Virus record (IMG/VR): IMGVR_UViG_3300043395_003024
Span: 81,205-145,204 of that record
DNA: 64,000 bases
DNA from: a virus
Strand: one strand, 5' to 3'
Shown here: positions 1 through 64,000 of the stretch, one piece after another
Layout of the letters: each line of letters starts with the position of its first letter
Position numbering within the stretch: position 1 is the stretch's first letter
The notes under the pieces: generated by a model
Seen by the model: the letters and a program-made list of their open reading frames with translations, nothing else
The model's database searches: none
What the model was told of the DNA's origin: nothing
Translations under genes and position numbers: made by a program

Positions 1-3000
1 GGTAAAAAGGCTGGGAAAATCAAGGGTACAAAGCCTGGCGTTCCAGAAATCGACAGAATTGCTGAAGATGTATCGCTAAAGCTTGCATTTGGTCTGGCTA
101 ATGAGCCCACAAATGAGCAGCGCGACATTATGGCTGTTGCTCTATCGCTTATCCACGGCAATAATCCTGCAATTTTAAGTGTTCTTGCTGGTGCTGGAAC
201 TGGAAAAACGACAACGCTTAAAAGCATCGCGTGGGCTCTTCAGAGAGAATTCGACCTATGGCCGGAAGGTGACCCAAGAAGGGCGGAACAGCTTGCTTAC
301 CTATCGGATAGATATGGAATTGATTTCAGCAAGATAAAACCAGAGAAGATTGCTGATGCAGTAACTGAGTTAGCAAAGAATAATAAAACCGGAAATCTTT
401 ACTATACGGTTTTCAACACAAAAAACCAACTAGAAGCCGAAACAGAATTCCCACGAAATACGGGTATTGCTACTACGGACAAGCTCTGGCAGTGGTCGCT
501 CCGTCTTGGTCAGGGTGACAAAAAGTATGGACCGGGCATGCGCAGAAAAATGGGCATGCTAAACAAGAGCCGAGAGAGCAAAAAGTCCATGCGTAGAAAT
601 CCGGCATGGAAGAGCGAAGAAGAGACGCCAGGCGTCGAAAAAATGATTGGAAAAAATTTCGTCAGAGAAAAATTTGACGGAACAACCGAAACGTTTGTTG
701 GTGAGGACCCTGGTTTTGAGGCTCTTGGCTGGACAATGCTTCAAAAAGGTGACGACTTTGCTGAGCATCTTGGCCTAGAGAAATGGCCAGATGTTGTAAA
801 AAGAAAGAAAATGAAGCCAGACGTGGATGCTTCCGGCAGGCCTATTCGTGATGAAAAAGGAAAAGTAAAGAAGTCAGAAGTAGAAGTAGAGGGTTTTGAA
901 CTTCCAAACGGAACGTTCCTTGAACTTTCCGAAATGGGCGACCTTCTATCTAACGCCCTTAAGCGCTGGGGTCTGTCCAAAGAAGAAAAAGTTACAGCAC
1001 AACACTTCATGCCTCCAAAACAGAGACTTGAAGACATGGATACGCCGCGTGGAAAGGACAATCAACCCACAGGCGTTGACAGCATTCTCACCGAAGAGCA
1101 AATTCCTAAAAAATGGATTGAGGCGGTCCAGTCAATCGTGGACGAGATTGCAGATGGCGACTCTAACCTGCTACCAACAATGGAACTTGTGTCTAAATTC
1201 TGGATGATGACAGACCCTGACCTGAGAACAGACCCAGGTTTAATTACGCACTCTTCAGCTCAAACAAGAGTAAAAGTATCCGTTCCATCATCGCTACGCG
1301 AAGGCGATACATACGTTTATGACGGCGAAGAGTGGGTTGTTACAGGATTAACCAAAAAGGCTGGGAAAACATCAAGTGCTACCTTACGTAAAAAGATGGC
1401 ATCAAAGGAAAATCCCCTCGGTGCATTCTTGCTAGACGAGGTGCAAGACTCAAACGAGGTTCTCGAAACAGTTCTAGATAGGAATAGGGATAAGCTCCCT
1501 ATTATTCTTGTCGGAGACGATAGACAGGCTGTCTATGCATTCCGCGATGCAAAGAATATTCTGGCGTCACTTGATTCAGAGTACTCACAGGACATTACAG
1601 AGTCGTTTAGATATGGCGAAACTGTAGGTCATGCCGCAAACCTGGTTCTTGGAGCACAAAATGTTCATCTGCGTAGACAGGGTGTTAAGCAACAGCCGTG
1701 GAAGCACGTTAAGGGCCAGGCGCAAACTGTTATCAATAGGCAGTTTGACCCACTATTGCCAGAAAAAGATAGGCTCGGCAATAATCCGGTCGATGAAATA
1801 GATGATGCAACACGCCAGATATTGATAGCCGATATAGAGAAAAAATATTCTACTCCAGAGAAGAAGCTTGACCTGCTGTCACTAGATAGACCAGCACAGG
1901 ACAAGGCCTTAAAGGAGCTTAGGGATACGCTTTATGGACCAAAAGCTGGTCAAATAGTAGATAGATATGCAGAGGCCGATAAGGGCAATCTGCCAACGAT
2001 GATTCTCTGTAGAACAAACGGTGAAATAATCAACGAAGCTCTAAAGTTTATAAATATAGTCATAAATAGTAAGGCTGTTGAGCGTGATGAACGAGGCATG
2101 CCAAAACTACCTGAAGTAATTATTCCAGCTAGCAAGTGGGAGCAGCTTCTTACATTTACTAAGCACCTTGACTTCATAATGCGTTCACCTGCAAAGCAGC
2201 AAGAATACATAGCAAGATTTGGTAAGCCAGAGATGTCATCATGGCTCGGACCGATTTGGACACAGGGCACCTTGCAGAAAGCTCTCAATCAGTCAAAGTA
2301 TCAACAGGCGCGCAGCGCATACAAACTGATAATGCAGCCGCCAAAGAGCGACCCAACTGCTCCGCCACTTGGCACTCGCGGCATGCTTGAACTTTTGCAG
2401 GGAACGATAGTTAGAAGCGTTCATGAAAAGGGCAAAGCTAAAGGCAAAGAAAAAATTGAGATAATCCCAGCTGTTTTGTTACCAGAGCGCAAAACGATGG
2501 AGCTTGATAACTGGGCGGTTGGCATCGACCAGGTAAGAGAAATAGCCGGTAGGCAAAAGTCAGCATGGAAGTCTTCGCCAACCCAGAGAGAAAAACTATT
2601 TATTATCCCGAATGTCGATGACACCTACAAGCAGGCTGTATATGCCGCACTTGACATAGAAGGTGGGGACGATAAGAGACCAGGAAAGCCAACTGGAAGA
2701 ATAATAATAACTGGAGACGGAGTCGATACAGGTCGCCCAATCGATATGCCAGATGGGTCGCAGAGGCCCAATACTCCGACTGGTGGTCGCGGTTCGAACA
2801 ACGGTAGATACCGTAGAGACCTCGAGAAAGCAATAATTAAACTTGGCCTGCAGGACAAAGTAAAGCCAATGGCTGAAGCCGAACGCGGTTTTAGAAAAGA
2901 AGGCGAAGCTCAGCGCAGGCTTTATGACGGTTTCGTCATTGAAGGCGCAACGATAGAGGAAAGCACTGAGATTCTAGGACAATTAGCACAAGCGCTTCGA

Positions 3001-5262
3001 GATTCCGCAAAGACCGCAGGTGGAGATGTTGAAATTACAACAATGCAGCTTTCGAAGGGTCGCGAATCTAGATTCGTTGCAGTTGCGGAGGACCTCAGCG
3101 ACCCAATTTCAAATATCCCGGAAAAACTGGCGCAGGGTGAAGCTGGCGTCAGCTATATGGAAGAAGGCAACCTAGTTCACGTTGCATTCTCGCGTGCAAA
3201 AGAACAGCTCGACCCGGGCACTGCCGGATTTGTTTACTGGCTACATGACCAGCGCACAAAAGCGGTGCGAGAAGCCATAACGCAGGCTGTAAAAGATGGA
3301 CATATTCCGCCAGAGCTCGATAAGGGCGCATTTAGCGACGATGGCGGCATTGAGTTGCCGGAATGGTACAAAAAGCTCAACTCTATGTCTCTAGAGGAGC
3401 TAAAGGATGGATTCCCGGCTCGTCCAACAGACAAAAAAGAAGACGAAGACATAACTGTCCCATCACCTGTTGATGGTGGAGAACCCGATGATTTTGAACC
3501 AATCGTTACGGAAATTGACGAAGATGATTACGAAATGGGGGATACTGACGTCCCGAGTGACGAAGGTGAAAAACTACCAACATTCGATGATGATGAAGAA
3601 ATTATGGACGATGGCGAACTTCCGGAAGTCCCAGGCATGCGCCTATCCAGTGGCGCGACTCCTGGTGCGGATAGGCGCATAGCTCGCAGAAATAGGCGCA
3701 TAGCAAAGAGCAATTTGTACTCAAATAGCATGAGTGCACAGCAGCTTGCTGGAATAAGAATTAGCGGCGACCCAAATTCAAGCAAAAATAGACAAGCATT
3801 AGAGTTCGCAATGCAAGCATGGGACGGTGTACGTCGTCGTGGCATAGCTATTGACGTTGACGACGATACGCTTTCGGTAGCAGAGCGTCAGTCTAGGACG
3901 CGCGGTGCCATGCAGAGTGTCGGTGCGGCCATGAGGGGGCGCAAGGATAGGGTCCGCATTGGTAAGGTTAGTGATAATGGAAGAAATGAAAATCCATCGG
4001 CGGAAACATGGATGCTTTCTGTTGACAAGCTTGCTGACACAATAAGGATTCCAACAGAATTTACGTCAAGAGAAAACTCCGAGGGTGGCTCGACAATCCG
4101 CTGGACCCAGTCGCGCCCTGCAACGAGGGAAGAAATTGGTAAATTGCTTGGCCTTAGCCCTGCCGACGCAGAAAAGCTAAAGGACCCAGATGCAGGCATA
4201 AACCATGACGCAGTACGTCTTCTCATTGCGGAACTAGGCAAACAGGAAGACCTTCCAGCATGGAGATACTTTGCTCCTGTTAGCGCCGATGAGGCAAGGC
4301 GCATAACCCCTTCACCCGAAGGCGATATTGCGGAAAATATCCCTCAGGTAGATTTGGCTGCAGAAAATGCTGGCCGTGCAAACATGCGAGATAGGTTTAT
4401 TATCGAAACCTTCGGCAAAGACGCATATCCGCACTGGTTTGACGTCGAGGAAAACCAGTCGATGACGCCAGATGAGTACGTCCAGCTTGGAGAGATAAGT
4501 GAAACGTCTAAATTCCGTGCCTCTGGTCGCTTCTACCCAGATAGCGCAATCAAGGGCGACTCGGAAGCAGAAGTTGACCTTTACGGCGAATCACTTGACG
4601 CGCTTGTACCAGCAGAGGGTGCAGTAGATGCAACAGGCGATGTGCTGAGAAACGACAAGACTTCAATAGAAGATTTCGACCTTGACTCTCTGATTGATTA
4701 TCTAGGAATAGACAAAAAAGAGTGGAAGAAGGGCCTGCAGGAAAGACTTTCTGCAGCTTTTGGCACTGATTCGGTCGGAATCAACGATGAATGGAGAAGA
4801 AAAGGCATCCCAACAGCGACGGTTGCCCACATGATTAGAACGGGCGTTCTGCCAGATGCAGGGTCGGTATGGAAAGAGGCAGATGCCGGGCAAAAATTCG
4901 ACGACGAGATGAAGAGGCCAAAGTATGCGGTCTACGAGGCTTTGACTGAATTTATTGACAAGAGCTTCCCTAATTCCAGACTCAATAACAGAGAAAACAG
5001 AAACAAGATAATTGGCGCCACGGACATGGGGTACACCCTGACCAACGCGGCCAAGAATCGCGGTTCTGTCTGGAGCCCTGGGAAAGGGAACGAGCCACGG
5101 TTCTCTCGCGGAGAAATGCAATCAATGGTTGACAGGTTCAATGAAATATTTGGAACTAACCACACACTTGATGACATCTTCAGCGACGAGCAACTGAGAA
5201 CGGCCAAGGAAAGAGTCGAGTCCGGGAATACCCTTTCGGGCAAGAAAAAGCCAAAGGCTTAA
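1..5262 (+). CDS. UvrD-like superfamily 1 helicase with long C-terminal extension, 5' partial
   Basis: The frame is open from the first base of the window, so the gene starts upstream; the ATG at 130 is internal. The codons before it encode EPTNEQRDIM, the Q-motif-like segment that normally precedes the Walker A loop of SF1 helicases. Numbering from the ATG at 130: Walker A GAGTGKTT near residue 21, Walker B DEVQDS at about 436, motif III GDDRQAVYAFRDA at about 462, motif V-like LSKGRE near 974, motif VI VAFSRAKEQL at 1018. An acidic linker follows, then RLSSG at 1171 and about 540 residues of unknown function. ATP-dependent DNA unwinding is inferred from the motifs. The protein is far longer than a normal UvrD (about 720 aa) and sits just upstream of the head genes, which fits an injected polyvalent protein. 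Confidence 0.88.
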   Translation, partial: GKKAGKIKGTKPGVPEIDRIAEDVSLKLAFGLANEPTNEQRDIMAVALSLIHGNNPAILSVLAGAGTGKTTTLKSIAWALQREFDLWPEGDPRRAEQLAYLSDRYGIDFSKIKPEKIADAVTELAKNNKTGNLYYTVFNTKNQLEAETEFPRNTGIATTDKLWQWSLRLGQGDKKYGPGMRRKMGMLNKSRESKKSMRRNPAWKSEEETPGVEKMIGKNFVREKFDGTTETFVGEDPGFEALGWTMLQKGDDFAEHLGLEKWPDVVKRKKMKPDVDASGRPIRDEKGKVKKSEVEVEGFELPNGTFLELSEMGDLLSNALKRWGLSKEEKVTAQHFMPPKQRLEDMDTPRGKDNQPTGVDSILTEEQIPKKWIEAVQSIVDEIADGDSNLLPTMELVSKFWMMTDPDLRTDPGLITHSSAQTRVKVSVPSSLREGDTYVYDGEEWVVTGLTKKAGKTSSATLRKKMASKENPLGAFLLDEVQDSNEVLETVLDRNRDKLPIILVGDDRQAVYAFRDAKNILASLDSEYSQDITESFRYGETVGHAANLVLGAQNVHLRRQGVKQQPWKHVKGQAQTVINRQFDPLLPEKDRLGNNPVDEIDDATRQILIADIEKKYSTPEKKLDLLSLDRPAQDKALKELRDTLYGPKAGQIVDRYAEADKGNLPTMILCRTNGEIINEALKFINIVINSKAVERDERGMPKLPEVIIPASKWEQLLTFTKHLDFIMRSPAKQQEYIARFGKPEMSSWLGPIWTQGTLQKALNQSKYQQARSAYKLIMQPPKSDPTAPPLGTRGMLELLQGTIVRSVHEKGKAKGKEKIEIIPAVLLPERKTMELDNWAVGIDQVREIAGRQKSAWKSSPTQREKLFIIPNVDDTYKQAVYAALDIEGGDDKRPGKPTGRIIITGDGVDTGRPIDMPDGSQRPNTPTGGRGSNNGRYRRDLEKAIIKLGLQDKVKPMAEAERGFRKEGEAQRRLYDGFVIEGATIEESTEILGQLAQALRDSAKTAGGDVEITTMQLSKGRESRFVAVAEDLSDPISNIPEKLAQGEAGVSYMEEGNLVHVAFSRAKEQLDPGTAGFVYWLHDQRTKAVREAITQAVKDGHIPPELDKGAFSDDGGIELPEWYKKLNSMSLEELKDGFPARPTDKKEDEDITVPSPVDGGEPDDFEPIVTEIDEDDYEMGDTDVPSDEGEKLPTFDDDEEIMDDGELPEVPGMRLSSGATPGADRRIARRNRRIAKSNLYSNSMSAQQLAGIRISGDPNSSKNRQALEFAMQAWDGVRRRGIAIDVDDDTLSVAERQSRTRGAMQSVGAAMRGRKDRVRIGKVSDNGRNENPSAETWMLSVDKLADTIRIPTEFTSRENSEGGSTIRWTQSRPATREEIGKLLGLSPADAEKLKDPDAGINHDAVRLLIAELGKQEDLPAWRYFAPVSADEARRITPSPEGDIAENIPQVDLAAENAGRANMRDRFIIETFGKDAYPHWFDVEENQSMTPDEYVQLGEISETSKFRASGRFYPDSAIKGDSEAEVDLYGESLDALVPAEGAVDATGDVLRNDKTSIEDFDLDSLIDYLGIDKKEWKKGLQERLSAAFGTDSVGINDEWRRKGIPTATVAHMIRTGVLPDAGSVWKEADAGQKFDDEMKRPKYAVYEALTEFIDKSFPNSRLNNRENRNKIIGATDMGYTLTNAAKNRGSVWSPGKGNEPRFSRGEMQSMVDRFNEIFGTNHTLDDIFSDEQLRTAKERVESGNTLSGKKKPKA

Positions 5263-5300
5263 ACTTAATAAAACGGGCAGAAGTAATAGATGTTGCTAAT

Positions 5301-5330
5301 TCACGCTCCTATAGCGTGATAGGTTATAAT
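5301..5330 (+). promoter_or_regulatory. Promoter with perfect TATAAT and an overlapping 7-bp hairpin or operator
   Basis: The 128-bp gap before the gene at 5391 contains the perfect inverted repeat TCACGCT-CCTAT-AGCGTGA (5301-5319), followed by TATAAT at 5325-5330. No good -35 box is seen; the inverted repeat occupies its place. It could be an activator or repressor site or a transcript hairpin. This would restart transcription between the helicase gene and the next head genes. Confidence 0.5.
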
Positions 5331-5390
5331 TTAAAGACAATTAATGGTTAATGGTCCATCCGGTCATTTCCCTGCACTCACGGGAGTTGT

Positions 5391-6992
5391 ATGAAGTACG
5401 ACGAGAAAGCTACTGTAAGCATTGACGGCGACGGCAATGTCTTGAAGTGCGCAAAGGGCGCAGCCGCAGCGGATTGTGGTTTCGTCAAAGGTGCAGAGCT
5501 ATGCGCTAAGTGCGGTGCAATGCCTGTAGAGATGAAAATGGTTCCAGCGTCTGATGAGCAGGTAGTGGAAGAGGAAGTTGATGCAGAGGATGCGATGAAT
5601 CCAACTGCGGCGACTAAGACAAAGAAGAAAATGGATGGGAAAAAGCCCGGCCACGCAATGCTCGACATGGCGGACGAGGACGAAGAGCCGGAGATGACAG
5701 AGGAAGAGCTTGCAGCTGTAATGCCGTCAAAGAAGGGCGAAGCCGTCACCATGGGCGAAGACGAAGCCGAAGAGATGATGGATGAAGATGAAATAGACGA
5801 AGAGGACATCCCGGAAGACGAAGAGGACATGGAGTCCGACGAAGAGAAAATGATGGACTCCAACAGTGGAAATAGCGCTCGCATGCAGCGTATGGGTCGT
5901 CGCAGGAAGGGCGCAATGGCCGCCATGGAGGATGAAGAGGAAACTGAGGACGAAGAGGAAGCCGCTACTGAAGCAGAGATGGGCGGAGTCGAAGAGGAAG
6001 ACGAAGAGGAAGAAGACGAGGAGTACGCAGAAATGGGTACAAAGTCTTTTTCACCACAAGACTCCGAATGGGAGCAAATTCGCCGCTCAAGAATCAAGTC
6101 AATGGGTCTCAAAACGTCTGACGTTGGCGCAGCTGGATATGTTTGTGCCATTGAGCGCAAGGCCTACGGCGGTTCTTCGCCTGTTTGCGACGACTGCCCA
6201 GGCGGCTGTGTCGCAGAGAAGGGCATGCCAGGAATTCTTCATGTTGAGGGTCTTGCAGAAAAGATGTTTGATGGCGTTGTTGTAGATTCCGGCTATTCAT
6301 CGGATGCAGACATGTTCGTTGTCGATGTTCAGGTCAAAGACGGCTCAATCAATGAGGTTTTCGTCGATGGCACCTCAGCTGAAATACTTGGATTCCATAA
6401 GCTAGATTCATCCAGTTTCGAACAAAAATCTGATTTCGGTGATTTCCAGCTAATTGATTTCACGGAGGCTGCTGAAATTGCAGTTAAGTCAATTGACGGC
6501 ACGGTAGTGGCTGTTGAGCCAGATGTCTTCGAGGGATTTGATGCGTATGCCGTAGAAATCGAAGGTTTTGACGGCAAGTCGTACGACGTCTTTGTTGCAC
6601 TTGATGGCGAGCTGCTTGGTTACGACAAGTACGAAGCAGATGAGGTTGAGGAAATTGAGGCTGAAGCTGCCGAAATCGCTCTTAAGCGCGCGTTCTCGCA
6701 GGAGCGCAGATTTGACTTAGCCAAGAGCGGCGAGGCAATGCCAGACGGCTCATATCCAATCGTGTCGGAGACCGACCTCCGCAATGCCATTCAGGCTTAT
6801 GGTCGTGCCAAGGATAAAGAAGCCACAAAGAAGCACATCATGAAGCGTGCTCGGGCGTTGAAGCTGGAGAGCCTGATTCCTGGGAACTGGATTGCTGGTG
6901 GAGAAGAGAAGGCCGGCGACGTTAGCGATGCCGAATTCATGGCCTCACTTGTCGAGTTCCAGCTTCTCGAAGACACACTAGACGACAACTGA
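5391..6992 (+). CDS. Acidic head-region protein with Cys clusters, PepSY-like repeats and a C-terminal DUF6582-like motif
   Basis: A 533-aa protein. The start has GGGAG 5 nt upstream. Residues 15-50 hold the Cys pairs CAKG, DCGF and CAKCG, suggesting metal binding. Residues 60-220 are extremely rich in Glu and Asp. A second Cys cluster (CDDCPGGC) lies at about 265. Two consecutive segments (about 290-345 and 355-425) look like PepSY units, with alternating hydrophobic strands and DG turns. The end carries LAKSGEAMPDGSYPI...NAI...GRAKD...KRARAL...LIPGNW, a block I recall from actinophage head-region proteins (DUF6582-like). Position between the two large proteins suggests a capsid-assembly, scaffold-like or injected role. 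The function is not known to me, and the domain names come from pattern memory. Confidence 0.8.
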   Translation: MKYDEKATVSIDGDGNVLKCAKGAAAADCGFVKGAELCAKCGAMPVEMKMVPASDEQVVEEEVDAEDAMNPTAATKTKKKMDGKKPGHAMLDMADEDEEPEMTEEELAAVMPSKKGEAVTMGEDEAEEMMDEDEIDEEDIPEDEEDMESDEEKMMDSNSGNSARMQRMGRRRKGAMAAMEDEEETEDEEEAATEAEMGGVEEEDEEEEDEEYAEMGTKSFSPQDSEWEQIRRSRIKSMGLKTSDVGAAGYVCAIERKAYGGSSPVCDDCPGGCVAEKGMPGILHVEGLAEKMFDGVVVDSGYSSDADMFVVDVQVKDGSINEVFVDGTSAEILGFHKLDSSSFEQKSDFGDFQLIDFTEAAEIAVKSIDGTVVAVEPDVFEGFDAYAVEIEGFDGKSYDVFVALDGELLGYDKYEADEVEEIEAEAAEIALKRAFSQERRFDLAKSGEAMPDGSYPIVSETDLRNAIQAYGRAKDKEATKKHIMKRARALKLESLIPGNWIAGGEEKAGDVSDAEFMASLVEFQLLEDTLDDN

Positions 6993-7006
6993 GAAGGGGA
7001 CGCCAA

Positions 7007-10000
7007 ATGGCGAAGACCCCACAAACGCGGGAAAGAGTAATAGTTTCGGCACGACTAATTGTGCCAACCTCATGCTGCGGTGGCTTTAATGAAAAGGCAG
7101 TCCGATTCAGGACGTCTATCAATTCTTCGGTTTCTAGCGGTCGGCTACAAGCGGAGATGGCTACAAAAGCGATAACTAGTGGATTTGGAATACGTGTTAA
7201 GGCGTACGTTGACACGGACAATAAGAAACGCGAGTTCACTGGCGATTCTCGTCCGGGTGTTGAATCTAACGAATACGGCTACAGGTGGGAAAAGTCGGCT
7301 ACATGGGAACCCGGCTCGAGGCTCGTAATAAGTCCATCATTCAAATCAAGAGAAGGAATGGGCACAGAGCCAAACGTTGGCTGGATTAAGCCAGACAAGA
7401 ATGCTCCGAAGAATTTTGCAGAAACGCTTGAGCGAATCCGCTCAAAGCCGACAATAAAACTGAGCAAGTACAAAGTAAATCCCAAAACCGACGAGGTAAT
7501 CCCCGATTCCGAACAGGTAATTGACCCATTTGGCATCACTGCAGGCCTAAGCTACGAAGAAAAACAAAAAGCTATTCAAAAATATAAGGGAAACCTTATA
7601 GAGAAGAAAATGCTTCCTGGTCGCAGTCTTGAATCTCGTGTACCAGGCGGCTCGCTACTGTCGCGTGCCGCTGCGGTATTTGGCATTCTTCGTGACGAGA
7701 ACAACAAGTTCAGGTGCCCGCCGGGAACTCCAGCCGCAAACCAGTTTACGGATGCGACAGGTTCCAACTGTTTTGGTTTCAGCCCATCCAGGTTTGCTCG
7801 TTTTGCGGCAAGACAGGCTGCAAAACTTACAGCAGAAGGCGAATATCAGGGTCTTCGTAATAACGCGAGGTCATTCTTCAACTTCCTGTATAACGACCAA
7901 TACAGCGCAGAAGCGCGTGGCGTAGCAGACCCAGCACTTCTTGGGAGAAGCGTTTACTGGGACTCAATCAGCGGGGACAGATTCAAACCGCCATCATGGC
8001 GCGAGATTGAAGTGCCAGGAAATCTGCGGATGTTCAAGAATGGTGCTGTTCGCGGGCAGGACGATATTGCGCGACAAAAAGCATCAGTGGCCAGAATTGT
8101 TGAGTCTCTCGGGATAGACCCAGCAGACCCAGACGCATCACTTAAGGCCGCTCAGGCTTTAAGAAAAATGTGGGAGGACACTGGCGGCGCTGCCGGATGG
8201 GACCTTGAGATACTTAATGTTTCAGGTGATGGCGCGGCTTTACTTGATGATTTTGAAATAAAACAGTTCATGGAAGCTCGCCTTCAGTCTGTTCCCGGAT
8301 GGGGAGCGTTGTCTAAAGAAGAACGGGACAGACTGCTCCTTTCAGATATTGGCAGATACAAAGAAACACAAAAAGCAATGTTCGACACGTTGCTTGACCT
8401 ATTTTCAAAAGACCCAGCTGGCATGCGCAGCATAGGCCGTATCGAATACAACTTTTTTTCAGATGACGAAGCCGGAACATCACTATACAGAGATGCACCA
8501 AAACTAGTTCAAGCACTGAACCCGGATGGGACCCCACGACTAGACAGAGATGGCAATCCAGTTATGCGTAAAGTGCCTGGGGAAATGCGCACTGCAATTC
8601 ACATCAATATGGCTGAAATTCTTTCCAATCAGGAATCGATGCTCCCAGACATGCGTCCAGACCAGCGCCTGGCAATATCTGCCGTTGGCGCAAGAAGTGA
8701 AGCGGAGGGGCGTCTTGCTGTCGCTGACTTCCTGATTAATGCCGACTATGCATCTAGGGGAATGGCCGGCTTGCTGGATGGCGTCTATTCATTCTCTAGC
8801 CACATCATGCTCCACGAATCAGCACACCATAAACAAGCGCAACTATTTCAAGAGAAAATAATGTCTGAAATAGCAGACAAGGGATTCATTACTGTCCCCG
8901 TCATTAGGGACGGAGTCAAAATAGGCGAACGCAACGTCGATTCAATTTATAAATTGAGCGGAGATGACCTCATGGCAATCATGACGGATACCGCCGACTC
9001 AATAAATCTTGATTCACTTAATGATGCTATGGAGAGAATCAAGGCAATCGCCCCACTCGCCGGCTCGTATCCACGAGATACATACATAGAGGGTTCAGAG
9101 GTATGGGCGCTTGAGGCCTCAGCCGAGTTATGGGCATTGCGCGAGCGCGGAATCATCTATGGCGAAGATATTGATGCAGCACTTGAGTGGATGGACAGCG
9201 CAAGCTTTGCAGCCGCAGCCCGCGAAAGAGCCTCTGCCGACGATGATTCAGCAATGGATTCCATGGACGACGTGTTCCGTATCCCTACGCCAACCACGGT
9301 TCCAGACGATATGCCGGATGATGTCATTGAGGAGACGCTCGCTGATAGAGACGAGAGACTCGCTTCTGAGTTGCGCGAGGAAATAAAGCGATTTAAGACG
9401 GTATTTGGCGAGCTTCCAGAAGAAGAAATGTTCGATGAAGCTGCAATTATTGCTTCACAAAGAGATAATGCAAAACGCAGGCTAGATGCAGTAAGAGATT
9501 TTGAAATCGACCCGACCCTTCCTGACGACGAGAGAATTTCACTTGAATCCATGAAGGCAGAGGCAATAAAAGATTGCCAACGGGCCCTGGATTATCACAC
9601 TAAAAAATACGACGAAGCATCAAAGATATGGAGAAAAAAATATGGCGTAGGTGCCAGCGGAGAAAAGAAGCGTTTCGAAGACAGTGTCCGAGAGGTTAGG
9701 GAGCGAGAGGGTCTTCTAGATGTCGGGGAGATGGAAGAAATAGCAAGACTTGCGGACCTTGACGACCTGCGCGAGAGCGTAAAGGGAATGCCTGAGAAAA
9801 AGGTTATACGGAAGCTCGCCGACGATGAGGTTCGTCTTTCAACGATGGACCCAGCATCTCCAGAGGCAAGAGACCTCGCAGAGCGTATTGACGTCATAAA
9901 AGACCAACATGCGAAAAATCTAAAAGAGGCTGGCGATACCAGAAGCATCACAGCTGTTAAGAGAGATATCGACAAGAAGGTAAAGGACACAATCAGCCCT

Positions 10001-13000
10001 CCGCCGAAGCCAAGCAAAAAATTTAAGAGTGCAAAAGAAGCATCTGACCATGGCGCGCGCGAGCGCAGACGGGTAAAAGCCACTCCAGAACAGAAAAAGG
10101 CCATGAAAGAGCTAGGCGATGTAGCCGAATCTGACGTTGGCATGCTCCTTGACCCGGCGACACAGACGCGGGCCGGACGCGCAATGAACAAGAGAAATGC
10201 AAGACTAAAGAGGCTAGGCCTAGAGGTTGACCCAATGTCTTCTGATGAAGCGGACACTGTTCAGCAAGTCGAAAAACTTTTGATACCAACAATGGAGGCG
10301 ATTGATGGAACATCTGTTGCCGACCCGTTTGAAATGGAAGCAATTATTGATTTCGAGGCAGGCGTCTTAAAGGGCAAACTAGATGGAAAAGAAGTTGATG
10401 TTGACAAGTTTGTTTCTGGTCGTGTCATAACTAGTAGAACAAAAAAGACAGACATGCCAGAACGCGGCCGGCGAGATGCAAAAACAGGCCGCACTTCTAG
10501 GCGCGTTGTTGTCCAGGTGAGAGAAGGCGACCGTGGATTATTCCCAGCAACAGGCGGAGAGGGCGAACAGAAGTTCGTTGCCCCGCCAGGACGATTGAGA
10601 ATTATCGGCAGGGACTCCGACGGTACAATCAGGGCAGAAATTTCTTATCAAAAAGATGCTGTTGAAGTTGTCGATGGCATGGCGGATAGCTTGTCAAAGA
10701 ATAAAACTGATGCAATATGGGCTCAGAGCCATGCCAAAAAAATACAGGCAGTTGCAGACAAATATGTTTCAAAGAGACGGGCATCTGGGAAAACGTTCCC
10801 AGGCTCGCGAAGCGACTATGACGACGTAGCTGCAAAATCAACATCTGACGTGCTTGATGACGTCATAGACGCCGGTGGCTCATTTGGAGAAGGCATTGAT
10901 GACCTGCCACCAGATGGGCCGTCAGGACGTTCAGGTTCACTGTCATCTGGCGCCGTAAATGGGAAAAGAAGTGCCCTTGGCGTGCCTGCGACACGACAGC
11001 AACGGACTCAATCACGCGAATCGAGAATGTCTTCCGTTACGAGAAATATTAAAACCGCACTTGGCGGTGGACGTGGCGACGGCAGTATTTCTCGGGGAGA
11101 TATTCACCCAGAAGTTGCTGACCTGATAGCCGGACTCCCCGAAGAGGTTCTCATTTCAAGGGCACAGGCAACCGCATACAGAATGCATGAAGGTTTTGAT
11201 AGAAGAGTCAGAGTGCGCGCGACTGACGCTGACATAGAAAGACTTTCATCAGGCCGCGGAATACGCTCTCCGTTCTCGTCCCCATCAGATGAAACTGCAA
11301 GGGCATCGAGAAGGGCTGAACGCCTAGCCGGTATGCCGCCAGAACAGCGTTCTGCAAGACTTTCTTCTGGTAGGACAATTGATTCAAGCGAAAACCTAGC
11401 CGAACGCAGGCGTCAGGAAAAAGACGTTGCCAAACGCGCCCTGTCCGTCTTTGACGACGTTATCAATAGTGGGCAAAACGTAAACGACATGTCTGATGAC
11501 GAGATATCAAAGAGATTTGGTGGGTCGGTTAAGCGGTCTGCAAGAAAGTCAATCAGCGAAAAAGACTCGAACCTTTATGAGGTTGACGATGTTTCTACTG
11601 CCGTAGCGCTCATGATGCTTGGACACCACGTTGAGGTAAGAGACCAAGATATTCGCCTTACGGAGCAGGCACAAAAAGTCTTTGAAAAAGAGGTTAAATC
11701 AGTAGCTAAAAAGCATATTAAAGAAAACCATCCGCGCTGGAGAGCATTTCAAGAGGAATATGCACTCAAAAACCCAGGACTAGATATCGACAACCCGGAT
11801 GTTAGAAAAGCAATGGAAAGCGAGTACGTAGGCAACTATCAGGCTGACCTATGTTCGCTTTATAACCCTGCGAACAACTTAATGTGCTCTGGCCACATAG
11901 GTATCGACAGAGAAAAAATGCCACAGACAAATGGTCGCTCATCTGGTCAAAATACAAAGGCAATAATGGCCCTTAAAGCTGGCGTGGCTGCAGGAAAATG
12001 GGAGCCATCAAAGGACGGAATAACGAGAAATAGGGAACTTGAAATTGAGTTTGCCGAAGAGCTAGACGCAAAAATAGCAAAAATCAATAGGAAGAGGTCA
12101 CAAGAAATACCACCTAAGGATGCTGTTTCTGATGATGAAATTCCAGGAATTCTTTATGAAATAATTGCAGACAAGCACTCGCTGCGCAATGAGCTAAGTG
12201 GCAAAACGCAGCGCGAACATATGGAAGACTCATTTAGTTTGCTTTCAGATAAAGCAAAGCAGTGGCTATATGAAAATACTGACTGGAACGATACAGAGGT
12301 TAACCTAGAAACGCCATTCATAAATTGGCTCAATGGCGTAATAGATGTTGAGGACCCACAGAATGGTGCGGCAGTTCGATTGAGAAAAGTTGACCCTAGC
12401 GAATATGCACCGTCACAGCAACAACTTGTAGCATCAAAAGTTGACTCAACCGCACAAACAATTCAGGAAACTGCGATAAAAATCGCAGAGCAGATAAGGG
12501 CTGCATCGCCAGGAATATCAGATGAAGAATTTAGAGTAAAGTATTTAGAAGAAATGGGTAAAGAATGGTTCATGCAGCCAATCCTTACAACACGAGATAA
12601 GTACATCTTAGATGGTCACCATAGGTGGGCAGGGATAGTTGTCGGCAATAGGTCTCTGCCGCCTGAGCTTCAAATACCACTTTCTGCTAATGAGGTTCAA
12701 ACAGATATCATCGAGGGACTTACGCTTGGAAAAGTATTCCAGGATGCGTTTGGGATTAAGGAAGCGCGTCTTGGTGCAGAGCTTCGCTGGGATGGAAAAC
12801 AAGAAAACATACCTCAGATATCTCCAGATGAATTTGATGCAATATCTACAGACTTAACTGCAAATGCACCAAGGCTAATCGATGAGAAATATAATCAGGG
12901 AGACTATATCCAGCTCGGGTCAGTAGGACTCCGTAATAATCCAGACTATGCACAAGCAGTTGAGTTCAGACAAAGACTTGCACGTACGCGCGGGCAAAGC

Positions 13001-14482
13001 GATATAGCCGCGGCGCGCGAAAGACAACTTGATGAGGCGATAAGAGCGGCAGATATAGAACGTTCCGGCCGCTTATCAAGTGGCAAGAAAGGTTCGCCTG
13101 GTAGACAGAGCGTTGGACGTTTAGCAAAAATGCGCAAATCTAAGGCTGATAAGCGCAAAATTGAGCGCGAGCGTGAGCTACGTAATCTGTATGGCGAAGA
13201 TGTTGGAGATATAACACGTTATTTCAGTGGAATGCTGTCTCGCGACGATGCTGACCTAATGATTTACAATGATTTTGTTGAGGGCGGCGAAAAAATTGAA
13301 AGAGTGGCCCGCAGATATGAGATATCAACTGATGAAGTAAATAGTGCTATCGAGCGATTTAAAAATCTTGATGCAGAAACACAACAGGAACTACGGGATA
13401 GGGCAATAACACGAAATGGCCCATTACCAACAGAAACATCAGGAAGATTATCGTCTGGGAAAACACTCAACAGGTCGTCTGAACAGTATGCACGTGAATA
13501 CTATTCTCGAATAGGTCTTCCAGAATCCGTAAGCAACGACTCTCTGCCAGTAAGCGGATATCTAGTTCACAAGTCGCATCTTGATGCCAAGAGACAGCAA
13601 ATAATGAATTCAAAGAATGGCAACCTAAGGCCGGATGCTGTTTACGAGATAGGGGACGAAGACGTTGTTGGCGATGGACTGACAGCATTTGGCGACATAG
13701 AAATTGTTCTTAGACCATCAGTATCCGAGAGAACTGCTTATGGTCGCGGCAATTCAATATCGTCTGCTCATCGACCTGTCAAGCTAAACTCCCGCAACAG
13801 AGAAGACGTTGCTGATGCTATATTGAACCCAGACGGCATCAACGGAGATAAGCAGGCGCAGGAAGCGTTCCTGCACATGCTTTCGTCGTCAATAAATAAC
13901 GATTTCTCAAACGTAAACGCGTCAAGAGGCTCGAAAGGAACAATGCCAAGTTCCTTTGACAAGAATCTTCCAGATGGTTCATCAAGAGAGCCGTTTGAAG
14001 CGCAGATACTTGGTGGATTTGACATAAATGAAGTCGAACAAGTCAATATCCCATTCAAGAGGCTTCAGTCTGCTGGCGAAAAAGAAAATATTAGCGATGC
14101 GGTCAACGAGCGGTCAATAGCAGAGAAACTGAGGTCTGCTGGGTTCTCTCCAGAAGAGATTCAATATTTTTACTCAATCGGCGGTGGCAAAAATATCAAC
14201 ACGCAAAGCATGGCAATGCTGCGACAGTACAGAGCATCTCAAAAAATAAAAACAGACATGGCCAGCAAGGGTCTTAATAATGTCAAGTTTGCCCATCCAA
14301 CCGGTTTCAACATAGAAGACCCGCGGTCGCACTCCAAGGCAGCAAGGGGAGGAGAGTCGGTCGAGTCCGTCCTGATTAGGGCTATTGGGGATGAAATAGT
14401 CGAAGCTGCGAAAGACATGATGAAAGAAATGAAAAACAGCCGTAAGCCGCAAATAACGTCAACTTCTGGTGGAATGCTATGA
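7007..14482 (+). CDS. 2491-aa multidomain 'polyvalent' head-region protein with metallopeptidase and ParB-like domains
   Basis: The start is preceded by GAAGGGG at 8 nt. Recognisable parts: a motif CPPG...FTD...C at residues 237-255 shared with the protein at 15621; a zinc-peptidase signature HESAHH at 603-608 with downstream glutamates (E703, E707) that could be the third ligand; charged coiled-coil-like stretches around 800-1050; and a ParB/sulfiredoxin-fold signature ILDGHHRWAG with DGHHR at 1869-1873. The last domain contains SERTAYGRGNSI and resembles toxin-like domains I cannot name. SLSSG or RLSSG motifs occur at residues 1311, 1412, 1451, 2022 and 2147 and separate blocks. Proteins of this size next to capsid genes are often injected with the DNA and act on the host. 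That role, and any cleavage at the motifs, is inference. Confidence 0.85.
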   Translation: MAKTPQTRERVIVSARLIVPTSCCGGFNEKAVRFRTSINSSVSSGRLQAEMATKAITSGFGIRVKAYVDTDNKKREFTGDSRPGVESNEYGYRWEKSATWEPGSRLVISPSFKSREGMGTEPNVGWIKPDKNAPKNFAETLERIRSKPTIKLSKYKVNPKTDEVIPDSEQVIDPFGITAGLSYEEKQKAIQKYKGNLIEKKMLPGRSLESRVPGGSLLSRAAAVFGILRDENNKFRCPPGTPAANQFTDATGSNCFGFSPSRFARFAARQAAKLTAEGEYQGLRNNARSFFNFLYNDQYSAEARGVADPALLGRSVYWDSISGDRFKPPSWREIEVPGNLRMFKNGAVRGQDDIARQKASVARIVESLGIDPADPDASLKAAQALRKMWEDTGGAAGWDLEILNVSGDGAALLDDFEIKQFMEARLQSVPGWGALSKEERDRLLLSDIGRYKETQKAMFDTLLDLFSKDPAGMRSIGRIEYNFFSDDEAGTSLYRDAPKLVQALNPDGTPRLDRDGNPVMRKVPGEMRTAIHINMAEILSNQESMLPDMRPDQRLAISAVGARSEAEGRLAVADFLINADYASRGMAGLLDGVYSFSSHIMLHESAHHKQAQLFQEKIMSEIADKGFITVPVIRDGVKIGERNVDSIYKLSGDDLMAIMTDTADSINLDSLNDAMERIKAIAPLAGSYPRDTYIEGSEVWALEASAELWALRERGIIYGEDIDAALEWMDSASFAAAARERASADDDSAMDSMDDVFRIPTPTTVPDDMPDDVIEETLADRDERLASELREEIKRFKTVFGELPEEEMFDEAAIIASQRDNAKRRLDAVRDFEIDPTLPDDERISLESMKAEAIKDCQRALDYHTKKYDEASKIWRKKYGVGASGEKKRFEDSVREVREREGLLDVGEMEEIARLADLDDLRESVKGMPEKKVIRKLADDEVRLSTMDPASPEARDLAERIDVIKDQHAKNLKEAGDTRSITAVKRDIDKKVKDTISPPPKPSKKFKSAKEASDHGARERRRVKATPEQKKAMKELGDVAESDVGMLLDPATQTRAGRAMNKRNARLKRLGLEVDPMSSDEADTVQQVEKLLIPTMEAIDGTSVADPFEMEAIIDFEAGVLKGKLDGKEVDVDKFVSGRVITSRTKKTDMPERGRRDAKTGRTSRRVVVQVREGDRGLFPATGGEGEQKFVAPPGRLRIIGRDSDGTIRAEISYQKDAVEVVDGMADSLSKNKTDAIWAQSHAKKIQAVADKYVSKRRASGKTFPGSRSDYDDVAAKSTSDVLDDVIDAGGSFGEGIDDLPPDGPSGRSGSLSSGAVNGKRSALGVPATRQQRTQSRESRMSSVTRNIKTALGGGRGDGSISRGDIHPEVADLIAGLPEEVLISRAQATAYRMHEGFDRRVRVRATDADIERLSSGRGIRSPFSSPSDETARASRRAERLAGMPPEQRSARLSSGRTIDSSENLAERRRQEKDVAKRALSVFDDVINSGQNVNDMSDDEISKRFGGSVKRSARKSISEKDSNLYEVDDVSTAVALMMLGHHVEVRDQDIRLTEQAQKVFEKEVKSVAKKHIKENHPRWRAFQEEYALKNPGLDIDNPDVRKAMESEYVGNYQADLCSLYNPANNLMCSGHIGIDREKMPQTNGRSSGQNTKAIMALKAGVAAGKWEPSKDGITRNRELEIEFAEELDAKIAKINRKRSQEIPPKDAVSDDEIPGILYEIIADKHSLRNELSGKTQREHMEDSFSLLSDKAKQWLYENTDWNDTEVNLETPFINWLNGVIDVEDPQNGAAVRLRKVDPSEYAPSQQQLVASKVDSTAQTIQETAIKIAEQIRAASPGISDEEFRVKYLEEMGKEWFMQPILTTRDKYILDGHHRWAGIVVGNRSLPPELQIPLSANEVQTDIIEGLTLGKVFQDAFGIKEARLGAELRWDGKQENIPQISPDEFDAISTDLTANAPRLIDEKYNQGDYIQLGSVGLRNNPDYAQAVEFRQRLARTRGQSDIAAARERQLDEAIRAADIERSGRLSSGKKGSPGRQSVGRLAKMRKSKADKRKIERERELRNLYGEDVGDITRYFSGMLSRDDADLMIYNDFVEGGEKIERVARRYEISTDEVNSAIERFKNLDAETQQELRDRAITRNGPLPTETSGRLSSGKTLNRSSEQYAREYYSRIGLPESVSNDSLPVSGYLVHKSHLDAKRQQIMNSKNGNLRPDAVYEIGDEDVVGDGLTAFGDIEIVLRPSVSERTAYGRGNSISSAHRPVKLNSRNREDVADAILNPDGINGDKQAQEAFLHMLSSSINNDFSNVNASRGSKGTMPSSFDKNLPDGSSREPFEAQILGGFDINEVEQVNIPFKRLQSAGEKENISDAVNERSIAEKLRSAGFSPEEIQYFYSIGGGKNINTQSMAMLRQYRASQKIKTDMASKGLNNVKFAHPTGFNIEDPRSHSKAARGGESVESVLIRAIGDEIVEAAKDMMKEMKNSRKPQITSTSGGML

Positions 14483-14994
14483 AGTCAATACTCGTAGGTC
14501 TCCTCAATGACAGCAGGGTCTACTACAACGCTGAGGCAAAGCCCGGGGAAAAAGACGCAATAATAGAAAAACCAGATGGGACTACTATCAAGGGGTACAT
14601 AATGAGCATTTCAACAACTGCTCGTGACTTCAGGAAGCTTCGTTCAACGCCATTTCAGAGATTTCTATGGGACGCGCCCAAGGACCCGACGTCTGGAGCG
14701 TGGTATGAAACTTTTATTGAAAAAACACGCCCAATAAAAGACTCAATGCTTGACAAGATGCCAGCCAAAAAGTCTGTTGGCAAAAACAAGAAAAAGATTG
14801 ACAAAACTGAAAGGGCTGTCAAATCATTCATTGATAGAGACATCGAACAGAAAATGCTGACGAGCTCATGTTGCGATGAAATGATAAAGTTAGATGTCAA
14901 TATATATAAATTCAAAACGCTGGAAGAGCGTGATTTTGCATGGAAAGCCATGCTTCTTCTTCGCGAACTAGAGGAGAACAATAGTGTCAACTGA
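14479..14994 (+). CDS. Unknown 171-aa protein of the head operon
   Basis: It starts within an ATGA overlap with the stop of the 2491-aa gene, so it is probably translationally coupled. No domain is recognised. The sequence is basic in the middle (KNKKKIDKTERAVK near residue 105) and has a CC pair near 131. The C-terminal 40 residues look helical, with many charged residues. The tight packing suggests a structural or assembly role in the head module, but nothing in the sequence proves it. Confidence 0.8.
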   Translation: MKSILVGLLNDSRVYYNAEAKPGEKDAIIEKPDGTTIKGYIMSISTTARDFRKLRSTPFQRFLWDAPKDPTSGAWYETFIEKTRPIKDSMLDKMPAKKSVGKNKKKIDKTERAVKSFIDRDIEQKMLTSSCCDEMIKLDVNIYKFKTLEERDFAWKAMLLLRELEENNSVN

Positions 14995-15637
14995 TGATTT
15001 TATAAAAGCGGACCCGCTTGGTGGGTTACTTCCTCAAGAGTTAATCACTGGCGACATACTTAAGGGCAGAGGACCGCGACGCGGCAATCTCGAGCGCCTA
15101 CTCCGTTATTGGCGTCCAATAATGAAAAAGCCCGGCGGCTTTCGGCGTTGCAGGCTTATTCTTGCAAACCACCCAGAGCTTTATCCATTAAGCAACATCT
15201 GCGCATGGCTGCACCATGAGACAACCGGCCTTTGGCCAAATGAGGGGTGCCATCACCCTACAATGAAGAATTGCAGAAAAAAGCTGCGCAAGCTAATGAA
15301 CTGGAACGATTCACAGTTTGCCAGAGCCCTGGCTGGCAAGAAGCCAAAGAACACAATTCGTTCCGCTGGTAAATCAATAGAGAACGGATACTCTGACGTT
15401 TTCTTTTACGAATATCCGGACATGGATGTCAAGTCGGACGATAACTACGTCGTAACTGAAGAAGACATAAATCACGCAATAAAGGTTCTTGGTGAATTCT
15501 GCGAGATGGAGCCAGATTTTACAAAATTCCTACAAAACGACGAAAACTGGCAAGTTGAGGGCGAAGACGCGACGGGCCAGAAGGTTTATTCCGTATATGT
15601 GAGCACAAAATCAATAGAAGATGAATGCTGTGGATGA
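14984..15637 (+). CDS. Unknown 217-aa head-operon protein, GTG start
   Basis: The GTG start is supported by GAGGAG 7 nt upstream and overlaps the preceding gene by 11 bp. Residues 35-110 contain a Lys-Arg rich segment (LRYWRPIMKKPGGFRRC) with Cys and His residues that could bind metal (CAWLHHETTG, EGCHHPTMKNC). The C-terminal half is acidic and ends in CCG. The basic-plus-Cys/His segment resembles short conserved blocks in actinophage head-operon genes, but I cannot assign a family. The gene overlaps the next one by 17 bp. Confidence 0.8.
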   Translation: MSTDDFIKADPLGGLLPQELITGDILKGRGPRRGNLERLLRYWRPIMKKPGGFRRCRLILANHPELYPLSNICAWLHHETTGLWPNEGCHHPTMKNCRKKLRKLMNWNDSQFARALAGKKPKNTIRSAGKSIENGYSDVFFYEYPDMDVKSDDNYVVTEEDINHAIKVLGEFCEMEPDFTKFLQNDENWQVEGEDATGQKVYSVYVSTKSIEDECCG

Positions 15638-17654
15638 TTTTGGACAGTGCTGTGGGGATAGTGAAGTTCTCGTAACGCGAGTACTTCTTTTTAACCCTGC
15701 ACAAAAACAAAACATTGACCACATACGCGGCATTAAGGCATTTTCTCAAGAAGCTACCGACTATAAGGCTCTTTCAAAGCGGTTCGGCAACACCAGGCGC
15801 ACACAGCGAAATGACGTTACGAATGGTATGCAGTTCAAGGCAAATGCAGCGCGTCAAATAGGGAGCACGGTCCTTAGCACAATACTTCCGGGAGATACTG
15901 GACCACTTCGGTCTCCAGTTCGCTCTGCATTTTACCGAACAGTAACTCCTGGATTTGGTGGCGGACGGCGCGGTGGTTCTCTTCCTGGTCAGAATAGGGC
16001 AGCAAGATGTCCCGAGGGCTACCAATTTGGTGGCCGATTTACCGACAACCGCCTGTCAACATGCGGCGCAAAATTGTTTGACATACCGTCAGTTCTTGGG
16101 CTAGCAATCGGAGCAGCAAGACGAGCACTTACATCTGGGATATCTCCACAAACTCGCGGAAGAGATATCACCGGAGCCCCATACGATAGCTCGATAATTC
16201 TTTCAAGGGCTCCGCAAATCCCGAAGGTCACATCGGGAAATCCAAGACTTGCCGCTGGAAGAGTCACCGATGAAATAAATGCCATAGGAAAATTCAATAA
16301 AGAATCTGGCATCAAAGCAAGAAGGATGGTTCGACGAGACGGATTTGTCCTGGAACCAGTAGTTCCAAACAAGGTTCTCCGCGCAATACCTGACAACAGA
16401 GATATGGAGGGCGCGTCATTCCTTATGTCTGCGCTATCCCCCAGGGATATTGGCGGTGAAGAGTTAGGGCTCTTGTCAAACACTGGCGTGAAGTCACTTA
16501 TTTACGTCCTTCCAGGAGGTTCGTCTATCACGCTAGAAAAAGCAAGACCATTGGAAATAGGCGAAAGACGCAAGCTTGGACGCGTCGTTAACCAGGTTGT
16601 GTCAATTGACAATTCACGTGACCCCTCAAAACGTCTCCGTTTCGTGGCTGATGAAATTGGAACCGGCCTTAAGTACTCAGAAAACTTCAAGGGCGTGAAG
16701 AATCCCAACGAAATAATCAAGGGAAGAATTAGTTGGGCCTCCCAGGTATGGGGCGGAAGACTTGCTTCTCAGCCAGAATCTTCGTCAATAAGAAACACGG
16801 AAACATTTGGGCCACGTCGCAAACTGATAAAGAGTGTTGATGAGGCGGTGCAGTTCCTGGTCGATGGTGGGAGCATGTCTGCAATTGACCCATCAATAAT
16901 GCCGAAAGTATTAGCTAAATCTGGTGTAATCCAAAAACAGAGGATGGCTAACAACATCACCGCAATCGCTACGCCATCAGAAAACCTGTTTCTATATGAA
17001 AAGCCAAAAACGTTTCAGCACATTGGCGAAAGATTTGCCTCAGACGTTCAGCAGGCACTGGGGCTCGAGTCTCCTGACGTTATTTTTGCTGGTAAACCCG
17101 GAGACACTAGGCAGTTCCTACGGCAAGAAGTTACATCTGCAATACCTGGTAGTAACTTCAACCCGGATGCAAAATTCAACGAGCTGGAGCCACGTGATGT
17201 GGCAGCGATGCTCGTATCGGATTTCTTAACCGACCAGCGTGAGCGCCCAATGACGTCAATATATACGCTTGACACTCCAGATGCTCGACGTCTGGTTCTT
17301 GGACAGAATTCAACTTCTGGATTAATTGATTTATCAAAGATTGAAATTACCAAGAGAATGAAGCTGAGCCTTGAAGAGTTTTATTCATCGCAATTAACGC
17401 CGTCTTACTCTGATTATTATCAGGCCCTTAAGGCCGAGCAGCGCATTATTTTTATGAAATACCTCTCGGAAATGATTAATCGCGCAAGAAAGTTTAACCC
17501 AAATAACTTTAAAGACTCACTCAACCAGTATGGATTGTCCGAAGGTGAAAAAATCCATCTAAATATTCTTGGCAAACTTTTTGAGTCGCGCCTTGAAGTT
17601 CTAAAGATTCAAAAAAATACTCTAAGGAAGATAGTTACTGGAGCTTCGCAATGA
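15621..17654 (+). CDS. Large head-region protein sharing a Cys motif with the 2491-aa protein
   Basis: A 677-aa protein whose start overlaps the previous gene by 17 bp. A Gly-Arg rich segment (PGFGGGRRGGSLPG, about residues 110-124) leads into C130-P-E-G...F-T-D...C148. The order and spacing are identical to C237...C255 of the protein at 7007 (C-P-x-G-x6-F-T-D-x3-S-x-C). The remainder has no family I recognise. The 510-570 region (PDVIFAGKPGD...AIPGSNFNPD) looks like an enzyme-like alpha/beta fold but lacks a diagnostic motif. The shared motif and operon position suggest it works with the giant protein, for example as a head or injected component. The gene ends in an ATGA overlap with the next. 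Confidence 0.8.
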   Translation: MNAVDDFGQCCGDSEVLVTRVLLFNPAQKQNIDHIRGIKAFSQEATDYKALSKRFGNTRRTQRNDVTNGMQFKANAARQIGSTVLSTILPGDTGPLRSPVRSAFYRTVTPGFGGGRRGGSLPGQNRAARCPEGYQFGGRFTDNRLSTCGAKLFDIPSVLGLAIGAARRALTSGISPQTRGRDITGAPYDSSIILSRAPQIPKVTSGNPRLAAGRVTDEINAIGKFNKESGIKARRMVRRDGFVLEPVVPNKVLRAIPDNRDMEGASFLMSALSPRDIGGEELGLLSNTGVKSLIYVLPGGSSITLEKARPLEIGERRKLGRVVNQVVSIDNSRDPSKRLRFVADEIGTGLKYSENFKGVKNPNEIIKGRISWASQVWGGRLASQPESSSIRNTETFGPRRKLIKSVDEAVQFLVDGGSMSAIDPSIMPKVLAKSGVIQKQRMANNITAIATPSENLFLYEKPKTFQHIGERFASDVQQALGLESPDVIFAGKPGDTRQFLRQEVTSAIPGSNFNPDAKFNELEPRDVAAMLVSDFLTDQRERPMTSIYTLDTPDARRLVLGQNSTSGLIDLSKIEITKRMKLSLEEFYSSQLTPSYSDYYQALKAEQRIIFMKYLSEMINRARKFNPNNFKDSLNQYGLSEGEKIHLNILGKLFESRLEVLKIQKNTLRKIVTGASQ

Positions 17655-18331
17655 AAATAGGTTTTATCAAAAATGCATTCGGCAACATGCCGCATGCTGT
17701 GGCGACAGAGGCCGATGGGAAGATTGAAGTAAAGTCAATAACTGAATTTGGCAAGTCAATAATCAACAATTTTGATTTTGATAAAGACAACATATCGAGT
17801 ACTTTGCCGGAAGGATTCGTGTTTACGGGCTTTACGGAAAAAGCCATTCCAGCAGAATTTGAACAATCGCCAGACCATGTCAAAACAAAATCACTTGCAT
17901 ATTCCTGTTCATTTACTGCAGAGCAAATCGGCAAAAAATCAGCAGTTTCTAACATTTCAATCAACAAATTTACAAACAGCGCCGACAAATTAAATGCAAT
18001 TTCATTTAAGGCATCAGCCTTTAAGTCATCAAGCAGACGTGGGGAATTTTTGGCCAGAATAAGTTCTAAAAAAATCTTGTTCGACCAGAGGCTTGCGCGT
18101 GTTTCTAATAACCCCAAATTTGCATTCAGCCATCTGGAAGAAGAGGGTTTAAAGAGTTATTTCAGTGACGGGTTCATGAGAAAGACTGCTCAAAAAACAA
18201 CGCTGAATCGCCGTGCGGCTAGGCGTGCTCGCGTTCTTTCGAGTATGAACGAAGAAGAAAAATCAAAGCCAAAGAAAAACATACTTTCACGTATTAACAC
18301 AGCTCGTAAGGATGTTAAAAATGGCCGCTAA
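17651..18331 (+). CDS. Unknown 226-aa protein of the head operon
   Basis: The ATG overlaps the previous stop (ATGA). The N-terminal 100 residues form a compact domain (IGFIKNAFGNMPHAVATEAD, then AIPAEFEQSPDHVKTKSLAYSC). The C-terminal 60 residues are strongly basic (NRRAARRARV, KPKKNILSRI), suggesting nucleic-acid contact or packaging in the capsid. No enzyme motif is seen and no family recognised. Confidence 0.75.
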   Translation: MKIGFIKNAFGNMPHAVATEADGKIEVKSITEFGKSIINNFDFDKDNISSTLPEGFVFTGFTEKAIPAEFEQSPDHVKTKSLAYSCSFTAEQIGKKSAVSNISINKFTNSADKLNAISFKASAFKSSSRRGEFLARISSKKILFDQRLARVSNNPKFAFSHLEEEGLKSYFSDGFMRKTAQKTTLNRRAARRARVLSSMNEEEKSKPKKNILSRINTARKDVKNGR

Positions 18332-18977
18332 AAAAGAAGCAGTTAAAAAAGCAGATGCGCTGCGTCTAGCGAAGGAAATTGGATGCTCTGGTGCGCACAA
18401 AGATAAAAAGGGAAATTGGATGCCATGCGCATCTATGGAAGAGCTTGAAAGAATATCTAATGTTGCGGAAACATCAAAGTGGCGCAGTGTTGTACCTGGG
18501 TACAAATCGTCAAAGGTAAGAACAAAGGGCAAAAACAAAAGGCGTCGTGATGATTGGGAAAACCTCAGGGAGGCACCAATCAGAGGTATTGCAACCCTGG
18601 AGGACGGAAGCATAGTTTCTTCACCATCTCTAAGTGGTAAATCACTTGACTGCTGTGGAACAAAGGGGATTGGTCCTGAATTCGTGAGGGACAATGACCC
18701 TGACGTGTTCATGGACGCTGAATCCGCGAGATTTAGGTCTCGGCAGCTTGGGTGCATAGGCATAAGCAGGCGAGTCAGCAAATCTGGAAGAACCGTCTGG
18801 ATGCCATGCACCAATATGAGCGACTACGCAAATAGGGCGGGGTCTACTGATTTAGGCCGCAGAAATATGAATAAGCGGCGTGAAAACGAGACTAGACAGG
18901 CCGTGCGTACAGTCCTGCGCGAAAAGCCAAAAGCAACTCTTAAAAGAAAAACATCTCTTGCCAAAGAGCTGCTTTAA
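18321..18977 (+). CDS. Small basic protein with two copies of a Cys motif (GCxG...WMPC)
   Basis: I choose the ATG at 18321 (MAAKKEA), 9 nt inside a longer frame from 18312. The 218-aa protein contains the motif twice: EIGCSGAHKDKKGNWMPC near residue 17 and QLGCIGISRR...GRTVWMPC near 145. Each is followed by an aromatic helix (SMEELERISN, NMSDYANRAG). I recall this kind of Cys-pair block from small phage head-operon proteins. Metal or nucleic-acid binding is plausible but unproven. A CC pair (SLDCCGTKG) lies between the copies. The Lys/Arg-rich tail ends the operon just before the capsid leader. Confidence 0.78.
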   Translation: MAAKKEAVKKADALRLAKEIGCSGAHKDKKGNWMPCASMEELERISNVAETSKWRSVVPGYKSSKVRTKGKNKRRRDDWENLREAPIRGIATLEDGSIVSSPSLSGKSLDCCGTKGIGPEFVRDNDPDVFMDAESARFRSRQLGCIGISRRVSKSGRTVWMPCTNMSDYANRAGSTDLGRRNMNKRRENETRQAVRTVLREKPKATLKRKTSLAKELL

Positions 18978-18991
18978 TTAAGCAAATATCT

Positions 18992-19043
18992 ATTTACACA
19001 CTTTAGTTTCAAAATCTTATTAGTTCCACTAAAGAGTGTAAAT
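18992..19043 (+). terminator. 16-bp leader hairpin between the head operon and the capsid gene
   Basis: ATTTACACACTTTAGT (18992-19007) pairs with ACTAAAGAGTGTAAAT (19028-19043) with one mismatch around a 20-nt loop, followed by a T-rich stretch (TTATTTTTATTTATA). It may terminate the upstream operon, act as an operator near the capsid promoter, or stabilise the capsid mRNA. The 161-bp spacer is by far the longest in this part of the operon. Confidence 0.55.
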
Positions 19044-19138
19044 CATCTGTTATTTTTATTTATACGTAGGGCTGGGTGCTGACCTAAGCCATTGCTAACC
19101 CAACAACCCAAATCACTTTCACAAACAAGGAGAAAGTA

Positions 19139-20497
19139 ATGTCGGAAGACAAAGCCCGTATCGAGGAGCTGCAATCAGCCCTCCGTCAGAAGATGGCAGA
19201 CAATAAGACCATCGCTGACTCATTCAGAGTTGAGGACGGCACCGTTGTCGTTACTCCAGAGCAGAAGAGCGCGTTCGACAAGAACATGCGCGACATCAAG
19301 GAAATCAAGGGCCTTCTCGGCGACCTTGAGACCATGAACTCAGTTGATAGCTGGGGTTCAGAGCCGTCAGGCGATTCAGCAGCCGCCGCTTACGCAGCTG
19401 CTGCCGCAGACATGAACCAACTGTCATCTCGTGAAATCAAGAGCATTGGTCAGATGTTCCTTGAGTCAGCAGAGTTCAAGGCTCTCAACGGTGGCCGTAA
19501 TGGCGCAAACATGGCCGCTCCGTGGCAGGTTGCCGCTTCGCTAACATCTGGCTACAACGTCAAGGACGTGTACTCAGGTCTGCCTACAACAGACGTTACC
19601 GGTAGCCGTCTCGGTTCATTCGGCACGGTTCAGCGTGACCCAATGGTAACACCGCCAATGCGCACAAAGCGCGTTCGCGACCTGTTCCCAACACGCACCA
19701 CAAACGCTGCAGTGATTGAGTACTTCCGTCAACTCGGCTTCACCACGCTTCAGGCTGGTCATGGCACGAACTCGGCTTCTTCGGTCGCTGAGCGCAACGC
19801 CGGCAACACAGCATTCGGTATCAAGCCGCAGTCATCGTTCGCCTTTGTTGGCGAGCAGGCGCCGGTTCGTACGCTCGCCCACTGGGAAGCAGCGCACCGC
19901 AACGTCCTCGCAGATGAGCCGCAGCTGCGTTCAATCATCGACAACGAGCTCATGTATGGTCTCCGTCTCCTTGAGGACAACCAAATCCTCAACGGTGACG
20001 GCGTCGGCGAGAACCTGCTCGGCGTTCTGAACACCCCGAACATCCAGGAGTACGCATGGTCATCCGGTGCCGTTACCCCGGTCCCGGACACAAAGGCTGA
20101 TGCTCTCCGTCGCGCTGCGACCCTCTCATTCTTGGCATACTACGAGCCGTCAGGCATCGTGGTTCACCCGAACGACTGGGAAGACATCGAGCTGACAAAG
20201 GACGCCAATGGTCAGTACCTCATCGCGGTTTCGGTCGCAATGGGTGGCGAGCCACGCGTCTGGAGAATGCCAATCGTGGACACCCCGGCAATGACCGAGG
20301 GTACAGCACTGGTCGGTGCGTTCGGTACCGGCGCACAGCTGTACGACCGCGAGCAGGCGAGCATCCGCATCAGCGAGCAGCACTCGGACTTCTTCGTCCG
20401 CAACGCCATCGTCATCCTCGCGGAGCAGAGACTGGCACTCGCCGTCAAGCGTCCGGAGGCCTTCGTGAAGGTGGACTTCGACAACGCCCCTGACTGA
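19139..20497 (+). CDS. HK97-family major capsid protein
   Basis: A 452-aa protein with a strong Shine-Dalgarno (AAGGAGA, 5-6 nt before ATG). It has the layout of the phage capsid family. Residues 1-60 are a charged helical delta-like domain (ARIEELQSALRQKM...KEIKGLLGDLE), followed by an Ala-rich linker at about 80. The HK97 core runs from about residue 120, with RTKRVRDLFPTRTT, EYFRQLGF, the E-loop-like FAFVGEQAPVRTLAHW and DNQILNGDGVGENLLGVLNT, which are typical of these proteins. The core forms the icosahedral shell. Codons are strongly biased to C/G-ending forms compared with the flanking genes, as expected for the most highly expressed gene. No separate prohead protease gene is seen nearby. 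Confidence 0.95.
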   Translation: MSEDKARIEELQSALRQKMADNKTIADSFRVEDGTVVVTPEQKSAFDKNMRDIKEIKGLLGDLETMNSVDSWGSEPSGDSAAAAYAAAAADMNQLSSREIKSIGQMFLESAEFKALNGGRNGANMAAPWQVAASLTSGYNVKDVYSGLPTTDVTGSRLGSFGTVQRDPMVTPPMRTKRVRDLFPTRTTNAAVIEYFRQLGFTTLQAGHGTNSASSVAERNAGNTAFGIKPQSSFAFVGEQAPVRTLAHWEAAHRNVLADEPQLRSIIDNELMYGLRLLEDNQILNGDGVGENLLGVLNTPNIQEYAWSSGAVTPVPDTKADALRRAATLSFLAYYEPSGIVVHPNDWEDIELTKDANGQYLIAVSVAMGGEPRVWRMPIVDTPAMTEGTALVGAFGTGAQLYDREQASIRISEQHSDFFVRNAIVILAEQRLALAVKRPEAFVKVDFDNAPD

Positions 20498-20517
20498 TAG
20501 AGGCTGAGTAGTGGGGT

Positions 20518-20563
20518 AACCCCCGGGAGTAATCGCTCAATGCGGTGAAACCGGGGGTTTTAC
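20518..20563 (+). terminator. Rho-independent terminator after the capsid gene
   Basis: AACCCCCGG (20518-20526) pairs perfectly with CCGGGGGTT (20551-20559) around a 24-nt loop and is followed by TTTACCTTTA. It lies 20 bp after the capsid stop. A nominal GTG-start extension of the next gene begins inside the right arm and is therefore unlikely. Confidence 0.75.
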
Positions 20564-20598
20564 CTTTATGGACGACAATATGTGGGAAGATGGTGTGT

Positions 20599-21414
20599 AT
20601 GACAAATCCTATTGATGACACCGAAAAACTCTATGAAGAGCTACAGTCGGTAGCCGACCATATAGAGACAGAGCTAGAGCTGGAGCGCATCGCCGAGCAG
20701 TCGCTAATAGAGCTAAAGCGGCTAGAGATGATGCCAATTTTTGACGAGTACTATGCGTCTGATTTATTTGCCGACATAGCGGAGAAGGGCACTAAGAGGC
20801 CAGTTTTGAGAGACCCCAAAGGGGGATTAACGGCTGCGGGAAGGGCATACTTCAAAAGGAAAGAGGGGGCCAACCTCAAACCCGGGGTTCGCGGTGCGGC
20901 AAATACGCCTGAAAAAATGCGTCGCAAGGGTTCATTTCTGACAAGATTTTTTACCAATCCATCTGGTCCAATGAAGGATGAAAAGGGACGTTCCACAAGA
21001 TTGGCACTCTCTGCCGCCGCGTGGGGGGAGCCGGTTCCTCAGGACATGGAGGATGCCAGAAAATTGGCTGCCAAGGGGCGGCGAATGCTTGAAAGATATC
21101 AGAATACAAAGAAGAAAAAGAAGTCTGATTCAGAAGTTGACATCTTCAACAAAACAGCAAGCGAGAACTATTTTTCCCATAAGAACGACCCAGACATGGA
21201 AGGCGTGTGGAGCGGAAACATCGTCGATTTAGACGACTTTGATTTTGAAGCAGAAAAGAATATGCGTATTGCAATAAGAAGCAACCTTGCGCATATGGGT
21301 GCATCCAAAAAGTCAATTACCTCATATGTTCCTAGCGACGAAGATACGAAGAGGCGTATACACCATGCCGCTAAAGTGATGAACAAGCGTCGGAATAAGA
21401 AACAAAATGGCTGA
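20599..21414 (+). CDS. DUF6321-like conserved phage protein
   Basis: The start ATG 20599 (MTNPIDD) has GGGAAG 9 nt upstream; the longer frame from 20545 lies in the terminator stem. The 271-aa protein has an acidic helical N-terminus. A conserved block at about 70-165 follows: GGLTAAGRAYFKRKEGANLK, MRRKGSFLTRFF, GPMKDEKGRSTRLALSAAAW and AKGRRMLERY. I recognise this as the DUF6321 type found in many phages beside capsid genes. The rest is Lys-rich and then acidic. Its function is unknown. It overlaps the following nuclease gene by 8 bp. Confidence 0.8.
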   Translation: MTNPIDDTEKLYEELQSVADHIETELELERIAEQSLIELKRLEMMPIFDEYYASDLFADIAEKGTKRPVLRDPKGGLTAAGRAYFKRKEGANLKPGVRGAANTPEKMRRKGSFLTRFFTNPSGPMKDEKGRSTRLALSAAAWGEPVPQDMEDARKLAAKGRRMLERYQNTKKKKKSDSEVDIFNKTASENYFSHKNDPDMEGVWSGNIVDLDDFDFEAEKNMRIAIRSNLAHMGASKKSITSYVPSDEDTKRRIHHAAKVMNKRRNKKQNG

Positions 21415-21808
21415 GCAATACTGGTACTCCGCAACGGTTCTCAAGGTAATCGATGGCGACACCTTGGACGTGATGATTGACCTTGGATTCAATATTCACC
21501 ACAAAGCAAGGGTCCGGCTATATGGTGTAAATACCCCGGAGTCACGGACAAAGGACCTCGCCGAGAAAGACATGGGCCTTAAGGCAAAGTCGTTCACATC
21601 AGACTGGACTACCCGTCATCAAACTGTGTTTTTGCAGACAATTGCTGGCAAGGATGACAAATACGGGAGAATACTTGCCCAAATATATTCAGATAAAGAC
21701 ATAAAATCAGAGCAGACAGCATGCCTCAATGAGGATATTGTGTCTTCTGGTTACGCTAGGGCCTACTTTGGCGTTGGCGATAAGACATGGGAAGAGTTTA
21801 AGAAATGA
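21407..21808 (+). CDS. Staphylococcal-nuclease-like (thermonuclease) protein
   Basis: A 133-aa protein with the SNase fold signature: VLKVIDGDTLDVMIDLGFN (Ca-binding Asp of DGDT), KARVRLYGVNTPE (catalytic Arg and Glu region) and DKYGRILAQIY (second Arg). It has no signal peptide, so it would act inside the cell. Expected activity is Ca-dependent cleavage of DNA or RNA. In a phage this could degrade host DNA or process replication intermediates. Overlaps of 8 and 4 bp with its neighbours indicate one operon. Confidence 0.9.
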   Translation: MAEQYWYSATVLKVIDGDTLDVMIDLGFNIHHKARVRLYGVNTPESRTKDLAEKDMGLKAKSFTSDWTTRHQTVFLQTIAGKDDKYGRILAQIYSDKDIKSEQTACLNEDIVSSGYARAYFGVGDKTWEEFKK

Positions 21809-22260
21809 CAGAGACAACATGGGGTTCGTACAGAGGCCCTATTAAGGGAATTCGCATCGAAGTGAAGGCTGATGGCGAGCAGTGCCCAACAGCAACACAG
21901 GACATCGCAGTTAACCTAAAAAATAGAGCAAAAGCCATTGCTGTTGCGGACTATGGACCACTTAACCCAGGCGAAGCAAACGATGGTTACTGGGCAAAGA
22001 TGGCCAAAGAGTGGGATGTAACACCAGAAGAGGCGCAAAAGCAGCGCTGTGGAAACTGTGCAGTCTTCATAGTTAGCCCTAGAATGAAATCCTGCATTGA
22101 GTCTGGCCTTGTCGGGGAGGATAGACCAGACGAGTGGGGAGCAATTGATGCTGCCGGCGAACTTGGGTACTGCGAAGCTTTCGATTTCAAGTGTGCATCA
22201 AAGAGGACATGCCGTGCGTGGGTGACGGGTGGACCGATACGTGAAGAAAAGCCTAAGTAA
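21805..22260 (+). CDS. Cys-rich small protein, possible iron-sulfur or zinc binder
   Basis: A 151-aa protein starting in an ATGA overlap with the nuclease gene. The C-terminal 70 residues contain regularly spaced cysteines: RCGNCAVF, MKSCIESG, GYCEAFDFKC and KRTCRAWVTGGP. This arrangement recurs in small proteins of aquatic phages that resemble high-potential iron-sulfur proteins. Residues 8-60 are a separate domain. A metal or Fe-S cluster is inferred; the role is unknown. Confidence 0.78.
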   Translation: MTETTWGSYRGPIKGIRIEVKADGEQCPTATQDIAVNLKNRAKAIAVADYGPLNPGEANDGYWAKMAKEWDVTPEEAQKQRCGNCAVFIVSPRMKSCIESGLVGEDRPDEWGAIDAAGELGYCEAFDFKCASKRTCRAWVTGGPIREEKPK

Positions 22261-22366
22261 AGCATTTTCGTGGCTGACCGTAATAGTCGGCTCTTTTGTA
22301 ATTGCTAAAACTGCTGTCGGAATTAAGCGAGCAGTAAACCACCCTAACCCAGAAATGTGGGAATAG
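22241..22366 (+). CDS. Small single-pass membrane protein (41 aa)
   Basis: GTG at 22241 opens a frame overlapping the end of the previous gene by 20 bp; a second in-frame GTG is at 22229. The product begins with KKSLSKAF, then has a hydrophobic segment WLTVIVGSFVIAKTAVGI and ends in NHPNPEMWE. The basic N-terminus with one transmembrane helix is a usual layout for tiny phage membrane proteins. The stop abuts the convergent gene on the other strand. Confidence 0.55.
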   Translation: MKKSLSKAFSWLTVIVGSFVIAKTAVGIKRAVNHPNPEMWE

Positions 22367-22732
22367 CTATCTCTTGTCTTCGTGTTCGTCGCATGAAGTG
22401 TACATGTACCCACCAACGCCCAACCGCCTCCTATAGCCAGGGGCTCCGCATTCTTCACATGTCTCAAGAGACCTCTCTTCAATCGCCATGACAATTGAAT
22501 TAAGGCGACTGTACTGCTTCATATCCGATGGGTTGAAGTAAAACCGCAAGCCCCCAAACTTTTCCTTTATCTGGGCAATTACGTAATTGGGGTCCTGAGC
22601 GAATAGGGCGGCGTCACATTCCCTTATAAGTTCAGCCCAGCCATATCCACAGTCGATTCTCGCCGGGATATCATCGGCAAAACGGTCGAGTATGTTCTGG
22701 AACTCTGGGTCTGATTCTATGTACTCTTTCAT
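22367..22732 (-). CDS. Conserved small phage protein with a C-terminal zinc motif
   Basis: A 121-aa protein. The N-terminal half contains CGYGWAELIRECDAAL and KEKFGGLRFYF. The C-terminus has a Cys/His set CEECGAPGYRR...SCDEHE typical of a zinc knuckle. This combination is common in small hypothetical phage proteins; no activity is known to me. It is the last gene of the leftward block and its stop codon abuts the convergent 41-aa gene. Confidence 0.75.
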   Translation of the reverse strand: MKEYIESDPEFQNILDRFADDIPARIDCGYGWAELIRECDAALFAQDPNYVIAQIKEKFGGLRFYFNPSDMKQYSRLNSIVMAIEERSLETCEECGAPGYRRRLGVGGYMYTSCDEHEDKR

Positions 22733-22753
22733 GACAGCAGTTTATACATAAAA

Positions 22754-22829
<76 letters not shown>

Positions 22830-22835
22830 CTGAGT

Positions 22836-23342
22836 CTACTTTTTCCTACGCTGATATTTTCGTTGATATTCGCGCTGGTATTGCAAGTAGGCCTCTCGTG
22901 TTTCAGGATTCGTCCTCATATTTTTGGCCGCAATGCGCTTGCACTCCCGGCAAATTCTGTCAACTGTTCCGTTCTTTCTTTGTTTCTCATAGACGCCAAA
23001 CTCATCAAACGAATGGCCTCGCCTGCAGTGTGTCCTTTTTCTGGAAGACGAACCATTTCTGTCTTTGGTGAACATGTCGCGGTTATTGTCAGCAGTTGTC
23101 CCCACCCAGAGGTGCTCAGGATTTACGCAATGCCTTACGTCGCACGAATGGCAAACAACCATTCCTGCCGGTATTTCACCTACATACAATTCGTAAGAAA
23201 AGCGATGGGCGCTGACAGATTTGCCGTTGACACCAATGGAGCCATACCCCTGTGAATTGAGTGCCCCCGTCCACAACCAGCACGAATCCGTTTTAGTGGT
23301 TTTCTGAAGAAAACGCCCCTCGAGGGACATATATTTCGCCAT
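22836..23342 (-). CDS. HNH homing-type endonuclease
   Basis: A 168-aa protein with the HNH_3 pattern common in free-standing phage homing enzymes: CWLWTGALNSQGYG, SAHRFSYELYVGEIP, VVCHSCDVRHCVNPEHLWVG and TTADNNRDM. A second Cys set (HCRRGH...CRECKR) follows. The tail is basic and repetitive (YQREYQRKYQRRKK). It would make a site-specific DNA cut; metal-binding His and Cys residues are present. It lies 4 bp after the ribonucleotide reductase stop, a gene class often targeted by homing endonucleases, which suggests a mobile insertion. Confidence 0.9.
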   Translation of the reverse strand: MAKYMSLEGRFLQKTTKTDSCWLWTGALNSQGYGSIGVNGKSVSAHRFSYELYVGEIPAGMVVCHSCDVRHCVNPEHLWVGTTADNNRDMFTKDRNGSSSRKRTHCRRGHSFDEFGVYEKQRKNGTVDRICRECKRIAAKNMRTNPETREAYLQYQREYQRKYQRRKK

Positions 23343-23346
23343 ATGG

Positions 23347-25272
23347 CTACTTTACTGGGCATGCTCCGGTAGCGCAATCATCCATATCGATATCGCCGTT
23401 GAACCTGTCTTGAACAAGCGGGATGGAGAAGTCAATCTTTGACACCATCTTTTCGTATGTCTGCTTGTCGATTTCCTCATACGGAGGGAGAACGAAATTG
23501 TGGTCGCTGTGAAGCAGGAAAGACACTGACTTTACTCCCTTGTCATAGTTCTTCGACAACCAGTCTTTAATGCTGTCTAGCTCTTCTTTACGATAGTACA
23601 CAGTCACGGAAACTGCGTTGTCTGCCCATTCTGTTTGCATCTTCTTGACCCACTCAAGCTGTTGCACTGCAGTCATTTCGCTCGCCATTGTTGAACCCTC
23701 TGGGGACATGCAGGGGAACTCAACAACATAGCGAGTATGGTCTTCTCGGCCGTCGATTCCAATATCCCAAACGACCTTGTATCCGCGCTTGCGGCAAGCG
23801 TCAACGAGCGGGTCGGCAGAGCCGAAACGAACGCGACGAATGTAGTATGGGGCAAATGCCGGGTGGACGCCAGGTGTGACTCCTGGAAGAAGCGAAAGCG
23901 TGCCAGACGGCTGAACAGTTGTCATGCGCACAGACTCTGGGAATCCCTTTTCGGCAGAGTACTCCTTATCGAGGTCGCGAAGGTACTGGTACGTGGCATC
24001 TAGCCATGCAATTTGCTGTTCTGTAGCCTGAAGAACGCCTGTAATGCTCTGACCAAGGCGCGCGTTTGCGCGGACAATTGACGTCGTCTTCTCATAAGGA
24101 TATGGAAGGCGCGTAATCTGCTTTTGTGTCATGTACAAGAGGCGTGAAATCGACAAGAGCTGCGGAAGCGACTCGATGTTCGGCAGGAAAATGGTTGCAA
24201 GATTGCACGACTCACCATCTGCCAAAGCAATTTCCGCGCACGGATTGAAACCCTCGATTGTTGGGTCAGGGCGCTTCTCGCCAAGGCGCCCGTATGTGCG
24301 CGCCAGCTTGCGATTCACGAGACCGTATGGTTCCCCTGAACCGTCATAGCCACGCCACAGTTCCGTGGGCATCTCGTCCCATCCGTCGGCATAGAGGGAG
24401 TTGTTGCTATTTGCACGCCATCCTGGGATATTCCCGGAACCCCAGTTCTTTGCACGAAGGAAAAGAACATCATCCGGGTCTCCCATTGCTATTTGCGCCG
24501 ACCGCCTAGACGAGCCGGAAACAACAATGCGACCAATAATGTTGCAAATATCAAGAACATCAACTGACCTCAACTTCTTGCCGACGCGGTTGTCGAGAAC
24601 TTTACAAATATCGGTGATTCCATCAATGAGTGCGCCAGGACCAGATGCGGTTCCGCCAAATGTCTTGAGAGGCGCACCAAACTCGCGAATAAGAATCGTG
24701 GAGTACGTAAATGACTTACCAGTGTCGAAGTAAGACTTAAGAACGCTGTGCAGTAGACGGCGCCAGCCAGTGCGGCTATCTGGGACGATGATATCAGCAT
24801 CATTGGTTCTTTCATGTGAAATAGAAACACCACTCTTGACCTTCGGTAGGTCGTGAATCTTCGAGCGCTCCACGGAGAAACCAACTCCGCCGCCAAGCAT
24901 CAGATAATCAAAGAGGAACTCAAAGTCTTCAATCTTCTCGATATTTGTGAAGTAACAGTTATTGAGTGACGCACCACCAAAACGCGCGACCATCGACGTG
25001 CCGAGTTGCCATAATGCGCGCCCACTCATTGAGCAGCGGAGGTTATACATGTGGTCGAAAAGTTCTTCAGCTTCGGCACGGGTATAAGGGACGCCGATTT
25101 CTACTGCGCCATTGATAACACGCTGAACTGTTTCTGCCCACGTCTCGATGCTCCCATTGTCTTTCGTGCGGCTATATGTGCGTAGGAAGACAATTTCTCC
25201 CATGCCATTAAATCCCCAGGGAACTGGACGATTGGCGTACGAAGCAACGAATTCATCATCAATGAGGCTCAT
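23347..25272 (-). CDS. nrdJ: Adenosylcobalamin-dependent (class II) ribonucleoside-triphosphate reductase
   Basis: A 641-aa protein related to monomeric class II RNR. Key regions: RCSMSGRALWQLGTSM (about 78-93), the first active-site Cys in NNCYFTNI (about 105), the catalytic FNPCAEI with a following Cys in ESCNLATIFLPNIE (about 345-370), QPSGTLSLLPGVTPG near 460, and a C-terminal redox pair CATGACPVK. It reduces ribonucleotides to deoxyribonucleotides using a cobalamin radical and external thiols. It is shorter than the roughly 740-aa Lactobacillus enzyme. The phage thioredoxin at 42844 is a plausible electron donor. The start has AAGGAA upstream. Confidence 0.93.
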   Translation of the reverse strand: MSLIDDEFVASYANRPVPWGFNGMGEIVFLRTYSRTKDNGSIETWAETVQRVINGAVEIGVPYTRAEAEELFDHMYNLRCSMSGRALWQLGTSMVARFGGASLNNCYFTNIEKIEDFEFLFDYLMLGGGVGFSVERSKIHDLPKVKSGVSISHERTNDADIIVPDSRTGWRRLLHSVLKSYFDTGKSFTYSTILIREFGAPLKTFGGTASGPGALIDGITDICKVLDNRVGKKLRSVDVLDICNIIGRIVVSGSSRRSAQIAMGDPDDVLFLRAKNWGSGNIPGWRANSNNSLYADGWDEMPTELWRGYDGSGEPYGLVNRKLARTYGRLGEKRPDPTIEGFNPCAEIALADGESCNLATIFLPNIESLPQLLSISRLLYMTQKQITRLPYPYEKTTSIVRANARLGQSITGVLQATEQQIAWLDATYQYLRDLDKEYSAEKGFPESVRMTTVQPSGTLSLLPGVTPGVHPAFAPYYIRRVRFGSADPLVDACRKRGYKVVWDIGIDGREDHTRYVVEFPCMSPEGSTMASEMTAVQQLEWVKKMQTEWADNAVSVTVYYRKEELDSIKDWLSKNYDKGVKSVSFLLHSDHNFVLPPYEEIDKQTYEKMVSKIDFSIPLVQDRFNGDIDMDDCATGACPVK

Positions 25273-25359
25273 AATTTCCTTAACGTAGGTTGATTAACAA
25301 CTGGAGGAAAAGAGTGTAGCGCAGATATGAATACAGAAAAAGTCGAGAGTAGATGTGAT

Positions 25360-25695
25360 TTATTGGATTAGGCCAAGACGCTTCGCTTCGCCAAGCGGAA
25401 TACTCTTACCCTTCTTGTGGATAACCACTCGTGTTGTGATTCCAGGCGCAATTTCTCGCTCTTCAATGTAATCATCTTCTAAATAAAAAGTAACAGACTC
25501 ATCTAGTGATGAATTAGTATTGAATCCCCACACCGTTTCCTGCCTCAATGTCTCACTGTCGCCCACACAGTCGCCGGTAGGGTGACCGCATACTGGACAC
25601 GGCATTCTGTCAGCCCTGGCAATTTTAACTTCGCCTGATGGGCTCTCAAAAATCGATACCTCGCCAAAGCCCGGACTCGTATAAAATGGATTCAC
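25360..25695 (-). CDS. Unknown 111-aa protein with one zinc-knuckle motif
   Basis: The start is GTG (NPFYTSPGFGE). A Cys set CPVCGHPTGDC at about 32-42 suggests a single metal site. An acidic middle (LEDDYIEEREI) and a C-terminal IPLGEAKRLGLIQ follow. I recall similar short proteins from actinobacterial phages but no function. It lies between the RNR gene and the 212-aa gene, with 13 bp to the latter, so it is probably in the same leftward transcript. Confidence 0.72.
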   Translation of the reverse strand: MNPFYTSPGFGEVSIFESPSGEVKIARADRMPCPVCGHPTGDCVGDSETLRQETVWGFNTNSSLDESVTFYLEDDYIEEREIAPGITTRVVIHKKGKSIPLGEAKRLGLIQ

Positions 25696-25708
25696 ATTTA
25701 TATTTTAT

Positions 25709-26347
25709 CTAAATAATGCTCTGCATAACAAAACCTAGATTGACAATATTGGATGCAGCAGCATTGAGTGTTTCATCATTTATTGACTCATCTGGGGACA
25801 TTTGCAGAACACGGCGTAGCATGGCTGGGTATCTTGTTTGTTTCGTGTGCTGTTCGGCCTTCTCGGGATAAACCAGAACTTCTTTCCACTGCACTTTTCT
25901 GCCGACGTTAATTTTGTAGGGGGCGGCAACCATGGAAACTGGGGCTATATGGCCAGTATCTTCATCTATAGAGATATGGCTAATCGTTATACATTCGTAG
26001 ACGGGCAATTTTGGGTCTGCAAAGGCCGTGGCGAGGTCCATGTTGTTTGTCTTGGAGGAGTCGAGCGAGCAGTAACCTTCTGAAACCATCGTTAAAGCCG
26101 TACACCACAGGTCTTTCCTGAGAATCTTGCATAGCTCTTTACATCTATTAAAACGCTCATCGGGGTCCATCTTGCTGGTATCCGCACCCATCTGGCAGAT
26201 TGCGATTAACCCATCATCTACCCATGCGAGAAAGTGAACAGCTATCTCCTCGCCCACGCCATGTTCCTGGACTGCATCATCTTTAGCCATTTGTGCAGAC
26301 GTCAACGCAAGCGCCATTTTACTAAAATCATTGACATACTGTTCCAT
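25709..26347 (-). CDS. Unknown 212-aa protein, first gene of the leftward block
   Basis: No family recognised. The protein has alternating hydrophobic strands (IAVHFLAWVDDGLIAICQMG, ECITISHISIDEDTGHIAPV) and Cys residues at about 76-92 (CKELCKILRKDLWC). The start is chosen because TAGTAT lies 6 nt upstream of the ATG on the minus strand, which would give a leaderless transcript. The gene is probably co-transcribed with the RNR gene. Confidence 0.75.
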   Translation of the reverse strand: MEQYVNDFSKMALALTSAQMAKDDAVQEHGVGEEIAVHFLAWVDDGLIAICQMGADTSKMDPDERFNRCKELCKILRKDLWCTALTMVSEGYCSLDSSKTNNMDLATAFADPKLPVYECITISHISIDEDTGHIAPVSMVAAPYKINVGRKVQWKEVLVYPEKAEQHTKQTRYPAMLRRVLQMSPDESINDETLNAAASNIVNLGFVMQSII

Positions 26348-26353
26348 GCATGA

Positions 26354-26433
26354 ATACTAAACAAATATGTCTACATTTTAAGGTAAAGAAATAAACGTCT
26401 TTTCACTCGCGCGCCACACGTATGCGCTAGTGT
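26354..26433. promoter_or_regulatory. Divergent leaderless promoter pair
   Basis: The minus-strand -10 TAGTAT (plus 26354-26359) is 6 nt from the ATG at 26347. The plus-strand -10 TAGTGT (26428-26433) is 7 nt from the ATG at 26441. Transcription starting 6-7 nt after a -10 box would begin at the start codon. Neither gene has a Shine-Dalgarno sequence. The -35 regions are poor. Confidence 0.6.
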
Positions 26434-26440
26434 CTTCGAT

Positions 26441-26878
26441 ATGAGCGATAGCAAGAAAAAGACCCCAGCCAAGAAGCAGCCCGCCAAGAAGGCTCCTGCA
26501 AAGAAGGCAACAGCCAAAAAAGTTCCTGCTAAAAAGCAGGCCGCCAAGAAGGCCCCCGCAAAGAAGGCCCCTGCCAAGAAGGCGCAGCCAACAAAGGCTC
26601 CTGCTAAGAAGAAGAAGACGCCTGTCGAGACTGCTTTTGAGGCGATTGATTCGATTGAAGCACATGAGCTGCATCATGAGGAAATGATGAACGCCCTCAA
26701 CAGCCACATGATGAAGGCTCTCGATGCCGCTGAGACAATAAAGATTGATTTTATCGACGACACTCGCGACAACATTGTTGAGTGGGCCCAGGAGTGGGTT
26801 ACCCCTGACTCGCCATCAACACCGGTGGCAAAAAAGGGATTCTTCAAGCGCTTCATTGCTTCGTTTATTAAGCGCTAA
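26441..26878 (+). CDS. PAKKA-repeat basic protein (histone H1/HU-tail-like)
   Basis: A 145-aa protein. Residues 5-62 are tandem (P/A)AKK units of the kind found in histone H1-like proteins and actinobacterial HU tails, giving a very positive nonspecific DNA-binding region. Residues 63-115 form a helical, acidic domain (ETAFEAIDSIEAHELHHEEM), and the end is basic (KKGFFKRFIASFIKR). The likely role is binding or compacting DNA, or recruiting a partner to DNA. No HU core is present. The repeat DNA is itself repetitive (AAGAAGGC units) and prone to copy-number change. Confidence 0.8.
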   Translation: MSDSKKKTPAKKQPAKKAPAKKATAKKVPAKKQAAKKAPAKKAPAKKAQPTKAPAKKKKTPVETAFEAIDSIEAHELHHEEMMNALNSHMMKALDAAETIKIDFIDDTRDNIVEWAQEWVTPDSPSTPVAKKGFFKRFIASFIKR

Positions 26879-26882
26879 ACGA

Positions 26883-26908
26883 ATTCGGTAAGAGGGGTCT
26901 TGCCGAAT
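26883..26908 (+). promoter_or_regulatory. 11-bp hairpin presenting the ribosome-binding site in its loop
   Basis: ATTCGGTAAGA (26883-26893) pairs fully (one G-U) with TCTTGCCGAAT (26898-26908) around the loop GGGG. The loop and its flank (AGAGGGG) are the Shine-Dalgarno of the gene at 26907, and its start codon overlaps the 3' arm. This could switch translation. No T-run follows, so it is not an ordinary terminator. Confidence 0.6.
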
Positions 26909-27320
26909 GACTACGGAAAGACGAAGAGCGCCAAGGCGCAAAATATTATCTATCGAAAAAATTGGTAGATGGGGACAGCTAACGTACAACCACAAGCTCG
27001 AGTGTGGTCATGTCGATGTTAGAAAAAGAGCTGCGAACTCTGACGAAATAGCATGTATGTGGTGTTTGCGCGCCGAAGAACAAGCAGTAGAACTAAAGAA
27101 GTTAACAGCACCGCCAGTTCAAAGCGTTTTCTATGACGACAACCTCGCAGAAGAGGAGACGCGAATTGAAAAAACGCGAGCGGCAATAGCGGCAAGAATT
27201 GGTGTGCCCATGGAGGCCGTCGATATTGCCGCAGAGGATGTTGGCGGAATTCTTGTAATCCGCAGCGCCGTCGTGTATCTTTCTGCACGTGATGTAAATC
27301 GCATTTCGGGGGACACCTAG
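26907..27320 (+). CDS. Unknown 137-aa protein with a Cys/His motif
   Basis: The N-terminus is very basic (TTERRRAPRRK). Residues 28-55 include NHKLECGHVDVRKR...IACMWCLRAEEQ, a Cys-His-Cys-Cys set typical of a small zinc site in phage proteins. The C-terminal half is a hydrophobic alpha/beta segment (AARIGVPMEAVDIAAEDVGG). The start codon lies in the 3' arm of the hairpin described at 26883-26908. It is followed 26 bp later by the WhiB gene. Confidence 0.75.
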   Translation: MTTERRRAPRRKILSIEKIGRWGQLTYNHKLECGHVDVRKRAANSDEIACMWCLRAEEQAVELKKLTAPPVQSVFYDDNLAEEETRIEKTRAAIAARIGVPMEAVDIAAEDVGGILVIRSAVVYLSARDVNRISGDT

Positions 27321-27346
27321 CCTCCGGTAATTCATGGGAGGGCCAG

Positions 27347-27682
27347 ATGAAAGCAATTAGTCGCATAGACGAACTTCCACGCGGAGGTGACTGCGCTGGG
27401 CATGACCCCGACATTTGGTTCCCGATGGCCGATAAATCAGAGCCCGGCGAATTCTCCCGAAAAATCCGTGAGGCCAAACTAAACACAGAGATTGCCAAGA
27501 AAATCTGCTCAACTTGCCACATCCGGCAGGAATGTTTGTCCTACTCGCTTTATCACGAAATGTTTGGAATATGGGGTGGGGCGACAGAGCGGGAACGTCA
27601 GAAGATTCGTAAACAGCTGAACATTGTTCCCATACCACGCATACCTGTTAATCTGCTTTTCCTCTCATCGCAGGCAAATTAA
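27347..27682 (+). CDS. whiB: WhiB-family iron-sulfur transcription regulator
   Basis: A 111-aa protein with the Wbl pattern: first Cys in GGDCAGHDPDIWFP, then KKICSTCHIRQECLSYS (Cys-x2-Cys-x5-Cys), then the turn GIWGGATERER and a short basic tail. The four Cys would hold a 4Fe-4S cluster. Host WhiB proteins bind the sigma factor SigA and change promoter choice; phage copies can repress host whiB genes. The family is essentially restricted to Actinobacteria and their phages, so this gene is a main host indicator. GGAGGG precedes the start. The stop overlaps the start of the primase-helicase gene (TAATG). Confidence 0.93.
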   Translation: MKAISRIDELPRGGDCAGHDPDIWFPMADKSEPGEFSRKIREAKLNTEIAKKICSTCHIRQECLSYSLYHEMFGIWGGATERERQKIRKQLNIVPIPRIPVNLLFLSSQAN

Positions 27683-29526
27683 TGACAACAGTTCCATCAG
27701 AAGAAACAGAAAATTTTCTCGGCCTGCTTGACGGCGTCAGAAGAGCTGGCTCTGGCTGGGTGGCGCGTTGTCCGTGCAGAAATGACGACTCAAATCCATC
27801 GCTTTCCGTCGGGCAAGGAGCAGATGGCCGAGTCCTTGTTACGTGTCATCGTGGAATGTCCTGCAATGTCGAGGAAATATGTGCGGCTGTTGGTCTTAGC
27901 GTCGCTGACTTGATGCCTAAGAAAGACGATTTTGAACAGACATACAAAACCGACCATAGGCCGCCACCGGCACCAAAAAAGACAGAGCAAAAACATGTAA
28001 CGCCAAAGCAGGTTGAGCCACCAAAAAAACAAACACTTGTAGCCACATATGACTACACGGATGAAAACGGCGTGCTTCTTTTCCAAAAACTGCGATACGT
28101 AGATGAAGACGGAAAGAAAACGTTTCGCCAGCGCAAACCAGACGGGAAAGGCGGATGGGAATACAGTCTTGGTGACGTGCCAAAAGTCCTATACAACTTG
28201 CCAGCTGTTATTTCTGCCAAAACATATAACGCTCCAGTGTGGGTTGTAGAGGGGGAGAAAGATGCAGACACCCTCATAGAGGCTGGATTTATCGCAACGA
28301 CAATGCCAGGCGGAGCTGGGAAATGGCTAGATATCCACACGGAACCACTCGCTGGAAGTCTTGTTGAAATAGTTGCAGACAATGATGAAGTCGGAATCAA
28401 GCATGCTCTTGATGTTCAACAAAAACTAAATGAAGCTGGCTGTGATGCGCAGGTATGGATTTGCCCATCGCACAAAGACATCACAGACCATCTTTCATCA
28501 GGTAAATCCATCGATGAACTTCTTGCCTACGAAGAGCACGCAGAAACATATTCTGCGAACGTTTCTGAAGATGGTTTTAGCGATATTGAGCCAGCAGTAC
28601 ACCGAATTGACGATGAGGCGTCCCCAGAAGGGCTTGCGCTTTTAAAGTTACAGGAGCTGTTAGAGCGCGACGACCTCAATACAAAACAGAAAATTGCAAA
28701 AAGCAATCTCATCCTCTCAACAGCAACTGTGTCATTTACTCTTGATACAGGCCGACTGGTTCATTGGAATGATTTTCTTAAAGAAACAGACGGCGACTCG
28801 TACGAATGGGCAATACCAGGACTAATTGAGAGAGGCGAAAGAGTGATTGTTGTTGCCGCCGAAGGTGTCGGCAAGACAATGCTCGCTAGGCAAGTAGCAC
28901 TCCTGTCTGCCGCCGGAATCCATCCGTTCTCGTTTCAGCCGATGAATCCAATCAAGACACTTACGGTAGACCTTGAAAACCCTGACAGAATTATTCGCCG
29001 AACTGGACGCTCAATCGCGATGCAGGCAATGGCTCATGCCCGGGTTTCAAGACTGAACGCAGAACTACTAACACGCCCATCAGGAATGGACCTGCTTAAA
29101 GCTTCGGATAGGGCAATTCTCGAGGATACCCTCGACAGGGTTAAGCCAGAGTTACTAGTGATTGGGCCTCTTTACAAGGCGTTTCTTGACCCAGGCGGAA
29201 GAACGTCTGAATCAATTGCGCTAGAGGTTGCAAAATACCTTGACACCATTAGAACCATCTACAAGTGCGCCCTATGGATTGAACATCACGCTCCACTGGG
29301 AACCAGCATGACGAGCAGAGACCTTCGGCCCTTTGGTTCGGCAGTCTGGTCGCGCTGGCCAGAATTCGGTATTTCCCTTCAGCCAGACCCCACGGCCCTC
29401 GGGGCATATGTTTACGATGTTCGACATTTCCGTGGTGCTCGTGACGAGCGTCAGTGGCCGACTAAAATGAAAAGAGGCGTCAGATTTCCATTTGAGGTCA
29501 TCGAGTGGTCTAAGGCTGTTAAATGA
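27682..29526 (+). CDS. Primase-helicase (zinc finger, TOPRIM, RecA/RepA-like ATPase)
   Basis: A 614-aa protein. Residues 25-70 hold a CHC2-like zinc site (RCPCRNDDSNPSLSV...CHRGMSC). A linker rich in Lys and Pro follows. The TOPRIM domain lies at about 185-255, with WVVEGEKDADTLIEAG (Glu) and VEIVADNDEVGIKHA (DxD-like). A RepA/AAA-type ATPase has Walker A VAAEGVGKTMLARQ at about 395 and a Walker B-like ELLVIGPLYKAF near 490. Expected role: synthesis of RNA primers and unwinding at the replication fork. The TOPRIM plus RepA-like order is typical of phage and plasmid bifunctional primases. An ATGA overlap couples it to the next gene. Confidence 0.88.
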   Translation: MTTVPSEETENFLGLLDGVRRAGSGWVARCPCRNDDSNPSLSVGQGADGRVLVTCHRGMSCNVEEICAAVGLSVADLMPKKDDFEQTYKTDHRPPPAPKKTEQKHVTPKQVEPPKKQTLVATYDYTDENGVLLFQKLRYVDEDGKKTFRQRKPDGKGGWEYSLGDVPKVLYNLPAVISAKTYNAPVWVVEGEKDADTLIEAGFIATTMPGGAGKWLDIHTEPLAGSLVEIVADNDEVGIKHALDVQQKLNEAGCDAQVWICPSHKDITDHLSSGKSIDELLAYEEHAETYSANVSEDGFSDIEPAVHRIDDEASPEGLALLKLQELLERDDLNTKQKIAKSNLILSTATVSFTLDTGRLVHWNDFLKETDGDSYEWAIPGLIERGERVIVVAAEGVGKTMLARQVALLSAAGIHPFSFQPMNPIKTLTVDLENPDRIIRRTGRSIAMQAMAHARVSRLNAELLTRPSGMDLLKASDRAILEDTLDRVKPELLVIGPLYKAFLDPGGRTSESIALEVAKYLDTIRTIYKCALWIEHHAPLGTSMTSRDLRPFGSAVWSRWPEFGISLQPDPTALGAYVYDVRHFRGARDERQWPTKMKRGVRFPFEVIEWSKAVK

Positions 29527-30191
29527 GCGACGAAAAATCAAAACCGATTACTACTAAAGAGTTTCTCAACGAGAGAGACATGCGTATTTTCAAGATGCGC
29601 CAGGCCGGTACGTCTGTCAATGAGATAGCCAGAAGATTCGGCATCTCAACATCGTCTGTTTCACGCTCAATTCAGCGTCAACTGGAAAAGATGAATAAGG
29701 AAGCCATCCTGGCCTACCCAGAGGTGCTCAGAATGGAGTTGGAGCGCCTAGACAACCTCCAGCAGGCTATTTGGCCCATGACGCAGCACAGGCGCGTTGT
29801 AATGGACGACGGTACAGAGATGCAGGTAGAACCAGACCTGAAAGCAATCCAGCAGGTGCTCTCAATTATGGACAGAAGAACGAAACTTCTTGGCATGGAG
29901 CAAACAAATGTCAATGTAAATATTGACGGGAATATCAACTCTCAGGTTCGCGCAACAATTGCTGGCCAGCCTGGAGTTACGACGCCGGCGTCTGGTTTTG
30001 ACGCTGAATCTGAAGCTAAAAAGCTGCTTGAACTCATGGCGATTTCTGGCGTATTGCCGGAGGAAACTGTTTCTTCAATTCTTCGGAAACATCAAGAAGA
30101 TGAAGGTTTGATAATTGATGCTGAAGTAGTATCTGACTCAGAAGAAGAGCCTAGATACAGGGATTTCAGCGACGATGAGCCAGGAAAATAA
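29523..30191 (+). CDS. Helix-turn-helix protein, terminase small subunit-like
   Basis: A 222-aa protein. Residues 18-55 form a clear HTH (MRIFKMRQAGTSVNEIARRF, then GISTSSVSRSIQRQL). A helical segment follows (PEVLRMELERLDNLQQAIWP), ending in QVLSIMDRRTKLLGME. HTH plus this 'RRTKLLG' helix is the layout of small terminase subunits of many actinophages, which recognise phage DNA for packaging. The remaining tail is acidic. No large terminase is adjacent, so a transcriptional role is the alternative. Confidence 0.7.
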   Translation: MSDEKSKPITTKEFLNERDMRIFKMRQAGTSVNEIARRFGISTSSVSRSIQRQLEKMNKEAILAYPEVLRMELERLDNLQQAIWPMTQHRRVVMDDGTEMQVEPDLKAIQQVLSIMDRRTKLLGMEQTNVNVNIDGNINSQVRATIAGQPGVTTPASGFDAESEAKKLLELMAISGVLPEETVSSILRKHQEDEGLIIDAEVVSDSEEEPRYRDFSDDEPGK

Positions 30192-30498
30192 CCAAGAAGA
30201 GACTGACAACATCCGCTCCGCCATGGACAAGGTGGCGGAAACGTTAACCCCCAGCATTTCCACGTCAATAGATGCTGAAGATGGGCCAGCAGACAAGCAG
30301 GTTCTAATCAGAACTAACGATTATGAACGAAATCGCTGGAAAGAAGCCGCCTCCATTGAGCAGATTTCCCTTTCTGCGTGGATTCGAACAGTCCTCAATT
30401 CTGAAGCAAAGCGCCTCCTGGAATGTGACCATCCAATGAATATGGTCCGCTTCTACCCGTGGTCAAAAATATGCACCAAATGCGGTAAGCGCCTCTAA
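30175..30498 (+). CDS. RHH-like DNA-binding protein with zinc ribbon
   Basis: A 107-aa protein. Residues 44-83 match a ribbon-helix-helix pattern: strand KQVLIRTND, then YERNRWKEAASIEQISLSAW and IRTVLNSEAKRLL. The C-terminus adds a Cys set CDHPMN...CTKCGKRL. It overlaps the previous gene by 17 bp. It is probably a small transcription regulator acting near the giant gene that follows, which has its own promoter. Confidence 0.72.
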   Translation: MSQENNQEETDNIRSAMDKVAETLTPSISTSIDAEDGPADKQVLIRTNDYERNRWKEAASIEQISLSAWIRTVLNSEAKRLLECDHPMNMVRFYPWSKICTKCGKRL

Positions 30499-30518
30499 TT
30501 GGCCTTTATTTGTAATGG

Positions 30519-30524
30519 TATTAT
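30519..30524 (+). promoter_or_regulatory. Leaderless -10 element (TATTAT) for the 2948-aa gene
   Basis: TATTAT ends 8 nt before the ATG at 30533, and no Shine-Dalgarno is present in the AT-only spacer TTATTTAG. Transcription would begin at or next to the start codon. No convincing -35 is seen. Confidence 0.5.
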
Positions 30525-30532
30525 TTATTTAG

Positions 30533-33500
30533 ATGTCTGCAGATAATCAAGAGTTTCACATTCCCTTTGAGGAATCTCGTCGCGGTGCAAATTCAAGCCC
30601 GGAAAAGAAAGCTGCCCTAGGAAGACTTGGCCGCTATCTTGGCTCAAGAGCTATCGATAGGCCACGAATTGGCGACGGTCACCGTGATAGAAGACGCGGA
30701 AGGGACCATGGATTAAACATAGACCTGCCGACCGGCGGTAGACCGGGAAACAGACGCCCAACCGGTAGCCGCCTAGACCCAGATAATGATGGCTGGGCAG
30801 ACGAGGGGACAACTAAGCCGGTATGGGTTGGCATTGGCGGTGCTGAAAATCGCAATACCCGAGCGTCAGGTACGAGAATGGCGGAAGAGCCAGACACGTC
30901 GAGAACGCTTTCTTCAGGGAAGAAGTATCAGGAGATTGTTGATTCCCAGCCACCCGTGTCTGACGAAAAGAAAAAACTTGCATCTGAGTTTATAGACGAT
31001 ATAAAGCAGGGTGAATTTTTAAAAGAAGACGTATACGAGGAAGAAAAAGGTCCTCGCCCACCACGGCCGCCTGGAATGCCGGAGCCAAAACCGTTAATGG
31101 TAATCCAGGACAATGAAGACAGGAAGCTAGAAAAACAGCGTGTCCGCGATTTGTTGGCTGAGCTTTTTAAAGGTGAAATGACACTTGATGAAGACATTAT
31201 TATTACCACCGACGATGGGAAAAAAATAAATATAGGCAACAGGGTATTGATAGACATTGCTCCTAGCAGTGACTCGAAATACTCTACTTCTGTAAAAGTT
31301 CATAAGGCTAACGATGCGGATATCGCTGATGCCAAAGAGCTATATGGTGATACATTCGAACCGGGCGACATGCTGACCGAGGTTCAGCTTGGGTTTTTGG
31401 TTAGACCGCTTCCAGAGTACGAAAAAGAACTCATCGAATCATTAACGGACGAAAATAAAAAATCATTTCTCTCCTATGAAGATGGACGTTTATCGCTAGC
31501 ACGCGCATATAGAACATATATCAATGTTTCTAATGACGAAAAAAACCTGGGATTAATTTCTCATGATTCATTTTATGTTCTTGGCATGGCTCAGGGCCAG
31601 GGGATAGGTTCGGCGTTTAATGCCAGAAATGAAAAACTATATAACGAGCTTGATGTTGCTTCGATATATACACACGGCCATTCAGGCAAGGGGGCACGCG
31701 GCGCTGTCCATTGGCCCAAGAATGGATTTACGTGGGCTGGAGAAAACGACAAACAGAAGTTCTTATCGATAATCGACAAGGCCATCACGGAGCAACCAGA
31801 AATATTCTCTGCGGAAGATAAAAAGAAAATATCTTCTCTATATAGAAAAAATCCAGATACTGGGCTTTTTGAAACAGAAGCAACAGCCGAGGAGCTTGTC
31901 GACTTCCCCGCCGCATATGAAGTATTTGCGGATGAAGAAGCACAGATAATGTACTCAAGGCCGCTAAAACAGCTCGCAGTGGCATCCTCGGGCCGTCTAT
32001 CGTCCGGCTCAACTAAGCGTAGCTCTCGTGGAGTCCACGTATCAGAGCTGTACGACGGCGACTATGGCACGTGGGAAGAGGGGGCATTGCTCACTCCAGA
32101 ATCACTATACAGACTCATATCTAGAGTGTTTGAAAAAAACGATATAGATGCGTCTTTGCCTAAATACGATGGAGCTCTTGAAAAAATAACTGAGTATAAA
32201 GATTTTGGGTCAGTAATTAATGACTCACTAAGGCTGGGTTACACATTTGATGACCCGCGGTCCCCCAACCTGTACGAATATGCGTCTATGCAGCGGCTCC
32301 TAATGGACAACAGAATAACCGCCGGCATAACGTTGTATAGGTCAATCGCGAATACGCCAGAAATTGCATCGCTTAAAGAGGGTGACACATTTGGCGATAG
32401 GGGCTTCCAGAGCTTTACAGTGATGGCCCCAGGCCAATACTCTGGAATGGGAGACAAAAGGCCAATAGTTCTTCGCTTATTAACAACAAAGAACACGCGT
32501 GGCAGATACATATCTAGACGCCCAAATGACTATAACCTAGAAAACTTTGATACCCGGAAGCCTCTCGACGAAAGATATTTTGGAATAAATGAACACGAAG
32601 TATTGCTGCCTGCTGGTGCAACATACAAGCTGGTTAAGAAGACGCAGACTGATGATGGACGTGAAATCTGGGACGTCAAACTTTCCGGTCAAGGCAAGCT
32701 CAGTTCTGGGGCAAAAGAAGTAGCACTAGATAATGTTGATTCCAATACGCTAAGTAGCGGGAAACCACCACGTCACCCAAGAACGCCAACGCTTGGTGCA
32801 TTTATCGGTACTGCTGATGAAGAATTCGCAGACATAAAATCGTGGGACGAGTTTAAGAAGCTGTACGACGACAAAGAAGTTATATTTTTTGACTATGAAA
32901 CAACCGGATTAGTTTTTGACGAATTCGGGAAAGAGATTAGTAAAGGTGCGCCAGTCCAGTTCGGTGCCGTGAAAATAAAAAACGGCAAAGAGGTCGAAAG
33001 AATAAATCTGTTCATGAATCCTGGAGAGCCACTCGGTGAGTGGTCTAGGAATAATCTCAAAGATAAAGACGGAAATCCACTAACAGATGAATGGCTGGGC
33101 AGCCAGATATCTATAGACGAAGCACATAAGCAGCTGATTGAGTTTGCGGGCCCAGAAGCAATATTTGGCGTTCAGAATGCCACATTTGATAAGGGAGTTC
33201 TTGACGGCGTTCTGGAACAAATGGGTGAAAAGTGGCGCCCATCTGGATACCTGGACACGAGAGAAATAGCTTCCCTAACTCTCCCAAAGTGGACCCCGGA
33301 AACGGATGACGGTCCGTTCATGCTTGACAAAGAAGGAAATAAAAAGCCATCTAGTAGCCTTGCTGCAATAACCGAATATCTCGGAGTAAACCTCGGCGAT
33401 GGCCACCATAACGCTGACTCAGATGCTTTTGCAACAAGCCAAGTAATGCGCCGGATTATTGATGGGGCTATCGAAAAGAATTGGCCGACAGATGCTCTGA

Positions 33501-36500
33501 ATAAACAAAAGCGCGATTCGCTGCATAAGCAAACAGTCGACAAATTTAATGAAGAAGTAGCCCAGTTTGAAAAAGACAAAGCTTCGTATTTCGAATCACT
33601 TTCATCAAATTCTGAGTCGCTTTCATCTGGTCGCAACCGGCCGGTCATTCAAATCAAGCCAACACAGGAACAGAAGCCAACAGAGCCAGGTAAGCGCGCG
33701 GTCAAGGGCTATGGCCAGCCTGATGCATCCGGAAAAGAAGTACGCAGAACCAACACCAAATGGCTAGCTGGGATGACTCCTGACGAAATCGCGCAAGTGG
33801 TTGTCCCAACCAGCGACGAACAGCGTTTTGAAATGTGGGCTGATGACATAGCCGGTGATACTTGGCGCACAAATCGTAAGTGGAGAAAATTCCTAGAAAA
33901 GTATTATTCGGAACTAGGCAAAGCTGACAATTCTCTACCTATTGATTATTCCCCAGAGTCGGTAAAGGCAGCACAAGACCTTGTTCGTGGGCTACTTGAG
34001 TCGTCCCCGCAGATGAGGTGGATGTTCGAGAACCATGGCGCCCCCCTGATAACAGTGTTTTCACGCGAAGCTGTAGATGCTTACGAAAACAACGGGGATA
34101 TGAAACAGCGCATGGAGCAGCTACGGATTCAGCGCGGGGTAGAGAAGACGCCATTCGTTAGTGGGCTCGCAGTGCGCGAATACGGGCTCATTGGATTTAC
34201 ACCGCGAGCAATAATTGATAGGGAGTCGTTAACGACATCCGAAAAGGGCGTATATCCAATTTCACTAAATCCAGACAGGCTCCCAGAACCGCGCGATGCA
34301 CATATGGACAGAAGCCTTGAGGGCACACTAGTGCACGAATATGGCCACTGGCTCCACTATCGCGCCATATGGGATACGGAGACAAATGGGGCATCCGGCA
34401 AGGCGCGTTCGTACTACGGAAATGGCGATTTAAGGGACCCTAAATACACCGCAGCACTCGATGTTGCTGAGGAATATGCAAACCCCGATACGGACAATGA
34501 AGCAATAGAAATATATACGCAGTTTGTTGACCTGACTGGTCGTGACGCCGAGGAAATGTTTAGGGCAAATCCGGACAAAGCGCTAACTGCAACATCTTAT
34601 GGAAATGTCAATAAGCGCGAAGCAATAGCTGAGGCGTTTGTTGCAATAATGCACCCAAACAGAGAAATGGCAAAGCGCGCTTTAAGCAAAAAATTGCGCG
34701 ATGACATTTACACCCTTGCTGGGGTAGATAAAGATGACCTTCCGTGGGATAGACGTGCGGACGGGCGTCCGACAATAAGACTTTCTTCTGGGGCTACGCA
34801 AAAACCAGAGCGCGAGAAGCGCAGGGGACGGATGGCCAGGGCGCTAAGACAGCTCATAGGCGGGGACGAGGCTGCCGAAGAACCAGAGAAGACTCAGGAG
34901 CCATACACATTCGAGGCCCCAGAAAGGCCGGAAGGCCTAGCATCCTTTGCTACAGGACCATCTGAGCGCCTGCGCGCCTCGCTTCCAATACCCTCAGAGG
35001 AGGATTTAACTGCGGAACTAGAACATGACGTGAGGGCAATGATTCTTGACCCAGTTATCGAGGGCCTATCCACACTTGATGTAACAGGGTTTGGCGTAAG
35101 CATGTTTTCATCCGAGGAGGATAGAAAAGCTAGCTCCTCAGCAAAGAGAATGATTGCGTCAAATATTGCAGAAACAGCAAAGATTGAACCGCGTGAATTC
35201 ATTAAATCGTTCTCTGAAGAATCAATTAAAGAAAGCGGTCTAGATTTAGCTGCTCAACGAAGATTTTTCCATGCGGCTGCAAATTTCAGGGCACTAAAAG
35301 GAATATTTGATGCCGTTGACAATCTTCCAGAAAATGCAACTGAAGAAGAAAGGCGTGCTGCCGGAAGGTTTGCTATTGACAGGTCCTCTGGCGCGGTGGT
35401 GTCCGTAGAGAAGCATGACAAAATAATCCAAAAGAGGTTCTGGTTTGACGAAATCATAGATGAGCTGGAAAAACGCTCATACGAGGACCTGTTCGGCGAC
35501 AAATGGAATGAACTAACAAACATTGCGCTAGGCGACGAGAAGTCAATATTGACTCCATACTTGATAACGCGTCTTGGTGGAGACGAAATCAAAAAAGACA
35601 TGCTCAATTTTGGCCTCCAAATAAGGACAATGTTCAACGATTTAATAGCGGAGATGAAGGGCGCTAACGGCGCCGACCGTAAAGACCCGCTAACTGGAAG
35701 ACCATTGAAAGACGGGGATGGATTAGCCCTAATGTTCTCTCCAATGGGCGAGATTGACCCACGCACAGGAAAGCCTGGGATGGCATTGATTTCTAAGGGT
35801 GGCTCAATAAGTGACCAGTACGCAAGGGATTTCAAATCACTTATCCGTGATGGAAAGATTGTTCCAGAGCTAGAAAGAACAGATGAGCAACACAAGGCCT
35901 ACGACAGACTTTACGTAAATTACGGAGCGAAAGATGACTACCTGGAGAGGGTGGCAGCTGCTGGATTATTTGTTGTTGACGCAACAAATGTTGATTCCCC
36001 AGAAACAAAAGAATTATTAAAAAACTTTTTGATAAATAGATTGCGGTTTATTGCCGGCAATGCAGAGGATTATAAAGCGCGTTATGAATACAAGAGCGGT
36101 ATTTCATTTTTCGATATAAATTCTCCGGAAGGGATAAGAGAGGCGCGGTTAGCAATAGTTTCCGACATCATCCATACATGGGCAATTTCTTCCAATAACT
36201 CAAACCCTGTAGCCATGGCAATACAGCACGAAGCACGAAAAATGTTTGGGCTGGACGATGCAGTTGGTTGGTACGGAGGCGTGCGTGGCAAGAGAAATGA
36301 CATTCTCTACGATTCGGCTATACCGATTGAGCGGCGTTCAGAGTTTGGCGACCTTGCTTTTGACGATACCCCAGAACTTAGCGAAAAACAGTCAGAAGTG
36401 ATTCGCTCTGTAGTGAAGGCAATATACGACGCTACGCAGCATTACTACAAGTCAAAAGGAATTACGCATCTTGGTGTATGGCGAGGCATGAAAGCCACGC

Positions 36501-39379
36501 CACAAATGGCAGTCGGAAGAGGAGAGATTGCCGAAAGAGAAGTGGCTATGCGTCCGCTTTCGTCGTGGACAACGAGCAGCACTATGGCCCAGGCTTTTTC
36601 AACATCGCTCGCTGCCGCTAAAAAACCAGGGATAGATGCGCTAGAGGAAGCTCAGGCTGTATTTGATTCAAACGTCCTCATGAAGGCATACATTCCTGTA
36701 GAACAAATATTCTCAAACCCACTAACCGGATTTGGCTGCCTCGGAGAGGACGAGGTTGTAGTGCTTGGTCGTCCAACAAAGACGTTGATGATTACTCCTC
36801 CGGCTAATTTCCTTCCGGAAATGCCATCTGATGGCGAAGGGACGGAAGGTGCTCGCGAAGTCATCCAACAAACACTTGATATTGCTACAAACAGAGACAA
36901 GATTACAAACGCCGCATATAGGGAATTGCGTAGGACGGGATTTGACAAATTCAGCAGTGGTCCAACGCGTAATGATTCAGAAAGACTTTCGTCAGGCGCC
37001 AGACTGTCCCAGGTCACGGAAAAACTACCGATAGAGGGAGAGCTTAGCGTAGCTGAAACGACCGGAGAAACGGAAGGTGGCATATCCAAGATTGCATTTG
37101 GAAAAAGAATTGCCGCAGTACTTGAAAAGACACTTGGAATTACTCTCGATGACTATCAGAGAAAAACAATTCAAGATATAATGCCAAATCTTCTTAAAGC
37201 GCTGAACAAAAGAAGGCTTCAGGAAGTGAAGCCACACCCCGCGTTCAGTGATACAGGAAGACAATTACTAGACTCAATATCGATAAGCATCGCTGCAGAC
37301 GGTATACCCTTCGTGTCGGCTGACCCAATCCCGCAGATAGCGGAACACATACCAAAGAAAATTGATTGGAGAACAGTGGAACTTCCTTCGCGTAGTTCGT
37401 TGCTTCCAATCCTTGACAGGGCAGTGGCCGGTTCGCTGTTGTTTGACGACGAAAAGAAAGAATGGTTAGATGTTTTGGGCAACGCTGTTGCAAGACAAGC
37501 TTCAGTAAATGGTGAATCAGTTCTCCAATATGTAGACGAAGCGGCAAAAGCTAAATTCCCACTTTTGGAAGCTATAGCACCAAAGGGTTATGTACTACCA
37601 TCCGACGCAATAGGGAATAGCGCCCTCCAGCGTGATGTGCTGCCCGGGATATATGGCGAAGCATGGCGTAAACACAGCGAATTTATGATGGAGCTGGCTG
37701 CAAAAGCTGGCGCAGCGATGGGTGACAATTCCCTGTTTGATGGAACGAAAAACAGAAGAGATTCCAGTTCTTTTGTTGAGTCGTACGTCGGAGGAATAGA
37801 GGACCCTATCTACTTCAATATGGGCCTATCTGGAAAGGCGCTTCAGGCCCTCCACGACCTATTCGGACACCTTGGTACTGGCCGCGCATTTGACAGACAC
37901 GGAGAATGGGCAAATGACATTGCCATGATGTCAATGGCGGACCACCCCGACTCTCCGCTATCCGACTTAGAGAAGCTTGCTGTAAAGCATTTGCACTTCC
38001 AGTTATATGCAGCAAGAAGACTTGGACGCTCACGGCGAGATGATTCTGGCGACCCCGGCTTCATACATGCAGTGACGGATACGTTTGGTATAAGGGATGG
38101 CGAGCTCAGGGGGAGGCGGGTTTCGCTTGTTTATGCAGGCGACTTCCGAACGGCAGCCGAGGAGATGGAGAGGGTCTCGATTAACAACAAGCTGTCATCA
38201 GGCAGAAAGAAAATTCAAGATGCGTCAAAAGACGATATAGAGCTAGCCGTAGCCCAGGACATTATCGGCCATAGTGAATCACGAGCCAGGCGATTCAAGC
38301 CAAGCAAATCAACTCGCTTATCTTCTGGGAAGGTTATTAAATATAACCTGATTGAAGCGCGCATGAAGGCCAGCGATATGAGGATTACTTTCAATCGTGA
38401 CCCGGAGAGAGTTGCCGCGGTGAAAGCAACGCTCACCAAGGGCTTTATGGGCGGCTTTACCGTCGAAGTCGACAGGATGGATGACATAAAAGAAGGTATA
38501 GCCATAGCCAGAAATAAGCACGGCATGAAAGTTGACGCCGTAGCAGATTTTGACGCTGAAGGTAATCCGTCTGACGAGCTAGTAGAAACCTTCTTGTCAT
38601 GGATGGACTTCCATGGGCCTAAAACGTTTGCAAACCCAAAGCAGGGGGCAGACAAAACAACAATCGGCGGATGGGTTTCCGATGGGACAGTCTACCTTGA
38701 TGTTGTTGACGTTTATCCAAACAATGAAGAGAACCTTTCCAGGGCTGCCGACATGGGGCTCCAGGAAGACCAAATAGCCGTAACCGACCTGAACAAGCTT
38801 TGGGAATTGCTTGGACGAAATGAAGACCCAAGCCCTGCATTTATTGACTCTGGTGGCACTGGTGGATTCACCCTAGACGAGGAGTCGGTAAGAAAAGTTA
38901 GTGCCGCACTGAGCGAACTTAAGTCAAACAAGTTCAATACTGGCTCTTCGCATCTCAAACGAATTGGTAACACCAGGAAATTTACCGAGGGCCCAATAAC
39001 TGGAGCTCGTAGGGTCAGGAATACAGATTTATCCACAGGTGAAACCAATGATTACTGGGTAATTTCCGGAGCGGACGGAATGGTAAAAGTATTTACGCAT
39101 GAACAGTACATCAAGGTAAGGGACGGAAAAATACAGGGCCTATTTGACAAAATGTCAAATCCTTCTGACATTCTCAGAAGCATGTTCGAGGCTGAGAAGT
39201 TGAAGCCAGCGGCCACGATGTCTTTCGGAAGTAGGCGTACGGTTGGCAAGCCGACGATATCCAAGGAGCATAAGGGTCGCGGTCTGGCTGCGGCGATGGC
39301 AAATCTATATGGATTTGCAAATGGCCTAAATAATGTCGGAGTTCAAATGGGCGACAAGGTTGTCGCGGCTATGGCGTGA
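30533..39379 (+). CDS. 2948-aa polyvalent protein: GNAT-like, two ADP-ribosyltransferases, DnaQ-like exonuclease, metallopeptidase
   Basis: Blocks are separated by LSSG motifs at residues 125, 488, 722, 739, 1029, 1416, 2151, 2553 and 2595. Order: (a) basic N-terminus with a DPDNDGWADEG Ca-site-like loop; (b) GNAT-like acetyl-CoA loop QGQGIGSAF at 354; (c) ADP-ribosyltransferase with R603 (LYRS), FQSFT at 625 and E687-H-E689; (d) DEDDh exonuclease with D787/E789 (FDYETTGL), D886 and H958...D962 (HHNAD); (e) zinc peptidase HEYGH at 1268-1272 and E1367; (f) second ADP-ribosyltransferase with R1984 (VWRGMK), SSWTTSS at 2010 and E2072-D-E2074; (g) unknown domains including HDLFGHLGTGRAFDRH and GTVYLDVVDVYP. 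The catalytic sets look intact. Injection with the phage DNA to modify host targets is inferred from the class of protein. Confidence 0.85.
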   Translation: MSADNQEFHIPFEESRRGANSSPEKKAALGRLGRYLGSRAIDRPRIGDGHRDRRRGRDHGLNIDLPTGGRPGNRRPTGSRLDPDNDGWADEGTTKPVWVGIGGAENRNTRASGTRMAEEPDTSRTLSSGKKYQEIVDSQPPVSDEKKKLASEFIDDIKQGEFLKEDVYEEEKGPRPPRPPGMPEPKPLMVIQDNEDRKLEKQRVRDLLAELFKGEMTLDEDIIITTDDGKKINIGNRVLIDIAPSSDSKYSTSVKVHKANDADIADAKELYGDTFEPGDMLTEVQLGFLVRPLPEYEKELIESLTDENKKSFLSYEDGRLSLARAYRTYINVSNDEKNLGLISHDSFYVLGMAQGQGIGSAFNARNEKLYNELDVASIYTHGHSGKGARGAVHWPKNGFTWAGENDKQKFLSIIDKAITEQPEIFSAEDKKKISSLYRKNPDTGLFETEATAEELVDFPAAYEVFADEEAQIMYSRPLKQLAVASSGRLSSGSTKRSSRGVHVSELYDGDYGTWEEGALLTPESLYRLISRVFEKNDIDASLPKYDGALEKITEYKDFGSVINDSLRLGYTFDDPRSPNLYEYASMQRLLMDNRITAGITLYRSIANTPEIASLKEGDTFGDRGFQSFTVMAPGQYSGMGDKRPIVLRLLTTKNTRGRYISRRPNDYNLENFDTRKPLDERYFGINEHEVLLPAGATYKLVKKTQTDDGREIWDVKLSGQGKLSSGAKEVALDNVDSNTLSSGKPPRHPRTPTLGAFIGTADEEFADIKSWDEFKKLYDDKEVIFFDYETTGLVFDEFGKEISKGAPVQFGAVKIKNGKEVERINLFMNPGEPLGEWSRNNLKDKDGNPLTDEWLGSQISIDEAHKQLIEFAGPEAIFGVQNATFDKGVLDGVLEQMGEKWRPSGYLDTREIASLTLPKWTPETDDGPFMLDKEGNKKPSSSLAAITEYLGVNLGDGHHNADSDAFATSQVMRRIIDGAIEKNWPTDALNKQKRDSLHKQTVDKFNEEVAQFEKDKASYFESLSSNSESLSSGRNRPVIQIKPTQEQKPTEPGKRAVKGYGQPDASGKEVRRTNTKWLAGMTPDEIAQVVVPTSDEQRFEMWADDIAGDTWRTNRKWRKFLEKYYSELGKADNSLPIDYSPESVKAAQDLVRGLLESSPQMRWMFENHGAPLITVFSREAVDAYENNGDMKQRMEQLRIQRGVEKTPFVSGLAVREYGLIGFTPRAIIDRESLTTSEKGVYPISLNPDRLPEPRDAHMDRSLEGTLVHEYGHWLHYRAIWDTETNGASGKARSYYGNGDLRDPKYTAALDVAEEYANPDTDNEAIEIYTQFVDLTGRDAEEMFRANPDKALTATSYGNVNKREAIAEAFVAIMHPNREMAKRALSKKLRDDIYTLAGVDKDDLPWDRRADGRPTIRLSSGATQKPEREKRRGRMARALRQLIGGDEAAEEPEKTQEPYTFEAPERPEGLASFATGPSERLRASLPIPSEEDLTAELEHDVRAMILDPVIEGLSTLDVTGFGVSMFSSEEDRKASSSAKRMIASNIAETAKIEPREFIKSFSEESIKESGLDLAAQRRFFHAAANFRALKGIFDAVDNLPENATEEERRAAGRFAIDRSSGAVVSVEKHDKIIQKRFWFDEIIDELEKRSYEDLFGDKWNELTNIALGDEKSILTPYLITRLGGDEIKKDMLNFGLQIRTMFNDLIAEMKGANGADRKDPLTGRPLKDGDGLALMFSPMGEIDPRTGKPGMALISKGGSISDQYARDFKSLIRDGKIVPELERTDEQHKAYDRLYVNYGAKDDYLERVAAAGLFVVDATNVDSPETKELLKNFLINRLRFIAGNAEDYKARYEYKSGISFFDINSPEGIREARLAIVSDIIHTWAISSNNSNPVAMAIQHEARKMFGLDDAVGWYGGVRGKRNDILYDSAIPIERRSEFGDLAFDDTPELSEKQSEVIRSVVKAIYDATQHYYKSKGITHLGVWRGMKATPQMAVGRGEIAEREVAMRPLSSWTTSSTMAQAFSTSLAAAKKPGIDALEEAQAVFDSNVLMKAYIPVEQIFSNPLTGFGCLGEDEVVVLGRPTKTLMITPPANFLPEMPSDGEGTEGAREVIQQTLDIATNRDKITNAAYRELRRTGFDKFSSGPTRNDSERLSSGARLSQVTEKLPIEGELSVAETTGETEGGISKIAFGKRIAAVLEKTLGITLDDYQRKTIQDIMPNLLKALNKRRLQEVKPHPAFSDTGRQLLDSISISIAADGIPFVSADPIPQIAEHIPKKIDWRTVELPSRSSLLPILDRAVAGSLLFDDEKKEWLDVLGNAVARQASVNGESVLQYVDEAAKAKFPLLEAIAPKGYVLPSDAIGNSALQRDVLPGIYGEAWRKHSEFMMELAAKAGAAMGDNSLFDGTKNRRDSSSFVESYVGGIEDPIYFNMGLSGKALQALHDLFGHLGTGRAFDRHGEWANDIAMMSMADHPDSPLSDLEKLAVKHLHFQLYAARRLGRSRRDDSGDPGFIHAVTDTFGIRDGELRGRRVSLVYAGDFRTAAEEMERVSINNKLSSGRKKIQDASKDDIELAVAQDIIGHSESRARRFKPSKSTRLSSGKVIKYNLIEARMKASDMRITFNRDPERVAAVKATLTKGFMGGFTVEVDRMDDIKEGIAIARNKHGMKVDAVADFDAEGNPSDELVETFLSWMDFHGPKTFANPKQGADKTTIGGWVSDGTVYLDVVDVYPNNEENLSRAADMGLQEDQIAVTDLNKLWELLGRNEDPSPAFIDSGGTGGFTLDEESVRKVSAALSELKSNKFNTGSSHLKRIGNTRKFTEGPITGARRVRNTDLSTGETNDYWVISGADGMVKVFTHEQYIKVRDGKIQGLFDKMSNPSDILRSMFEAEKLKPAATMSFGSRRTVGKPTISKEHKGRGLAAAMANLYGFANGLNNVGVQMGDKVVAAMA

Positions 39380-39390
39380 GGTTAAAGACA

Positions 39391-39645
39391 ATGGCTGAAC
39401 TAATGATTATTGATGATTCACAGGAAAACTGCGATTTTACGAAATTTAGGCAATTGGACATTCCCGGGGTTAGCAACATCTACCAGCTCATGGAGCGTGC
39501 TGGTGTTGAGTATCAGGCGGAAGACGGCGACGAGCAGGTTGTGCGTTTTGCCGAATCTCATCCATGGGTTGACAACATGAACCTAGAGACAGCATGGATA
39601 ATTAATAGCGCCCGCAAGCGGGTAGAGAAGAAAAACAAACCATGA
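39391..39645 (+). CDS. Unknown 84-aa protein
   Basis: The ATG 39391 (MAELMIIDD) is preferred; the ORF could begin at 39376 with MRLKT, overlapping the giant gene's stop. The protein is acidic and helical (IYQLMERAGVEYQAEDGDEQ, DNMNLETAWIINSARKRVEKK). No family recognised. It overlaps the next start by 4 bp. Confidence 0.65.
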   Translation: MAELMIIDDSQENCDFTKFRQLDIPGVSNIYQLMERAGVEYQAEDGDEQVVRFAESHPWVDNMNLETAWIINSARKRVEKKNKP

Positions 39646-40139
39646 GAGAATATAAAAACTCCATAGAGTCCCCGGCGTGGGTAGAAGATTCGATTATCAA
39701 GTTTGTTGAAGACGCGCCGGGCATGCTTGAGAAGACGGCAAAAATGTCTTATACAAAGCCAGAGCTGCGCGAGAAAATCAAGAATCGTATTATGGCTGGT
39801 TCGCGTGGCGGGAAACCGGGGCAGTGGAGCGCGCGCAAGGCCCAGCTCGTTGCCATGGAATACCGCAAGGCTGGCGGTGGGTACAGGGGCAAGCCGAAGA
39901 AGGCCCAGCGCTCACTGAAGAAGTGGACAAGAGAAAAATGGACTACATCCGATGGAAAACCGGCAATCAGAAAGGGCGGCACGCGGAGATATTTGCCAGC
40001 AAAAGCATGGTCAAAGCTGACACCAGCGCAAAGAGCCGCCACTAATCGTAAGAAGGTAATAGGAAGCCGCAAGGGCAGGCAGTTTGTAGCGAATACAGAA
40101 TCTGCGGCCAGTGCCGGGAAAAAAGTTAGAAATAGCTAA
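39642..40139 (+). CDS. DUF5872-like basic protein
   Basis: A 165-aa, highly basic protein. It carries the conserved run YTKPELREKIKNRIM, GGKPGQWSARKAQLVAMEY, KKWTREKWTTSDGKPA and GGTRRYLPAKAWSKLTPAQ, which I recognise as DUF5872. This is widespread in large phages and giant viruses. Strong positive charge suggests nucleic-acid association; no activity is known. The start overlaps the previous gene by 4 bp. Confidence 0.8.
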   Translation: MREYKNSIESPAWVEDSIIKFVEDAPGMLEKTAKMSYTKPELREKIKNRIMAGSRGGKPGQWSARKAQLVAMEYRKAGGGYRGKPKKAQRSLKKWTREKWTTSDGKPAIRKGGTRRYLPAKAWSKLTPAQRAATNRKKVIGSRKGRQFVANTESAASAGKKVRNS

Positions 40140-40151
40140 AGGACGATTATA

Positions 40152-40337
40152 ATGTCATCACGTTTTGATGAAGACGACGACGAGTATTTAGAGCTTCTGG
40201 CCGAATACGAGCGATATATCCAGCACAGCCCTGGGGCATACGAGGACTTCGACGACTGGCTTGAAGTAGAGTATGGTAACTCACGACGCAAAGCCCTGAA
40301 GAGGAACGTGCGGCGCTCTAAAGAGAAGGACTTTTAG
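40152..40337 (+). CDS. Small acidic protein (61 aa)
   Basis: Starts MSSRFDEDDDEYLELLAEYERY, with AGGACG upstream. The acidic first half and basic end (SRRKALKRNVRRSKEKDF) are the only visible features. One base separates its stop from the next start, indicating an operon. No family recognised. Confidence 0.65.
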   Translation: MSSRFDEDDDEYLELLAEYERYIQHSPGAYEDFDDWLEVEYGNSRRKALKRNVRRSKEKDF

Positions 40338-40338
40338 T

Positions 40339-40539
40339 ATGACATTCCCGGGATTCGATGGAGATATACGTCTTCTGGCAGACATTGCTGCAGTTGACCA
40401 AAAGCGAAATATTCAGGGAGAAGAGCGCGCCCTGGACTTGGTCGCCGCATACGAGCACATGCGTCGCAACATGCGCTACAAGACTGGAGAAAAGGTATTC
40501 CCTGAATTAGAAGACGAGGCTCAGGATGACGGAGAATAG
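40339..40539 (+). CDS. Small unknown protein (66 aa)
   Basis: Starts MTFPGFDGDIRLLADIAAVD and ends in an acidic helix (EKVFPELEDEAQDDGE). It follows the previous gene by one base and overlaps the next by 14 bp. No function can be assigned. Confidence 0.65.
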   Translation: MTFPGFDGDIRLLADIAAVDQKRNIQGEERALDLVAAYEHMRRNMRYKTGEKVFPELEDEAQDDGE

Positions 40540-40675
40540 ACTTCCCCGAGTGCGACCAATTCCCGACGACATCTTCAACAAATCTGATGAAGAGCGCCGG
40601 GAATGGGCCAAGAGTTTTCTTCGTGATTTCATTCGCCCTGGAGAAACCAAGGACGAACCGCCAACCGAGGACTAA
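40526..40675 (+). CDS. Very small unknown protein (49 aa)
   Basis: ATG at 40526 lies inside the end of the previous gene with the Shine-Dalgarno-like GAGGCTCAGG upstream. The product, MTENRLPRVRPIPDDIFNKS, then a Glu/Arg helix (DEERREWAKSFLRDF), ends TEDxPPTED-like acidic. The overlap and good spacing support it. Its stop codon overlaps that of the convergent gene. Confidence 0.5.
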   Translation: MTENRLPRVRPIPDDIFNKSDEERREWAKSFLRDFIRPGETKDEPPTED

Positions 40676-40923
40676 GACTTACGAGTCTTCTTTGTCTTCG
40701 GAGCTGCTGTTGTCGCTGACTGCTCCTTGATGAGGTCGTTCATTTCCGTCTCGTAGATTTCGTTGAACTCATCAGCGTGACGAGCCTTGAGAACTAGATG
40801 GGCACGGCGACGAGCCTCTTGGCGAAGCGAGTTGCGAAGCTGCGAAGCAGCCTTTTGCTCAGGGCTATGACGAGGGCGACCTCGATTGATTCCCTTTTCG
40901 CGAAGCTTGTTGTATTCCGACAT
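40672..40923 (-). CDS. Small basic helical protein (83 aa)
   Basis: Product starts MSEYNKLREKGINRGRPRHS and continues as Ala/Arg-rich helices (SQLRNSLRQEARRRAHLVLK) and a Lys-rich tail (PKTKKTRKS). The GRPRHS stretch resembles an AT-hook, suggesting DNA contact. It lies downstream of the ssb terminator on the same strand, so it needs its own promoter. A 216-bp AT-rich spacer precedes it. Confidence 0.65.
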   Translation of the reverse strand: MSEYNKLREKGINRGRPRHSPEQKAASQLRNSLRQEARRRAHLVLKARHADEFNEIYETEMNDLIKEQSATTAAPKTKKTRKS

Positions 40924-41053
40924 TTCTATCTCCCCGTTTATAAGTAGGTGAATGGGTTGAGCAAATCATAAGGCACTGTTTTTTGTTTGGCAACACTTTC
41001 GCAGAGATTTTTTTGAGATATTTTTTTCTTCAAAAATCACCCCCAAAATGCAG

Positions 41054-41089
41054 AAAACCCGGCCATTCTGGGTTTCCCCAGGGGCCGGG
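41054..41089 (-). terminator. Rho-independent terminator downstream of ssb
   Basis: On the minus strand GGCCGGG...CCCGGCC do not pair as written; the arms are CCCGGCC (41058-41064) and GGCCGGG (41083-41089), an exact complementary pair with an 18-nt loop. Reading leftward the second arm is followed by TTTT (41054-41057). It lies 50 bp after the ssb stop. Confidence 0.7.
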
Positions 41090-41139
41090 CCTGCTGTCCG
41101 TCTAGGCCTCTCAGGGCCTATTTAACGGCTATTTCGTTC

Positions 41140-41622
41140 TCAGAACGGCTCGTCTGCCTCTGGGTCTTCCAGCATCCCGCCGCCGGCAGGAACCTTTGCG
41201 GTGCTCGGACGGGCACGGCGCGGCTGAGCCGAACCGCCGCGGTTAGCCCCACCATCTGAGTTTTCGCTGCGCTGGCGACGCTCGATTGACTCCAGTGACT
41301 TTGTTGAGATTGCAACATCCTCTGCGACTAGCTCGACAATGGAGCGCTTAACGCCTTCCTTGTCCTCGTAGCTGCGCTGCTCGAGGCGCCCGTACACGAC
41401 AACTCCAATTCCCTTTTCAAGGGTGCGGGCGGAGTTCTCTGCGAGGTACCGCCATGCAGTCACGTTGAAGTAGCTGGTCTTTTCCTGCTTCTCATTGTTT
41501 GCGTCATACCAGATGTGGGTATTTGCAACGGAGAAGCTGAGCTTTGCTTGCCCGTTAGTTGTGTAGGTGAGTTCGGGGTCTGCTGTCAGATTCCCGATGA
41601 TTGTCACTGGTGACAGGTTCAT
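41140..41622 (-). CDS. ssb: Single-stranded DNA-binding protein
   Basis: A 160-aa protein with the OB-fold pattern of bacterial SSB: VTIIGNLTADPELTYTTNGQ, KTSYFNVTAWRYLAENSART, LEKGIGVVVYGRLEQRSYED and SIVELVAEDVA. A Gly/Ser/Arg-rich disordered linker leads to an acidic tip EDPEADEPF, the kind of tail that recruits other replication proteins. It coats single-stranded DNA during phage replication. A TTGACA-17-TAGTCT promoter lies upstream on the minus strand (41665-41693) and a terminator follows. Confidence 0.95.
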   Translation of the reverse strand: MNLSPVTIIGNLTADPELTYTTNGQAKLSFSVANTHIWYDANNEKQEKTSYFNVTAWRYLAENSARTLEKGIGVVVYGRLEQRSYEDKEGVKRSIVELVAEDVAISTKSLESIERRQRSENSDGGANRGGSAQPRRARPSTAKVPAGGGMLEDPEADEPF

Positions 41623-41664
41623 TGGTTTGTCTCTTTTCTCTTAAGAATGCCATAAGGCATGACC

Positions 41665-41693
41665 AGACTACATGGTCAGTGCTAGTGTGTCAA
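41665..41693 (-). promoter_or_regulatory. ssb promoter overlapping the divergent promoter
   Basis: Minus strand: TTGACA (plus 41688-41693), 17 bp, TAGTCT (plus 41665-41670). The plus-strand -10 TAGTGT (41683-41688) of the gene at 41696 lies in the spacer and shares a base with the -35. The two promoters probably exclude each other. Confidence 0.75.
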
Positions 41694-41695
41694 CC

Positions 41696-41941
41696 ATGAC
41701 AAAGCAGAGCTCGGCAGAACTAAAACTTTCCATAAACGAATTAATAGCAAACACAATTTATAACTTTTTAGATAATGAAAACGCCAGCCCTGAAGACGAT
41801 AGGGAAAACAGGCTCGCTACAGAAGACGCCGCTGACAGCATCCTGGGAATTATCGGATTAACCGTTAACGATGGACCAAACGAAAATGGCGAAATCGAAG
41901 CCACTCTTACTAAGGCCATTCCCCATGAGTTCCGCATTTGA
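41696..41941 (+). CDS. Small unknown protein (81 aa), leaderless start
   Basis: The ATG at 41696 (MTKQSSAELK) is 7 nt after TAGTGT and has no Shine-Dalgarno, so a leaderless mRNA is likely; this rules out the upstream in-frame ATG at 41672, which lies before the -10 box. The protein is helical and acidic (INELIANTIYNFLDNENASP, EDAADSILGIIGLTVNDG). No family recognised. It overlaps the next gene by 17 bp. Confidence 0.65.
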   Translation: MTKQSSAELKLSINELIANTIYNFLDNENASPEDDRENRLATEDAADSILGIIGLTVNDGPNENGEIEATLTKAIPHEFRI

Positions 41942-42374
41942 TATACCGGCACGGAAATTTGATTTCCAAGCAGACCTAGAATTTGGCAAGCAAAGCGAAA
42001 AAGATATATCCGGCTTCCTAGACGACCTATCTGATGGTGCGTTCGAAGTCAAAACAGACCGATACAGAAATGGTCGAATGGTAGTTGAGACAGACCAAAA
42101 CCCGCGAGGAATGCGCGACGAGGATGGACAGCGGGTCTGGACAAAGAGCGGGATAAACGTGACGGAAGCCAAGTGGTGGGTTTACGTTTTCTCACCGGCT
42201 CAGGGTTTTGTAATCGTAGATGTCAGACGCCTTAAGAGGTACCTACGCTTCAACAAAGATAAATTTAATGAGAGCACAAAAATATCACTCGGCGGAGAAG
42301 ACAATCCAGCCAGGGGGTTTTTGCTCATGGCCGACGACGTGAAAGACTTGCTTACTAACGAACTTTATGACTAG
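41925..42374 (+). CDS. Possible PD-(D/E)xK-type nuclease
   Basis: The ATG at 41925 is preferred over 41871, which would overlap the previous gene more deeply. The 149-aa protein begins MSSAFDIPARKFDFQADLEF and contains GKQSEKDISGFLDD, GAFEVKTDRYRNGRMVVETD and SGINVTEAKWWVYVF. A helix with Glu followed by a strand with ExK and a second Glu, then 'SGI..T.A..W', is the core of small phage restriction-endonuclease-fold proteins. It could process DNA ends or recombination intermediates. Assignment is from pattern only. Confidence 0.6.
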   Translation: MSSAFDIPARKFDFQADLEFGKQSEKDISGFLDDLSDGAFEVKTDRYRNGRMVVETDQNPRGMRDEDGQRVWTKSGINVTEAKWWVYVFSPAQGFVIVDVRRLKRYLRFNKDKFNESTKISLGGEDNPARGFLLMADDVKDLLTNELYD

Positions 42375-42415
42375 AGTAAATAGATAACTAAACCAACAAC
42401 TAAACGGGAGGGAAA

Positions 42416-42847
42416 ATGCAGACGTTCGTACCGTCTACAGATATTTACGAATGTGGCCACGTGCTAGACAGGGCACGGCTTGGAAAACAGCGAGTTGAAA
42501 CATTGCAGTTGATTCGCTGCAATCTCGACGTGACCCTCGGGTGGAAAAATCACCCTGCAGCAAAGATGTGGGCAGACAACGTAAACGGTCTTATTGCCTA
42601 TGGAATTACCATGTGCGACATTTGGATTGCGCGCGGCTATAAGGATACGTGCCGAGAGAAGATGCTTTCATACGGCGAGCCGGACTTCGAAGACATGCCT
42701 TTATGGTGGGGAGATGAAAGAGTTCATTCTTCACACAGGGCTAACTTGTTGCGTAAAGACATCGTCCACTATTCACAGTTTGGTTGGACAGAAAATCCAG
42801 AGACACCGTATTTCTGGCCTACTGAAGATGTAGTATCTGCGCTATGA
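42416..42847 (+). CDS. MSMEG_6728-like protein (pyrimidine-dimer glycosylase-like family)
   Basis: A 143-aa protein with GGGAGGG before the start. It carries the family's recognisable order: MQTFVPSTDIYECGHVLD, RLGKQRVETLQLIR, GWKNHPAAKMW, GITMCDIWIARGYKDT, WWGDERVHSSHRANLLRKD and TPYFWP. Actinobacterial members are annotated MSMEG_6728 family; some annotation links them to pyrimidine dimer DNA glycosylases, but catalytic residues are not certain. It overlaps the thioredoxin start by 4 bp. Confidence 0.82.
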   Translation: MQTFVPSTDIYECGHVLDRARLGKQRVETLQLIRCNLDVTLGWKNHPAAKMWADNVNGLIAYGITMCDIWIARGYKDTCREKMLSYGEPDFEDMPLWWGDERVHSSHRANLLRKDIVHYSQFGWTENPETPYFWPTEDVVSAL

Positions 42848-43173
42848 CAATAGAACTAACAGCAGATACTTACGACGAGTTCGTCAACAGTTCAGAAGTT
42901 CCCGTAATTGTGGATTTCTGGGCACCATGGTGTGGTCCATGCAAGATGATTGCACCAATTATTGATGAACTATCCGTGGAGATGGAGGGCGAAGTAGCAT
43001 TTGCAAAGCTCAACATTGAGGAGTTCCCGGAATTCGGCATCAAGTACGACATCAAGTCAATACCTGCGCTAGTCGTCCTCAAGAATGGCTCATACATGGG
43101 CCGAGTTGCCACAGCAAGTGGATTCCAGAAAGGCCGCCTCACCGAGAACATTCGAATAGCCATCGCCGACTAG
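42844..43173 (+). CDS. trxA: Thioredoxin
   Basis: A 109-aa protein of normal thioredoxin length with the active site FWAPWCGPCKMIAP, the cis-Pro region KSIPALVVLKNG and a GRVATASG turn. It reduces protein disulfides. Here it may regenerate the C-terminal Cys pair of the phage class II ribonucleotide reductase. ATGA overlap with the preceding gene; the tRNA array begins just after it. Confidence 0.95.
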   Translation: MTIELTADTYDEFVNSSEVPVIVDFWAPWCGPCKMIAPIIDELSVEMEGEVAFAKLNIEEFPEFGIKYDIKSIPALVVLKNGSYMGRVATASGFQKGRLTENIRIAIAD

Positions 43174-43193
43174 GCATTTCATAGTCAGCGATG

Positions 43194-43269
43194 GCTGGAG
43201 TATCGGCTCACTCTTATAAAGTGTAGAAACCGTAGCGGTGACACGCGGGTTCAAATCCCGCCTCCAGCA
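43194..43269 (+). tRNA. Atypical tRNA-Ile (anticodon TAT) without a D arm
   Basis: Acceptor GCTGGAG pairs with CTCCAGC, T arm GCGGG-TTCAAAT-CCCGC is perfect, and discriminator is A. The anticodon arm CACT-CTTATAA-AGTG carries UAU in a canonical loop. Only about seven bases (TATCGGC) lie between the acceptor and anticodon stems, too few for a D arm. A 20-nt variable region forms ACCG-TAG-CGGT. Total length is 76 nt. It may be an unusual functional tRNA or a degenerate copy. Confidence 0.6.
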
Positions 43270-43274
43270 CTTTT

Positions 43275-43433
43275 ATGAACGATAAGAATCAATATAAAAA
43301 AGTAGTACTACATCTTTCGCCAGAAATGGTCGAAAGGATGGAGCGTGCGTCCGCAAAGAATAAACTTTCGTTTGGCTCGATAGTGAGAGAAGCGGTAAAG
43401 CGGTATTTAGATGAGTCAGAAAAGGGCAAATAA
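43275..43433 (+). CDS. Small ribbon-helix-helix (CopG-like) protein, 52 aa
   Basis: ATG at 43275 follows the tRNA by 5 nt. The product MNDKNQYKKVVLHLSPEMVE continues RMERASAKNKLSFGSIVREA and VKRYLDESEKGK: a beta strand then two helices, the RHH DNA-binding layout. It probably acts as a dimeric repressor or plasmid-type regulator. Two bases separate it from the next gene. Confidence 0.7.
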   Translation: MNDKNQYKKVVLHLSPEMVERMERASAKNKLSFGSIVREAVKRYLDESEKGK

Positions 43434-43435
43434 AC

Positions 43436-43648
43436 ATGAGTCATAGCGACTCTGTCAAGAAATCTCTTCTAAAAACTACGACATGGTATTTCTCTGACCT
43501 CATCCTTACGTTTGCAATCGCATTTGCCGTAACGCGTAATGTGCGCTCATCGATTGCTATTGGAGTTGCTCAACAGACGTGGGAGCTTCTTTTGTATTTC
43601 GTACACGAAAGAATTTGGGTAAGATTCTCAAAACACAGGGGCGCTTAG
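43436..43648 (+). CDS. DUF2061-like small membrane protein
   Basis: A 70-aa protein with two hydrophobic segments around TWYFSDLILTFAIAFAVTRN and SIAIGVAQQTWELLLYFVHE, and the ending RIWVRF. This is the layout of DUF2061 (two-helix membrane proteins). Function unknown. The last 10 bases lie inside the tRNA-Val gene. Confidence 0.75.
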   Translation: MSHSDSVKKSLLKTTTWYFSDLILTFAIAFAVTRNVRSSIAIGVAQQTWELLLYFVHERIWVRFSKHRGA

Positions 43649-43710
43649 CTCAGCGGTAGAGCAACTCGTTTACACCGAGTAGGCCGGGGGTTCGAGACCC
43701 TCAGCGCCCA
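43639..43710 (+). tRNA. tRNA-Val (anticodon TAC)
   Basis: Acceptor GGGCGCT/AGCGCCC, D stem GCTC/GAGC, anticodon arm ACTCG-TTTACAC-CGAGT and T loop TTCGAGA are all in place; discriminator A, no encoded CCA. Confidence 0.95.
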
Positions 43711-43729
43711 CAAAATGAAAGGACAATAT

Positions 43730-43798
43730 ATGACCGTACTCTTGATACTTTGCCTAATAGCAACATTCGGAGTCCTTGACTACATGTTTGGGGATTAG
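43730..43798 (+). CDS. Tiny membrane peptide (22 aa)
   Basis: AAAGGA lies 6 nt before ATG 43730. The product is almost all one hydrophobic helix (MTVLLILCLIATFGVLDY then MFGD). An in-frame ATG at 43715 would add five residues. Such single-helix peptides are common in phage tRNA arrays, but the short length makes this tentative. Confidence 0.4.
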   Translation: MTVLLILCLIATFGVLDYMFGD

Positions 43799-43804
43799 CC
43801 GCAC

Positions 43805-43963
43805 ATGGAAGACGAATGGGATTGTGATACCCCAAGGCCAACCGGGTTTACCTATCACATGAACGTCACAGTATGTGATGAGTGCGGATTAAAATTTCCG
43901 TACTATGACTGTTACTGCGAGTTGGAACATGAATGCGAAAAGGGTAAATACCTCAATGCCTAA
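43805..43963 (+). CDS. Small Cys-rich protein (52 aa)
   Basis: The product MEDEWDCDTPRPTGFTYHMN continues with VTVCDECGLKFPYYDCYCEL and EHECEKGKYLNA. Two CxxC-like pairs and several more Cys/His indicate a zinc-ribbon-like fold. It lies 6 bp after the tiny membrane peptide gene. Confidence 0.6.
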   Translation: MEDEWDCDTPRPTGFTYHMNVTVCDECGLKFPYYDCYCELEHECEKGKYLNA

Positions 43964-44032
43964 GTTCTCACAAAATGAGAATTTAATTTCACATTGTGGA
44001 TAATCGCGGTAATATTTGACACAATAAATCTA

Positions 44033-44105
<73 letters not shown>

Positions 44106-44145
44106 CTATAGTTGCGAAAGCAACTCTTAAAAGAAAGCAAAGTAA

Positions 44146-44541
44146 ATGAAGAAACTAGCGATTACCGCAATTGTGTTGACGGCAGCATCACTATCAGCAT
44201 GCGGAACACGTACTATCGTCGTAGAGAAGGCAGTACCCGATACTGTTGCCGCCACTCAGCAAACAGCAGCTCCAAAGCCTATTGACAGGGAAGAGCAGTT
44301 TCTCAATAACGTTGCAGCCGACTATCCAGCAGAGGTGACACGTCTTGGGAAGGTTGGCGTTCTGAAGATGGGGCGCCTTACGTGTGACGCAATCGATGAG
44401 GGCTCGACACTTGCAGACTTTGTCAATATGGCCCAATCTAGCGGTGTTGACTCCGGCTTTATCGGTACGCTAATTCGCGAAGCAGTGCATAACTTCTGCC
44501 CAGAAAACCAGTGGTTTATTGACTCTGCCCTCAACGCCTAA
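44146..44541 (+). CDS. Secreted DUF732-like lipoprotein
   Basis: A 131-aa protein. The N-terminus is a lipoprotein signal: KK, a hydrophobic core LAITAIVLTAASLS and lipobox LSAC, with the lipidated Cys at 19. The mature part holds EQFLNNVAADYP...LGKVGVLKMGRLTCDAIDEG...LIREAVHNFCPEN, the two-Cys pattern of DUF732, a family mostly from Actinobacteria. The likely location is the outer face of the host membrane. A role in superinfection exclusion or envelope change is possible but only a guess. Confidence 0.75.
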   Translation: MKKLAITAIVLTAASLSACGTRTIVVEKAVPDTVAATQQTAAPKPIDREEQFLNNVAADYPAEVTRLGKVGVLKMGRLTCDAIDEGSTLADFVNMAQSSGVDSGFIGTLIREAVHNFCPENQWFIDSALNA

Positions 44542-44586
44542 TACCGGCAAAACGTGTAACATCTACCTACCGTGTGAAGGTAGTTT

Positions 44587-44673
44587 GGAAGAGTGGCAGA
44601 GCGGCCGAATGCACCTGTCTTGAAAACAGGAGTGGGTTTGCGCCCACCGGGGGTTCAAATCCCTCCTCTTCCG
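44587..44673 (+). tRNA. tRNA-Ser (anticodon TGA)
   Basis: An 87-nt class II tRNA: acceptor GGAAGAG/CTCTTCC, anticodon arm CCTGT-CTTGAAA-ACAGG, a long variable arm (GTGGGTTTGCGCCCAC) and T loop TTCAAAT. Discriminator G as usual for Ser. Confidence 0.95.
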
Positions 44674-44698
44674 CTGAATGGTGTAGTATTTGGCTACC

Positions 44699-44866
44699 AT
44701 GGAAACGCACGAAGCTCTTGCTGAGCGCATAATAAAAATGCAACAAGAGATAAATCAATGGCGAGATATCGCGTACCGGTTAACAATGCCGCATCATGAT
44801 GACAATTGCGAATTTGCCGCTCAATGCTCTTATTGCTTAGCAATACAAAAAGCCTCTAAACGGTAA
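44699..44866 (+). CDS. Small His/Cys-containing protein (55 aa)
   Basis: The product METHEALAERIIKMQQEINQ is a helix, followed by WRDIAYRLTMPHHDDNCEFA and AQCSYCLAIQKASKR. HH...C...CxxC suggests one zinc site. TAGTAT lies 9 nt upstream, so the transcript may be nearly leaderless. Confidence 0.6.
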   Translation: METHEALAERIIKMQQEINQWRDIAYRLTMPHHDDNCEFAAQCSYCLAIQKASKR

Positions 44867-44879
44867 TTCCAATCCTCAA

Positions 44880-44961
44880 GGGGATATGGCGGAATAGGCA
44901 TACGCAGGGGACTTAAAATCCCTGGCCGTAAGGCATGTGGGTTCAAGTCCCACTATCCCTA
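44880..44961 (+). tRNA. tRNA-Leu (anticodon TAA)
   Basis: Class II tRNA: acceptor GGGGATA/TATCCCT, anticodon arm GGGGA-CTTAAAA-TCCCT, variable arm GGCCGTAAGGC and T arm GTGGG/CCCAC. It is followed by a run of T. The 3' end of the leftward gene overlaps it. Confidence 0.95.
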
Positions 44962-45605
44962 CTTTTTTGCTCCACAACAGAACCAATTCTGGGTAGCAAC
45001 CTTGCCGACCCGCTCCATGCGCTTCTCAACGTTTCCCCATCTGGTGTAGTTATGTCTCCACCGTTCAGAAACTGGCCATATGAACCAGAAACAATAACCA
45101 GGTCTGCTACGCCAAAAAGCGCAAGAGTAACTCTTTTCCTTCTCCATTTTTCATAAACAAGAATCTGCTGAATCTTTGATGAATCTTTAAACCATTGAAC
45201 AAATCCAACCGTCTCGGATTCTCCTACACCAGAATCCGTTGGAATCTTACCAATTGCTTTAAGTTTTTCGGCAGTGACTATTGTTCCCGAATCAAAGTCC
45301 GGACCGTGCATGGCATATAAGAAAACAAACGGAATTTCTGGCCCACCAGGAAATGGACGGTTAACTTCTTGGACAAAGTACCATAACGGGGGAACAAACC
45401 CCATTACCTCCCCGTCTCTCCAGTTTATAAAAAGATTCTCATTGGCATCAATGGAGCCAAACCAGATTGATTCAGAAATTGTTGGTTTATTTTCGGAAAC
45501 GACAATAGACGGACGCTCGAACTCATCCGTAGAGAATGCATGAACTTCAGCCCATTTGTCTGTTAATTGTCTAGGTTTCCAGAACCATAGTTGTTTAAAA
45601 GCCAT
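44943..45605 (-). CDS. Unknown 220-aa protein
   Basis: It begins MAFKQLWFWKPRQLTDKWAE, is rich in Trp, Phe and Gly and contains several beta-type stretches (FGSIDANENLFINWRDG, VPPLWYFVQEVNRPFPGG). No catalytic motif seen. The composition is compatible with a virion surface or tail-accessory protein. It reads 19 bp into the tRNA-Leu gene on the opposite strand, so its last residues may be variable. It forms a two-gene leftward unit with the next gene. Confidence 0.7.
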   Translation of the reverse strand: MAFKQLWFWKPRQLTDKWAEVHAFSTDEFERPSIVVSENKPTISESIWFGSIDANENLFINWRDGEVMGFVPPLWYFVQEVNRPFPGGPEIPFVFLYAMHGPDFDSGTIVTAEKLKAIGKIPTDSGVGESETVGFVQWFKDSSKIQQILVYEKWRRKRVTLALFGVADLVIVSGSYGQFLNGGDITTPDGETLRSAWSGSARLLPRIGSVVEQKSRDSGT

Positions 45606-45614
45606 AAGGCCATA

Positions 45615-46295
45615 TTAGTCATTCCACCATGCTGTCCATGGCTTGGGAGAAGCAGAAGAAGCATCTGGGAAAGACATTCCCGTATAGGCAACACAGATTG
45701 TGACCTTTGCGTCATTTTCATAGTCAGTCCAGTCTCCACCAGAGTTGTATACAAACATCTGAAGGAATTCGTCTGTATTCATTACCGCAACGTCAGCCAG
45801 GTATGTCTGCGCGTTGAATTCGCTTTCGTTCCAACTATTATTAAATGCATGAGCCTTGTCAATTGGTTCTGCTGCAGTACTACGAAGGTCAAGTGCGCCG
45901 CTTCCCCAGTATTGCTGCGTAGTCCAAGCACCGACTCTTCCTGCAGCATTATCGGGATTTCCAAGCCACATTGTTGGCTTTAGGTCTTCGTTTACGTCGC
46001 CATAATATGCAACATCCTCAAAACCAAATACCCAATCTGATGGATTATCGTATGTGCGATGCTGCGTCTTTGAATTCTTATTTTTGATTACAGCAAGAGA
46101 TAATTGCCTCTCGGTTGTCTCAATATTGCTAACGCCCTCATAAAGGCCCTGTGTTGAGCCATAAATCTGCTGTGTAGTGAACCATATTTTTTCAATCTTT
46201 ACCCTAAAAGGGAATGAGACGTTTAAGTAGGATGGGTCACTGATTCTGACAGTCCAGTCATAGCTAACTATTGACGGCGGGATAATTCCTGACAT
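45615..46295 (-). CDS. Unknown 226-aa protein, possible virion beta-rich protein
   Basis: GGAAGGAAC precedes the start. The product begins MSGIIPPSIVSYDWTVRISD and is rich in Trp, Tyr, Asn and Ser, with strand-like segments and the end SPKPWTAWWND. No family recognised. Together with the gene at 44943 it interrupts the tRNA array on the opposite strand, as if the pair were inserted as a cassette. A structural or receptor-related role is only a guess. Confidence 0.7.
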   Translation of the reverse strand: MSGIIPPSIVSYDWTVRISDPSYLNVSFPFRVKIEKIWFTTQQIYGSTQGLYEGVSNIETTERQLSLAVIKNKNSKTQHRTYDNPSDWVFGFEDVAYYGDVNEDLKPTMWLGNPDNAAGRVGAWTTQQYWGSGALDLRSTAAEPIDKAHAFNNSWNESEFNAQTYLADVAVMNTDEFLQMFVYNSGGDWTDYENDAKVTICVAYTGMSFPDASSASPKPWTAWWND

Positions 46296-46414
46296 AATGT
46301 TCCTTCCGGATGGTGCAACGCTAATAATTATACTTTATTTATTATTTCTCAATAAATAGAAAGACCAGAACGTTTGTTTTTTCGCAAGCATCTGTACATA
46401 GAATGTCGTCACAG

Positions 46415-46487
46415 TGGCGAGTAGCTCAGTTGGCAGAGCAAGGGACTGTTAATCCCTGGGTCGCAGGTTCGAGCCCTGCCTCGCCAG
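46415..46487 (+). tRNA. tRNA-Asn (anticodon GTT)
   Basis: Acceptor TGGCGAG/CTCGCCA, D stem GCTC/GAGC, anticodon arm AGGGA-CTGTTAA-TCCCT, T arm GCAGG/CCTGC and discriminator G. Confidence 0.95.
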
Positions 46488-46491
46488 CTAA

Positions 46492-46563
46492 TGGGGAATG
46501 GTGTAATTGGCAACACGACTGGTTTTGGTCCAGTAGTTCAGGGTTCGAGTCCTTGCTCCCCAA
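46492..46563 (+). tRNA. tRNA-Gln (anticodon TTG)
   Basis: Acceptor TGGGGAA pairs with CTCCCCA except for one A-C at the base. Anticodon arm ACTGG-TTTTGGT-CCAGT and T arm CAGGG/CCTTG are intact. It lies 4 nt after tRNA-Asn. Confidence 0.9.
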
Positions 46564-46591
46564 CAAAGCAGTTGATATCATTGCGCCACAT

Positions 46592-46671
46592 GGGTTCGTG
46601 GCGGAATTGGCAGACGCGCCAGGTTTAGGTCCTGGTTCTACGGAGTGAGGGTTCGAGTCCCTCCGGACCTA
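46592..46671 (+). tRNA. tRNA-Leu (anticodon TAG)
   Basis: Class II tRNA: acceptor GGGTTCG/CGGACCT with two wobble pairs, anticodon arm CCAGG-TTTAGGT-CCTGG, variable arm and T arm GAGGG/CCCTC. Confidence 0.92.
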
Positions 46672-46686
46672 CGGAAAGGAATAATT

Positions 46687-47001
46687 ATGACTGATGACAT
46701 TGTGACCCGACTACGGGAGCATTACGCCGACCCTGCCGACTTTACATTTGCGGATTTGAGTGATGCCGCTGATGAGATTGAACGCCTACGCCAGCAAGGG
46801 GCAGTCATGATAAGTCACCTTAAAGAAATGTTTCCTTTCTTTATGAATGACGTCAAACACGGAGTATCCATAGGACCGGCACCTGACGGTCACGTAGATG
46901 ATTCATGCCCAGACTGTCAGTGGTACAAGAGTTCTGTAAATACCGCCGAGCGGGTTATGAATGGCGAGTTTGACTACATTCCGAAACAGGAGAACAGTTG
47001 A
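46687..47001 (+). CDS. Unknown 104-aa phage protein
   Basis: ATG 46687 follows AAAGGA by 7 nt, whereas the frame extends back into tRNA-Leu. The product starts MTDDIVTRLREHYADPADFT and contains SDAADEIERLRQQG, a helix common in small phage proteins, and a Cys pair SCPDCQWY. Function unknown. The next gene overlaps its end. Confidence 0.65.
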   Translation: MTDDIVTRLREHYADPADFTFADLSDAADEIERLRQQGAVMISHLKEMFPFFMNDVKHGVSIGPAPDGHVDDSCPDCQWYKSSVNTAERVMNGEFDYIPKQENS

Positions 47002-47218
47002 CATCCCTGGAGCGAAGGGATATTATTCGCTGGTGGACGAAGAATACACAATTGAAAACCTTCATGATGATATGGAGTTTCTCCGTAAAGCTGGACTAAT
47101 TGAAGTTATCGGCGTTAACGAAGACGGTCAATGGCTTTGGGCGGCAACCGACAAAAGTAAAACGATGTCTAGAGAAGAGCTGCTCAAAATAATGGAAGAA
47201 GAAGACGAAATTGACTGA
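46961..47218 (+). CDS. Small unknown protein (up to 85 aa)
   Basis: The longest frame starts at ATG 46961 inside the previous gene; a later GTG at 47033 is an alternative. The conserved-looking part is DEEYTIENLHDDMEFLRKAG, then LIEVIGVNEDGQWLWAATD and an acidic helix. The middle resembles a winged-helix-like turn but is too short to assign. Confidence 0.5.
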   Translation: MASLTTFRNRRTVDIPGAKGYYSLVDEEYTIENLHDDMEFLRKAGLIEVIGVNEDGQWLWAATDKSKTMSREELLKIMEEEDEID

Positions 47219-47378
47219 TAAGCCAATTTATGCATATTCAGTTAATCAATCGACACCAGATAAATGCACTCTGCTTTGTTCTACGCAAGAGGTAGATGGG
47301 TGGGAAGAGATAGGAACAGTTGATAGGCGATTTGCCCAACTAATCGTCACTGCACTAAACTATTCATCCATTCAATAG
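47211..47378 (+). CDS. Small unknown protein (55 aa), TTG start
   Basis: TTG at 47211 overlaps the preceding stop and follows GGAAGAAGAAG. The product runs TDKPIYAYSVNQSTPDKCTL, LCSTQEVDGWEEIGTVDRRF, AQLIVTALNYSSIQ. No family. The frame fills the gap exactly up to tRNA-Pro. Confidence 0.45.
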   Translation: MTDKPIYAYSVNQSTPDKCTLLCSTQEVDGWEEIGTVDRRFAQLIVTALNYSSIQ

Positions 47379-47452
<74 letters not shown>

Positions 47453-47456
47453 CGAA

Positions 47457-47543
47457 GCTGGTACCCATCCACGAGAGGTGAAAAAGTCCTCAGGGTGACG
47501 ACCCATCGCGGGGAAGGCTAAGAGGCGGGCCGCACTGCCAGCA
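47457..47543 (+). ncRNA. tRNA-sized structured RNA candidate
   Basis: GCTGGTA (47457-47463) pairs with TGCCAGC (47536-47542). Inside are three hairpins: GAGG/CCTC (47475-47478 with 47488-47491), GGGT-GACG-ACCC (47493-47504) and GCGG/CCGC (47508-47511 with 47530-47533). It begins 5 nt after tRNA-Pro and ends just before the ribosome-binding site of the gene at 47559. There is no T loop or anticodon loop, so it is not a standard tRNA. It could be a leader RNA or a tRNA-like decoy. Confidence 0.4.
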
Positions 47544-47558
47544 TTTCAGGGGAGAAAA

Positions 47559-47807
47559 ATGGAAAGCATTACGCACACTCTTGTCGGTGGGCAAATACTT
47601 ATAGGTGTACATAGCAAGTCAAAGTGCACTGGAGAGTATTGCGTAATACATAACATGAGCGACCACCACATGAAGGAGTGGCCACAAAACTGGCGACCGG
47701 ATAGACAAATGATGGAAAGAATTTGTCCACACGGAGTTGGGCATCCAGACCCAGATGAGATATCAAATGATAGAGTGCATGGGTGCGACGGATGCTGCTC
47801 ACATTGA
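47559..47807 (+). CDS. Conserved Cys/His-rich small phage protein (82 aa)
   Basis: GGGGAGA lies just before the ATG. The protein carries KCTGEYCVIHNMSDHHMKEW, then WRPDRQMMERICPHGVGHPD and HGCDGCC. I recall the CPHGVGHPDPD...HGCDGCC set from many small phage proteins. Dense Cys and His indicate at least one zinc site. Function unknown. The structured RNA candidate lies in its leader. Confidence 0.78.
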   Translation: MESITHTLVGGQILIGVHSKSKCTGEYCVIHNMSDHHMKEWPQNWRPDRQMMERICPHGVGHPDPDEISNDRVHGCDGCCSH

Positions 47808-48091
47808 GAACGTTTTTTTCCAAGATAGTCAACGCCGTTAGGAGTATGTCCCGGCGCTCCTACTGGAATCGCGCCAACTCCGTCGAGGCTTGGGGTTTTG
47901 CCACAAAGATTGCAATTATTTTTCCGGGGCTGCTTTTCGGACAGCAATTCTGGTGGCTCTACATTTTTGCAATATTTTCCAGCATTGCCCTCATATGGTC
48001 GTCAACAGTAAAGACACTGCCAACAATTATCATCTTTAATGTCTTATGGGTGATTCTTGCTTCTGCTGCGATAATAAAACATTTTATTTAA
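47783..48091 (+). CDS. Small membrane protein (up to 102 aa)
   Basis: The frame starts inside the previous gene; ATG at 47792 or 47846 are alternative starts. After a basic N-terminus (RSMSRRSYWNRANS) come three hydrophobic helices: KIAIIFPGLLFGQQFWWLYI, FAIFSSIALIW and TIIIFNVLWVILASAAIIKH. No family recognised. Confidence 0.6.
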   Translation: MRRMLLTLRTFFSKIVNAVRSMSRRSYWNRANSVEAWGFATKIAIIFPGLLFGQQFWWLYIFAIFSSIALIWSSTVKTLPTIIIFNVLWVILASAAIIKHFI

Positions 48092-48097
48092 ACATCC

Positions 48098-48170
48098 GCG
48101 CCTTTAGCTCAGTCGGTAGAGCAGCGGACTTTTAATCCGTGGGTCCTGGGTTCGAGCCCCAGAGGGCGCA
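48098..48170 (+). tRNA. tRNA-Lys (anticodon TTT)
   Basis: Acceptor GCGCCTT/AGGGCGC, D stem GCTC/GAGC, anticodon arm GCGGA-CTTTTAA-TCCGT and T arm CTGGG/CCCAG. Confidence 0.95.
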
Positions 48171-48219
48171 CTGTGCTGCTAGTTTTGGAATTAGCAAATA
48201 GACAAAGCAGGAGTGGATT

Positions 48220-48927
48220 TTGGGGAACCTGATTGAAGTAATGCCGGAAACTGGCGGTTTTGTCAGGCTTGACGCTCATATGGCCGACGATATGTCTGTA
48301 GTGAATGCAGCACGTGTATCTTTCGCTCAGCATTCGTCGGAGCTGCACGATGAGCTTTCCGGCAAAGATAAGGGGCTTGTCGGTTTCCTGATGAGGGAGC
48401 GGCACGGAACGCCGTTTGAGCACAACGCATTTAGATTCCACATCAAGTGCCCGCTCTTTGTCGCCCGCGAGTGGTTCCGTCATAGAATCGGCTCGTTCAA
48501 TGAATTTTCTGCACGGTACTCGGAGGTGCCCGACGAGTTTCACGTTCCCAAAGAGGAGCACATACGTACCCAGATTGGCAAGCCGGGAGCATACACATTC
48601 GAAATTCTTGACAAACGTGATGCGCGCGTATCGATGGCGATGACAGCAATTAATTCAAATAACATTGCGTCATACAGGCTTTATCGCGACATGATTGAGT
48701 CAGGTATTGCTAAAGAAGTTGCACGCATGGTTCTCCCTGTTTCCATGTTTACGCAGTTCTACTGGACAGTAAATGCTCGGGCATTGATGAATTTCCTATC
48801 TCTCCGTACAGACATAAATGCACAACTAGAAATCCGCGAATATGCCGCTGCTGTTGAGGAATTGTTCAAAAATACAATGCCGGTTACGTATCAAGCATGG
48901 ATAGACAACGGGAAGGTTGCACCATGA
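48220..48927 (+). CDS. thyX: FAD-dependent thymidylate synthase ThyX, TTG start
   Basis: The TTG at 48220 is chosen because GCAGGAG lies 6 nt upstream; no ATG or GTG fits. The 235-aa protein has the ThyX motif RHRIGSFNEFSARYS (about 88-102), HGTPFEHNAFRFHIKCP before it and VARMVLPVSMFTQFYWTVNARALMNFL near the end. It methylates dUMP to dTMP using methylene-tetrahydrofolate and FADH2. This gene heads the rhamnose operon through an ATGA overlap with rmlA and complements the phage's class II reductase in dNTP supply. Confidence 0.95.
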   Translation: MGNLIEVMPETGGFVRLDAHMADDMSVVNAARVSFAQHSSELHDELSGKDKGLVGFLMRERHGTPFEHNAFRFHIKCPLFVAREWFRHRIGSFNEFSARYSEVPDEFHVPKEEHIRTQIGKPGAYTFEILDKRDARVSMAMTAINSNNIASYRLYRDMIESGIAKEVARMVLPVSMFTQFYWTVNARALMNFLSLRTDINAQLEIREYAAAVEELFKNTMPVTYQAWIDNGKVAP

Positions 48928-49994
48928 GTATCAAGGGTTTGATACTTTCTGGAGGCAACGGTACGCGGCTAAGGCCTATTACCTATACCGGAGCAAAACA
49001 GCTTGTGCCGATTGCAAACAAGCCAATTTTGTTTTACGGCATCGAATCAATGGTTGACGCCGGCATTGTAAATATCGGCATTGTGGTTGGCTCTACCGCA
49101 GATGAAATAAAGACGGCGGTTGGAGACGGCTCAAAGTTCGGAGCACAAGTTACATACATTGAGCAAGCAACACCGCTTGGCCTTGCTCACTGTGTTTCCA
49201 TCTCACGCAATTTTCTTGGCGATGATGATTTCATCATGTACCTTGGCGACAACATGCTGCAGCAGAGCATTCATGAATTTCACGAAATGTTTGCTCACAC
49301 AACAAGTAAGCCATCGGCTTCAATTCTCGTAAAAGAAGTACCTAATCCGGAAAGCTTTGGCGTAGTCGAGCTTGAAAACGGAAAACCAATACGGCTTGTA
49401 GAAAAACCCGATTCTCCAAATTCAAACATGGCAATGGTAGGTGTCTACTTCTTCACGAAAGACATCCATGAAGCAATTCAGAACATCAAAGCATCTCGCA
49501 GGGGAGAGCTTGAGATAACCGACGCAATACAGTGGCTGATTGACGCCGGCAAGAGCGTTACATGCCACACACTCGAAGGATGGTGGCTTGATACGGGTAA
49601 AAAAGACCCGCTGCTTGAATGCAACCGCCTCGTCCTTGACAAGATTGAGCGAAATATTTATGAGAAGTCGCTCAACGAGTTCACTGCGGATGGGCGTGTC
49701 CAGATTGGAAATTCGCAAATCTATAACTCGCGCATTATTGGTCCTGTCGCCATAGGGGATTGGTGCGTCATACGGGATGCATTTATAGGCCCATATACGT
49801 CAATAGGAAATAACTGCATAGTTGAAAATACCGAGGTACAAAACTCAGTACTTTTAGGGAATAATGTTGTTCGTGACGTACCGCGTATTAGCGACTCGCT
49901 TATCGGCAGTGGCGCAAGGATAAGTCGTTCATCTGGAAAGCCGGCAGCACTAAAACTGATGATAAGCGACCAGAGTATTGTGGAGATTGAGTAA
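48924..49994 (+). CDS. rmlA: Glucose-1-phosphate thymidylyltransferase
   Basis: The ATG 48924 overlaps the thyX stop; the longer frame from 48897 is unlikely. The 356-aa protein has the nucleotidyltransferase signature LILSGGNGTRLRPITYTGAK, then KQLVPIANKPILFYGIE, YLGDNMLQ and LVEKPDSPNSNMAMVGVYFF. A C-terminal left-handed beta-helix region (GPVAIGDWCVIRDAFIGPYT, SIGNNCIVENTEVQNSVLLG) makes it the long type of RmlA/RfbA-like enzyme. It forms dTDP-glucose from dTTP and glucose-1-phosphate, the first step to dTDP-L-rhamnose. The stop overlaps the rmlC start (TAATG). Confidence 0.93.
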   Translation: MSIKGLILSGGNGTRLRPITYTGAKQLVPIANKPILFYGIESMVDAGIVNIGIVVGSTADEIKTAVGDGSKFGAQVTYIEQATPLGLAHCVSISRNFLGDDDFIMYLGDNMLQQSIHEFHEMFAHTTSKPSASILVKEVPNPESFGVVELENGKPIRLVEKPDSPNSNMAMVGVYFFTKDIHEAIQNIKASRRGELEITDAIQWLIDAGKSVTCHTLEGWWLDTGKKDPLLECNRLVLDKIERNIYEKSLNEFTADGRVQIGNSQIYNSRIIGPVAIGDWCVIRDAFIGPYTSIGNNCIVENTEVQNSVLLGNNVVRDVPRISDSLIGSGARISRSSGKPAALKLMISDQSIVEIE

Positions 49995-50560
49995 TGCCCA
50001 TAATTGAAGAATGCAATGAAATAAAAGACGTTTTGATAGTTAACCCAGATGTACATGGTGACGAAAGGGGCAACTTCATCGAGACATACCGTCGGTCGTG
50101 GTTCCCGCTAGGGCGTGAGATGATACAGGGCAACAGGGGAGACCGAGCTCTAGGTTCTCTCGTAGGGCTTCACTACCATCTACATCAGGCTGATTATTGG
50201 TATGTTCCTTTTGGTATATGCAGAATTGTTTTGCACGACATTCGCGCAGGTTCGCCTACACAGGGAAATACGTATGTAACCGATGTGGGTGATACTAGTT
50301 ATGATGGCTTCGACCACAGAGGAATATTTATCCCGCCAGGCGTAGCGCATGGATTCTTGGCAGTAACAAACATGACGATTACTTACATGGTAGACAGCTA
50401 CTACAACAAAAATGATGAACTTGGCGTCCTCTGGTCGGACCCGGCAATAAAAGCCGACTGGGGAGATGGCGAAAAAATCGTTTCTTCTCGCGATATGGCA
50501 AATCCATTAATTGCCGACATCCCGCAGGCACTGATACCGACATATGGATTACGAACATGA
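49994..50560 (+). CDS. rmlC: dTDP-4-dehydrorhamnose 3,5-epimerase
   Basis: A 188-aa cupin of usual RmlC length: VNPDVHGDERGNFIETYRRS, GLHYHLHQADYWYVPFG (catalytic His in GLHYH) and FIPPGVAHGFLAVTNMTITY. It epimerises C3 and C5 of the 4-keto sugar. One difference from typical enzymes is GLHYHLHQ in place of GLHxQ. Overlap of the stop with the rmlB start is ATGA. Confidence 0.92.
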   Translation: MPIIEECNEIKDVLIVNPDVHGDERGNFIETYRRSWFPLGREMIQGNRGDRALGSLVGLHYHLHQADYWYVPFGICRIVLHDIRAGSPTQGNTYVTDVGDTSYDGFDHRGIFIPPGVAHGFLAVTNMTITYMVDSYYNKNDELGVLWSDPAIKADWGDGEKIVSSRDMANPLIADIPQALIPTYGLRT

Positions 50561-51522
50561 ATAAAGTGCAGTTTGTAACTGGCGGAGCTGGATTTATAGG
50601 CTCTAATTATGTTCGTTATGTATTAGCAAATACTGACGACAGTATTGTTATATACGACTCCCTCACCTATGCCGGCAGAATGCAAACAATGCATGATTTT
50701 CTCGATTCAACTCGAGTTAAATTTATCAAGGGCGATATCTGTGATAAAGATTCATTGCTGTCTGCAATGAAGGGCTCTGATTACGTTGTTCACTTTGCCG
50801 CAGAAAGTCATGTAGACCGCTCAATTGCCCTTTCAGACACATTTGTACGTACCAACTGCCTCGGAACCGATGCAGTAATGGACGTAGCCCGACATGTGGA
50901 CATAGAGCGCATAGTCCACATAGGCACGGATGAGGTATATGGCTCTGTAGAAGTCGGCTCATCGCTAGAGTCAGACCCACTAGAGCCGCGTTCACCATAT
51001 TCGGCGTCAAAGGCTGGTTCTGACCTGCTGGCGCTGGCGCATTACACAACGCATGGGCTCCCAGTTTCTGTTACGAGATGCACCAACAATTTCGGACCAT
51101 ACCAGTTCCCTGAAAAAGCCATTCCGCTGTTTATCACCAATATCTTTCAGGGTAGGAAGATACCCCTGTATGGAGATGGCCTGAATCAGCGCGACTGGAT
51201 ACACGTGGAAGACCACTGCTCTGGCGTATACAAGGTCTTAACTAACGGAAAAGACGGAGAAATTTACAATATCGGCGCCGGGAATGAAACCCCCAATGTC
51301 GAGATTGTCCATATGATTCTCGAGTACATGGAGCTTGAATTCGATGAACATGTCGAATATGTTCCTGACAGAAAAGGCCATGACCGTAGATACTCGGTAA
51401 GTGTGGACAAAATAGCAGCGCTTAATTGGAGAAGAAAACACAACCTTGTCGACGACATCTGGTATGTCATATCTTGGTATAGGTCTAATCGCTGGTGGTG
51501 GGAGCCACTAAAGAATGCCTAA
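50557..51522 (+). CDS. rmlB: dTDP-glucose 4,6-dehydratase
   Basis: A 321-aa short-chain dehydrogenase: NAD-binding VTGGAGFIGSNYVRYVL, FAAESHVDRSI, catalytic HIGTDEVYGSVE with the YSASKAGSD Tyr-x3-Lys, then TRCTNNFGPYQFPEKAIPLF and GDGLNQRDWIHVEDH. These are diagnostic of RmlB. It makes dTDP-4-keto-6-deoxyglucose. The order A-C-B-D with overlapping stops points to one transcript. Confidence 0.94.
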   Translation: MNKVQFVTGGAGFIGSNYVRYVLANTDDSIVIYDSLTYAGRMQTMHDFLDSTRVKFIKGDICDKDSLLSAMKGSDYVVHFAAESHVDRSIALSDTFVRTNCLGTDAVMDVARHVDIERIVHIGTDEVYGSVEVGSSLESDPLEPRSPYSASKAGSDLLALAHYTTHGLPVSVTRCTNNFGPYQFPEKAIPLFITNIFQGRKIPLYGDGLNQRDWIHVEDHCSGVYKVLTNGKDGEIYNIGAGNETPNVEIVHMILEYMELEFDEHVEYVPDRKGHDRRYSVSVDKIAALNWRRKHNLVDDIWYVISWYRSNRWWWEPLKNA

Positions 51523-52360
51523 AATTCTCGTCACTGGCGCGACTGGCCAGCTTGGCTCGGAAATTGTCCAACGAGCAGACGAGCATGCATACGAAGTTGT
51601 TGCGCTAAGTCACAAACTTCTCGATATCTGTGATGAAGCAGCGGTTACAGAGGCAATCCACGTCCACGAGCCAACACATATTATTCACTGTGCTGCCTGG
51701 ACGGATGTAGATGCTTGCGAGCGCAATCAAATCAAAGCTGAAAGAATCAACGCTGATGGAACAAGGTACATAGTCCTGGCGGCTGGCGATGTTGGTGCCC
51801 ATGTCACGTACATATCCACGGACTACATCTTTGACGGTAAGAAAGAATCTCCATACGAAGAGTACGACTCACCATCACCGTTGTCGGCGTACGGTCTCAC
51901 GAAACTCCAGGGAGAAACGTGCATGCGCCCGACAGATGCCATTATTCGCGTCTCTTCCGTATGCGGAAAGACCGGAAAAAACATTCTCAAAACAATTTTA
52001 AAAATAGCCAAAGAATCGTCGGAGCTTTCATTCGTTGATGACCAGTTCAGCAACCCGACTTTTGCAGATGACGCATCGTTGAAAATACTTGAGCTCGCAA
52101 TCAATAACAGCGGCGGCATTTGGCACGTCACGAACCAGGGCTCCACGTCATGGTACGACTTTGCCAAGAATGTTATAGATTTCGCCGGCATCGACGTACC
52201 TATAAATCCTATAAAAAGCGCAACAATCCGCAACCAGCGACCCGCAATACGCCCACTCAACTCAATTCTCCGCAATAAAAGAATGGAGGACAGTGGATTA
52301 GAACTCCTAGACCACCATCTCGTACCTATGGAGCGCCTAGTACGTCAATTACTAGCTTGA
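51515..52360 (+). CDS. rmlD: dTDP-4-dehydrorhamnose reductase
   Basis: A 281-aa protein with ILVTGATGQLGSEIVQ (NADPH binding), HCAAWTDVDACE, YISTDYIFDGKK, SPLSAYGLTKLQGE (Tyr-x3-Lys) and GIWHVTNQGSTSWYDFAKNV. It reduces the 4-keto group to give dTDP-L-rhamnose, completing the pathway. It ends in a 9-bp convergent overlap with the lysis-type gene. No glycosyltransferase was seen in the window. Confidence 0.94.
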   Translation: MPKILVTGATGQLGSEIVQRADEHAYEVVALSHKLLDICDEAAVTEAIHVHEPTHIIHCAAWTDVDACERNQIKAERINADGTRYIVLAAGDVGAHVTYISTDYIFDGKKESPYEEYDSPSPLSAYGLTKLQGETCMRPTDAIIRVSSVCGKTGKNILKTILKIAKESSELSFVDDQFSNPTFADDASLKILELAINNSGGIWHVTNQGSTSWYDFAKNVIDFAGIDVPINPIKSATIRNQRPAIRPLNSILRNKRMEDSGLELLDHHLVPMERLVRQLLA

Positions 52361-53569
52361 GTATCTGCCAGAGGTTGCTTTCCAGTGATGCATGCCGCCG
52401 TCTTCGTACAGATATTTAGCTACAGCCAGATTGCACGATGGATTTAGCAATACGGACATGTCACCCCACTTTGATTTACAAGCCTGTGAAGTAACCGTAG
52501 TCCACGAACTATTAATTTGCAGCAATCCGCTGTCGTAAGACCGCACGGCCTTACACCTTTTATACACATCAGCGGGGGCGAGTTTGCAGCTCCAATGACC
52601 CATGCCACTTCTATAGTTCCAGCCAATGGCTTTTGGCTGACACCTACTCTCGCGCCACATGATGTACGAAAACTCCTTAACAGGAAGCCCGTAGTCCTTG
52701 AGCATCTTTTCCCACTTGGGGCACCTCTTGACTTCTTCTGTGCTGGCAGGCGTTGCGCTTACGCCCATGGCCCTTACCGGTGAAACCTCAACAGCCCTCG
52801 CCATCCCCGGCACACCAGTCAACGGAAGATTATGTTTCCGCAGATATTTAATATGCGCGCGCTTAGTCTTCGGGCCATAGCTACTATCTACCTTTAAGCC
52901 AAGGAATACCTGAAGGTCATGGACAGCCTTGCTATGTTCGTTAAATTTAAACGAAAATAAAACAACATCCTCGTAATTTTCGTAGTAGTACATTTTTGGC
53001 TTAGCCATTCTGTACTTACCCGTAGATTTGGACTTATAGCAACCCCACCCCGTGAACCCAACAGGACGCTGGTCCCATACGTACTCGGCTGGAATCCCTT
53101 GGCGACGAGCCCAGTCAGGGTCTCGCTGGACAAGCTTCTTGTAGCCCTCCACCGAAATACGGTTCGCTACAGTTATCTGTTCTTCTCTGGTCGCCTTATC
53201 GGGGGACGGGGCAAACTCCTCACCGCCGAAGCGCTCCCAGGTGCCCATCGCAGCCTTCGGGAAGCGGCTGTTGTTCATAATGCCAAGACCGCCGGCGTAC
53301 CTGCCGCCGTTATCCCATTCCTGGGCAGTCTCGCACTGCGCTAGCTCATCCCAAAATTCATCAGTGGCATAAGCATGGTTGCGCGCAACGGACGATTGTC
53401 GAAGGTCAAAAACTGAGTGTGCTGCAGGAATAGTTCCTGCTTGTACTGTAAGCGCCGACCGACTGACCACCTCCTCTACTGTTCCCCCCAATGGGGCAGC
53501 CTGGGCCTGGTGAACAGACCCCAAAGCTAGGGCAAACAATGCAGTGGCAATCAGTCGGTTTGGTTTCAC
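52352..53569 (-). CDS. Secreted muralytic enzyme: Rpf-like, peptidoglycan-binding and lytic transglycosylase domains
   Basis: A 405-aa protein with GTG start and GGAG upstream. The signal peptide KPNRLIATALFALALGSVHQ ends at AQA|AP. Residues 70-145 match the Rpf (resuscitation-promoting factor) fold: DEFWDELAQCETAQEWDNGG, GGLGIMNNSRF, WERFGGEEFAPSPDKATREE. A segment at about 215-255 (AVHDLQVFLGLKVDSSYGPK) is a peptidoglycan-binding repeat. The C-terminus has FSYIMWRESRC...YDSGLLQINSSW, an SLT/lysozyme-type catalytic site. Such two-enzyme cell-wall hydrolases target actinobacterial walls. It may be an endolysin exported by the host Sec system, or a virion-associated enzyme. Confidence 0.88.
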   Translation of the reverse strand: MKPNRLIATALFALALGSVHQAQAAPLGGTVEEVVSRSALTVQAGTIPAAHSVFDLRQSSVARNHAYATDEFWDELAQCETAQEWDNGGRYAGGLGIMNNSRFPKAAMGTWERFGGEEFAPSPDKATREEQITVANRISVEGYKKLVQRDPDWARRQGIPAEYVWDQRPVGFTGWGCYKSKSTGKYRMAKPKMYYYENYEDVVLFSFKFNEHSKAVHDLQVFLGLKVDSSYGPKTKRAHIKYLRKHNLPLTGVPGMARAVEVSPVRAMGVSATPASTEEVKRCPKWEKMLKDYGLPVKEFSYIMWRESRCQPKAIGWNYRSGMGHWSCKLAPADVYKRCKAVRSYDSGLLQINSSWTTVTSQACKSKWGDMSVLLNPSCNLAVAKYLYEDGGMHHWKATSGRYSS

Positions 53570-53905
53570 TATTCGTGCTCCATTACTCGGCGGATACGGA
53601 CGGCCCTGTTAGTAGCGGACCCATTTTCGGCAGTGATTAATTCTACCATTTACACACCCTATCCTCCAAACGCGCCCCCCGCAACCGCCACCCCGGAGGA
53701 CTCCAGTAAACAGAAAAATGACAGACTTGCGCGATTTTTTTTCTGGGACCCCCTATTTCAGATAAATTTATCCCAGTGGCGGCCAAGACCTCAAAATTTA
53801 TAGGGGTGCCGTGTTTTTGGGCTAGGAAAAATTACGGACGCGCTTTTCTTCCTTCACGGAGATGGCGAAAACAGCTAGATGGACATCCAATTGGAGATTG
53901 ATTGC
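53570..53905. other. 336-bp gap with an AT palindrome
   Basis: No convincing gene. It holds the start region of the lytic enzyme, a T8 run at about 53736-53743 and TTTCAGATAAATTTATC (53756-53772). The core GATAAATTTATC is a perfect 12-bp palindrome. Almost the same 17-mer lies before the DUF932-like gene (61193-61209). A repressor site is a reasonable reading. Confidence 0.45.
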
Positions 53906-54136
53906 TTATTTGCTGTCAGAAGGGGGAGATTGCGGTACACGCTTCATCAGGAAACACCCCTGATGCCAGTACTCCACATGGTCAGGCTTACCTAAGGGGC
54001 GAAACTCAATCATATGGCGAGCATTAGACCATTCACCACAATGTGGACACTGCTTCTCGTCAAAGAATTTGTCCAGATAGGCCGAGAGTGACCAAAACAC
54101 CCCCAAAGACACCACCAAAAGAATCAATAATTCCAT
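53906..54136 (-). CDS. Small membrane-anchored zinc-motif protein (76 aa)
   Basis: The product starts MELLILLVVSLGVFWSLSAY, one N-terminal transmembrane helix, then DKFFDEKQCPHCGEWSNARH and YWHQGCF, a Cys/His set suggesting a zinc site on the cytoplasmic side. GGGGG precedes the start. No family recognised. Confidence 0.65.
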   Translation of the reverse strand: MELLILLVVSLGVFWSLSAYLDKFFDEKQCPHCGEWSNARHMIEFRPLGKPDHVEYWHQGCFLMKRVPQSPPSDSK

Positions 54137-54157
54137 ATTGCCCCCTACATGTCCCTA

Positions 54158-54415
54158 TTACTCGCCAGACAAGACCTTGGCGTTCATCTCGTTCCACAGG
54201 TCCTCAACATGGACGTGGATGTCTGGATGGACGTCATCTTTGTGAAAAGGGTCATATTTGGTGGCCCGAATGGCATTAGCGATGCTCGGACGGAACTCCC
54301 ACAGGCAGTTGAAATACGTCTGCCCCAAGCGGATGGTGGGGTCGCCGGCCTTGAGCTGCCCATGCTCTTGAGCAACAAAAACCAGGAACTCGTTGTAGCT
54401 GTAAATAGTACTCAT
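54158..54415 (-). CDS. Conserved small phage protein (85 aa), leaderless
   Basis: The start at 54415 (MSTIYSYNEFLVFVAQEHGQ) is preferred over longer frames that run through the CA-repeat zone. On the minus strand TATGAT lies 6 nt before the ATG (plus 54422-54427), with TTGTGT 17 bp further upstream. The body contains LGQTYFNCLWEFRPSIANAI and DIHVHVEDLWNEMNAKVLSG, a helical pattern seen in short phage proteins of unknown function. Confidence 0.72.
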   Translation of the reverse strand: MSTIYSYNEFLVFVAQEHGQLKAGDPTIRLGQTYFNCLWEFRPSIANAIRATKYDPFHKDDVHPDIHVHVEDLWNEMNAKVLSGE

Positions 54416-54589
54416 GACGCCATCATACATACACACGCCGGCCGACACAAGCGGTTTGGATAAATTAAAATAAAAAAAGACGACCATAAAATTTTGATTT
54501 TTAGCTCCCCCCTGCTGTGGGGACGCGCTCGAAAGTTCGCGGGGCTCTCTGACCACCCCATTTCCCCACCACCACATCGGCGCATTTCT

Positions 54590-54900
54590 GACGCACGCAC
54601 ACGCATGAACACACGCACACACACGCACACACACGCACACACACGCACGCAGGCGCACGCAGGCGGGGGGCACGGCAGGTACATTCATGTTCCGGTTCGG
54701 GTACGCACACGCAATGCGAAGTGCGAAGCGAAGTGCGAAGCATCAAGCGATGAAGTGAACGCAACGCAGTGCGACACGCAACGCACACACAGTGACGCAA
54801 TGCGATACGACACGCACACGCAGTGCGACGCACACGCAGTGCGCATTGACCAACGCACACGCAGTGCGACAGTCACGCGCGCACGACGATGACACACGCA
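54590..54900. repeat. CA-rich repeat zone with 16-bp iterons
   Basis: From 54590 to 54665 the sequence is a run of CACACACG-type units. Further on ACGCACACGCAGTGCG occurs perfectly at 54812-54827, 54828-54843 (in tandem) and 54853-54868, with degenerate copies before. No gene is visible; frames through it give Cys/Val or Thr/His repeats. It marks the change from about 46% GC to a GC-richer segment and could be a replication origin, recombination site or packaging-related region. Confidence 0.65.
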
Positions 54901-54927
54901 AGCACCACGCGAGGTACACTTGTCGTC

Positions 54928-55098
54928 ATGCGAAAGCGCAAGCACATAGCCCAACCGAAATGGTCAGACGACGAGCGTCAATCGTTCGCCGATGGCGTGC
55001 GCATGCGAGCAAGCACCGTGCCCGACGCACGCAAGGCACAGAGCAAAGAGGCGTGTCGTCATGCGTACCGTCATGCGAGTGCGAGCGAGGGCGAGTAG
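54928..55098 (+). CDS. Small basic protein (56 aa), leaderless
   Basis: TACACT (54915-54920) lies 7 nt before ATG 54928, with no Shine-Dalgarno. The product MRKRKHIAQPKWSDDERQSF continues ADGVRMRASTVPDARKAQSK. 'PKWSDDERQSFADG' recalls Myb/SANT-like helices. It is rich in Arg, Lys and His. A regulator is possible; certainty is low. Confidence 0.5.
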   Translation: MRKRKHIAQPKWSDDERQSFADGVRMRASTVPDARKAQSKEACRHAYRHASASEGE

Positions 55099-55637
55099 CA
55101 CGCACGCACCGACGCATCACGCCGAGAGGCGCGCGAGGTATGACGAGGGGCGACGAGGTGTAGGTAAGGCGAAGCGAATCGCTAGGTGCCACGGGTAGTG
55201 TGGCACATCACTAGACACGCCCGATAGAGAGCAATACCATGACCCCCATGACTAGGCATGTGATGGCAATGGTCAGCGCAACAGGTTCGAGCCCAATGCC
55301 ATCGACCCATCTCGACCACCTCACCCATTGACCCTCGCACCATTGGCACCATGATGACCACCCTCTCATCAGAGGTGAGCGAGAGCGTGAAGGTTTGCGA
55401 GGTGCCACGGGTGTCATACGGGTAACCCTACCCTCACGCATACACCTAGCCACCATGTATCACATGTCTAGCCCTATGTGTGTGGCTACCCATTGACATG
55501 CTGTCGCCATGACCGAGTGCCTACCCCATTGAGTATCCCGCCTATGACCCACTCCCACCCCTACCCCCTATTGACACATTGACCCAATGTCATCACACCC
55601 ACTTGACATGTACCACCCCTCATGTAGTGTCGTACCC
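55099..55637 (+). promoter_or_regulatory. 539-bp non-coding region ending in a canonical promoter
   Basis: It holds GGTGTAGGTAAG (55157-55168), two CACGGGT words and the hairpin CCTCT-CATC-AGAGG. Several TTGACA-like words occur. The best promoter is TTGACA (55603-55608), 16 bp, TAGTGT (55625-55630), 7 nt before the ATG at 55638. A minus-strand frame at 55211-55456 ends in a hydrophobic segment, but its codon pattern is unconvincing and I leave it out. Confidence 0.6.
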
Positions 55638-55847
55638 ATGAACACATCAGACCTACTGACCTCATCCATCAACGACCTCTCATCAGAGGGGACAGTCACT
55701 CATGTCAATGCCATTGGAGATGACGTGGAGGTGTGGTTGTCCGTGCCCACTGACGAGGGGACACGACACATCATCAGACGCATCCCATGTCAGACCCCCG
55801 AGCAGGCGCAGAGTGTTGCGCGACTGTGGAAGGCTGTATGGTATTGA
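55638..55847 (+). CDS. Small unknown protein (69 aa), leaderless
   Basis: The start is fixed by the -10 box 7 nt upstream. The product begins MNTSDLLTSSINDLSSEGTV and continues with VEVWLSVPTDEGTRHIIRRI, then a helix (TPEQAQSVARLWKAVWY). No family recognised. The next start lies 3 nt after its stop. Confidence 0.6.
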   Translation: MNTSDLLTSSINDLSSEGTVTHVNAIGDDVEVWLSVPTDEGTRHIIRRIPCQTPEQAQSVARLWKAVWY

Positions 55848-55849
55848 GC

Positions 55850-56023
55850 ATGGACACATACCGAATCACCGTGTCAGTGCGTAAGCGCAATGACCTAGAA
55901 GCACCCAACAACATTGACGAAGCACTAGTCATGGTGCGTCAGCTGCTTACAAGGGGCTCCATGATTGACCTCATTGACATCGAGCCAGAGGACAAGCAGA
56001 CCAAAGAGGTGAAGTGGGGGTAG
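55850..56023 (+). CDS. Small unknown protein (57 aa)
   Basis: The product MDTYRITVSVRKRNDLEAPN continues NIDEALVMVRQLLTRGSMID and ends KQTKEVKWG. A strand-helix-strand order (RITVSVR, DEALVMVRQLL, DLIDIEPED) suggests a small alpha/beta fold. It is coupled to the previous gene. Confidence 0.55.
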   Translation: MDTYRITVSVRKRNDLEAPNNIDEALVMVRQLLTRGSMIDLIDIEPEDKQTKEVKWG

Positions 56024-56059
56024 AGGGCGCGCTCACCTAGTGAGTGATACCCTTGCCCT

Positions 56060-56425
56060 ATGTCAGGCATCTATGTACCACGACGCAAGGTACATCAAGC
56101 GATTCGTGTGTCATGTCTGACCAATGACTACCTCACTGACGAGGGCGAACTAGAACAGATGCTCGCATGTGCCATGTTCATGACGAAGGTGTTTCAGGCG
56201 TGCCGTGACGCAGGCGTGACGACGCGCAGTGCCACGGGTAGTGAGGTGAACCTAGTGTCCCTGATGATAGAGACCGAGATGGAACTAGGTATCTATCGTT
56301 CGCCTGCCGACCTTGACATGCTCAACAGGTTCCACCGCTATCAGGTGGAGTGGGAGACGACACGACGCAGGCGATACTGCTATGCCGTCATGTACCGCAT
56401 GACATCAGGTGTCATCGTTCAGTAG
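56060..56425 (+). CDS. Unknown 121-aa protein, leaderless
   Basis: TACCCT ends 6 nt before ATG 56060. The product MSGIYVPRRKVHQAIRVSCL is followed by helices (EQMLACAMFMTKVFQACRDA, LVSLMIETEMELGIYRSPAD) and a basic stretch (TTRRRRYCYAV). No family recognised. Confidence 0.6.
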   Translation: MSGIYVPRRKVHQAIRVSCLTNDYLTDEGELEQMLACAMFMTKVFQACRDAGVTTRSATGSEVNLVSLMIETEMELGIYRSPADLDMLNRFHRYQVEWETTRRRRYCYAVMYRMTSGVIVQ

Positions 56426-56485
56426 CCCAACCCACCCGAAGGCGCAGGTGCCACGGGTGCCCTACGGGTAGTGGTGTAGGTAGGT

Positions 56486-56512
56486 GGAAGTCTGTCCCCG
56501 TGATAGTACGCT
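56486..56512 (+). promoter_or_regulatory. Repeated promoter, copy 1
   Basis: GGAAGTCTGTCC, 9 nt, TACGCT; the ATG 56520 is 7 nt downstream, giving a leaderless mRNA. GGTGTAGGTAGG (56473-56484) abuts it upstream. The GGAA-to-TAC distance is 21 nt in all four copies. Confidence 0.75.
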
Positions 56513-56519
56513 CATGTCC

Positions 56520-57005
56520 ATGAGTGACACATCAGAGACAAGCACCACCCCCGAGTTCACACCGTTCTTCCGTCAGTACAAGCACGCAACATGCTCTGCC
56601 TGTCGTGGAAGTTTCGTGTGTACCCAGCAAGAGCACTACCCCGACAACGGTTGGGTGTTGCCGTTCGACACATTCGGCTACTACGGCGGATTCGATGACA
56701 ATGTTGGCGTTCTCACAGGGAGCCGTCGCAGTCGTGAGTGGATTCTCTGCCATGACTGTGTTGTGAAGTTCCTTGACACATTCCCCCTGCTCGCACAGGA
56801 CATTGGTCAGAACTGCCATCCAGCAGGACGCGATGACACATTGCCATGCTGTCGTCACGCTTGGCAAGGGACAGACATCTTTGGCAAGAACATCGACGGT
56901 GTTCACACTCGCACCGCATGGCCTGACGGACTGTGGCATGACGATGAGCCACACAACCCCTATGCTCGTCATGACGAAAGGAAGCACGATGCCACTCAAC
57001 CTTGA
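56520..57005 (+). CDS. Unknown 161-aa protein with a zinc-ribbon-like motif
   Basis: ATG 56520 is chosen because it lies 7 nt after the -10 box; ATG 56514 would precede the transcript start. The protein has CSACRGSF near 25, LCHDCVVKF near 75 and CC near 105, a likely two-part zinc site, and aromatic segments (WVLPFDTFGYYGGFDDN). No function known. Confidence 0.7.
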   Translation: MSDTSETSTTPEFTPFFRQYKHATCSACRGSFVCTQQEHYPDNGWVLPFDTFGYYGGFDDNVGVLTGSRRSREWILCHDCVVKFLDTFPLLAQDIGQNCHPAGRDDTLPCCRHAWQGTDIFGKNIDGVHTRTAWPDGLWHDDEPHNPYARHDERKHDATQP

Positions 57006-57246
57006 CCTGACCCTCGCCGACTGGCTCGTCTGCCAGTGCGGTAACGAACCCGACCTCGACGGTTTCTTCACCTGTTCACCAACAGGCACTATGGTTTCGC
57101 CAGAGGCCACGGGTAGTTGGGATGGACATTCGTACCTCTGCTTGCGGTGCGGTGCCATCTATGACATCACCACGTTCGAGCAGACAGGAGAGGCGACCAC
57201 GGAAGTGATGCGCGCGAACTACCTACGAGGCGATGCCGAGGTGTAG
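56989..57246 (+). CDS. Small zinc-ribbon-like protein (85 aa)
   Basis: AAAGGA lies about 8 nt before ATG 56989, inside the end of the previous gene. The product MPLNLDLTLADWLVCQCGNE has CQCG...FTC in its first half and LCLRCGAIYD in the second, a two-ribbon arrangement. Its stop is formed by the GGTGTAGGTAA element. Confidence 0.68.
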   Translation: MPLNLDLTLADWLVCQCGNEPDLDGFFTCSPTGTMVSPEATGSWDGHSYLCLRCGAIYDITTFEQTGEATTEVMRANYLRGDAEV

Positions 57247-57373
57247 GTAACACCTAACGCAGCCGAACATCTCTGTATCGGAACACCAACAACTGCGGGG
57301 CTCCCACCGGAACGCACACACACGCCACCTGTATGGCACGGGGTTGGATAGCAGGTAGGTGTAGGTAAGTTGC

Positions 57374-57400
57374 GGAAGTCTGTCCCGTGCGTGGTACGCT
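57374..57400 (+). promoter_or_regulatory. Repeated promoter, copy 2
   Basis: GGAAGTCTGTCC, 9 nt, TACGCT. A short leader with GAAAGGGA precedes the ATG at 57434. GGTGTAGGTAAG (57358-57369) lies immediately upstream. Confidence 0.75.
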
Positions 57401-57433
57401 TCGTGTTGCCAACATCTACGGAAAGGGATTCAC

Positions 57434-57748
57434 ATGGCAAGCATTATCAACACTCTTGACCGCGCAGACGCACGGGTCACAAACTGGTTGGATGACAAGT
57501 ATCCGACATTCATCTACCGATACGTCGTCGGTATGTTCACATTCGCACTGCTCACGGGTGTGTTCGCTATCGCTAAGGCGTACATCACGCGCAACGCGTT
57601 TGACCTGTTCTTCGGAATCCTGCTGACAGTTGGTTCGGCTATCGGCGGAACGCTCGCAACCTTGTGGGCGTGTAACGCAATCGCTTCGCTTCGTGACAAG
57701 GGGCGACGCGTTCACCCGTCATACCCCTACAAAGGTGTAGGTAAGTGA
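57434..57748 (+). CDS. Two-helix membrane protein (104 aa)
   Basis: The Shine-Dalgarno GAAAGGG precedes the start. After a soluble N-terminus (MASIINTLDRADARVTNWLD) come two hydrophobic helices, VVGMFTFALLTGVFAIAKAY and LFFGILLTVGSAIGGTLATL. The tail is basic. Location in the host membrane is likely; function unknown. Its C-terminus overlaps a GGTGTAGGTAAG element. Confidence 0.72.
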   Translation: MASIINTLDRADARVTNWLDDKYPTFIYRYVVGMFTFALLTGVFAIAKAYITRNAFDLFFGILLTVGSAIGGTLATLWACNAIASLRDKGRRVHPSYPYKGVGK

Positions 57749-57749
57749 C

Positions 57750-58454
57750 ATGGACACGCTGACACGCACACGCGAGGTCATCGCGGAAATGCTCACGGAG
57801 AACACGGGTCGTCACATACTGGACAGTGGCGGTGCGTATGGGCGACACTGGGAACGCAACGCAGGGCGCACACTCGCAGAGTGGAACGCGCAACCGCGCG
57901 CATGGGCTGACCGTTGGGGCGTGACGCTCTCGGTCTATCACTATCTCGCAGAACGCTTGGAGTACGCGCCGACACTTGACGCAGAGTTCCGCGCTTTCTG
58001 TTCGGAGAATCCCGATGACGGTTGGCTCTCGCTCGCGGAGTCGTTCGCGTTCGAGAAGGATGCCAGCGCGCACACATGGAACACCTACAACGGTGAGGAC
58101 TCGCTCGCGCAGACGCTACAAGGCGTGACATTCTCCCATGACGGGGAAGTGTTCACCCTCTTACAGATTCACGGGGGGTGCGATGTTCGCGGTGGCTACA
58201 CATCACCGCGCGCGTTCCGTGTCACGGTAGACATGGCAGAGTCGTTCCCGTACGACAATGCGAACTACTCGCTCGTGTGTCTGAACGATGAAGAACACTC
58301 GGTGGAGTGCGTCTACGGAGAGTTGCTCTCACTCGTTCACGGGTTCTCCCTCGCAGATGATGAGAAACCGCTATTCGGAGAGAAGGACTCTGACGCCCCA
58401 CTCTGTTGCGTGTGTCGCACCGCGATGACGGTAGACGCGCCGTACGCATACTGA
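57750..58454 (+). CDS. Conserved phage/plasmid protein of unknown function (234 aa)
   Basis: It starts one base after the preceding stop. The N-terminus TENTGRHILDSGGAYGRHWE then RNAGRTLAEW is a block I recall from many actinophage and plasmid proteins. The middle has TLLQIHGGCDVRGGYTSPRA and the end PLCCVCRT. No catalytic site can be named. Codons are strongly GC-rich compared with the left part of the window. Confidence 0.78.
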   Translation: MDTLTRTREVIAEMLTENTGRHILDSGGAYGRHWERNAGRTLAEWNAQPRAWADRWGVTLSVYHYLAERLEYAPTLDAEFRAFCSENPDDGWLSLAESFAFEKDASAHTWNTYNGEDSLAQTLQGVTFSHDGEVFTLLQIHGGCDVRGGYTSPRAFRVTVDMAESFPYDNANYSLVCLNDEEHSVECVYGELLSLVHGFSLADDEKPLFGEKDSDAPLCCVCRTAMTVDAPYAY

Positions 58455-58634
58455 CTCGGTACACGACGCGCACCGTGTCGGCACTCATCTACTTAGGTGT
58501 AGGTAAGTGTCGGCACGGTGTTTCGCGCTTACCTACACACATTCCGCGCGACACTCACCATCGGAGTTGAGGACAACCGAACGCAGTGAGGGCGTCAGGA
58601 GCGGGGCTCCTGCCATAGCGCACAACACCACTCG

Positions 58635-58661
58635 GGAAGTCTGTCCGATGTGTGGTACTGT
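58635..58661 (+). promoter_or_regulatory. Repeated promoter, copy 3
   Basis: GGAAGTCTGTCC, 9 nt, TACTGT, followed by a leader resembling that of copy 2 (CGAAAGGGGTTCACA) before the GTG at 58692. The 237-bp gap also holds GGTGTAGGTAAG (58496-58507), its reverse (58528-58538) and the hairpin CAGGAGC-GGG-GCTCCTG. Confidence 0.75.
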
Positions 58662-58691
58662 GTGGCCGTTGCCGAACGAAAGGGGTTCACA

Positions 58692-58883
58692 GTGGCATCA
58701 ACAACATTCATCATCAAGCGCGTGGCGCGTCTCACGGGTGGCGGTATCAGCCGTACCGTTCTCAATGAGACGTTCGCTTCCAAGCGCGACGCAGAGAAGT
58801 TCCTCGGCCTCGCGCTCTACTTCCCTGCCCCGAACATCGGAGAGGACACGGTGGAATACTCCATCGTCGCACAGCGCGCCTGA
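58692..58883 (+). CDS. Small unknown protein (63 aa), GTG start
   Basis: AAAGGGG lies 7 nt before the GTG. The product MASTTFIIKRVARLTGGGIS continues FASKRDAEKFLGLALYFPAP and ends VEYSIVAQRA, a small alpha/beta pattern. The longer frame from 58650 begins inside the promoter and is rejected. Confidence 0.65.
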   Translation: MASTTFIIKRVARLTGGGISRTVLNETFASKRDAEKFLGLALYFPAPNIGEDTVEYSIVAQRA

Positions 58884-58948
58884 CACCGCTTCGGACTTAC
58901 CTACACCTAGTAGCGCGCCTGCTACGGGTGTAGGTAAGGCCACGGGTG

Positions 58949-60151
58949 CTAGCGGTCTACCTTGATGACGCGAGGCCGTGCGGTCACTTCATCGCCAGCG
59001 TTGCCACCGCGACGGTGTGCGCGAATCCACTTCGCACGGTGTTGCTTCTGCGACGGATACCACTGGTTGCGCCAGTGGCCACGGACAAGGTGCGCGAGTG
59101 TCACCTTGTTACCTACACCTGTTCCATCGCTCTCATCGTCAAGCGCGCGACGCAGGGAGAGAATCGTCACGTTCCGTAGGTCACCACCGCGACCCACACG
59201 CGAGGCACGACGGCCGTGCGCGCGATGGAGAGGGGACTTACCTACATCTACATACTCTTCCATGAGACGGAACAGAGCGACGAGAAAGCGACGAACGGTG
59301 TTCTTCCTGTCAAGCGACGCGGAGAGCATCTCATCGGTCACGCGGTCTTTCTCGTAGTAGTCCTTCTCCTCGCGCAGTCCATCTTCGTCGTAGAAGAACG
59401 CGTAGATGTCCATCAGTCGCAGGTCGCGACCCATCTCGGGAATCTCCACCGTCAGGCCGTCTACGGTCGTTCCAGTCATCGTGCCGTACACGCGAACATA
59501 CACGCCCTTCTCCGCATCGGATGCGAAGAGCAACTTCTCGGCCAGCGCGTACTCGGCCGACTTGCGCCCAAACCTCTTCTCAACATCGGCCAGCGCGTCG
59601 GGCTTGATGCTGTCAATGTCTCCCCATGCGAACGCGCGAACATCCCAATGCTCTGCGCCGACGTAATCGCCGAACTCGTCGGGTGCGGTGTTGAGTCGCG
59701 TTCCCTTCACGCTTCCACCTCGCGCGACGATGAGGTCAAGCAGTGAGTCGTATTCGTGCGCCTTCATACGCGAGAGAACATCCATCGTGATGGGTGTCTC
59801 CATGACGACGAATCCGCACGGTGTGTAAATGTCCGTCGCGAACAGAACCTCGTCGGGCATCGTGGCCTCGGCCGTGTTCACCAACTCGCGCAGGTCGTCG
59901 GTCAGGAACACGGTGTCGGCACGGGTGAGTATCGCGTCGTCAAGTGTGCGCGAGACTTCGTGATACGCGTGGCTCTCCTTCATTGCGGATTCCAACGTCG
60001 CGCGCGAGAGCGTGTCGTCCACGGGTGCGCCCACGAACGCGCGGTAGTAGCCGTGGTGTAGCAGGCGGTCGGCCGTGGGGTGGCCGTTGCGGAACTCAAC
60101 CAACTTCGTGTGGAGGTCAAAGGCGAGTGAGGCAGACGAGATTTCTTCCAT
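58949..60151 (-). CDS. Conserved phage protein of unknown function (400 aa), leaderless
   Basis: On the minus strand TACATT lies 6 nt before the ATG. The start MEEISSASLAFDLHTKLVEF is helical; the middle is alpha/beta (TPCGFVVMETPITMDVLSRM). The C-terminus has VRGHWRNQWYPSQKQHRAKW then IRAHRRGG, a block I know from many actinobacterial phage and plasmid proteins, ending with a basic tail. Its function is not known; the conserved Arg/His/Trp end suggests nucleic-acid binding. Two minus-oriented GGTGTAGGTAAG-type elements lie inside the gene. Confidence 0.8.
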   Translation of the reverse strand: MEEISSASLAFDLHTKLVEFRNGHPTADRLLHHGYYRAFVGAPVDDTLSRATLESAMKESHAYHEVSRTLDDAILTRADTVFLTDDLRELVNTAEATMPDEVLFATDIYTPCGFVVMETPITMDVLSRMKAHEYDSLLDLIVARGGSVKGTRLNTAPDEFGDYVGAEHWDVRAFAWGDIDSIKPDALADVEKRFGRKSAEYALAEKLLFASDAEKGVYVRVYGTMTGTTVDGLTVEIPEMGRDLRLMDIYAFFYDEDGLREEKDYYEKDRVTDEMLSASLDRKNTVRRFLVALFRLMEEYVDVGKSPLHRAHGRRASRVGRGGDLRNVTILSLRRALDDESDGTGVGNKVTLAHLVRGHWRNQWYPSQKQHRAKWIRAHRRGGNAGDEVTARPRVIKVDR

Positions 60152-60157
60152 GCCCCG

Positions 60158-60184
60158 AATGTACCACCAGCAGGACAGACTTCC
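60158..60184 (-). promoter_or_regulatory. Repeated promoter, copy 4
   Basis: Minus strand: GGAAGTCTGTCC, 9 nt, TACATT, then 6 nt to the ATG at 60151. It is the best -35 of the set (TTGGAA). The rest of the 281-bp gap up to 60432 is GC-rich with the hairpin ACCGTGC-TTC-GCACGGT (60298-60314) and one minus-oriented GGTGTAGGTAA; no gene is seen. Confidence 0.75.
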
Positions 60185-60432
60185 AACTCCGCTACCTGCC
60201 GTTCACACCCGTGCGCGCAGGCCGTGCCTGCCCTCCCTCCGGGAGCCCCGTTTCGCTTCTTGTCGCTCCCGCCTCGCTTCGCTCGTTGGGCTGGCGCACC
60301 GTGCTTCGCACGGTTTGCCCTCTGCCTGTGTGGCGTGGGTTGCCGTGGGTGTTCGGGCGTGTGGCGTGGCGTGTGGTTGTGCGCCTGTGGTGGGTGTGGT
60401 TCCCCTCTTTCGGGGTTACCTACACCTTCCCG

Positions 60433-60993
60433 TCACCAGTCCCTGTGTTCGGTCGGGTTCTCGTTCTCCCGAATCTGTGCGTCGTACGCCAGCCAGCCTC
60501 GGGTCGTCTCGTACGCCTCCAATGCCTGCCACTCGTCCCACGAGATGCTTCCGCAGTAGGTCGTGGGCGAGAGCGAGTAGTCGCTGATGCCGTGGCGGTC
60601 GTCAGAGCCTTCCAGCCTCTCTCGGGTGAGCAGGACTCCGACGACGATGCGGTCGCCCTTCTTCGCCTCCGTCTCGGGGAGGGTCAGGGTGACTTCTGCG
60701 CCAGCACCGTGCCAGCCCCAGTCGTCGTACGGGAACTCGTCCACGAGGCAGGTGGCGCACTCGCAGGCGAGCGTGTTCGTCCACTCGCCGTTCTCGTCGC
60801 ACGGCACGGGCTTGCCCTCGTACAGGCACGGGGTGTCCAGCACCAGCGCACGGGCGGTGTTGCGGTCCCACCAGTCGGGGCGGAACCAGCCCGTGACGGA
60901 CTCGCCGTCCACGCTGTCCACCGTGAGGACGACCTCACCCTCGTACAGGACGCGCCCGTCCCTCAACTCGCACTCCGTCTCAATCCTGAGCAT
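60433..60993 (-). CDS. Unknown 186-aa protein
   Basis: The start at 60993 (MLRIETECELRDGRVLYEGE) has AAAGGGGAG upstream on the minus strand, better than a longer frame. The body is beta-rich (VVLTVDSVDGESVTGWFRPD, AEVTLTLPETEAKKGDRIVV) with Cys at LACECATCLVDEF that could bind metal. Long plus-strand frames here are shadows. No family recognised. Confidence 0.65.
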   Translation of the reverse strand: MLRIETECELRDGRVLYEGEVVLTVDSVDGESVTGWFRPDWWDRNTARALVLDTPCLYEGKPVPCDENGEWTNTLACECATCLVDEFPYDDWGWHGAGAEVTLTLPETEAKKGDRIVVGVLLTRERLEGSDDRHGISDYSLSPTTYCGSISWDEWQALEAYETTRGWLAYDAQIRENENPTEHRDW

Positions 60994-61192
60994 GGCTCCC
61001 CTTTCGTCGGGGGAGACCGTCCCCCCCGACACCGCCAGCGTACCACGGGTGGGGCAGGCTTCCCGTTGTGGCTTACCTACACCGTACCTGCCGTGCCTCC
61101 CCGTTGCGTGGGGGCGCGTGGGGGTCTTCTCCCTGCGGGAGCCCCGCTATCTCCGGCATGACCTACCTACACCTTCCCCTACGGACAGCACC

Positions 61193-61209
61193 TTTCAGAT
61201 AGATTTATC
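61193..61209. promoter_or_regulatory. Near copy of the 53756 palindrome before the DUF932-like gene
   Basis: TTTCAGATAGATTTATC differs from the 53756-53772 copy at one base. It lies 26 bp before the ATG at 61235, where a repressor would block the start of transcription. No clear promoter boxes were recognised. Confidence 0.45.
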
Positions 61210-61234
61210 TACGAGATAGAGAGACGGAGACACA

Positions 61235-62260
61235 ATGGCTCACCAACTAGAAATCAACGAAGATGGCACAGTGCGCATGGCGTATGCGGATAGAGAAATC
61301 CCGTGGCACAGACTCGGGAAACCCATGAAAGGGCTACAAACCGCAGAGGCAATGCTCAATGCGGCGCAAGCTGATTTTGATGTGGTGACGACACGAGTCG
61401 CCGTGTGTGACGACAACGGTGAACCAATCCGTCAGCCTGACGGAACACCGATTCTCGTTCCCGATTCACGGGCAACAGTACGAGTGAACGCAGACGGTTC
61501 GTTCGACGGACTCGCTACTGTCGGCACACGCTATGTCGTTCAGCAAAACAAGGAATGTCTTGACTATGCGCTCGACATCGTTGGTGCGTCAGGCGGTGAC
61601 GCAGTTGTGGACACTTGTGGAGTTCTACACAGTGGGCGTGAGTTTTTCGCATCTATTGACATGGGTGCGCTCGTTATTGACCCGTATGGAATCAACGACT
61701 CAATCGAGCGTTATCTGCTCGTTCACAACGGACATGACGGAAAGACGGCAATCACATTCGCAAACACGAGTATTCGTGCCGTGTGTAAGAACACTGTAAT
61801 CGCAGGCGTTTCATCTGCTAAGCGAGTATTCACTGCTCGTCACACACGAAACGCAGACAGAGCAATCGAGCAAGCGAATGAAGTTCTCAACATTTCGAGC
61901 GCATGGGCTCGTGAGTTCGCACGAACGGCAGAACAACTGTTGTCAATCAAAGTTCCTGCGTCATCTCCGATTCTCGACAAGACACTTGACGCAGTGTTTC
62001 CGTTAGCAAAAGACGCAACAGAGCGTCAGCAAAAGAACCGTGAAGAAGTAGTCGCGCTCGTTCGTGCTGTGTACGCAAACGACAACAATGCGAAGAACTA
62101 CGGGTACAACGGCTGGTCGCTCGTCAATGCTGTCGGCGAGTATCTCGACCACTATCGTGACGCAACACTGACAGAACGAGCACTTGCGTCTATGAGTGCG
62201 AACTCGTGGGTATCAAGAGCAAAGGTAAAGGCGCAGGACTATCTCTTGTCAGCAGTATGA
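61235..62260 (+). CDS. DUF932 (phage/plasmid-like TIGR03299) protein
   Basis: A 341-aa protein with the family's layout: DREIPWHRLGKPMKGLQTAE near 22, then VPDSRATVRVNADGSFDGLA, GREFFASIDMGALVIDPYGI, HNGHDGKTAITFANTSIRAV (conserved) and a charged helical C-terminal half (NDNNAKNYGYNGWSLVNAVG, EYLDHYRDATLTERALA). These proteins are common in phages and plasmids; no function is established to my knowledge. Codon use is less GC-rich than the preceding 7 kb, so the composition changes again here. Confidence 0.88.
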   Translation: MAHQLEINEDGTVRMAYADREIPWHRLGKPMKGLQTAEAMLNAAQADFDVVTTRVAVCDDNGEPIRQPDGTPILVPDSRATVRVNADGSFDGLATVGTRYVVQQNKECLDYALDIVGASGGDAVVDTCGVLHSGREFFASIDMGALVIDPYGINDSIERYLLVHNGHDGKTAITFANTSIRAVCKNTVIAGVSSAKRVFTARHTRNADRAIEQANEVLNISSAWAREFARTAEQLLSIKVPASSPILDKTLDAVFPLAKDATERQQKNREEVVALVRAVYANDNNAKNYGYNGWSLVNAVGEYLDHYRDATLTERALASMSANSWVSRAKVKAQDYLLSAV

Positions 62261-62313
62261 TGTCCACTGCTGTTATCATTTGTGTACAGTTCTAGCAGTG
62301 AGGGAGAGACGTC

Positions 62314-62766
62314 ATGAACGATGACGGAGATGACGAAGATTTCATCGACTCTGCCTATGACGACGGACAAGAGCGTTCGAGCGCAGAACTAGCAGTATGG
62401 CTATCAGAGTTCATGTCGCAGTCACAGAAGGCACAAAGGTTGTACAGAAGTCACTTTTGTAACATCGTTGTCAATCGACTCTACGATGAGTTTGGTGTCG
62501 AGGGAATGTGCGAGTTGATGATGGCTATTGACAACCGTGCTGGCTGGATTTCCGACATTCTCATCGAGGACACAGAACTACATGACGCACTGTTTAACAT
62601 TCATGGCGTGTTCGATGATGACGCAATCATCAAAGCTCGCATGAGCAAGGAACTAATCGAGATGAATCGCAAGATTTGGCGTCTGCGTCGCAAGTACGCC
62701 AAGTTGATTGCTCAGGAAATCATCACTGGTATCGAGACGGAAGATACGACACAGACAAACGACTAG
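62314..62766 (+). CDS. Unknown 150-aa helical protein
   Basis: GGGAGAG lies upstream of the ATG. The acidic start MNDDGDDEDFIDSAYDDGQE is followed by long helices (LAVWLSEFMSQSQKAQRLYR, KELIEMNRKIWRLRRKYAKL). No motif. It overlaps the convergent helicase gene by 4 bp. Confidence 0.7.
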   Translation: MNDDGDDEDFIDSAYDDGQERSSAELAVWLSEFMSQSQKAQRLYRSHFCNIVVNRLYDEFGVEGMCELMMAIDNRAGWISDILIEDTELHDALFNIHGVFDDDAIIKARMSKELIEMNRKIWRLRRKYAKLIAQEIITGIETEDTTQTND

Positions 62767-64000
62767 AACAGTTTGTCGAGCATTCCCATAATCATCTTTG
62801 TAGACAAATCAGAGTTACCTACACTTCCACCTTCGACTGCGGCGTCTACCACTGACCTCTTTGCCTCAATGATGTCGTAGATTTCTTCGTCTATCGTTCC
62901 CGAAGTAAGCATGTAGGTAGCGGTGACGCTTCCTTTTTGTCCAATACGATGAAGGCGACTGTATGTTTGGTCTACATCGGCGGGTGTCCACGGTAGTTCT
63001 AAGAACAAACACTCCTCTGCGGCTGTCAGGGTGTGTCCCGTCTTTGCCGCTTGTATTGACAGAACCATGACAGGCGCGCTCTCCACGCTCTCGTTCTGAA
63101 AACGAGCCTTATTCGCTTCCACTTCCTCGACCGCCATGCCACCCTGAATGCGAAGATTGCCGTATTTACGAGCGAGTTCATCAACGATGTCACGGTGGTG
63201 AGCAGCGACAACAACTTTCTTGCCGTTTTCGATTCGAGCATTTATCCACTCCTCTGCTACTTCCATCTTTGCTTTGGCGGCAATCTTGCGAAGCACTGAC
63301 AGGCGAACGAGGTGTTCATTTGCCTCTGCCCTAATCATGGCGGCTATTGCTGCCCCGTATGAAGGCTTGCCTTGCTCTATTGCGAGTTGTCGTGCTCGTT
63401 CTGCGATGTACAGCAGAATGTCTTTCTCCGCCTTGACATACTCTTTCATCGTCGTCGAGTTCCCCTCGACAAGTACCTTGCTGTGTATCACGGGTGGTAG
63501 TTCGGCGAGAACTTGGTCTTTGGTTCGCCTGATGTAGCACGTGCCACGCAAGCGCTCATTGAGTTCGTCTAGGTGCGAGTGCCCACTGATGTTCCACTGT
63601 CCAAAGTTGTCTTGATACGCCGCGCAATAACGCCGATAGAAACCCCACAGTCCACCGAAGTCTTTGAGACGACCGAGAATCTCCAACTGCGATGCGTATT
63701 CATTTGGGCGATTAGTCACGGGTGTTCCGGTGAGACACAGGACTAGTCCGTCTTTGTGAGCAGACTTCGCCATTTTCACCGCCGCCTTTGTGCGCTGGGC
63801 GGTTGGTGTCTTTGCGTAATGCGACTCATCAAAGATGTACGAGCGATGACCAGCAAGTCGTTTCTCCCAATGAGCAATGTTGCTGTATCCGATGACAACA
63901 ACATCGTACGAACCACGTTCAGGGAAGTCCTTGCGATTGGTGACGTGCGCAATACGCCTATCAGGAAGCCAGCGATTCCACTCTGATACCCAGTTCAGCA
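62763..64000 (-). CDS. SNF2-type DNA helicase/translocase, 5' partial
   Basis: The visible ATG at 63779 is internal: the frame stays open to the window edge and encodes YDVVVIGYSNIAHWEKRLAG then HRSYIFDESHYAK, a DExH-box Walker B. Next come CLTGTPVTNRPNEYASQLEI (motif III), YRRYCAAYQDNFGQWNISGH and RRTKDQVLAELPPVIHSKVL. The C-terminal lobe has KVVVAAHHRDIVDELARKYG, VLSIQAAKTGHTLTAAEECL (motif V) and SRLHRIGQKGSVTATYML (motif VI Q-x-R-type, HRIGQ). This is the SNF2 family, close to SMARCAL1-like phage helicases. The Walker A part lies beyond the window. Confidence 0.9.
   Translation of the reverse strand, partial: LNWVSEWNRWLPDRRIAHVTNRKDFPERGSYDVVVIGYSNIAHWEKRLAGHRSYIFDESHYAKTPTAQRTKAAVKMAKSAHKDGLVLCLTGTPVTNRPNEYASQLEILGRLKDFGGLWGFYRRYCAAYQDNFGQWNISGHSHLDELNERLRGTCYIRRTKDQVLAELPPVIHSKVLVEGNSTTMKEYVKAEKDILLYIAERARQLAIEQGKPSYGAAIAAMIRAEANEHLVRLSVLRKIAAKAKMEVAEEWINARIENGKKVVVAAHHRDIVDELARKYGNLRIQGGMAVEEVEANKARFQNESVESAPVMVLSIQAAKTGHTLTAAEECLFLELPWTPADVDQTYSRLHRIGQKGSVTATYMLTSGTIDEEIYDIIEAKRSVVDAAVEGGSVGNSDLSTKMIMGMLDKLF

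What the first reader, a model, noticed from the sequence alone, without database searches (positions are those of the whole stretch)
56486..60184. Four copies of a fixed-spacing promoter GGAAGTCTGTCC-N9-TACNNT
The 12-mer is identical in all four copies (56486, 57374, 58635 and minus strand 60184) and the 21-nt distance to TAC never changes. The conserved spacer part GTCTGTCC exceeds what a sigma-70-type promoter needs, so a phage regulator or alternative sigma factor may bind there. Two copies give leaderless starts; two have near-identical Shine-Dalgarno leaders.
Basis: seen in the sequence. Interest (0 to 1): 0.72.

Follow-up and report, generated by a model that had tools for sequence, protein, structure and literature searches.

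The report
Phage-specific promoter family, one per gene
A large group of environmental viruses, probably infecting actinobacteria, places the same unusual on-switch, a standard start signal plus a 13-letter virus-specific tag, in front of most genes in one region of the genome, which suggests that an unidentified factor redirects the host's transcription machinery to those genes.

Summary
The four exact copies are where stated, each with TACNNT 21 nt downstream. A fifth, degenerate copy (61063, minus) and six more at the other end of the 145-kb contig were missed. Relatives carry 18-25 copies each, all inside one ~27-30-kb block. A profile built from them gives no hits in 3 Mb of randomised sequence and none outside the block. 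In seven contigs, 123 of 124 copies precede a gene start: 12 leaderless at exactly 6-7 nt, 111 with a Shine-Dalgarno leader. The consensus is GGAAGTCTGTMCC-N4-GTGGTAYNNT: an extended sigma-A-type -10 plus an 18-bit box at -33 to -21 where a -35 would normally lie. In 84,980 bacterial and archaeal species the pattern occurs only at chance level. Best reading: phage-specific promoters used by host RNA polymerase, with a phage-encoded factor reading the box (T4 middle-promoter logic). The factor was not identified; no phage sigma factor was found. A second 12-13-mer lies just upstream of most copies; it is uniform within a phage and swapped between phages, resembling Cluster A stoperators. New variant of a known kind; no transcript data.

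The parts
56486..56512 (+). Promoter copy 1: box GGAAGTCTGTCC, -10 TACGCT; leaderless start at ATG 56520 (gene 56520-57005)
   Evidence: orthologues in G003 and G002 have ATG 7 nt after the -10
57374..57400 (+). Promoter copy 2: box, extended -10 TGGTACGCT; SD leader, gene 57434-57748, then 57750-58454
58635..58661 (+). Promoter copy 3: box, extended -10 TGGTACTGT; SD leader, GTG start, gene 58692-58883
60158..60184 (-). Promoter copy 4: box, extended -10 TGGTACATT; leaderless ATG 6 nt on, gene 58949-60151 (400 aa)
   Evidence: homologues
61037..61063 (-).
56473..56484 (+). Second dispersed motif (m2, GGTGTAGGTAGG), directly upstream of promoter 1
57358..57369 (+). m2 (GGTGTAGGTAAG), 4 nt upstream of promoter 2
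61072..61083 (-). m2 (GGTGTAGGTAAG), 8 nt upstream of promoter 5
58896..58938 (.). Inverted pair of m2 between convergent genes, forming a long hairpin
   Evidence: -32.1 kcal/mol, z -4.7
58496..58539 (.). Inverted pair of m2 downstream of gene 57750-58454

Best explanation
These are members of a dispersed, phage-specific promoter family that gives most genes of a ~30-kb non-structural (probably early or middle) block their own start site. Shown from sequence: a fixed bipartite signal, a 13-bp box at -33 to -21 and an extended -10 (GTGGTAYNNT), followed by a leaderless ATG at 6-7 nt or an SD leader. Inferred: host RNA polymerase with its primary sigma factor reads the extended -10, while a phage-encoded or phage-modified factor reads the box in place of the usual -35 contact, as MotA does at T4 middle promoters. 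Because the box is absent from host genomes and common to the whole block, such a factor would switch on many genes at once. The neighbouring second motif (m2) is probably a separate operator or stoperator-type site that modulates or insulates these units.
For: In seven contigs, 123/124 profile hits precede an ORF start; 12 are leaderless at exactly 6-7 nt, which fixes the -10/+1 geometry, and downstream genes are unrelated to one another (0 paralogue pairs). No hits above 16 bits in 3.05 Mb of Markov sequence and none outside the block in G003, G002 and G015. Between orthologous promoters the box keeps 70-88% identity and TA..T 100%, against 35-58% for the N4 spacer and 27-36% for upstream DNA. 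Information: box 18.3 bits, N4 0.6, GTGG plus -10 13.4. No TTGACA-like -35 is found. Only 2 matches in 257 Gb of prokaryotic genomes, in unrelated taxa, about chance. No phage sigma region 2. T4 middle promoters have the same logic (PMC2988021).
Against: No transcript or binding data. The identity values are biased upward because both members of each pair were found with the same profile. No box-reading factor was identified: WhiB and the HA-HTH protein hardly change between lineages, although relative G017 uses a different box. MotA and AsiA profiles gave nothing, but their controls did not ring either. In relatives a weak TTG at -36 to -34 is enriched (50-72% per base), so sigma-A might still touch a poor -35.
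Confidence: 0.6

Rival explanations
1. Plain host-type promoters: the primary sigma factor (or a host regulator such as a host WhiB-like protein) alone reads the extended -10 and the box, which is just a strong spacer sequence selected for high early expression.
For: The -10 is a textbook extended type and TTG is enriched at -36 to -34 in relatives; the single-gene layout would suit strong early expression.
Against: The box carries 18 bits, more than a -35 needs; exact-pattern matches are absent from host genomes beyond chance; a generic sigma-70 scan finds none of the window copies.
Confidence: 0.2
2. The box is mainly an operator: a phage repressor binds it to silence all early genes (immunity or temporal shut-off), and transcription itself needs only the extended -10.
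For: Many asymmetric sites at promoters resemble Cluster A operators (PMC9283540); in G015 the m2 motif overlaps the box; an XRE/CI-type protein is encoded in the block.
Against: The box is much more constant between lineages than m2, the opposite of what immunity operators usually do; no significant homologue of a Cluster A repressor; no tyrosine or serine recombinase found; the recognition helix of the XRE protein is invariant while m2 changes.
Confidence: 0.15
3. A phage-borne or host alternative sigma factor (for example ECF-type, whose -35 begins GGAA) reads both elements.
For: The box begins GGAA; a 124-aa HA-HTH protein has a C-terminal match to Sigma70_r4 near the cut-off.
Against: No Sigma70_r2 domain in 13 records; the downstream element is TANNNT with TGN, not an ECF -10; some lineages keep TCTGTMCC without GGAA; Foldseek gives no significant match for the HA-HTH model.
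Confidence: 0.05

Closest known systems
Bacteriophage T4 middle promoters (MotA box plus sigma-70 -10; sigma appropriation)
   Same: Fixed-distance phage box in place of the -35, host -10 element often with TGn, dozens of copies (PMC2988021).
   Different: Box sequence unrelated and placed at -33 to -21 rather than centred at -30; no MotA or AsiA detected (controls silent); factor unknown.
Cluster A mycobacteriophage operators/stoperators (L5, TipsytheTRex)
   Same: The companion motif m2 is a short asymmetric element in many intergenic copies, oriented with transcription (214 vs 66), and differs between related phages (PMC9283540).
   Different: About 70-110 copies in the more complete relatives rather than 20-30; no Cluster A repressor homologue; often forms inverted pairs. 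The promoter box itself is not lineage-variable in this way.
Start-Associated Sequences (SAS/ESAS) of Cluster K and EF phages; intergenic repeats of Microbacterium clusters EC, EG, EI
   Same: Conserved repeats before many small genes in actinobacteriophages; for SAS, near-absence from host genomes is reported (PMC3203893, PMC7302621).
   Different: SAS lies at the ribosome-binding site; this box lies upstream of a -10 and precedes leaderless genes too. Direct sequence comparison with EC/EG/EI repeats was not made.
Cluster O mycobacteriophage 17-bp repeats
   Same: More than 30 dispersed copies, many intergenic (PMC4351075).
   Different: Those are palindromes without consistent orientation and not tied to a -10.

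Membership tests
Primary-sigma (sigma-A/70) extended -10 promoters | TGN-TANNNT about 6-7 nt before the transcription start | tested here: met
   TGGTAYNNT in the 94-copy profile; 12 leaderless ATGs at 6-7 nt. Actual start sites not measured.
Primary-sigma (sigma-A/70) extended -10 promoters | TTGACA-like -35 | tested here: not met
   Generic scan finds none of the window copies; only a weak TTG in relatives
T4-type middle promoters | Phage box at fixed distance replacing the -35, with a host -10 | tested here: met
   Fixed register in all profile hits; that the box functionally replaces the -35 is inferred
T4-type middle promoters | MotA-box sequence (TGCTT core) | tested here: not met
   Consensus is GGAAGTCTGTMCC
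T4-type middle promoters | MotA and AsiA genes | tested here: inconclusive
   No match, but no control genome rang
Alternative (phage or ECF) sigma promoters | Phage-encoded sigma with region 2 | tested here: not met
   0 of 13 records; positive controls rang
Cluster K/EF Start-Associated Sequences | Repeat located at the ribosome-binding site next to the start codon | tested here: not met
   Box starts 33-90 nt upstream of the start; 12 copies precede leaderless genes
Cluster A stoperators (for m2) | Many short asymmetric intergenic sites oriented with transcription | tested here: met
   214 vs 66 in co-directional gaps; mostly intergenic
Cluster A stoperators (for m2) | Cognate Cluster A-type repressor | tested here: not met
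   Saintus gp80 query: best E 0.03; a single query, so weak

The most novel reading that the evidence does not exclude
A family-wide phage transcription-takeover system in actinobacteriophages: an unknown phage factor replaces -35 recognition at about 25 single-gene promoters, coupled to a companion motif of about 70-110 copies whose specificity has been swapped genome-wide between close relatives (GGTGTAGGTAAGT versus GAGTAGATAAGT and others), implying an undescribed, rapidly re-specified DNA-binding regulator.
Probability: 0.45. Interest if true: 0.78.

Novelty: new variant of a known kind. Interest (0 to 1): 0.6.

Why it matters
Dispersed repeats before actinobacteriophage genes have been described for over a decade without a function (SAS/ESAS, Cluster O, Microbacterium clusters). 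Here the anatomy is unusually clear: box, extended -10, leaderless start, with orthologous promoters to compare. The function therefore becomes directly testable in a reporter. If a phage factor reads the box, it would be a non-T4, actinobacterial case of -35 replacement, and the swapped companion motif would give natural specificity variants with which to find its binding protein.

Tried and rejected
(1) I first concluded that relative G015 lacks the promoter, from a strict pattern; the profile showed 18 variant copies there, so that was withdrawn. (2) HA-HTH 124-aa protein as the box-specific factor: present in every lineage, including G017 with a different box, and its HTH is nearly invariant, so not supported as the specificity determinant; I had also wrongly noted it as absent from G017. 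(3) WhiB as the specificity factor: its C-terminal region is conserved in G017 too. (4) XRE/CI-like 73-aa protein as the m2 factor: recognition helix invariant. (5) Searching for genes with G000-G002 similarity higher than G000-G003 to find the m2 factor: the genomes are mosaic and many genes qualify, so not decisive. (6) An inverted repeat GTACC-GGTAC inside the promoter: not maintained (position 10 is C in 47 and A in 38 of 94). (7) Single exact hits in unrelated contigs G006, G007, G008, G010, G014: treated as chance. (8) Nearest cultured phages Cantare and GMA6, and DSL-LC01: no profile hits in the parts read. (9) Foldseek on the HA-HTH model: nothing significant.

Full report
CHECK. The 12-mer GGAAGTCTGTCC is present exactly at 56486(+), 57374(+), 58635(+) and 60184(-), each with TAC 21 nt downstream. 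Within two mismatches the window holds 14 matches against 4.3 expected, and no shuffle of 100 reaches 14. The window is positions 81205-145204 of a 145,204-bp virus contig; these four are its only exact copies and the reversed pattern has none. A fifth copy was missed at 61063(-), GGAAGCCTGCCC-N9-TACGCT.

THE FAMILY. A scan of viral contigs found several related phages with many copies. A 45-nt profile built from them finds ten copies in G000 (the window's contig; window copy 1 falls below the cut-off, so eleven in all), 24 in G003, 25 in G002, 18 in G015, and 12-19 in several other, partial contigs. In G003, G002 and G015 every hit lies inside one ~27-30-kb block and none outside; 3.05 Mb of order-3 Markov sequence gives no hits. 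By synteny, roughly 13 kb of this block is missing between the two ends of the G000 contig, so the window shows only an edge of the array.

ANATOMY. From 94 distinct copies the consensus is GGAAGTCTGTMCC-N4-GTGGTAYNNT. With the -10 placed at -12 to -7 the box lies at -33 to -21 and carries 18.3 bits; the N4 spacer carries 0.6 and the GTGG plus -10 carries 13.4. A generic sigma-70 scan finds none of the window copies. In seven contigs, 123 of 124 copies are followed on the same strand by an ORF start: 12 leaderless, always 6-7 nt after the -10, and 111 with a Shine-Dalgarno sequence 24-63 nt after it. No two downstream genes within a genome are homologous, so the copies are not the result of gene duplication. 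Between orthologous promoters the box is 70-88% identical and the -10 TA..T 100%, while the N4 is 35-58% and upstream DNA 27-36% identical; these values are biased upward because both members were found with the profile. For copy 1 the orthologues place the start at the second ATG, 56520.

PHAGE SPECIFICITY. In 257 Gb of prokaryotic genomes the pattern GGAAGYCTGWMCC-N5-TGGTAYNNT occurs twice, in a Sulfurimonas MAG and in Mucilaginibacter. My estimate of chance for about 18 specified bases is several hits, so there is no host family of this promoter.

WHO READS IT. No Sigma70_r2 domain was found in 13 records, with positive controls ringing; the phage RNA polymerase search was uninformative because its control was silent. 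The phages encode WhiB proteins and a 124-aa protein with an HA domain and an HTH whose score to Sigma70_r4 is near the cut-off. Both are nearly unchanged in their DNA-binding parts in G017, a relative whose promoters use a different box, TAGGAAACTCCAGCC-N5-GGTATAG, in about 34 copies. So neither is supported as the specificity determinant, though either could still be a conserved partner. Across lineages the orthologous promoter of one AAA-ATPase gene often keeps TCTGTMCC plus the -10 while the left part varies. T4 middle promoters are the closest working analogue (PMC2988021), but MotA and AsiA searches were uninformative.

THE COMPANION MOTIF (m2). A second 12-13-mer is even more abundant: GTGTAGGTAA[GC] 39 times in G000 and 74 in G002, against 0-1 in G003, G009, G001, G005, G012 and G015, which instead carry TAGATAA[GC] (112 in G003, 97 in G015). 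G000 is closer to G003 than to G002 for the 400-aa gene (77% vs 60%) yet shares the m2 type of G002. Other lineages have further versions. m2 is mostly intergenic, oriented with transcription 214 to 66 in co-directional gaps (P 2e-19, overstated because orthologous sites are not independent), and lies most often 4 bp upstream of the box, though the distance varies. In G015 it overlaps the box. Inverted pairs occur at gene ends; the window pair 58896-58938 folds to -32.1 kcal/mol. This resembles L5-type stoperators (PMC9283540), but a Cluster A repressor query found no significant homologue and no recombinase was found.

JUDGEMENT. That these are promoters is well supported by geometry and comparison (I would say 0.9). 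That a phage-encoded factor reads the box is the best inference (about 0.6 for the full statement) and is untested. The host is not known; an actinobacterium is inferred from the WhiB genes and from capsid relatives in Brevibacterium and Gordonia phages. The kind of thing is known; this version, with unusually clear anatomy and a companion motif of swapped specificity, was not found in the literature I could search, which holds only open-licence papers.

Noticed in passing
window 55157-61173, 14 sites; also contig L022: Second dispersed motif GGTGTAGGTAAG, in + orientation up to 58507 and mostly - from 58528 to 61173, following gene direction; replaced genome-wide by GAGTAGATAAGT in the close relative G003.
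   Followed up: partly
L022:10083-10457 (minus), contig G000: 124-aa HA-plus-HTH protein found in 29 viral loci plus G017; upstream of the gene in all 29 loci is a near-invariant palindrome CGAACA-N2-TGTTCG type, like an actinobacterial LexA box (from memory, not tested), and the gene looks leaderless.
   Followed up: partly
L022:4150-4371 (plus): 73-aa XRE/CI-type repressor-like protein inside the promoter block, found in most lineages examined, with an almost invariant recognition helix.
   Followed up: partly
L185-L186 (contig G017): A relative with a different array: TAGGAAACTCCAGCC-N5-GGTATAG, about 34 copies, mostly leaderless genes.
   Followed up: partly
L222 (Actinomycetia phage DSL-LC01): Named phage with its own 14-17-copy repeat GATTCTAAAGATGTTATA plus a repeated ACGACGAAAGGACA leader; may be an analogous promoter array.
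   Followed up: no
early blocks of G000, G002, G003, G012, G001, G009: Third repeat TGACGGTGGTGGAAG, 3-8 copies per contig, all on one strand, upstream of some promoters.
   Followed up: no
window 54001-61500: G+C rises to 55-60% against 44-51% in most of the rest of the window.
   Followed up: no
window 30533-39379: 2948-aa protein with one exonuclease (RNase_T) domain and otherwise almost no family match.
   Followed up: partly
window 57750-58454: 234-aa protein (phrog_11344) with ~35% identical homologues next to the ArdA-like gene in Cluster A mycobacteriophages such as Saintus.
   Followed up: partly
window 43639-52360: A cluster of 9 tRNA genes (43639-48171), then a ThyX-like gene and dTDP-rhamnose-type sugar genes (48220-52360; named by eye from their first residues, not searched).
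   Followed up: no
window 29523-30191: 222-aa HTH protein with a match to Sigma70_r4 just over the cut-off (no region 2), and a weak match to terminase small subunits.
   Followed up: partly
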